Part shown: in pieces, positions 1 through 32,155 of the stretch | Layout: the number at the start of each line of letters is the position of its first letter | Position numbering within the stretch: position 1 is the stretch's first letter | Source of the DNA: Candidatus Lambdaproteobacteria bacterium RIFOXYD2_FULL_50_16 | GTDB lineage: Bacteria; SAR324; XYD2-FULL-50-16 | Length of the DNA stretch: 32,155 bases | NCBI GenBank assembly: GCA_001783695.1 | Contig: MFNE01000012.1 | Coordinates: 6,524 to 38,678 of the forward strand | Direction of reading: 5' to 3' | Notes under the pieces: model-generated | What the model was told of the DNA's origin: nothing | Databases searched by the model: none | What the model saw: the letters and a program-made list of their open reading frames with translations, nothing else | Made by a program: the position numbers and the translations under genes

Positions 1-2
1 GC

Positions 3-1835
3 CAAGCGCCGGTCCAAATGCCGCGAACCGGTAGCAAAAAGGCCCGGCTGTTAGAGTTGCTCCAAGCAGCTCCCCAGACCCAAGAAGGATTGCTTTTACA
101 GGTGGAAAAAGCCGAAGCCACCTTGCGCACCTTGATCAAAGAGGGCGTGTTAATCTCAAAAACCCTTGTCCCCAATCCTCCCCAAGAGGTTCATCACGAC
201 CAATTTCTAACCCTAAACCCCGAACAAAGTGGGGCCCTGGTTGTCCTAGAAGAGGCCCGCTTAAATGGCCGTTTCCAAGCGTTTTTACTCAAGGGGGTGA
301 CCGGCTCGGGCAAGACTGAGGTTTATCTCCATCTAGCCCGGAGCGTGATTGAGGCAGGCCGCCAAGTGTTGGTTTTACTACCCGAAATCTCCTTAACTCC
401 CCAGGCGATAGCTCGCTTCGAGGCCCGTTTTGGGCAGCGGTTGGCGGTTCTTCATAGCCAGATGTCTGAAGGACGACGGGCTCAAGAGTGGCTTAAGATT
501 AAAAAAGGGCGGGTGGACTTGGTGATTGGAGCCCGTTCGGCGATTTTTGCCCCCTTAGAAAATATCGGGCTAATCCTGGTCGATGAGGAACACGACGGCT
601 CTTACAAGCAACAAGAAACCCCTTTTTATCACGCTCGGGACTTAAGCCTAAAATTGGGGGTAGAACACCAGGCCCTGGTGCTTTTGGGTTCGGCAACCCC
701 ATCGGTCGAGTCCTATCACAACGCCCAAACAGGCAAGTATAAATTACTCGAACTACATCAAAGGGTTGACGGCAGCCTGCCGCCGAAGTTGCAAATTTTG
801 GGGCTCAAGGACCTACCGAGGGTCAAGGGGGTGTTTTATTTAACCTCCCTGCTTTATCAAAAGCTTCAAGACAATCTAGCGGCAGGAAGACAAGCGATCT
901 TATTTTTAAACCGCCGTGGTTATGCCGCCTGCCTAAGTTGCAAAGCCTGCGAGACCCCGGTGCTTTGTTCCCATTGTAGTATCGCTATGACTTGGCACCA
1001 AACCAAAAACCAACTGATTTGCCACCATTGCGGCGAGCAGGAGTTTTACCCTAGAAAATGCAAAACCTGTGGGGAAACTAAGTTTTCATTAGAGGGGATT
1101 GGCACCCAAAGGGTGGAGCGCGATTTAAAGGTTTTGTTTCCTGAAGCCCGTTTTCTGAGAATGGATAAGGACAGCTTAGGGCGACGTGGGAGCCTAGAAG
1201 AGGCGATGGGCAAAATCGACCGCCAGGAGGTGGACTTTATTATTGGCACTCAACTTATCGCCAAGGGGCATGATTTTATGCATGTCGGGCTTGTGGCTAT
1301 TTTGTTTGCAGACATGAGCCTAAACATCCCTGATTTTAGGAGTAGTGAGCGGAGCTACCAACTCTTCGCCCAGGTTTCGGGACGGGCAGGACGGGGGGAA
1401 GGGGATTTTGGGGAGGCCTATCTTCAAACCTACAACCCAACCCACCACGCCATCGAGACGGCAGTTAATCAAGATTACACCCAGTTTTTTGCCCTAGAAG
1501 AAAGGTTGCGCCAAGAGTTGAAATTCCCCCCTTTCAGCCGTTTTATTCAAATCCGCCTCTCTGACCCCAAGGAGGAGCGCGCCCAAGAGGCGGCCCAGGC
1601 GTTAGGAGATATTTTGCGGGATTATCAGCGCCAGCTGGGGTTTGAACTAATTGGGCCCAAGCAGTCAGAGATTTTAAAAATCGCAGACCGATACTACTGG
1701 ACCCTCCTGTTTCGCACGGAACGCCCAGGCAGTCTAAAAGCCTTACTTGCCCGGGTCCTTCTTGACAAAAAGGCCTACCATCTCAAGGGCAGCACCCGTT
1801 TAAGCCTTGATGTGGACCCCTATTTGCTACTTTGA
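3..1835 (+). CDS. priA: Primosomal replication helicase PriA (5' end outside window)
   Basis: PriA is the 3'-to-5' superfamily 2 helicase that reloads the replisome at stalled forks. The frame is open back to the window edge, so the ATG at 18 is probably internal and the N-terminal 3'-DNA-binding domain lies outside. Counting from that ATG, residues ~5-48 look like the winged-helix domain, Walker A is GVTGSGKT (93-100) and the DEEHD box is at 189-193. A cysteine-rich zinc insertion follows (CLSCKAC, CSHC, CHHC, CKTC), then the helicase motifs GTQLIAKGHDF and QVSGRAGR and the terminal LDVDP signature. About 100 N-terminal residues are missing relative to a usual ~730-residue PriA. Nothing follows in the same direction for 394 bp. 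The family call is firm from the Zn insertion plus helicase motifs. Confidence 0.96.
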   Translation, partial: QAPVQMPRTGSKKARLLELLQAAPQTQEGLLLQVEKAEATLRTLIKEGVLISKTLVPNPPQEVHHDQFLTLNPEQSGALVVLEEARLNGRFQAFLLKGVTGSGKTEVYLHLARSVIEAGRQVLVLLPEISLTPQAIARFEARFGQRLAVLHSQMSEGRRAQEWLKIKKGRVDLVIGARSAIFAPLENIGLILVDEEHDGSYKQQETPFYHARDLSLKLGVEHQALVLLGSATPSVESYHNAQTGKYKLLELHQRVDGSLPPKLQILGLKDLPRVKGVFYLTSLLYQKLQDNLAAGRQAILFLNRRGYAACLSCKACETPVLCSHCSIAMTWHQTKNQLICHHCGEQEFYPRKCKTCGETKFSLEGIGTQRVERDLKVLFPEARFLRMDKDSLGRRGSLEEAMGKIDRQEVDFIIGTQLIAKGHDFMHVGLVAILFADMSLNIPDFRSSERSYQLFAQVSGRAGRGEGDFGEAYLQTYNPTHHAIETAVNQDYTQFFALEERLRQELKFPPFSRFIQIRLSDPKEERAQEAAQALGDILRDYQRQLGFELIGPKQSEILKIADRYYWTLLFRTERPGSLKALLARVLLDKKAYHLKGSTRLSLDVDPYLLL

Positions 1836-1918
1836 ATCGCTCGGCTTTGCTTGGCGCCCAAGAAGCTAGTTTTAAATAGCCCTCCGCCCGCTTCTAGCTA
1901 AAGGTTTTAGTCGTAATT

Positions 1919-1940
1919 AGCCTTTGTAAGGCTTTAAATA
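1919..1940 (+). terminator. Possible weak terminator hairpin after priA
   Basis: A perfect 6-bp stem, AGCCTT / AAGGCT, with a TGT loop (1919-1933) is followed by TTAAATAA rather than a clean T-run. It lies about 85 bp after the priA stop. It could end priA transcription; the weak T-tract keeps confidence low. Confidence 0.3.
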
Positions 1941-1962
1941 AACACTAGCTCAACTGAAATAA

Positions 1963-2109
1963 TCAGACTTTGAACCGGCTTACCTGATCTTTTAAGCTAT
2001 CAGCCATCTTGGACAGGTCTTCCAAGGTGATCTCCACTTCAGCTATACGGGCCCCCAGTTGATTCATCGCGGCGGCCCCTTCTGAGGTGCGACTAACCTC
2101 CGTCGACTA
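1963..2109 (-). pseudogene. Decayed C-terminal tail of a methyl-accepting chemotaxis protein
   Basis: On the minus strand a ~48-codon frame runs from a TAG (2107-2109) to a TGA (1963-1965). It contains EVSRTSEGAAAMNQLG, then LEDLSKMADSLKDQVSRFKV at the end. Chemotaxis receptors commonly end in such a glutamate/serine/alanine-rich helical tail closing with 'L...V.RFKV'. No start codon or RBS precedes it, and none of the frames upstream to 2229 continues a receptor. I read this as a remnant of a deleted or degraded receptor gene. The rest of the 1836-2229 gap shows only the small hairpin at 1919. The match is by tail pattern only, so a chance resemblance is possible. Confidence 0.45.
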
Positions 2110-2229
2110 AGTAAAGCGCTGCATAGAGGCAACTGGCCTATAAAATCGAGGCCAAGCTAGACACGGGGGCCATCGGTGAGTAAAGTTTGACTCGTCCCGC
2201 TTCCAGACCACATCCAATAGAGCAAAAAC

Positions 2230-2991
2230 ATGGATTTCCCCTTCGAACGGATTGCCCCTCTGCGCCAAGTTTTAAAAGAACACCCTGTGTATCAGGCGGT
2301 TAATACGATGGAGCAGCTGCGCCGATTTATGGAGCGTCATGTTTTTTCGGTTTGGGATTTTATGTCACTCGTCAAAACCATTCAGGCGGAAATTGCCCCT
2401 CACGGATATCCTTGGGGCCCAGGCAAAAACCCAATGATTCAACGCTTTATTAATGAAATTGTCTTGGAAGAAGAAACCGATATCGCCCCTGACAAAAAGA
2501 CCTACCTAAGCCATTTTGAGATGTATATCAGCGCAATGGAGGAGGTGGGAGCCAACACAAGCGTAGTAAGGGCGTTCTCTAGGCTGGCCAAGATCAAGGG
2601 GTTCGATATCGCCTACCGCGATGTCGAGGTACCCAAAGCTTCATTAGAATTTATGCAGACCACCTTTGGGTTTATTAAGCAAGGGAAGCCTCACAAAGTG
2701 GCCGCTGCATTCGCATTGGGCCGCGAGCATATTATCCCCACTATGTTCCGCTCCCTCTTGGCTAAGATGAATTGCACCGAGTCTCAAGCCCCCTATTTCC
2801 ACTACTACCTAGAGCGCCACATTCTCTTAGACCAAGATCATCATGGTCCCCTTTCGATGCAAACCCTTTTCGAATTGTGCAAAGAAGACCCACGCCTGAT
2901 CAAAGAGGCCGAAGAGGCGGCGGTGCAGGCCATCGAGGCTAGGATCCGCTTTTGGGATCAAGTGGTAATCGACCTTTCTAAAACCAACTAG
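2230..2991 (+). CDS. DUF3050 family protein, heme-oxygenase-like fold
   Basis: The 253-residue product matches my recollection of the DUF3050 family nearly end to end: HPVY near the start, RRFMERHVFSVWDFMSL (31-47), INEIVLEEE (74-82), SHFEMYISAMEEVGA (94-108), GREHIIPTMF (164-173) and YYLERHILLDQDHHGP (192-207). The family belongs to the heme-oxygenase/TenA-like all-helical superfamily. The conserved Glu and His residues in INEIVLEEE and ERH..LDQDHHG resemble the metal ligands of diiron oxidases of that fold, but the substrate is unknown. It is soluble, with no signal peptide. The ATG at 2230 has no clear Shine-Dalgarno. It stands alone, convergent with the CDGSH gene across a shared terminator. 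Family assignment is confident; function is not known. Confidence 0.85.
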   Translation: MDFPFERIAPLRQVLKEHPVYQAVNTMEQLRRFMERHVFSVWDFMSLVKTIQAEIAPHGYPWGPGKNPMIQRFINEIVLEEETDIAPDKKTYLSHFEMYISAMEEVGANTSVVRAFSRLAKIKGFDIAYRDVEVPKASLEFMQTTFGFIKQGKPHKVAAAFALGREHIIPTMFRSLLAKMNCTESQAPYFHYYLERHILLDQDHHGPLSMQTLFELCKEDPRLIKEAEEAAVQAIEARIRFWDQVVIDLSKTN

Positions 2992-2997
2992 TCCAAA

Positions 2998-3035
2998 AAA
3001 AAGCCAACCAGCCACCTTGGGCTAATTGGCTTTTT
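2998..3035. terminator. Bidirectional rho-independent terminator
   Basis: The stem AAAAAGCCAA (2998-3007) pairs with TTGGCTTTTT (3026-3035), with an inner AGCC/GGCT pairing. A-tract and T-tract flanks make it usable from both sides. It sits between the convergent DUF3050 (+) and CDGSH (-) genes. Confidence 0.8.
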
Positions 3036-3057
3036 GCCGAATCCTTGAAAAAACGGA

Positions 3058-3282
3058 CTAAGCCTTGTGTGAGCCGTCACAATAAGGCTTGCCACCGGAC
3101 TTGCCACAGCCGCAGACGTGGATTTTTTTGTCTTCAGTAAAACTTTCAGCAAAGGGTTTCCCGCCTACCGTCTTGTGGGTTCCATCGCAATAAGGGCCGT
3201 TTTTACTTTGCCCACACCCGCACAGGTAAAGGGTCTCGCCCGCTTTCACGTCAATAGAAAAAGGTTTTTGTTGCCAGGACAT
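3058..3282 (-). CDS. Double CDGSH iron-sulfur domain protein
   Basis: This 74-residue protein contains two complete CDGSH [2Fe-2S] motifs: C21-x-C23 ... P-Y-C32-D-G-T-H36, and C57-x-C59 ... P-Y-C68-D-G-S-H72. Both keep the three cysteines and one histidine that bind the cluster. There is no transmembrane anchor, so it is a soluble tandem-motif member, unlike mitochondrial mitoNEET. The family takes part in redox sensing or Fe-S/electron transfer; the partner here is unknown. The ATG at 3282 has GGAG upstream at good spacing. It lies 26 bp behind the DoxX-like gene on the same strand and probably shares its transcript, which ends at the 2998-3035 terminator. Confidence 0.93.
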   Translation of the reverse strand: MSWQQKPFSIDVKAGETLYLCGCGQSKNGPYCDGTHKTVGGKPFAESFTEDKKIHVCGCGKSGGKPYCDGSHKA

Positions 3283-3308
3283 TGGGTCTCCATAAGTGGA
3301 AGGTTAGG

Positions 3309-3701
3309 TTACTTGGGCGAATATTTTTTTTCTAAAATATACGCGACTTGAAAAAGTACCAAAAAGACTAAAGAGGGCGCGAAATATTGCGCTGGGTCAC
3401 CGACAAACAGGTGCGAGGCAAAAGCCCCTAACATAGCGATGGTAAAACCGGCGTGGGCCCATTCTCGAAGCGCCGCAGACCAAGGCTGCCACAAGGCAAT
3501 TATTCCTAGTAAATAGGCGATTCCTAAGATGGTTAATAAATATTCAGGGTAGCCAAGATGGGTCATGTTCCCGACCATCTCGTCCGAATGTAAAAGCTTT
3601 TGGACTCCAGCATTACCCAACGCTAGACTTAGAATTCCACGAATGCCAATCCAAACCCATTTTACCTTGGTTGAAGAGGCGGTATTAATTGGTGTGCTCA
3701 T
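3309..3701 (-). CDS. DoxX-like integral membrane protein
   Basis: A small hydrophobic protein (130 residues from the ATG at 3701) with about four predicted membrane helices: around VWIGIRGILSLALG, YLLTILGIAYLLGIIAL, AGFTIAMLGAFASHLF and APSLVFLVLFQVAYIL. The GNAGVQKLLHSDEMV segment after helix 1 and the overall layout fit the DoxX-like family (DoxX_2). The frame is open to an ATG at 3728, but 3701 has AAGG upstream and gives the more usual N-terminus. DoxX-like proteins are often linked to redox or thiol stress; the reaction is unknown. It leads a two-gene unit with the CDGSH protein and is divergent from a LysR regulator. Confidence 0.75.
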   Translation of the reverse strand: MSTPINTASSTKVKWVWIGIRGILSLALGNAGVQKLLHSDEMVGNMTHLGYPEYLLTILGIAYLLGIIALWQPWSAALREWAHAGFTIAMLGAFASHLFVGDPAQYFAPSLVFLVLFQVAYILEKKYSPK

Positions 3702-3813
3702 GAAGGGATACCTTGATAGGCGGGTCATTAGTTAAAATACATTTACAGCCTAGCCTGGATTTCGATAGAATGATATTATCTTTTTTTAATTATTCTCATA
3801 GAGTTTACCTATC
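3702..3813. promoter_or_regulatory. Divergent promoter/operator region, lysR and doxX-like unit
   Basis: This 112-bp AT-rich gap separates two divergent start codons. It holds an imperfect dyad GATA-N9-TATC (3764-3780), of the general size of a LysR-type T-N11-A site, then a T-run at 3781-3787. LysR proteins classically bind such gaps to control the divergent neighbour and themselves. Assignment is by layout; no -35/-10 pair is convincing. Confidence 0.35.
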
Positions 3814-4695
3814 ATGACCCTCGACCAGATCCTTATTTTTGCCACCATTGCCCAAACAGGTAGTCTGGGTGCCGCCGCAAAAAAACTAAATCGCACCCAA
3901 CCCACCCTGAGTGTTGCCCTTAAAAAATTAGAAGGCGAACTAGGCCTTTTATTGTTCTCTAGGAAGGAATACCGCGTTAGCCTAACACCCGCAGGTCTGG
4001 GATTATTAAAAAAGGCGGAAATTCTACTCAACCAAGCAGAAGAATTTGCCAATTTAGGTAAATATCTGGCCTCTGGGTACGAGACCGAGGTGCAGGTCAC
4101 GTTCGATCCTTTGATCCCAATGCAACCGATCTTGCTGGTTTTAAAGAGCTTCGAGCAAAGATATTGCCACACCCAATTCACTTTGGTGTCGCAATATCTC
4201 TCAGGAGGTGGGGATAAATTGGCCCGCGAAGAGGTGGATTTGGCCTTTATTATCTGGCCGGTTAACCATCAGGCTTTTGATCACCTGAAAGTCTCTGAAC
4301 TTACGATGCAGTTTGTGGTCGGAAAACAATTTCCCTTAAAAAACCCCAACCGTATCTTTAGTTTGGCCGAAATGAAGGATCAAGCGCAGATTGTGATCAG
4401 AGACAGTTCCATAGAACCCAAGCCAGAGCAGTTTAACACAATCAAGGGCGGACGACAGTGGTTTGTGACCGATGCGCAGACCAAAAAGGAAATTATTATA
4501 GCCGGTATGGGTTGGGGAAGCCTTCCCACCCATTTCATCCAAAACGAGTTAACCTGCGGGGATTTAATTAAAATAGAGGTTGAGGGTCTGCCAACCGGGG
4601 AGCCAATCGGGGTATTTCTCTCTAAAAAACGAGGCCGTCCCTTGGGGTTGGTTGCCCAAGAAATATGGAATCAGTTTGAGAAAGCCACCCTTTAA
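3814..4695 (+). CDS. LysR-family transcriptional regulator
   Basis: At 293 residues this is the normal length for the family. The N-terminus has the LysR winged helix-turn-helix: FATIAQTGSLGAAAKKLNRT then QPTLSVALKKLEGELG and LLFSRK (residues ~1-62). A linker helix (LTPAGLGLLKKAEILL) and a periplasmic-binding-protein-like effector domain follow (~90-290), including EEVDLAFIIWP and IAGMGWGSLPTHFI. The effector cannot be read from sequence. It is divergent from the DoxX-like/CDGSH pair, so its likely target is that unit and itself. The first ATG (3814) begins directly before the HTH, as usual. Confidence 0.93.
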   Translation: MTLDQILIFATIAQTGSLGAAAKKLNRTQPTLSVALKKLEGELGLLLFSRKEYRVSLTPAGLGLLKKAEILLNQAEEFANLGKYLASGYETEVQVTFDPLIPMQPILLVLKSFEQRYCHTQFTLVSQYLSGGGDKLAREEVDLAFIIWPVNHQAFDHLKVSELTMQFVVGKQFPLKNPNRIFSLAEMKDQAQIVIRDSSIEPKPEQFNTIKGGRQWFVTDAQTKKEIIIAGMGWGSLPTHFIQNELTCGDLIKIEVEGLPTGEPIGVFLSKKRGRPLGLVAQEIWNQFEKATL

Positions 4696-4714
4696 GGTCA
4701 AAAGAATAGCGTGC

Positions 4715-4744
4715 AAAAAAAAACCCGCCTACGCGGGTTTTTTT
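4715..4744. terminator. Bidirectional rho-independent terminator, lysR/atp cluster
   Basis: A strong CCCGC / GCGGG stem (4724-4728, 4733-4737) with loop CTAC is flanked by nine A and seven T, so it works from either strand. It serves lysR (+) and the end of the atp cluster (-). Confidence 0.9.
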
Positions 4745-4763
4745 AATCGCAAAAACCAGACCT

Positions 4764-5162
4764 CTAAGACTTTGAAGCCAAGAGCCTAGTTTCTGCTTTG
4801 GTTAGTTCCTGGATCAATTTCGCTTCTTCCTTTGAAGACTTCTCACAGGAATTTAGCGCTTCATGGAGCCTTTGCACCTCGGCTTGGGCATGAGCTCCAT
4901 CAATCAACGCGCCCGCTTCAGCTTCTTTGGCCAAGACGGTTACCCGATTGTTAAAGATCTCCGCAAACCCAAAGTGAATCGCAAAGGCTTTTGTTTCTTT
5001 GACGCTTTGATATCTCAACACCCCTGACTTTAAACTGGTCAGCAAGGGAATATGGCCCGCTAAAACCCCCAACTCGCCCAACTCGCCGGGCAGGGTGACT
5101 TCGGTAGTTTCTACCTCCACCATCCGCGCTTTAGGGGTAATGATCTCAAGGATCAAGCTCAT
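4764..5162 (-). CDS. atpC: F1 ATP synthase epsilon subunit
   Basis: This 132-residue protein is the small rotor subunit of F1. It has the epsilon beta-sandwich (ITPKARMVEVETTEVTLPGELGELGVLAGH, with the signature GELGVLAGHIPLLTSL, ~residues 29-45) followed by a C-terminal helical hairpin from ~90. The family couples gamma rotation to the c-ring and can inhibit ATP hydrolysis through its C-terminal helices. It is the last gene of the leftward atp cluster, 8 bp behind atpD, and its transcript ends at the 4715-4744 terminator. The length is normal and the start ATG matches the family N-terminus. Confidence 0.95.
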   Translation of the reverse strand: MSLILEIITPKARMVEVETTEVTLPGELGELGVLAGHIPLLTSLKSGVLRYQSVKETKAFAIHFGFAEIFNNRVTVLAKEAEAGALIDGAHAQAEVQRLHEALNSCEKSSKEEAKLIQELTKAETRLLASKS

Positions 5163-5170
5163 CTAATCTC

Positions 5171-7470
<2,300 letters not shown>

Positions 7471-7476
7471 ATTAGA

Positions 7477-8997
<1,521 letters not shown>

Positions 8998-9531
8998 TTA
9001 AATTCCCCGTGCAATGGTTTCTTTGATCATATTGAGCCGGTTTTTGACGCTGCCGTCCAGCACCAGGCTGCCGATTTGGGTAATGGCACCGCCCAAGATC
9101 GATTTATCTACCTCGACCTCCAACGACACCTCTAGTTGGGTATATTCCGAAATTTTCTTGGTTAAGCCTTTAACCTCGGCATTGGTCAATTCAAAGGCGG
9201 TAACCATCTTTGCTTTGCCTCGACCCAGCTTTTGCAAGGCCATCTTTTCGAAGGCGTTGGCCACTTGAGGGATCAAGGTAAAACGGTTTTTATGGGCCAG
9301 GAAACGGGCAAATTTAGTGGTTTGTGCCTCTAAGCCCATTGCCTTAGCAATCTCGCCGATGGTCCGTTCTTTGGCTCCCGTTCCCAATTTGGGCGCGGCG
9401 ATTAAGGCCAGAAAGTCTGGATTTTCGCTATAAGCCGAAGCCAGGGCGTTTAGTTCTTCAGCCGTTTTAGACGGGTCTGGGCTCAGCCCCAGAAGGGCTT
9501 TGGCGTATCGTTTGGCGATGACTCCTTCCAT
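8998..9531 (-). CDS. atpH: F1 ATP synthase delta subunit (OSCP)
   Basis: A 177-residue peripheral-stalk subunit that joins the b/b' stator to the top of F1. It opens with the typical IAKRYAKALLGL, has a helical N-terminal domain, and ends with the delta signature region DKSILGGAITQIGSLVLDGS then VKNRLNMIK (~142-171). Its position between atpF and atpA, with 1-bp and 3-bp gaps, is standard. Sequence between the ends is poorly conserved, as usual for delta; length and both signatures support the call. Confidence 0.95.
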   Translation of the reverse strand: MEGVIAKRYAKALLGLSPDPSKTAEELNALASAYSENPDFLALIAAPKLGTGAKERTIGEIAKAMGLEAQTTKFARFLAHKNRFTLIPQVANAFEKMALQKLGRGKAKMVTAFELTNAEVKGLTKKISEYTQLEVSLEVEVDKSILGGAITQIGSLVLDGSVKNRLNMIKETIARGI

Positions 9532-9532
9532 A

Positions 9533-10087
9533 TTAACCGTCCAGCCGTTCTATATAGGTTTTCATCAAGCCTTTTTGCTCTTTGGCCCCAACCGATTCTT
9601 TGATTTGAAGTTCTGCAAGCTTGCAGGCTTCCTCTGCCAAAAACTGGCGAATCTCGGCCTTGGCTTTGTTCAGGTTTTGTTCCATCAGCATGGTCGCGTT
9701 TTTTTCGATCATCGCTGCATGAGCCTTGGCTTCAGCTATAATCTTGTTCTTCTCGGCTTCAATTGCGGCTTGAGCGGCTTTATTGCGCTCTGCAAGGAGA
9801 GATTCCTCTTCAGCCATCTGCTTTTTAAAGGCTCGGAGCCGCTCTTCGGCCTCCTGTACGGCTTTCTTTTTTTCGTCGAACTCTTCTTTTTTAGCTATAG
9901 AAGCGTCTCGCATCATTTTAGCTAGAGGCTTTTTAGCGAAGTAGTGCAGCGCAATTAAAAGCATCAAGAAGTTGAGGGCCTTAAACAGCATGGTCGAGCC
10001 CAACATCCCTTCCCCTCCACTCGCATGTTCAGCGGCAAAGGCTAGGCTAGGGGATAACATTAAAAGCGAGCTAAGGATTTTTTTCAT
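9533..10087 (-). CDS. atpF: F0 ATP synthase b subunit with signal-like N-terminus
   Basis: A 184-residue stator subunit. It begins with a hydrophobic signal-peptide-like stretch (MKKILSSLLMLSPSLAFA, residues 1-18, with an AFA-A cleavage-like site), then a second hydrophobic segment (LFKALNFLMLLIALHYFAKKPL, split here as residues 34-55). From ~60 to 165 there is a long Lys/Glu/Ala-rich coiled coil. An extra N-terminal hydrophobic leader is known from b subunits of several deltaproteobacterial-type clusters. It follows the b' gene by 1 bp and precedes atpH by 1 bp. b and b' here would form a heterodimeric stalk. Which of the two is named b or b' is by convention. Confidence 0.9.
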   Translation of the reverse strand: MKKILSSLLMLSPSLAFAAEHASGGEGMLGSTMLFKALNFLMLLIALHYFAKKPLAKMMRDASIAKKEEFDEKKKAVQEAEERLRAFKKQMAEEESLLAERNKAAQAAIEAEKNKIIAEAKAHAAMIEKNATMLMEQNLNKAKAEIRQFLAEEACKLAELQIKESVGAKEQKGLMKTYIERLDG

Positions 10088-10088
10088 G

Positions 10089-10550
10089 TTAGCTCGCCAG
10101 TGCTTTGGTTTGGATCATCCCCGCCAAACCACCAGCCAAGTCTTTGGCTTCGGCCAGCGCTGACTTCAGTTCGTTAGCAATTTCCACCTCGGCCTGTTCG
10201 ATCACCTTTTGGGATTTTTCTTTGGCCATATCGGTCAATTGCGCGGCCTCGGCCAAGGCTTCACTTAAAGCCTTTTTGTGGGCTTCCTCGTTTTTCTTTT
10301 GTCCAGCTTTGAGGGCTTCCTCGTAATGTGCCTGGAGGTTTTTAAGTTCATTTTTGGTATCTTCTAAACGCTCGTTCCCGCCAGCCATCACCGCCTTACG
10401 GGATTCCAGGGTGGAAACCAGGGGCTTGAGTAGCAGCAGGTTCAAAAGAACCAGAGTGACCACAAACACGACGAGGATAAACAGCGCCGTCGGCCATTCC
10501 ATGTGTAAAACGCCGAAATTAAAAACTTCGCCGTACCTTTGGTGTTCCAT
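10089..10550 (-). CDS. atpF': F0 ATP synthase b' subunit (second stator subunit)
   Basis: This 153-residue protein has one membrane helix (WPTALFILVVFVVTLVLLNL, ~residues 19-38) followed by LLLKPLVSTLESRK and a long charged alpha-helical tail, the architecture of the b/b' family. It is the first gene of the atp cluster, so the a (atpB) and c (atpE) genes must be elsewhere in the genome. The ATG at 10550 has no clear Shine-Dalgarno; an ATG at 10502, just before the membrane helix, is a possible alternative. A sigma70-like promoter lies about 50-75 bp upstream. Also called atpX in some genomes. Confidence 0.88.
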   Translation of the reverse strand: MEHQRYGEVFNFGVLHMEWPTALFILVVFVVTLVLLNLLLLKPLVSTLESRKAVMAGGNERLEDTKNELKNLQAHYEEALKAGQKKNEEAHKKALSEALAEAAQLTDMAKEKSQKVIEQAEVEIANELKSALAEAKDLAGGLAGMIQTKALAS

Positions 10551-10597
10551 CGAGAGGGCTTTAAAAGAGGCGTGATTAACTGACTAAAAACACCCAA

Positions 10598-10626
10598 GAA
10601 GTACCAATGGCCCCAACCTGTGTCAA
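10598..10626 (-). promoter_or_regulatory. Candidate sigma70-type promoter of the atp cluster
   Basis: On the minus strand a perfect -35 TTGACA (10621-10626) is followed after 17 bp by TACTTC (10598-10603), a weak -10. It stands about 50 bp upstream of the b' start and would begin the seven-gene transcript. The -35 and spacing are ideal; the -10 is poor. Confidence 0.5.
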
Positions 10627-10704
10627 TACCAAAGGCTAAAAAAGATTGATTCAAAATCAGGAATGAACTAGTATAAGGGGCTTTAAGTCCAACCCAGTCT
10701 TGAG

Positions 10705-11409
10705 GTGAAGAAGGTGAGGCTAACCTGTGATTTTTTAGTGCCTGCGGCGGGCCTAGGGGCGCGGATGGGGACAGGGAGCAACAAATTATTTTTGGAACTC
10801 CAAGGCAAACCCATCTTGGAACACACCTTGCGGGCGATCAGCCAGCTTGAAGGAGTGGGCCGGATGTTAGTGATGATTCGCCCAAAAGAAAGGGCTGAGA
10901 TCGAAGAGGCTTTGGCCCCATTGGGACTGGATTCGGGCAGGTTAATATTGGTGGAGGGCGGTCCAGAGCGGGCAGACTCGGTGCGTAACGGGCTAAAATA
11001 TCTAATCAAGAACCCAGGGGCGCCAATCGTGATGACCCACGATGGAGCCCGGCCCTTTTTAAGTAAGCCGATCTACCAAAGCCTATTAAAGGCCTTAGAG
11101 ACCCACCAAGCCGCCGTCCCAGCCCTGCCCATCGCCGAAACCTGCCGCCGATTGGCGCCAAACGGACAAACCAGCCTAGTGGATCGCGAGGGCCTATACA
11201 CCACCCAAACCCCCCAAGCCTTTTGGTTTAGCGAGGTTCACTCTGTTTTTTTTGGGGAATTAGCTCAGGTGAGTCTTACCGACGAGGCCGGTTACTTTGA
11301 GCGGCTTGGCCGTTCCTTGGCGTTGGTGCCAGGAGAACCAACTAACATCAAGATCACCAGGCCCCCAGACCTGGAGTTGGCCAAGCTTTTTATCGCCCGG
11401 CCTGCCTAG
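10705..11409 (+). CDS. ispD: 2-C-methyl-D-erythritol 4-phosphate cytidylyltransferase IspD
   Basis: IspD transfers CMP from CTP to methylerythritol 4-phosphate in the MEP route to isoprenoids. The 234-residue protein has the nucleotide-binding start PAAGLGARMG (13-22) with K27, the central HDGARPF (112-118), TPQAF and TDEAGYFE, and the C-terminal EPTNIKIT..DL (~211-225), all typical. The chosen start is GTG (10705); no strong Shine-Dalgarno decides it. A TATAAG -10-like box lies at 10672-10677. The gene stands alone, divergent from the atp cluster and convergent with the FecR-domain gene, 6 bp away. ispF is not adjacent. Confidence 0.95.
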   Translation: MKKVRLTCDFLVPAAGLGARMGTGSNKLFLELQGKPILEHTLRAISQLEGVGRMLVMIRPKERAEIEEALAPLGLDSGRLILVEGGPERADSVRNGLKYLIKNPGAPIVMTHDGARPFLSKPIYQSLLKALETHQAAVPALPIAETCRRLAPNGQTSLVDREGLYTTQTPQAFWFSEVHSVFFGELAQVSLTDEAGYFERLGRSLALVPGEPTNIKITRPPDLELAKLFIARPA

Positions 11410-11415
11410 TTCTTA

Positions 11416-12393
11416 TTAATGTTGCAGCTCGCCTGTTTTTAAATCAACCCGAATGGTTTTAGCCGCTTGCGGGGGGATGTCATAGGTCAGCACGGCCATA
11501 CCCGAACCCACGTCAATAAATTCGATTCCGTCCATCACCGCCAAAATCTCCACCTGCCCTTCGCGGTAGTCGGCAGTTTGGAAAGGCTTAACCACCGCCT
11601 TGAGTCTTGCATACCCTCGATCGTTGAGTTTGATTACTTCGGGGAAGACGATCTTGTCGATTTCTACACTTATATAAACCTCCCCCGTGCGGGCCACGTT
11701 GCGCCCGGTCTTTACGTCAATCATTTGCAGGGTTAACTCAATCTCTGTGGTCCGGCCAGGCACGGGGACATTAAACTTGGAACGGTCAGGGCTGATCGTT
11801 AAACGATAGGGGAGAGGGCTTACTTTTTCAGAAATCGAACCTTTGCGGCTAAGGTTTTGGATGCGGTTGCCCGGCTTAAGGTCCATCTCTTCGTCTTCGT
11901 TTTGCACCGAAATCAAACCCGAGGAGAGGGAAAGATCTAGTTTATCATTACCCTGACTCATGACCATGCTGGTCCCTTTGATCCCAATGGTGGCCGTTGG
12001 GGTGGATATCTTGGTGGTTTGTTTGCCAGGAAGGAACTTACCCCAGAAGCTACCTACTTTTAACTTAAAGTCATGTAAAAATCGGCGGCTGCCTTTTTTG
12101 GTCTCTTCTGATTTTTCAATGATAAACTGAGTATCTTGGAAAAGCCGAATTTCCGAACCATCCCTAAAGATAATGGTTGCTCTACTGTCTTTGCCGGTAA
12201 CCACCACGTCCTGATCGTTAAGGATCAAGCCGGTCCGGGCTGGAATTTTGCGGGTTTCGCGGATCACCTGCACCGTCCCTGAAACCTGTCCAAAACTGGC
12301 CACAGCGTCCACCGACCAAGCACTGGTCGGAGCCCAAACTAAAAACAGAGCCAAGATCAGATAACTTGTTTTTATGCGGGACAAGGGTTTCAT
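11416..12393 (-). CDS. Secreted FecR-domain protein
   Basis: The 325-residue product starts with a clear Sec signal peptide (MKPLSR.. basic start, hydrophobic YLILALFLVW, PTSAWS-VDA cleavage-like site at ~26). It is followed by a FecR-type beta domain (~30-165): GQVSGTVQVIR, LNDQDVVVTG, DSRATIIFRDGSEIRLF and a second repeat-like ISTPTATIGIKGTSM ... SSGLISVQN. The remaining ~150 residues are beta-rich and unrecognised. It lacks the cytoplasmic anti-sigma segment and TM helix of the FecR signal transducer, and no sigma factor or TonB receptor is nearby. It is more likely a periplasmic or surface protein using the FecR fold. It has its own 141-bp upstream gap behind tsaE. Confidence 0.8.
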   Translation of the reverse strand: MKPLSRIKTSYLILALFLVWAPTSAWSVDAVASFGQVSGTVQVIRETRKIPARTGLILNDQDVVVTGKDSRATIIFRDGSEIRLFQDTQFIIEKSEETKKGSRRFLHDFKLKVGSFWGKFLPGKQTTKISTPTATIGIKGTSMVMSQGNDKLDLSLSSGLISVQNEDEEMDLKPGNRIQNLSRKGSISEKVSPLPYRLTISPDRSKFNVPVPGRTTEIELTLQMIDVKTGRNVARTGEVYISVEIDKIVFPEVIKLNDRGYARLKAVVKPFQTADYREGQVEILAVMDGIEFIDVGSGMAVLTYDIPPQAAKTIRVDLKTGELQH

Positions 12394-12534
12394 AACCGTC
12401 TCTTGAGGATTGTCGGCAAAGAATCTACTTAAGGGTTCTACTTAAACTTCAGTTGCAAATTGCATACTAATCTAAAGTCCTCGGCGTGATTATCTCCCAT
12501 ATTAGGTGATTTGGCCAAGTAATTTTAACCCAGT
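12394..12534. promoter_or_regulatory. Gap between tsaE and the FecR-domain gene, with direct repeat
   Basis: This AT-rich 141-bp region contains a 9-bp direct repeat, TCTACTTAA, at 12424-12432 and 12437-12445 (start-to-start 13 bp), followed by the near-palindrome TGCAAATTGCA. It is a candidate promoter/operator for the FecR-domain gene. It is also near where gene direction switches around dnaA. No canonical DnaA box was seen. Confidence 0.3.
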
Positions 12535-12954
12535 TTACCTTGGATTGCGTGTTATTTGGTAGGCTCTTTGGCCCTGGCTCTCGGTTAGGGTGACCACTAA
12601 ATCACAGGCCCTTAGCACCAAATTATATTTCCCTGCCCATTCGATCCAACTGGCTCGGTCTGGGTCTTCTAAAGATTCCCAAAGACCAATTTCGTCGAGT
12701 TGGTCTTGGTTTTCTAGTCGATACAAGTCGAAATGGTCGATTTGGTAGGGTCCACTTTGGTAGGACAGGCAAAGGGCAAAACTGGGGCTGGCTGCTTGAG
12801 AGGGGAGATGCGGATCCATAAGCTCTAATAACGCTTTGATTAAAAAGGTTTTGCCCAGGCCTAGGTCCCCTTCGAAGGCTAATTTGGTTTTACTTAAACT
12901 TAAGGGCCCAAGCTCTTTAAAAAAAGCTAGCACACCCTCGAAATCAGTATCCAT
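12535..12954 (-). CDS. tsaE: tRNA threonylcarbamoyladenosine biosynthesis ATPase TsaE
   Basis: TsaE is the small ATPase that works with TsaB and TsaD to make t6A37 in ANN-decoding tRNAs. The 139-residue protein has Walker A GDLGLGKT (29-36; the usual form is GDLGAGKT), the SPSFAL block (56-61), IDHFDLYRL (72-80) and the terminal IEWAGK (104-109). Length is normal. It starts at an ATG 110 bp from dnaA on the opposite strand. tsaB and tsaD are not in the window. The call is confident from motif order. Confidence 0.93.
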   Translation of the reverse strand: MDTDFEGVLAFFKELGPLSLSKTKLAFEGDLGLGKTFLIKALLELMDPHLPSQAASPSFALCLSYQSGPYQIDHFDLYRLENQDQLDEIGLWESLEDPDRASWIEWAGKYNLVLRACDLVVTLTESQGQRAYQITRNPR

Positions 12955-13064
12955 CTGCCTTAGGGGGGAATAGGAAATATATTTAAAAAACTGACTTAAC
13001 GAATCGACTTTCTTTCTATAAGGTTGAACCCTAATCTGTCTAATCCTGCTTGCCCTTTAGTTTG
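12955..13064. promoter_or_regulatory. Divergent tsaE/dnaA promoter region
   Basis: This 110-bp AT-rich gap lies between divergent tsaE and dnaA. A -10-like TATAAG sits at 13017-13022, about 43 bp before the dnaA ATG, without a good -35. No TTATCCACA-type DnaA box was seen. It marks the switch from mainly leftward to rightward genes, so the origin may lie here or between dnaA and dnaN. Confidence 0.4.
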
Positions 13065-14408
13065 ATGAATCAGACCGAGATCGAAAACCGGTTTTCTGAG
13101 CTCAAAAGCCGACTCAAAGAAGAACTAGAGCCCGACGAATTTGAGGCTTGGGTTTTACCTTTGGAGTTGGTCTCCATTACTCCGTCCAAGGTAGAATTAG
13201 GTGGGATGAATCAATTTTTTTGTAACTTCATCAAAAACCACCACCAGCCCTTACTTCGCGAGAAGATTTTTTTAGGGTTTGAATCCTTAGGATTAGAAAA
13301 AGATTTTGCCCTCTCGATCCAGGTTGGCAATCTCAAGTCCAATAAAAAAGGCCAAAAGGCGCATCCCTTAACCAAGGTAGATTTAGACTTTGGGTTTAAT
13401 CCGAAATATAGCTTTGATCATTTTGTAAACGGCGGGAACTCAGACATGGCCTTTGCCGCCGCCCGCTCGGTGGGGGACAATATTAAGAGCAGTCAATATA
13501 ACCCCTTATTTATATGTGGGGATGTGGGTTTAGGTAAGACTCATCTATTGCAAGCGATCGGACTTCGCGGGATCGAAACCGCACAAACCGAACGAATCCG
13601 CTACGCTACCTGCCAGGAATTTATAAACGAGGTTATCGAGGGGATCCGTTTTCAAAAAATTGCTAAAGTTCGGGCTAAGTATCGGAATGTGGACCTACTT
13701 TTGATCGACGACATCCAATTTTTAGAAAACAAAGAAGCCACGCAAGAGGAATTTTTCCACCTCTTTAACGACCTGATCCACAATAAAAAACAGATTGTAG
13801 TCACCAGTGACCGTTATCCTCGAGAGATCAAACACCTAGAGGAACGACTTGTTAGCCGGTTTAATTCCGGGATGGTTGCCCGGATTTACCCCCCTGATTT
13901 GGAAACCCGGGCGGCTATCATTCGCGACAAAGCGACCACTAAGGGATTGCCCTTAAGTGAGGAGATCATCCGCTTTTTAGCCAATACCATTAAATCAAAC
14001 GTAAGGGACCTTGAGGGAATCTTGGTGCATATTGAGGCTAATAAAAGTCTCTTAGGCCAAGAAATAACCCTTGAACAGGTTAAACGGGTCCTAAAAGAGG
14101 TTTTAAACCTAGAGTCTGACCCAAAGAGTTTAGAAAATATTATTAAAATGGTTTCTAGTCGTTTTGACGTTAAACCTTCAGATCTTAAGTCAGACAAACG
14201 GACCCAAGAAATATCCAAGCCTCGGCAGATTGCTATGTACATCTGTAGAGAAGCGACCGATTTTTCCTTTCCGGCGATTGCCGAACATTTTGGTGGGAAA
14301 AATCACACAACAGTTATTCAAGCCCATAAAAAAACCAAAGAGTTAATCGACAACGATCCCGAGATTCGACAAACTATCAACGCCATTTTGAGGGAAATCT
14401 CGACTTAA
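13065..14408 (+). CDS. dnaA: Chromosomal replication initiator DnaA
   Basis: DnaA binds oriC, melts it and loads the helicase. The ATG at 13065 is preferred; the frame is open to a TTG at 13050, but ATG gives the usual N-terminus (NQTEIENRFSELKSRL) and 447 residues. Domain I spans ~1-80 and a short linker follows. The AAA+ domain begins with NPKYSFDHFV, with Walker A GDVGLGKT (152-159) and Walker B LLLIDDIQF (~211-219). Sensor-type SRFNSG and the C-terminal DNA-binding helix-turn-helix with FGGKNHTTV (from ~409) are intact; that signature is FGG(R/K)(D/N)HTTV in the family. It leads dnaA-dnaN-recF-gyrB. Confidence 0.98.
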   Translation: MNQTEIENRFSELKSRLKEELEPDEFEAWVLPLELVSITPSKVELGGMNQFFCNFIKNHHQPLLREKIFLGFESLGLEKDFALSIQVGNLKSNKKGQKAHPLTKVDLDFGFNPKYSFDHFVNGGNSDMAFAAARSVGDNIKSSQYNPLFICGDVGLGKTHLLQAIGLRGIETAQTERIRYATCQEFINEVIEGIRFQKIAKVRAKYRNVDLLLIDDIQFLENKEATQEEFFHLFNDLIHNKKQIVVTSDRYPREIKHLEERLVSRFNSGMVARIYPPDLETRAAIIRDKATTKGLPLSEEIIRFLANTIKSNVRDLEGILVHIEANKSLLGQEITLEQVKRVLKEVLNLESDPKSLENIIKMVSSRFDVKPSDLKSDKRTQEISKPRQIAMYICREATDFSFPAIAEHFGGKNHTTVIQAHKKTKELIDNDPEIRQTINAILREIST

Positions 14409-14537
14409 CCCTGTGTTTAATTTAGATTAGGTTTACCCTATTAAGCACAGTTTAAAACCTAGGGAAGGTCTGGTTTTAAACTCATACGTTTTAATTAGTT
14501 AGCGAATAAGTAAAACGAACCATCGACTACGAATACT
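14409..14537. other. dnaA-dnaN gap with stacked inverted repeats; candidate oriC element
   Basis: This 129-bp AT-rich gap contains two adjacent dyads. The first is CTGTGTTTAAT (14411-14421) against ATTAAGCACAG (14440-14450), one mismatch. The second is a perfect 10-bp GTTTAAAACC (14450-14459) / GGTTTTAAAC (14472-14481). A third overlapping pairing is TAGGTTT (14428-14434) with AAACCTA. The arms of the first dyad contain TTAAGCACA and TTAAACACA, which are one and two mismatches from the DnaA box TTATCCACA (N allowed at position 5). No T-run follows the stems, so a plain terminator is less likely. oriC function is inferred from position only. Confidence 0.4.
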
Positions 14538-15652
14538 ATGAAGATAAGAGTAGAAAAGAGAACTTTACTAGATGCTTTAGGCTTGGTTCAAGCTATTTGC
14601 AGTAAAGCGACTTCTGAACATATCATCAATAATCTTTTGATTAAAACCAGTTCTGGTGGGGTGACTTTAAGGGCAACCAACTATGAACTGACCTTTGAAG
14701 GTAGTTTTCCTGCCGAGATATTACAAGAAGGGGAAATCTGTTTAAACTCAACTAAACTGTTTAATTTGGTGAGAAACTTCCAGGGTTTAGAGATTGAGTT
14801 CAATTCAACCCCGCAAAACTGGGTTTTTCTAACCAGCGGAAGTTCCCAAGTAAAGTTACCTGGGATCGATCCAGAGATGTATCCGCCGATTGATTTTAAA
14901 GAGCTTGAGTGTCATTTCAAATTTGACAGCAACCTACTTAAAACTGCCATTGAACGGACCTATTTTGCGATTGGTGAAAATGAGTCTCGTAAAAATTTAA
15001 TGGGTTTAAACCTAGAGATAATTGGTTCGGACCAGCTTCGATGGATGGGGGCAGACGCTTTTAGGATCAGCCAAATCATCACCAACACCCCTTCGACCTT
15101 GGATCTAAAAGGAAACATTATTATCCCCAAGAAAAGCCTACCTGAAATTAAAAAAATTATTGATTTCAGTGCAGGTGAAGTGGATATCTCTTTTGATGAA
15201 AGTGTTTTCCAGGTTTTTACCTCTCAAGTTAAGTTTAAAACCCGGTTGATTGAAGCCGAGTTTCCTAACCTAGAAAGTCTGCTTTCTCAAGTAGCCCCCA
15301 TTCAGATCAATCTTCCAAAACAGGATTTGATCAACGCAGTTAACATTTTGAACACCTTGACCGATACCGACCACAACGCAGTGATGAAGTTGAGCTTAGG
15401 TTCAGGTGAAGTGGTGGTTGAATCACAAAAGTTGGAATATGGAGAAGCAAACGACCGTATTGCTTGTGATTATAGGGGGGAAGAGATGGCGATAGGCCTA
15501 AATATCCAATTTTTACTAGAAGCCCTTAGGGCCTTTGATCAAGCTCCAGGCGAGATGGTAACCTTTCATGTGATTGGACCAGTGGCCCCCTTGATGATTA
15601 CCTCAGCAGGGTGGGAACAATACAAGTCGATTTTAATGCCTGTTAAAATCAA

Positions 15653-15659
<7 letters not shown>
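14538..15659 (+). CDS. dnaN: DNA polymerase III beta sliding clamp DnaN
   Basis: The 373-residue protein is the ring-shaped processivity clamp. It starts MKIRVEKRTLLDAL and is made of three similar ~120-residue clamp folds. Recognisable points are ATNYELTFEG in domain 1, the GENESRKNLMGLNLEI segment in domain 2 (~155-170), and the end of domain 3, where the family's hydrophobic cleft sequence MPVKIKW closes the protein (family form MPM R/K). Length is normal. It lies downstream of dnaA, and its final codons overlap recF by 7 nt, so the two are probably translationally coupled. Confidence 0.97.
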
Positions 15660-19112
<3,453 letters not shown>

Positions 19113-19115
19113 GCC

Positions 19116-19141
19116 AATCCCCCCAAGGGGGGGATTTTTTT
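19116..19141 (+). terminator. Rho-independent terminator after gyrB
   Basis: A C-rich arm (19119-19124) pairs with a G-rich arm (19127-19133), closed by AAT/ATT, and is followed by seven T (19135-19141). It lies 3 bp after the gyrB stop and should end the dnaA-to-gyrB transcript. Confidence 0.9.
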
Positions 19142-19215
19142 AGCGCAATAGGTACAACATTTTTTTATAAACCCACCTTCCATCCCTCAAACAACAACAA
19201 AAATTTCCCCCATAC

Positions 19216-19245
19216 TTGTCATAGTAAAGGTTCTTGGGGTATTTT
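19216..19245 (+). promoter_or_regulatory. Candidate promoter of the K+ uptake operon
   Basis: TTGTCA (19216-19221) is followed after 18 bp by TATTTT (19240-19245). It lies between the gyrB terminator and the channel gene. If real, transcription would begin near 19252, so translation could not begin at the TTG at 19234, supporting the TTG at 19309 as start. Confidence 0.4.
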
Positions 19246-19308
19246 CAGACTAGCCAAAACTCGATTCTAGGTTCCTCAAAAGCCAACCTTTCAGTAAGGT
19301 TAAACCTA

Positions 19309-21321
19309 TTGGTAACGCAAGTTCCTGCCTATTCCCGATTTTCCTACGTGGGGCTGGAGGGGGTTCTGTTGACCCTGTTTCCAACGCCCTTTTTGCTAGT
19401 TAGCTGGGGCCCAGCGAACTGGGGCTGGGCTTGGCCGTGGATATTGGCCGGGGTGGCTTCTGGGTCGGGACTTGGGGCTGGCCTCGCCCTATACCGTTTT
19501 ATCACCTGGGGTAAATTTTTTAGCAGCCTAGGCCTCTGCGCCTTGGCCGCATTGACCTCATCTCACTGGATCACCGATCCCTTTGCCGCCTTTTTGGGAG
19601 CGATAGGTTTTATTTTTATTGGTTTTTCGCTATTCCAATTCAAGCCCCATTTAAATCCAGAAAAAACAAGCGACTCTCAGGTCCGTGCCGACCAAAGGTT
19701 ACTTTGGGGGTTGATCAGTCTATTGACCCTGTCCACTTGGATACTGCTCTTTACCCCAATCGAAGAAATCCTTACCCGCGCCGTACTATTAACCACCTTT
19801 GGATTGGTTTTGGTCTTAGGGGCCCGCTGGGCTTGGCTCTTAAGAAAAAAGAAAATCCTCTTAATACTGGCCGCTGTGTTGGTTTTGGGTGGTGTCTTAG
19901 CGTGGCTTTCAGCCGCCTCGTTACTAGTCTTGAGCGCGACTGGAAGTGCTTTGCTTTGGCGAATTTTACTAAAGTCCCAGACCTTTTCATCGCGGGTTCA
20001 ACTCTGGCGACCTAAAGCAATGGTCAATCCCGCCCAGATCTTGCCAATCACTTTCTTTTTATTGTGCCTTATCGGCAGTTTCCTCTTGGCCTTGCCAGGG
20101 GCCTCAACCCAAGGGATTTCGATTTTAGATGCGGCTTTTACCTCGGTGAGCGCAGTTTGTGTTACGGGCCTGATTGTCTTGGATACCCCCAAAGACTTCA
20201 CCGGCTTAGGCCTGGGGATTATTTTAATTCTAATCCAGCTGGGTGGTTTGGGGATCATGAGTTTAACCACACTAGCCCTACACGCCATTGGCCAGCGGTT
20301 AAGCCTCAAACAAGAGCGGCTAATGGTGGCCGTAACTCAAACTGACCGTTCTGATTTGATTACGTCTTTAGTTTTTATCATTAAATTCACCTTGGTCTGT
20401 GAGTTAAGTGGCGCGGTGCTGCTCACCTTGCTTATACACGGGGAGGGCCAGGGTTGGGGGGCCGCTTTATGGCAGGGACTGTTTACGGCGGTATCAGCCT
20501 TTTGCAACGCCGGGTTTGCCCTATGGAGCGATAGTTTGATCCCGTACCAGCAAAACATTTTTATCTTACAAACCGTGTCATTTTTGATCATCCTCGGCGG
20601 ATTAGCCCCGGCAACCTGTCTGATGGCTCCCCGCTGGATCAAGGGCGAGCCGATCCCCCTTGCCTTTCGGATTCCCTTGGTGACAACGGCGGTATTGTTG
20701 GGTTCGGGGACCCTGCTGCTGTTGATGTTTGAGTGGAACGGGTTTTTAAGCGGACTCAGTTGGGTGGATAAACTCAGCAACGCTTGGTTTCAATCGGTTA
20801 CTTTGCGCACCGCCGGTTTTAATTCGGTGGACTTAGCTCAAATTAGTGGACCGACTTATTTGATTATGTTGCTTTTTATGATTATCGGCGGCAGCCCGGG
20901 GGGCACTGCGGGCGGGGTGAAAACCGCTACATTTGGTGTTTTAGCCCTTATTTTTTGGGCGACAGTCACTGGCAAATCGAAGGTGATTGTGCAAAACCGA
21001 CGCATTCCCCCCGAACTGGTCTATCGGGCCATAGCGATCTTGGTCGGCTACGGGGTGGTGGGGCTGTCCCTTTTGATGATGTTGGAGGTCACCCAACCGC
21101 AGATCCCCGCTTGGGAGTTAGTGTTTGAGACGGTCTCAGCGATAGGTACAGTGGGTTTGAGTGTAGGGGCCACCTCGCAGCTTGATGAGGTGGGCAAAAT
21201 CATCGTGATGTTTGCTATGTTCGCCGGACGCATCGGCCCGGTGACTCTGTTTATGATGCTTCATATCGAACCGAGCCGTTCTATGTCCCAATATACCGAT
21301 GCCAAAATCGCCCTCACCTGA
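19309..21321 (+). CDS. TrkH/KtrB-type potassium channel subunit with long N-terminal membrane extension
   Basis: This is the ion-conducting subunit of a Ktr/Trk K+ uptake system. The C-terminal ~430 residues form the four-repeat TrkH/KtrB fold, with selectivity-filter loops SAVCVTGLI, SAFCNAGFAL, SVTLRTAGFNS and SAIGTVGLSVG, and the GGSPGGTAGGVKT intramembrane-loop motif. About 240 residues precede this core, with seven or so further hydrophobic segments, which E. coli TrkH and Bacillus KtrB lack. The frame is open to a TTG at 19234. I chose the TTG at 19309 because TAAGG stands 9 bp upstream and a candidate promoter overlaps 19234. ktrA follows 11 bp later behind a strong GGAGG. Confidence 0.88.
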   Translation: MVTQVPAYSRFSYVGLEGVLLTLFPTPFLLVSWGPANWGWAWPWILAGVASGSGLGAGLALYRFITWGKFFSSLGLCALAALTSSHWITDPFAAFLGAIGFIFIGFSLFQFKPHLNPEKTSDSQVRADQRLLWGLISLLTLSTWILLFTPIEEILTRAVLLTTFGLVLVLGARWAWLLRKKKILLILAAVLVLGGVLAWLSAASLLVLSATGSALLWRILLKSQTFSSRVQLWRPKAMVNPAQILPITFFLLCLIGSFLLALPGASTQGISILDAAFTSVSAVCVTGLIVLDTPKDFTGLGLGIILILIQLGGLGIMSLTTLALHAIGQRLSLKQERLMVAVTQTDRSDLITSLVFIIKFTLVCELSGAVLLTLLIHGEGQGWGAALWQGLFTAVSAFCNAGFALWSDSLIPYQQNIFILQTVSFLIILGGLAPATCLMAPRWIKGEPIPLAFRIPLVTTAVLLGSGTLLLLMFEWNGFLSGLSWVDKLSNAWFQSVTLRTAGFNSVDLAQISGPTYLIMLLFMIIGGSPGGTAGGVKTATFGVLALIFWATVTGKSKVIVQNRRIPPELVYRAIAILVGYGVVGLSLLMMLEVTQPQIPAWELVFETVSAIGTVGLSVGATSQLDEVGKIIVMFAMFAGRIGPVTLFMMLHIEPSRSMSQYTDAKIALT

Positions 21322-21332
21322 TTGGAGGAAAC

Positions 21333-21995
21333 ATGTTGCAGCAAATCTTGATAATTGGTCTGGGGCATTTTGGTATGTCTTTGGCCCGGGCATTGTCAGA
21401 TAAAGGGGCCGAGATCTTGGCGATTGATACCAACATTCAGCTGATCAACGAGGTTTCCTTGTTTGTGGCCGATGCGGTTTGTATGGATGCCACTGACGAA
21501 GCCGAGTTGGCCAAGTTAGAGCCATGGAAAAGGGACGCGGCGGTCTGTTGTATCGGTGACGATTCCAAGGAGGCTTCGATTATTGTCACCGCACTTTTAC
21601 GCCAGATGGGAACAAAACTGGTGGTTTCCAGGGCTAATGACGCGGTGCACCAACGTATTTTACAATTAGTTGGAGCCCACCAAATCCTCAATCCAGAGCA
21701 AGAGTTTGGCAAACGCTTCGCCAATCGCTTACTTTTCCGACACCTCATGGCTGACGCCCCTTTAGGGGATGATTTACAGCTCGCCGAGGTAATGGTGCGC
21801 GCAGAAATTGTTGGGCAAAATCTAGCTGAATTAAAATTACCCAAGCGTTTCGGTGTCTTGGTGGTTGGTGTCCGCCGGGGGCCGACGGGACGGATTTTGC
21901 AGCCCTCCCCTCACGAATCTTTGCAAGCGGATGACATCCTATTGGTCGTCGGCAATGAGGAAGCCATTCCCAAATTTTTAAAGGGGATCGCATGA
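21333..21995 (+). CDS. KtrA/TrkA-type RCK regulatory subunit of K+ uptake
   Basis: This 220-residue cytoplasmic protein has a Rossmann RCK-N domain with GLGHFG (9-14) and an acidic residue at the end of beta-2 (D32), which bind NAD(H) or ATP/ADP in the family. DATDEAELAKL and VSRAND are typical RCK-N blocks. An RCK-C (TrkA-C) domain follows (~135-220): AEVMVRAEIVGQNLAELKLP, then DDILLVVGNEE. A single RCK-N/RCK-C pair is the KtrA layout; E. coli TrkA has two. It would form the gating ring beneath the channel encoded just upstream. The ATG overlaps no gene; its 3' end overlaps the next ATG by 4 nt. Confidence 0.94.
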   Translation: MLQQILIIGLGHFGMSLARALSDKGAEILAIDTNIQLINEVSLFVADAVCMDATDEAELAKLEPWKRDAAVCCIGDDSKEASIIVTALLRQMGTKLVVSRANDAVHQRILQLVGAHQILNPEQEFGKRFANRLLFRHLMADAPLGDDLQLAEVMVRAEIVGQNLAELKLPKRFGVLVVGVRRGPTGRILQPSPHESLQADDILLVVGNEEAIPKFLKGIA

Positions 21996-22723
21996 ACCAT
22001 TTTGGCCAATCCTTAAAGCTGGCGCTTTGGGCATTGATTCTGTTGAATTTATTGATGGCTTTGGGGTCGATTTGGGTGTTTATGCGGATGTCGCCTGTCA
22101 TTGAATCCATTATTGACCGTAACGAAAAATCCCTACAAGCCTCAGAGGAAATGTTGTCCCAGTTGGCGTTGACCTCAAATCCAGCTAATTTGGAAGAGCA
22201 AGTAAAGGTCTTTGAAAACGCCTTAAAAAGGGCGATGAACAACATTACTGAACCCAATGAACCCGCGGTATTAGATCAAATCCAAGCCCAGTATCAGGAT
22301 GCTTTTGCCAACAAACCTCTGGCACGGGAGAGCGTAGTTGAGGCGATTGGTCAGCTTGGTCAAATCAACCGCCAAGCCATGTACGACGCTGATGTTCGGG
22401 CCAAACAACTTGGATTTGCGGGCGCATGGGGGGTTGTGTTTATGGCGTCAGGGGTTTTTTTGGCAGGTCTTTTACTGCAACGTTTTTTGGCACTTAATCT
22501 AGTGCGACCCTTAAATGAGATCCATGAGGTTTTGATGGCGCACCATGCGGGTGACCCTTACCGTCGAGCGGTGACCCAGGCCTTGCCCAATGATGTCCGG
22601 CCCGTATTAGACGAATTGAATCACTTTTTAGATCAGCTTGAAAAGGAGCATGCCCAACAAGGTTTCAAAAAACCGCAAATCAGTGGGAATACGGTGGTCG
22701 AGCCTACCCCGAGGGTTGGCTAA
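21992..22723 (+). CDS. Two-helix membrane protein, sensor-like with HAMP-like segment and no output domain
   Basis: The 243-residue product has an N-in membrane helix (9-31), a ~110-residue mostly helical, Glu/Gln-rich periplasmic region (32-140) and a second membrane helix (141-164). Then comes a HAMP-like stretch starting LNLVRPLNEIHEVLMAHHAGD (split as residues 168-188) and LNHFLDQLEKE. This is the front half of a chemoreceptor or sensor kinase, but the chain ends ~40 residues later without kinase, cyclase or receptor signalling domain. The ATG overlaps the ktrA stop (ATGA), so it is probably made with the K+ transporter. I do not recognise a named family. A role in K+ channel regulation is inference only. 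Confidence 0.75.
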   Translation: MNHFGQSLKLALWALILLNLLMALGSIWVFMRMSPVIESIIDRNEKSLQASEEMLSQLALTSNPANLEEQVKVFENALKRAMNNITEPNEPAVLDQIQAQYQDAFANKPLARESVVEAIGQLGQINRQAMYDADVRAKQLGFAGAWGVVFMASGVFLAGLLLQRFLALNLVRPLNEIHEVLMAHHAGDPYRRAVTQALPNDVRPVLDELNHFLDQLEKEHAQQGFKKPQISGNTVVEPTPRVG

Positions 22724-22754
22724 AAAAGAATAAGGGTAAGATAAAAAAACAAAC

Positions 22755-23360
22755 CTACTCTTCCTTTAACAACCGTCCGAAAATCGGACTGTCAAACAGG
22801 CCTTCAACCCATTGATTGGGCTTGATTAATACCTCGCTTAAGCTATTCCCATCAAATAGTTGCGCAGCTATCGCCTCACCTTTGGCCCGTATCAAGTCGC
22901 CAGGATTCACCATCGCCAAGCCAATCACCTCGCCGTCACGAAACCGGTAGTCCTCTAACCGCTGGGCACTCACACACCGCCAATCCTCGATCCACTCAAA
23001 ATCCTCGTATCCTCCAGGCAAACTAAAATGGAAGGGGTTGTAGCCCAGGTAGGTCATCTCTTTTAAACCCACCTTTAACCCAATCTCCTCCCAGGCCTCG
23101 CGCACCAAGGCTTCTTGCCCTTCACCTGCTGCCACATGGCCCCCGACGGTAGGGCCAAACTGGCCGGGGAAGTTTCTTTTCACAAAGCTCCGCTGCTGAA
23201 ACAATAACCTTAATTGGCCTTCAACCCAGGTATAAACCCAAAGGTGCATCGCTTTGTGAGGCACTCCCTCCTGGTGCGCCACCCGCCGCACCACCTGTCC
23301 GCCGGTCTTTTGGCCAGTGGGCCAGTCTAAAATATCTAAGTATTCGTCTTCAGGGTTCAT
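22755..23360 (-). CDS. Nudix hydrolase family protein with shortened Nudix box
   Basis: A 201-residue Nudix-fold protein: HLWVYTWVEGQLRLLFQQRS (39-58), FPGQFGPTVGGHVAAGE, and the Nudix box from G74 to L95 with REAWEEIGL. The catalytic-helix glutamates (REUxEE) are present. Between the first conserved E (residue 80) and RE there are six residues where the consensus GX5EX7REUXEEXGU has seven, so the loop before the helix is one residue short. The HLW...QQRS..K..FPG pattern resembles the IPP-isomerase/YfcD-like branch, but substrate is unknown. It is divergent from yjbQ, with 61 bp between starts, and convergent with the membrane protein to its left. Confidence 0.85.
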   Translation of the reverse strand: MNPEDEYLDILDWPTGQKTGGQVVRRVAHQEGVPHKAMHLWVYTWVEGQLRLLFQQRSFVKRNFPGQFGPTVGGHVAAGEGQEALVREAWEEIGLKVGLKEMTYLGYNPFHFSLPGGYEDFEWIEDWRCVSAQRLEDYRFRDGEVIGLAMVNPGDLIRAKGEAIAAQLFDGNSLSEVLIKPNQWVEGLFDSPIFGRLLKEE

Positions 23361-23421
23361 CTTTGACTTGGGAGGCAGATTGACCTAGGATTGAGGACCC
23401 AACTTTAGTTATAGGATAGGG

Positions 23422-23829
23422 ATGGCGGTCCAAGAATTCAAGCTGCAAGTGCTTACCCGTGAACACCAAGGTTTTTCCAACATTACTGGGGAGATCAACC
23501 GAATCTTGCGTGAAAAACGCTGGAATCAGGGGATTATCAACCTCTTTGTCCGCCATACCACTTGCGGGATCACGATCAACGAAAACGCCGACCCCGACGT
23601 GGTTAAGGATCTATTGGGGCGGCTTGAGGAACAGATCCCCTGGAGCCGTGGCGCGGACCTACATGGCGAAGGGAATTCGGCGGCTCACCTGAAATCAAGC
23701 CTTTTTGGCCCAAGTTTGACCATCCCCGTCTCCGGCAACCAGCTGGCCTTGGGCACTTGGCAAGGGGTCTATTTAACCGAATTTGACGGCCCCCGCACTC
23801 GCACCATACAGATCACTTTTATCCATTAG
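23422..23829 (+). CDS. YjbQ/UPF0047 family protein
   Basis: The 135-residue protein fits the YjbQ (UPF0047, TIGR00149) family end to end. The key block RHTTCGITINENADPDV (44-60) carries the family's conserved His, Cys and Asn/Glu residues; then HGEGNSAAHLKSSLFG (81-96) and LALGTWQGVYLTEFDGPR (split as 108-125) follow. E. coli YjbQ has been reported to have weak thiamin-phosphate-synthase activity in vivo, but the true role is unsettled. It is cytosolic, with no signal peptide. ATG at 23422 is preceded by a GGATAGGG purine stretch. proA follows 6 bp later. Confidence 0.93.
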   Translation: MAVQEFKLQVLTREHQGFSNITGEINRILREKRWNQGIINLFVRHTTCGITINENADPDVVKDLLGRLEEQIPWSRGADLHGEGNSAAHLKSSLFGPSLTIPVSGNQLALGTWQGVYLTEFDGPRTRTIQITFIH

Positions 23830-23835
23830 GCCCCC

Positions 23836-25131
23836 ATGTCGCCGATCACACAAAAATGCCAAGCCGCCAAATCCGCCAGCCTCCTACTTGCCCAGCAGAA
23901 CCGGCAAAAAAAGGATCAGCTGCTCCTTAAAATCGCGGAGCGTTTGCGCCAAAAGGCCGCCGCCATTGCCCAGGCGAATGCCCAAGATGTGGCCGCCGCC
24001 GCTCAAGCGGTGGACCAGGGCGAGTTAAGCCCCGCCCTCTTGGCTAGGCTCAAGCTCACCTCGGCCAAAATCGAGCAGCTTTCGGTGTACTGCGAAGAGG
24101 TTGCCAAGTTAGAGGACCCCGTCGGCCAGCGCCAGTTTGCGATGGAACTCGACAAAGGGATGGAATTAGAGCGGGTTAGCTGTCCTTTAGGGGTCTTGGC
24201 GGTGTTGTTTGAGTCTCGGCCTGAAGTGGTGGTGCAGGTTTCGGCCTTGTGTCTTAAATCAGGCAATGGGGTGATCCTCAAAGGCGGCAGTGAAGCTGCC
24301 CGTTCGAACCGGCAGTTGTATGAAATTATAGCTGAAGTAGTCAAAGAAGAAGGGCTCGAAGGGGCGGTGGGGTTGATCGAGACTCGCCAAGATGTGGCCG
24401 AGATCTTAAAAGAGGATCAATATTTAGACCTGATCATCCCTCGCGGCTCGAACGCCTTTGTCCGCCATATCCAAGAAAACAGCCTGATCCCCGTGCTGGG
24501 CCATTCAGAAGGGATTTGCAATCTCTACATCGCCGCAGATGCCAACCCAGAAATGGCCACCCAAGTGGCGATTGATTCAAAAACCGACTATCCCTCCGCT
24601 TGCAACGCGGTCGAAAATTTATTGTTTGAGCGAAGCTGCTCGGATAATTTGATCGGCCAAGTGACCGCTGGGCTTTTGGCGGCCGGGGTCGAGCTACGGG
24701 GTTGCGAGGAAACCAGAACGCGGGCCAAAGGTCTTAACCCCGCCAGTGACGAGGATTGGGACCGCGAATATTCAGAACTGATTTTGTCGGTTAAATTGGT
24801 AGAAGGATTAGACGAAGCGGTTGAATTTATAAATCAACATGGCAGCGGGCACACGGACTCGATTGTTACCTCAGACCCAAACAAAGCCGCCCAGTTTTTT
24901 GCGGCAGTGGATTCGGCCTGTGTCTTTCATAATGCGTCCACTAGGTTTTCAGACGGATTTGTTTTTGGCCTGGGCGCTGAGGTGGGCATCAGCACCAACA
25001 AAACCCACGCCCGTGGGCCGGTGGGCTTAGAGGGCTTAGTGATCTACAAATACCTTCTGCACGCAGAGGGGCAAGTTCGGGGGGCCTATTCAGGGCCTAA
25101 CGCGAAATCTTACCTGCACCGGCGACTTTAA
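23836..25131 (+). CDS. proA: Gamma-glutamyl phosphate reductase ProA
   Basis: ProA reduces gamma-glutamyl phosphate to glutamate semialdehyde with NADPH in proline synthesis. The 431-residue protein belongs to the aldehyde dehydrogenase superfamily. It has VLFESRPEVVVQVSALCLKS (124-142), GNGVILKGG, DLIIPRGSN (198-206), the active-site cysteine in SDYPSACNAVE's DYPSACNA (C256), and HNASTRFSDGFVFGLGAEVGIST near the end (split over ~375-397). Length is normal. proB is not adjacent, so the pathway genes are split. The stop codon overlaps the rnhA start by 1 nt (TAATG). Confidence 0.96.
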   Translation: MSPITQKCQAAKSASLLLAQQNRQKKDQLLLKIAERLRQKAAAIAQANAQDVAAAAQAVDQGELSPALLARLKLTSAKIEQLSVYCEEVAKLEDPVGQRQFAMELDKGMELERVSCPLGVLAVLFESRPEVVVQVSALCLKSGNGVILKGGSEAARSNRQLYEIIAEVVKEEGLEGAVGLIETRQDVAEILKEDQYLDLIIPRGSNAFVRHIQENSLIPVLGHSEGICNLYIAADANPEMATQVAIDSKTDYPSACNAVENLLFERSCSDNLIGQVTAGLLAAGVELRGCEETRTRAKGLNPASDEDWDREYSELILSVKLVEGLDEAVEFINQHGSGHTDSIVTSDPNKAAQFFAAVDSACVFHNASTRFSDGFVFGLGAEVGISTNKTHARGPVGLEGLVIYKYLLHAEGQVRGAYSGPNAKSYLHRRL

Positions 25132-25733
25132 TGGGGCGGCTTTATGATAAGGCCCAGCGGTTGGCTGAAGCCTTAGTAGATGGAGCCCCTTACGGAGGGG
25201 CGGCCCAGATTGAGGCCTTGATTGATCAAGCCCTTAGGCTTTCTGAACCTCTTGAGCGTTCTGAGACCCAAGCCTTGCCCGAGACGGGAGGGGTAATCCG
25301 TATTTGGGCCGACGGGGCCTGCGAAGGCAACCCCGGTCCTGGCGGTTGGGGCACGATTGTAGAGATCAACGGAGTGCGCCAAGAGTTATCTGGCGGAAAG
25401 GCCAAAACCACTAATAATGTGATGGAGATGACCGGGGCCTTAGAAGGGCTTAAAGCCTGCCCCAGAGGGGCCAAGGTCGAGCTGACCAGCGATTCGCAAT
25501 ATGTGGTCAAGGGAATGACCGAGTGGATTAGAGGTTGGATCAAAAAGGGATGGCGCAAGGCGGACGGCCAACCTGTAGCCAACCGGGAGCTTTGGGAAGC
25601 GTTATTAGAAGAAGTGGAAAGTCGCCAAGTTAAGTGGCTCTGGGTCAAGGGGCACGCAGGGCACCCCGAAAACGAACGTTGCGATGAACTAGCGAGGGAA
25701 GCGGTACCCGGAGCGAGTCAACGTTCCTTTTAA
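25131..25733 (+). CDS. rnhA: Ribonuclease HI with ~50-residue N-terminal extension
   Basis: RNase HI cleaves the RNA strand of RNA:DNA hybrids. The C-terminal ~145 residues carry all catalytic residues: D61 (ADGACEGNPGPGGWG), E99 (MEMTGALEGL), D121 (TSDSQYV), H175 (KGHAGHPENE) and D185 (RCDELA). The basic-loop region WIRGWIKKGWR is also present, as in E. coli RNase HI. Residues 1-~54 form an extra helical, alanine- and leucine-rich segment that is not the eukaryotic hybrid-binding domain and that I do not recognise. ATG overlaps the proA stop (TAATG). At the 3' end its stop and that of the opposing cyaA-like gene share TTAA. Confidence 0.93.
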   Translation: MGRLYDKAQRLAEALVDGAPYGGAAQIEALIDQALRLSEPLERSETQALPETGGVIRIWADGACEGNPGPGGWGTIVEINGVRQELSGGKAKTTNNVMEMTGALEGLKACPRGAKVELTSDSQYVVKGMTEWIRGWIKKGWRKADGQPVANRELWEALLEEVESRQVKWLWVKGHAGHPENERCDELAREAVPGASQRSF

Positions 25734-28558
25734 TCCTCGACCTTTTTTCGACGGGCCTTGGTTTGTTGGACCATCTCTTTTTTAAAGTGCTTGGCTAAAT
25801 CCTGCTCTTTTTTAGCTTGCTTGATCCCCCCATGGCCCGAGCGGGCGCAATTCAGATTAACCCAAAAGGCAACCCGGTCTTTGTTGAGGTCGGTAAGCCG
25901 AAACTTTTGGGCCGCAAAAAATCCCTTTATGGTCTCCGCCAAGACAGGGTGGCCCAAAAGCACCTCCCAAGCCTCGTAAAGCTGGTCTGCCTGCTCTTCT
26001 AATTCGGGGTGCTCAAAGAAGTCCATGTACCAGACCTTCATGTTGTCCCGGTACAGGATCGAAAGACTGCCAAATTCCAGCAAACTCAAACAAATAAAGA
26101 TATCGGTCACCTCCCGCTTTTTGTTTATACAGTCGCGGTAGTCATAGGTTTGGGGGACAAAATGCTCCTTGATCTGCTCAATCATCCGTACAGCCAGGTC
26201 TGGTGTCAGATAAGCGTATTCGTTGGCCGAGCGTTTGCCCAAGTTCATGTGGGCCACGGAAAACTCCACCTGGGTATGGGATTCGTAGAGGGTCCCTTTT
26301 TTGAACACACCGTAGTAACCGTTCATAATACAATGGGCGATCCCATGTAAAAAGCTAGGGTGTTCTAAGAGTACAACCTCATCAGGCAGATGTTCTAGGG
26401 CCTCGTCTGAGAAATTTTGTTTAGCGTCTCCGGCGGCTCCTTTTTGTAAGGATTTAAAAAACCATAGTTTGCGGTTTTGGTCGTAGCCGATCTGCAACCG
26501 ACCCCGGGCGACCTTGAGGTGCGTCAAAATGTCGAGCCGGACTACGTTGGGTTTGGGGTCGAAGTTGGTTTGGTAATAGTGGTACCAAATGCTGTATTCG
26601 TCACGGTTGGTTTTGTCGGTCTCTGCACTCTGCTCCACCATCCGGTTGACCCGGTTCATGCTGCCTTTAAACAGGCTTCTAAGCTCTTCTTCAAAGAGGT
26701 TGACCGCCTGCACCTCCCCCATAAAGATATGCTCAATACGCACCCGCTTGGATAGGGGGAAGGCCTTTTCTAAAAAGTGCCTTAGTACTTTGTCTCGATG
26801 GCTCATTTCCTTGCCTTTTTCTGGAGGGGCAAAGACGTCAGAGATGCGAATATGCAGCGCAAAACCAAGATCAATCGTAGCCGAGATGGCCGCTCGTTCT
26901 TCAGCACTTTCCACCGTCCGGTTGGCCTCGGAGAAGCCAATTTTAAGGGCTTTATAGCGGAGCCACCAGGGATCTTCGGTCAGTAAGGGGTACAGCTCTT
27001 CCATACGGAAAATCTCTTGGACACTTAAGCCTGCGGCAAAGTCGGCTTCCCCTAAAATCTCGTCCTCTTCCTCGCTGGTTTCTTCACCGTAAGAGACACC
27101 ATAATCGTTAAAGAATTCCTCTTCCTTTTCGTTTTCATCCGTATCTAGCGTCCCAGAGCCGGGCATTTTTTCCTCACCTGTAACAAAGGTATCAAGCTTG
27201 TGGGGATCTTTGATCAGCTCGATCATGCTGGTGTCAAAACGGCTGTCAAACAACATTTCAATACGCAGCAGGTTTAGTAGCGCTTTGGGCAGGTTTCCCG
27301 AGCTGGCTTTAAAGGACTCCCAATAAATAGCCCCGGCGTGAGCCACCATATAGGATTGAGTCAAGGGCGGGGTGCTGCCTAAATCTACCAATCGGACCCC
27401 AAAGGGGTCATATAGGTCGATAAAGTGATACCGTAAATAATTAACCAGCCGCTCATATTGATTGCGGTTGGCGTTGACCTCTGGGGGCATTAAAAAATGG
27501 ATAGGCACCATAGGTGTAAACTGAATCCCAGGCATTAACACCTCGTAGTTAAGGATCAGCTCATAAGCCGAACCAGAGGCTTCCTTTGATTCTAGGGTGG
27601 TGCCATGTTTGCCGTCGCGGTAGTCGTCGTTGGAGTAGGCGAAGAGGTAGATCTCGGCCTTGGGATATTTAGACTGGATATAGTCCTGAATCCCTTTGAT
27701 CCGCTTTTTGAGCAGGCCATCATTTTTTTGGCGTTCGGCCTTAAGGCAATACTTGCGGTGCAGGTTGACCATGGCAACTATCTCATGGATCAAATCGATT
27801 TTTTTATCCTGCTTAACTTGGAACTGCTCCCCTTTTTTAATCAATAAGGCATGATAGAGGATAGGGAAACGGCGTTTGAAGTCTTGTTTGCCCGCTGCGA
27901 CAATCTCGTTTTTAATCTTGGGGTCGCCTAGGTGTTTTTGGGTGTATTTCTTTTTAGCGGCGTAAACCCGGCCAAAGTAGTGGATCAGCCCAGTGCCAAA
28001 CTTTAAGAGGTGTTCGTCGGTTAGATCTTGTTCGCGGTATAAAAACGGGCTTAGTTCGAACTGGACTTGGAGGTCTAGGTCGCTAGTAATTTTGTGGCCG
28101 ATGGTGCCAATAGAACCTAGACTGGCTACTGAATAGATTGGTTGAAACCCTTCGGGTGCAGGCACATCGGACTTCAATTCGGCCTGGATAAAGGCCTGGA
28201 AATCGTCTTTAAACTGGCCCGAAAGTTGGTGAATCCCCTCGACCCCACAAGGAGCGCCTTCTAAGTAAAGGTTAACCTCTTTGGTGACAGGCACCTCTTT
28301 TTTGGTACCTTCGACCTTGGTTATTTCGAGGGTGGTGTAGGTGTGCTGCTTAAAGCGGGGGTTGTTGACATGTAAGAAGAAAAGGATCTCATAAAGCGCC
28401 TTCTTCATGTCGTCAGAAAAATTGGAGAAAGCCAACTTTAGCCGGGACTCATTAAAGTCCTCAAAAAAGGCTCCTCCCTTCTCTACCGAGCGGGTTAGCT
28501 CCTCTTTTTTGGCGGCCCCTAAACGAATGCTGCCAGCTATTTGGCTATAAAGAGACAA
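25730..28558 (-). CDS. Class I adenylate cyclase homologue (CyaA-like), with insertion
   Basis: This 942-residue protein resembles enterobacterial CyaA by position-by-position comparison from memory. The nucleotidyltransferase site LGSIGTIGHKITSDLDLQV (147-165) matches the CyaA form MGS..S.GQ..SSDLDIWV, with G148-S149 and the D160/D162 metal pair. AEIYLFAYSNDDYR (301-314) matches VEVSFFLIDENRF. LVDLGSTPPL and YWESFKAS..LPKALLNLLRIEML (390-436) match WLDLGGL... and Y.AVLKTLLLEAY. About 100 extra residues (roughly 170-300) lie between the first two blocks, and a very acidic linker spans ~472-507. The TTG start (28558) has GAGG 5 bp upstream, inside the end of trpA. Activity is inferred. Confidence 0.8.
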   Translation of the reverse strand: MSLYSQIAGSIRLGAAKKEELTRSVEKGGAFFEDFNESRLKLAFSNFSDDMKKALYEILFFLHVNNPRFKQHTYTTLEITKVEGTKKEVPVTKEVNLYLEGAPCGVEGIHQLSGQFKDDFQAFIQAELKSDVPAPEGFQPIYSVASLGSIGTIGHKITSDLDLQVQFELSPFLYREQDLTDEHLLKFGTGLIHYFGRVYAAKKKYTQKHLGDPKIKNEIVAAGKQDFKRRFPILYHALLIKKGEQFQVKQDKKIDLIHEIVAMVNLHRKYCLKAERQKNDGLLKKRIKGIQDYIQSKYPKAEIYLFAYSNDDYRDGKHGTTLESKEASGSAYELILNYEVLMPGIQFTPMVPIHFLMPPEVNANRNQYERLVNYLRYHFIDLYDPFGVRLVDLGSTPPLTQSYMVAHAGAIYWESFKASSGNLPKALLNLLRIEMLFDSRFDTSMIELIKDPHKLDTFVTGEEKMPGSGTLDTDENEKEEEFFNDYGVSYGEETSEEEDEILGEADFAAGLSVQEIFRMEELYPLLTEDPWWLRYKALKIGFSEANRTVESAEERAAISATIDLGFALHIRISDVFAPPEKGKEMSHRDKVLRHFLEKAFPLSKRVRIEHIFMGEVQAVNLFEEELRSLFKGSMNRVNRMVEQSAETDKTNRDEYSIWYHYYQTNFDPKPNVVRLDILTHLKVARGRLQIGYDQNRKLWFFKSLQKGAAGDAKQNFSDEALEHLPDEVVLLEHPSFLHGIAHCIMNGYYGVFKKGTLYESHTQVEFSVAHMNLGKRSANEYAYLTPDLAVRMIEQIKEHFVPQTYDYRDCINKKREVTDIFICLSLLEFGSLSILYRDNMKVWYMDFFEHPELEEQADQLYEAWEVLLGHPVLAETIKGFFAAQKFRLTDLNKDRVAFWVNLNCARSGHGGIKQAKKEQDLAKHFKKEMVQQTKARRKKVED

Positions 28559-28560
28559 GG

Positions 28561-29316
28561 TTACCTCACCGTTTTAAGGAAGGACTCAATCTTCTGGGCG
28601 CTGCCTAACTCTATCAATTTACTGCCGATTACCGCAATGTCCACCTTGCCGGTCAGAAAGCTAACATCCTCTTTGGACTTAACCCCAAACCCTAGGGCCA
28701 AGGGAAGTTTTGTCGCTTCTCGGTAACGGGCAATCTGCGCCCCAATCTCTGGACCAAAATCGGTATTAAGGCCGGTCACCCCTCTGCGTCCAACAGAGTA
28801 AACCAGCCCGGTCGATTCCCGGCCAATCAGGCTTAAGCGCTCTAGGCTGCTGGTGGGGGTCATAATCAAGACATTGGCCAAGTCCCTTTTTTTGCAAAGC
28901 TTTATCCACTGCTCGGCCTCTTCAAAAGGCAAGTCGGGTAGGATAAACCCTTTGATCCCCGCTGCCTTAGCTTGGTCCGCCATTTCAGCAAGCCCCCGAG
29001 CGTAGCAAAGGTTTAGGTAGGTCATAAATAAAAAGTTGATCCTCGGAAAGGCGTGGGCAACCTCTTTTGCAAAGGCTAAACACTGATCCACCTTGGTTCC
29101 GCCCTTAAGGCTTTGAGCATTGGCCAGGGCAATCACCGGGCCGTCAGCCGAGGGTTCAGAAAAGGGGATCTGCAACTCAACCAATTCCACCCCAGCTTGA
29201 TCCATGGCTGCTATGGCTGCGCGGTTCTCTTCAAAGCTAGGATAACCCAGCACGAGATGGGTCATCAGTAAAATGGGGGCCTTTTGTTTGGCCGCTTCTA
29301 GGTTGGCTTGCAACAT
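28561..29316 (-). CDS. trpA: Tryptophan synthase alpha subunit
   Basis: TrpA cleaves indole-3-glycerol phosphate to indole, passed to TrpB. The 251-residue TIM barrel has the catalytic E47 (ELVELQIPF) and D58 (PSADGP), corresponding to E49 and D60 of the E. coli enzyme, the GFILPDLPFEE segment, GRRGVTGLN for loop 6 (~180s) and GFGVKSKEDV for phosphate binding. The usual glycine after E-L in ELGIPFSDP is Gln here, and SDP reads SEP. The start ATG directly follows the trpB stop with no gap, so coupling is tight; the cyaA-like gene follows 2 bp after the stop. Confidence 0.95.
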   Translation of the reverse strand: MLQANLEAAKQKAPILLMTHLVLGYPSFEENRAAIAAMDQAGVELVELQIPFSEPSADGPVIALANAQSLKGGTKVDQCLAFAKEVAHAFPRINFLFMTYLNLCYARGLAEMADQAKAAGIKGFILPDLPFEEAEQWIKLCKKRDLANVLIMTPTSSLERLSLIGRESTGLVYSVGRRGVTGLNTDFGPEIGAQIARYREATKLPLALGFGVKSKEDVSFLTGKVDIAVIGSKLIELGSAQKIESFLKTVR

Positions 29317-30552
29317 CTAGCGCCCCTCATATTGTTTGGCTTTGTGGCAGATAAAATCCTTCCATTTTTGATCCCCAAAAGCGTCAGCAATGGTAAAAAT
29401 GTCTTTATCCCCTCGGCCTGAAAGGTTGATTAAGATTACTTGGTCAGGACGTAAGTTTGGAGCTTCTTTAAAGGCTTGTGCCAAGGCGTGGCTCGATTCT
29501 AAGGCGGGGATAATCCCTTCTTGTTTAACCAAAAGCCTGACCGCAGCGATAACTTCTGAATCGGTAGCTGCCTCAAAACGGACTTGGCCGGTCTTTTGGT
29601 AGTTCGCTAAAATCGGGCTCACCCCTACATAATCGAGCCCAGCGGCGACCGAATGGGTGTCTTTCATTTGCCCGTCTTGATCTTGTAAGAAAACAGTTTT
29701 GTATCCACAAATCCCCACCTTGCCATCTGGACTCGCCAACCGGGCGGCGTGTTGGCCACTTAAAAGACCTTTACCCCCAGCCTCGACCCCGACCAGTTCC
29801 ACCCCTGGCTGGTCTATAAAGCCACTGAAAATCCCCATGGCATTCGATCCTCCGCCTACACAGGCGTAAACCCGGTCTGGCTGTTTACCGGCCAGGGTTT
29901 GGATTTGGGTCTTGGCCTCATCGCCGATGATGGATTGCAGCCAGGAAACTAATTCTGGGAAAGGATAAGGACCACAAGCGGTGCCTAAGCAATAATGGGT
30001 GTCGTCCATCCGCCCTGTCCAGTCGCGGAAGGCCTCGTTAATGGCGTCCTTGAGGGTTTGACTGCCATCGGTCACAGGGATCACTTCGGCGCCCAGTTGC
30101 TCCATCCAAAAGACGTTGGGCCGCTGCCGTTCGACATCCTCGGCACCCATGTAAATCCGGCATTCAAAACCAAACTTGGCGGCCATGGTGGCAGTAGCCA
30201 CGCCATGTTGCCCGGCACCGGTTTCAGCGATCACCCGCGTTTTGCCCATGCGTTTGACCAAGAGCCCTTGGCCCATAACATTGTTGGCTTTGTGGGCTCC
30301 TGTATGGTTGAGGTCTTCGCGCTTAAGATAAATCTGCGCCCCCCCTAATTTGTGGGTGAGGTTAGCCGCAAAGGTAACCGGCGTTGGGCGGCCTGAATAC
30401 TCAGCCATCAGGGCCTTGTACTCCGCCCAAAAGGCCGGGTCTTGGCGGGCTTTTAGGTAATGTTCGGTAAGGTGGTCAAAGGTGGCTTTTAAAATCTCAG
30501 GGATAAACTGACCCCCAAATTCGCCAAAATATCCGGTTTTTTGTTGCATCAC
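29317..30552 (-). CDS. trpB: Tryptophan synthase beta subunit
   Basis: TrpB joins indole and serine to make tryptophan with PLP. The 411-residue protein has the PLP lysine K88 (HTGAHKANN), the catalytic glutamate E110 (AETGAGQHG), the PLP-phosphate loop GGGSNAMG (233-240), GACGPYPFPE-like TACGPYPFPE and HSVAAGLDYVGVSP for the COMM region, and NLSGRGDKD at the C-terminus. It is the common TrpB1 form that pairs with TrpA. GTG at 30552 and ATG at 30549 are both possible; AAGGGG stands 8 bp before the GTG. The 65 bp to folC contain no visible Trp-rich leader, so attenuation of the enterobacterial kind is not evident. Confidence 0.97.
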   Translation of the reverse strand: MMQQKTGYFGEFGGQFIPEILKATFDHLTEHYLKARQDPAFWAEYKALMAEYSGRPTPVTFAANLTHKLGGAQIYLKREDLNHTGAHKANNVMGQGLLVKRMGKTRVIAETGAGQHGVATATMAAKFGFECRIYMGAEDVERQRPNVFWMEQLGAEVIPVTDGSQTLKDAINEAFRDWTGRMDDTHYCLGTACGPYPFPELVSWLQSIIGDEAKTQIQTLAGKQPDRVYACVGGGSNAMGIFSGFIDQPGVELVGVEAGGKGLLSGQHAARLASPDGKVGICGYKTVFLQDQDGQMKDTHSVAAGLDYVGVSPILANYQKTGQVRFEAATDSEVIAAVRLLVKQEGIIPALESSHALAQAFKEAPNLRPDQVILINLSGRGDKDIFTIADAFGDQKWKDFICHKAKQYEGR

Positions 30553-30617
30553 TAAATTAGCCCCTTAGTTCAGGAGGTTGAATTCTGCCATGATAGGCAG
30601 GCTTTGGCAATAAAGCT

Positions 30618-31814
30618 TTATAGCTTAAGGGACTTGAATTCGCCCAAGAGGTAAAGTGACCCGGCTAAAACGATCAGATCAAATTGGGGGGGTAAATGGG
30701 CGCAAAATTGGGATAACACTTTTGTGGGTAAACATGGGCCAAAAGTGGAAAGAGTGGCCTCGGGATTTGGTTCAGCGCCCTGGAACCCTCCCTGGATTGG
30801 CTGCCAAGTGAGGTCGAGCCCGCTTTGATCGAGTCCTTCAAACAGCCGTTTGCCGGTCATCCAACCTAGGGCCAAGAGTATATGTTTTCCTGGGTGTTGG
30901 TCCCTAAGGTACTGAAAAAGGGAGGCCAACCCTTGGGCGTTGTGGGCCCCGTCGATCAGGAAATGAGGGTTAACATACTCCAGGCGGCCCGGCCAACGGA
31001 CTTGAGCGAGTGCTTCCTTTTGGGCGGCCTCGTCCAATTGATTGGGGCAAAGGTGGTTAAAACAGGCTAAGGCGGTGCCTAGATTCTCTTTTTGATGAGC
31101 CCCGTTAAGTCCTAAGTCCCAGCCTTCTAAGGTCGGACAGGGTTGTAGGTCGAGGCCCCTCGATTGGGCGTAGTCTAAGGCCAACTGGTTTATTTGTGGG
31201 GTTTGGGGGGCTAGGAAGCTGGGGGTGTGGGGGCGCAGGATGGCCAGCTTTTCTAAAGCGATTTCTGCTAGGGTCTCCCCTAAATATTCGCGGTGGTCCA
31301 AACCGATGCGGGTGATCACGCTAGCTTTGGGGTTTTGCAAGGCGTTGGTGGCGTCCAAGCGCCCCCCTAAGCCGGTTTCGATCAATGCCCAATCAACCGC
31401 GGCTTCCTTAAAAATAACCATCGCGAGGCTTAAGGATATTTCGAAAAAACTAGCGCCTAAGGCTTTTTCGGTCGCGCGGGGCAAGGCTTCGGGGCGGGTG
31501 CCTAAAAGGGCACAAACATGGGTCAAAGCGGCCATTAACTGGATATCTGATACCGGCTGGCCATCTAGCCGAAACCGCTCGTTAAAGCGGACTAAATGCG
31601 GGGAAATAAAGGCCCCCGTGTGGGCCCCGCTAGCCAAAAAAAGCGCCTCTAACCCGGCTAGGGTTGAGCCCTTGCCGTTGGTCCCGGCCAGATGGACCCA
31701 TTTGAGGTCTAGTTCAGGCCGACCTAAACGCTCTAAGAGCCGGTTCGAAGGCCCCAAACCCAGTTCTACTTTGCCCCGAAGCCCAAAGAGGGCGTCTAAA
31801 ATACGAGGGTCCAA
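30618..31814 (-). CDS. folC: Bifunctional folylpolyglutamate/dihydrofolate synthase FolC
   Basis: FolC adds glutamate to dihydropteroate and/or folates. The 398-residue Mur-ligase-type protein has the P-loop AGTNGKGST (43-51), ISPHLVRFNERFRLDG (split around 70-85), the Mg-binding block IETGLGGRLDATNAL, ITRIGLDHREYLG and a C-terminal DGAHNAQGL. The start is TTG at 31814, 1 bp after the gpsA stop; it gives the normal distance to the P-loop and no ATG fits better. Whether it has dihydrofolate synthase activity as well as glutamylation cannot be told here. It is upstream of trpBA, an arrangement related to the trpB-trpA-accD-folC clusters of other bacteria but in another order. Confidence 0.94.
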   Translation of the reverse strand: MDPRILDALFGLRGKVELGLGPSNRLLERLGRPELDLKWVHLAGTNGKGSTLAGLEALFLASGAHTGAFISPHLVRFNERFRLDGQPVSDIQLMAALTHVCALLGTRPEALPRATEKALGASFFEISLSLAMVIFKEAAVDWALIETGLGGRLDATNALQNPKASVITRIGLDHREYLGETLAEIALEKLAILRPHTPSFLAPQTPQINQLALDYAQSRGLDLQPCPTLEGWDLGLNGAHQKENLGTALACFNHLCPNQLDEAAQKEALAQVRWPGRLEYVNPHFLIDGAHNAQGLASLFQYLRDQHPGKHILLALGWMTGKRLFEGLDQSGLDLTWQPIQGGFQGAEPNPEATLSTFGPCLPTKVLSQFCAHLPPQFDLIVLAGSLYLLGEFKSLKL

Positions 31815-31815
31815 C

Positions 31816-32155
31816 TTAATCTTCAGTTTTTAAGGGGCGGTCCATCAACTGGGCCAGGGCCTCTAAGATCGGCTTGCCTTGATAGATCACTTCATAACAG
31901 GTCTGGCATAAGGGCAGGTCGAGCTTGTGCTCAATCGCAAAATGGTGGACCGCTTGGGTGGTGTAATAACCTTCGGCGACGGTCCCCTTCATGCCCGCTA
32001 GAATTGACTCTACCGATTCGCCTTTACCTAAACGAATCCCAAAGTTTTTGTTGTGACTGCTTTTTTGGGAGTAGCAGGTGAGAACCAAATCACCTAACCC
32101 ACTCAATCCATAAAGAGTCTCTTGGCTGATCCCAATTACTTCGGAAAGCCTTCGC
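31816..32155 (-). CDS. gpsA: NAD(P)-dependent glycerol-3-phosphate dehydrogenase, C-terminal part (5' end outside window)
   Basis: GpsA makes sn-glycerol 3-phosphate from dihydroxyacetone phosphate for phospholipids. Only the C-terminal ~113 residues are in the window; the frame is open to the edge. The stretch RRLSEVIGISQETLYGLSG (first residues seen) leads into GLGDLVLTCYSQKS, then NKNFG, RLGKG and VAEGYYTTQAVHHFA, which are the substrate-domain helices of GpsA (family: GLAGLGDLVLTC.S..SRN..FG..LG.G). The stop is 1 bp before the folC TTG, so gpsA heads or belongs to the folC-trpBA-cyaA transcript. Confidence 0.93.
   Translation of the reverse strand, partial: RRLSEVIGISQETLYGLSGLGDLVLTCYSQKSSHNKNFGIRLGKGESVESILAGMKGTVAEGYYTTQAVHHFAIEHKLDLPLCQTCYEVIYQGKPILEALAQLMDRPLKTED

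Follow-up and report, generated by a model that had tools for sequence, protein, structure and literature searches.

A kinase-less sensor-like membrane protein is encoded directly behind ktrA and accompanies an N-terminally extended KtrB

The window analyzed here, a stretch of 32,155 nucleotides from Candidatus Lambdaproteobacteria bacterium RIFOXYD2_FULL_50_16, contains on its forward strand a ktr cassette that consists of genes for a channel subunit (KtrB), an RCK subunit (KtrA) and a small membrane protein that we refer to as SP. The features of the cassette are the following:

19234..21321, forward strand: KtrB/TrkH-type channel subunit with an N-terminal membrane extension, 695 aa, from an uncertain TTG start (PF02386)
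19234..20028, forward strand: N-terminal extension of KtrB, about residues 1-265, with roughly eight predicted helices (AlphaFold2 model)
21333..21995, forward strand: KtrA, a single RCK subunit, 220 aa (TrkA_N 3.9e-23, TrkA_C 6.4e-17)
21992..22723, forward strand: SP, a kinase-less sensor-HAMP-like protein, 243 aa (ORF, translation, AlphaFold2, neighbourhoods)
22025..22081, forward strand: TM1 of SP, about residues 12-30 (hydropathy)
22088..22420, forward strand: predicted periplasmic four-helix bundle of SP, about residues 33-143 (AlphaFold2 model)
22421..22489, forward strand: TM2 of SP, about residues 144-166 (model, hydropathy and site conservation)
22490..22657, forward strand: HAMP-like segment of SP, about residues 167-222 (model and site conservation)

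The window KtrB carries the TrkH/KtrB channel domain (PF02386, E 9e-57) over residues 244-686 only, and the model of this core matches a solved KtrB (7zpr_G; 36% identity, TMt 0.88). Four glycines (G312, G427, G528 and G641), which we take to be those of the selectivity filter, one per P-loop of four, are invariant across 18 aligned KtrBs, and the window KtrA has the TrkA_N and TrkA_C domains of a separate one-RCK subunit. With its channel core and single RCK subunit (TrkH, TrkA_N, TrkA_C), the cassette resembles KtrAB of Bacillus subtilis and Vibrio alginolyticus, but it differs from both in about 250 extra N-terminal residues of KtrB and in the third gene. An earlier note on this DNA, made from the sequence alone, had spoken of the channel simply as KtrB; with an extension of about 250 residues in a protein of 695 aa in total, it is not an ordinary one. 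The KtrB model is of moderate quality (mean pLDDT 72.5, residues 1-36 under 50), and a Foldseek search with the whole model gave no separate match to the extension among the PDB matches listed. At one surveyed locus (L140, 3925-5969) the extension has an ORF of its own ahead of the core (177 aa, matching the KtrB profile), and at another (L058, 6114-8293) it is apparently a separate ORF ahead of the core (242 aa). The window's genome also encodes a second KtrB/TrkH of 445 aa (L019, 6800-8137 of G000:C39), with no RCK-like ORF beside it in the ORF list.

The ATG of SP sits inside the ATGA that closes ktrA, an overlap that the earlier note had described and that the ORF coordinates (21992-22723 against 21333-21995) bear out. 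Two membrane segments are apparent by hydropathy (residues ~12-30 and ~140-166), and the AlphaFold2 model (mean pLDDT 85.1, from an alignment of 16 sequences) has helices at residues 3-59, 64-83, 90-105, 109-185 and 203-222, giving a predicted order of TM1, periplasmic four-helix bundle, TM2 and a HAMP-like pair. Hydropathy and model thus confirm the two membrane helices and the helical periplasmic region that had been claimed. The HAMP-like segment, also part of that claim, is assigned by position and homology, and a NarQ HAMP fragment aligns with it. Pfam makes no HAMP call in the window SP; of 14 family members, 4 give a PF00672 match at E<=0.1 (lowest E 0.0075), and a Nannocystis member (L043) has a HAMP score of 27.6 against the Pfam cut-off of 25. 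Neither Pfam nor NCBIfam has a model that scores above its cut-off in the window SP, and none comes near it across 14 members; KinB_sensor (PF16767) scores 14.4 bits, below its cut-off of 27, and 4HB_MCP_1 (PF12729) is not listed for this protein in the Pfam search. As the earlier note had held, there is no kinase or receptor module: HisKA, HATPase, receptor and cyclase domains are all absent at cut-off from the window SP, and a profile of the kinase core, made from 29 related kinases, matches 0 of 62 SP homologues, whose C-terminal ends are about equal to that of SP or carry extra sequence without a kinase core. The possibility raised there, that a frameshift conceals a kinase or other output domain after SP, can be rejected, given these homologues and the NUDIX gene that follows on the opposite strand and faces SP.

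To survey the neighbourhood of SP relatives, we scanned named genomes with KtrB as seed and obtained 80 loci, 16 of which have SP behind ktrA. These 16 come from Desulfobacterota, Lentisphaerota, Myxococcota, Bdellovibrionota and bacterium ADurb.Bin157, with Desulfocicer vacuolatum DSM 3385 and Victivallis vadensis DSM 14823 as cultured strains, and the cassette also occurs in the window's own phylum; a first scan of genome contigs with KtrB alone had found no relative, and a plasmid search gave no match. We also searched with an SP profile (A8) regardless of KtrB, a profile that favours linked relatives since it was built from KtrB-linked members. Whole-genome profile searches score only the best first-pass candidates per genome, and one SP search at E<=1e-6 matched 16 of 18 genomes, missing the Nannocystis SPs. 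Neighbourhoods were retrieved for most of the genomes that matched. Taking each distinct protein once, at E<=1e-12 (n=62, which leaves out L039, L043 and L045 although SP follows ktrA there), we found a ktrA-type RCK gene directly upstream of SP at 57 of 62 loci. Where 700 nt or more of upstream sequence is available, the figure is 56 of 58 loci, and where 3000 nt or more is available, KtrB lies upstream at 50 of 51. For loci that the profile found in genomes not selected by KtrB, the RCK gene is present in 41/45, or 41/43 testable ones, and four further loci from the phylum of genome G068 have KtrB, RCK gene and SP in that order.

Five of the 62 loci lack the upstream RCK gene. Two lie at contig ends (L190 and L181), one has the gene order SP-ktrB-ktrA (L013), one is a fragment overlapping a KtrB fragment (L236), and the last (L206, 1981-3270) is truly orphaned: a phage integrase gene lies nearby, and its genome (G612) has no KtrB at E<=1e-40. 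Among the 58 testable loci, those not directly behind ktrA are this orphan and a broken SP fragment in genome G614. A family scattered away from K+ transporter genes, which the earlier note had named as evidence against its reading, is therefore not what the survey of conserved neighbours returned, the orphan and the fragment being the exceptions, and we reject it apart from G612.

Co-occurrence gives the same picture. In the phylum of genome G058, 35 of 395 genomes match the SP profile at E<=1e-6; just six do so at E<=1.3e-78, and the next match stands at 1.2e-15, where full-length kinases begin. A profile of the extended KtrB finds the same six (E<=9.7e-227, the next at 2.1e-143), one of which is the seed genome. 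Matches to SP were also found in 37 of 235 genomes at 1e-8 in the phylum of G069, in 9 of 288 in that of G064 and in 11 of 195 in that of G068. The N-terminal extension of about 250 residues is a feature of the SP-linked KtrB clade: in a tree built on KtrB cores, with the extension left out, a 62-row branch (SH-aLRT 97) contains every SP-linked KtrB. Six of its rows are labelled 'other' (L043, L045, L032, L040, L044 and L089). L043 and L045 do have SP; the sequences of L032, L040 and L044 stop short of the SP position, and the genomes of L032 and L040 (G063 and G071) contain SP beside an RCK gene. This leaves L089, with an extended KtrB and KtrA and no SP behind them, as the sole true SP-less row. 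Other KtrBs have shorter N-terminal extensions. The extension is thus not confined to loci with SP, whereas SP is almost never seen apart from an extended KtrB. Together, neighbourhood and co-occurrence strongly support the suggestion that SP is accessory to the Ktr channel.

SP has relatives among sensor kinases. A genome of the window's own family (G009) carries both a kinase-less sensor-PAS-like protein that overlaps an extended ktrB (L013; BLASTP with SP 2e-10) and a full histidine kinase within a large Trk/Ktr cluster (L014; 9e-9). This latter K+ cluster (1328-11319) comprises an NtrC-like regulator, the 4HB-HAMP-PAS histidine kinase, a receiver, RCK genes, TrkH, KtrB, KtrA and a predicted exchanger. 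Foldseek matched the SP model to NarQ (2.4e-4) and the KinB sensor aligned over 102 residues (rmsd 1.9, 18% identity). A NarQ sensor-TM-HAMP fragment aligned with SP residues 1-220 over 206 residues (rmsd 3.2, Z 12.0), a Z near the level that chance can give for helical bundles, given how common four-helix bundles are, and the NarQ-like fold of the model is no proof of function. By sequence, predicted fold and tree, SP corresponds to the sensing part of histidine kinases like NarQ and KinB, sharing with these the order TM1, bundle, TM2 and HAMP-like segment; it differs from them in having no kinase, membrane-edge and HAMP residues of its own, and no family match above cut-off. To the kinases of Trk/Ktr operons (L014, L151 and L066) it is likened by a homologous sensor and HAMP, and in L151 and L066 also by the place behind ktrA; these kinases, unlike SP, retain PAS, HisKA and HATPase.

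In a tree of the sensor region (without the short or fragmentary rows L004, L110, the second of L128, L181, L195 and L236, and without rows with fewer than 120 matched positions), a branch supported at 98/99 has 52 core SPs on one side and 30 kinases on the other. Myxococcota-type members and L013 join the SPs at 93/75, which is not firm. Two Riflebacteria loci (L054, 7282-8493, and L090, 5676-7046) have kinase-less HAMP proteins, one with a PAS domain, as third gene behind ktrA; these group with the kinases on a long branch outside the SP clade, a position that suggests a second, independent kinase loss. Full kinases lie directly behind ktrA at L151, L131, L132 and L066, likely the ancestral arrangement, with the direction of loss inferred. 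The SP of the window falls together with Desulfobulbaceae rows (91/91), which may point to acquisition by horizontal transfer. Within the window's phylum the profile matches 2 of 52 genomes at 1e-6, strongly in G000 (5e-93) and weakly in G009 (1.5e-15), a distribution that disfavours inheritance within the phylum. Homology to kinase sensor halves might also mean that SP is a decoy which weakens the signalling of related histidine kinases by pairing with them; we regard this as highly improbable, in that SP accompanies the extended KtrB across phyla and not kinases, and that the window's own genome has no SP homologue at E<=0.001 besides SP itself.

We then compared conserved sites between the 52 SPs and the 30 kinases. 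A polar motif in the bundle (N44, S47, N84, T86, E90 and N126) is conserved in both, as are P173, G187 and N210. Conserved in SPs only are R32 (100% of the 52) and P35 (98%), just outside TM1, G144 and W146 at the outer end of TM2, and R191-R192 and D214 in the HAMP-like segment, to which P173 and G187 also belong. The shared sites indicate that the sensing and HAMP architecture was retained, while those found in SPs only, at the outer membrane edge and in the HAMP, could mark where a new membrane partner binds. That SP might be a subunit needed to assemble or stabilize the extended channel, without a role in sensing, would suit its tight linkage to and co-occurrence with the extended KtrB and the conserved membrane-edge residues; we find it distinctly unlikely, as such a subunit would not require the polar motif or the HAMP-like segment. 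The kept kinase motif would also be expected of a split sensor half serving a kinase core encoded elsewhere, with transcription of the ktr operon as output, and so would the full kinases of the same architecture at the same place behind ktrA. A parallel is the naturally truncated KdpD-N of Deinococcus and cyanobacteria, which is reported as a sensor fragment that lacks the kinase and belongs to an operon for K+ transport (PMC5716572). The likeness is one of description, which also sets the two apart: the transporter there is Kdp, and Deinococcus has the kinase half in an operon of its own next to kdp (PMC5716572). Around SP, a kinase core or receiver lies within 4 kb at 2 of 62 loci and is absent at 60, with a receiver within 4 kb at 13 of 16 related-kinase loci, and the SP-specific membrane-edge and HAMP residues differ from those of kinases as if the partner had changed; a split sensor seems to us unlikely.

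The gene appears to be under constraint. Three close SP pairs have dN/dS of about 0.15, 0.24 and 0.13, indicating purifying selection, and homologues that are 24-55% identical to the window SP hold the same position in other phyla, so SP is not a chance ORF. The missing output half, the fragment in G614 and a copy in G121 whose match crosses one in-frame TGA and whose ORF starts late (L139, 428-1102; it may be broken or misassembled) could be read as signs of a decaying kinase-gene remnant with no present function. This reading is scarcely credible against the purifying selection, the many sites that are 80-100% conserved among the 52 members and the single supported clade that SPs form.

We lean slightly towards the view that SP is a dedicated third component of a distinct Ktr system, in which extended KtrB, KtrA and SP together would carry an external cue through the HAMP-like segment to the channel. 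SP would have descended from, or share an ancestor with, a NarQ/KinB-like sensor half of the kind found beside Trk/Ktr genes. As a dimer, its periplasmic bundle would read an ion, a solute or the state of the envelope, and TM2 and the HAMP-like segment would relay the change inward. The reader of this change would be the channel, through either the KtrB membrane extension or the ring of KtrA subunits, rather than a histidine phosphorylation site, so that the cue would tune K+ uptake at once by direct contact and gating. More tentatively, and with somewhat less than even confidence, we propose that SP is a captured kinase sensor whose HAMP acts directly on the extended KtrB or on KtrA, so that an extracytoplasmic ligand would control K+ uptake immediately and without phosphorylation, with the KtrB extension as the docking site. 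The control known for Ktr channels comes from within the cell, through nucleotides at KtrA and through Na+. Should the ktr operon indeed encode a conserved sensor that faces outward, this would be an unexpected added input and would mean that a sensor of the two-component type now acts on a channel instead of through phosphorylation, with the KtrB membrane extension as candidate partner. In V. alginolyticus, the KtrB N-terminus is reported to be a short disordered stretch that transmits the KtrA signal to the pore (PMC12059179), which makes the extended N-terminus, by analogy, a plausible receiver of the SP signal.

Among known systems, KtrE (slr1508) is set apart from SP by its description as a glycosyltransferase. 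It is named with KtrA and KtrB as part of the transporter KtrABE of Synechocystis (PMC2874817). The SP-bearing cassette is a variant of the Ktr system, for which neither KdpD-N nor KtrE is the same thing. In agreement with the earlier note, which knew of no such component described for Ktr systems, our searches of the open-licence literature on Ktr/Trk found no sensor third gene of ktrBA.

Elsewhere in the window, the minus strand at 25730-28558 encodes a protein of 942 aa that we assume to be class I adenylate cyclase-like. Directly before the ktr cassette (14538-19112) lies a gene order that seems to resemble dnaN-recF-gyrB, so the cassette may be close to the replication origin.
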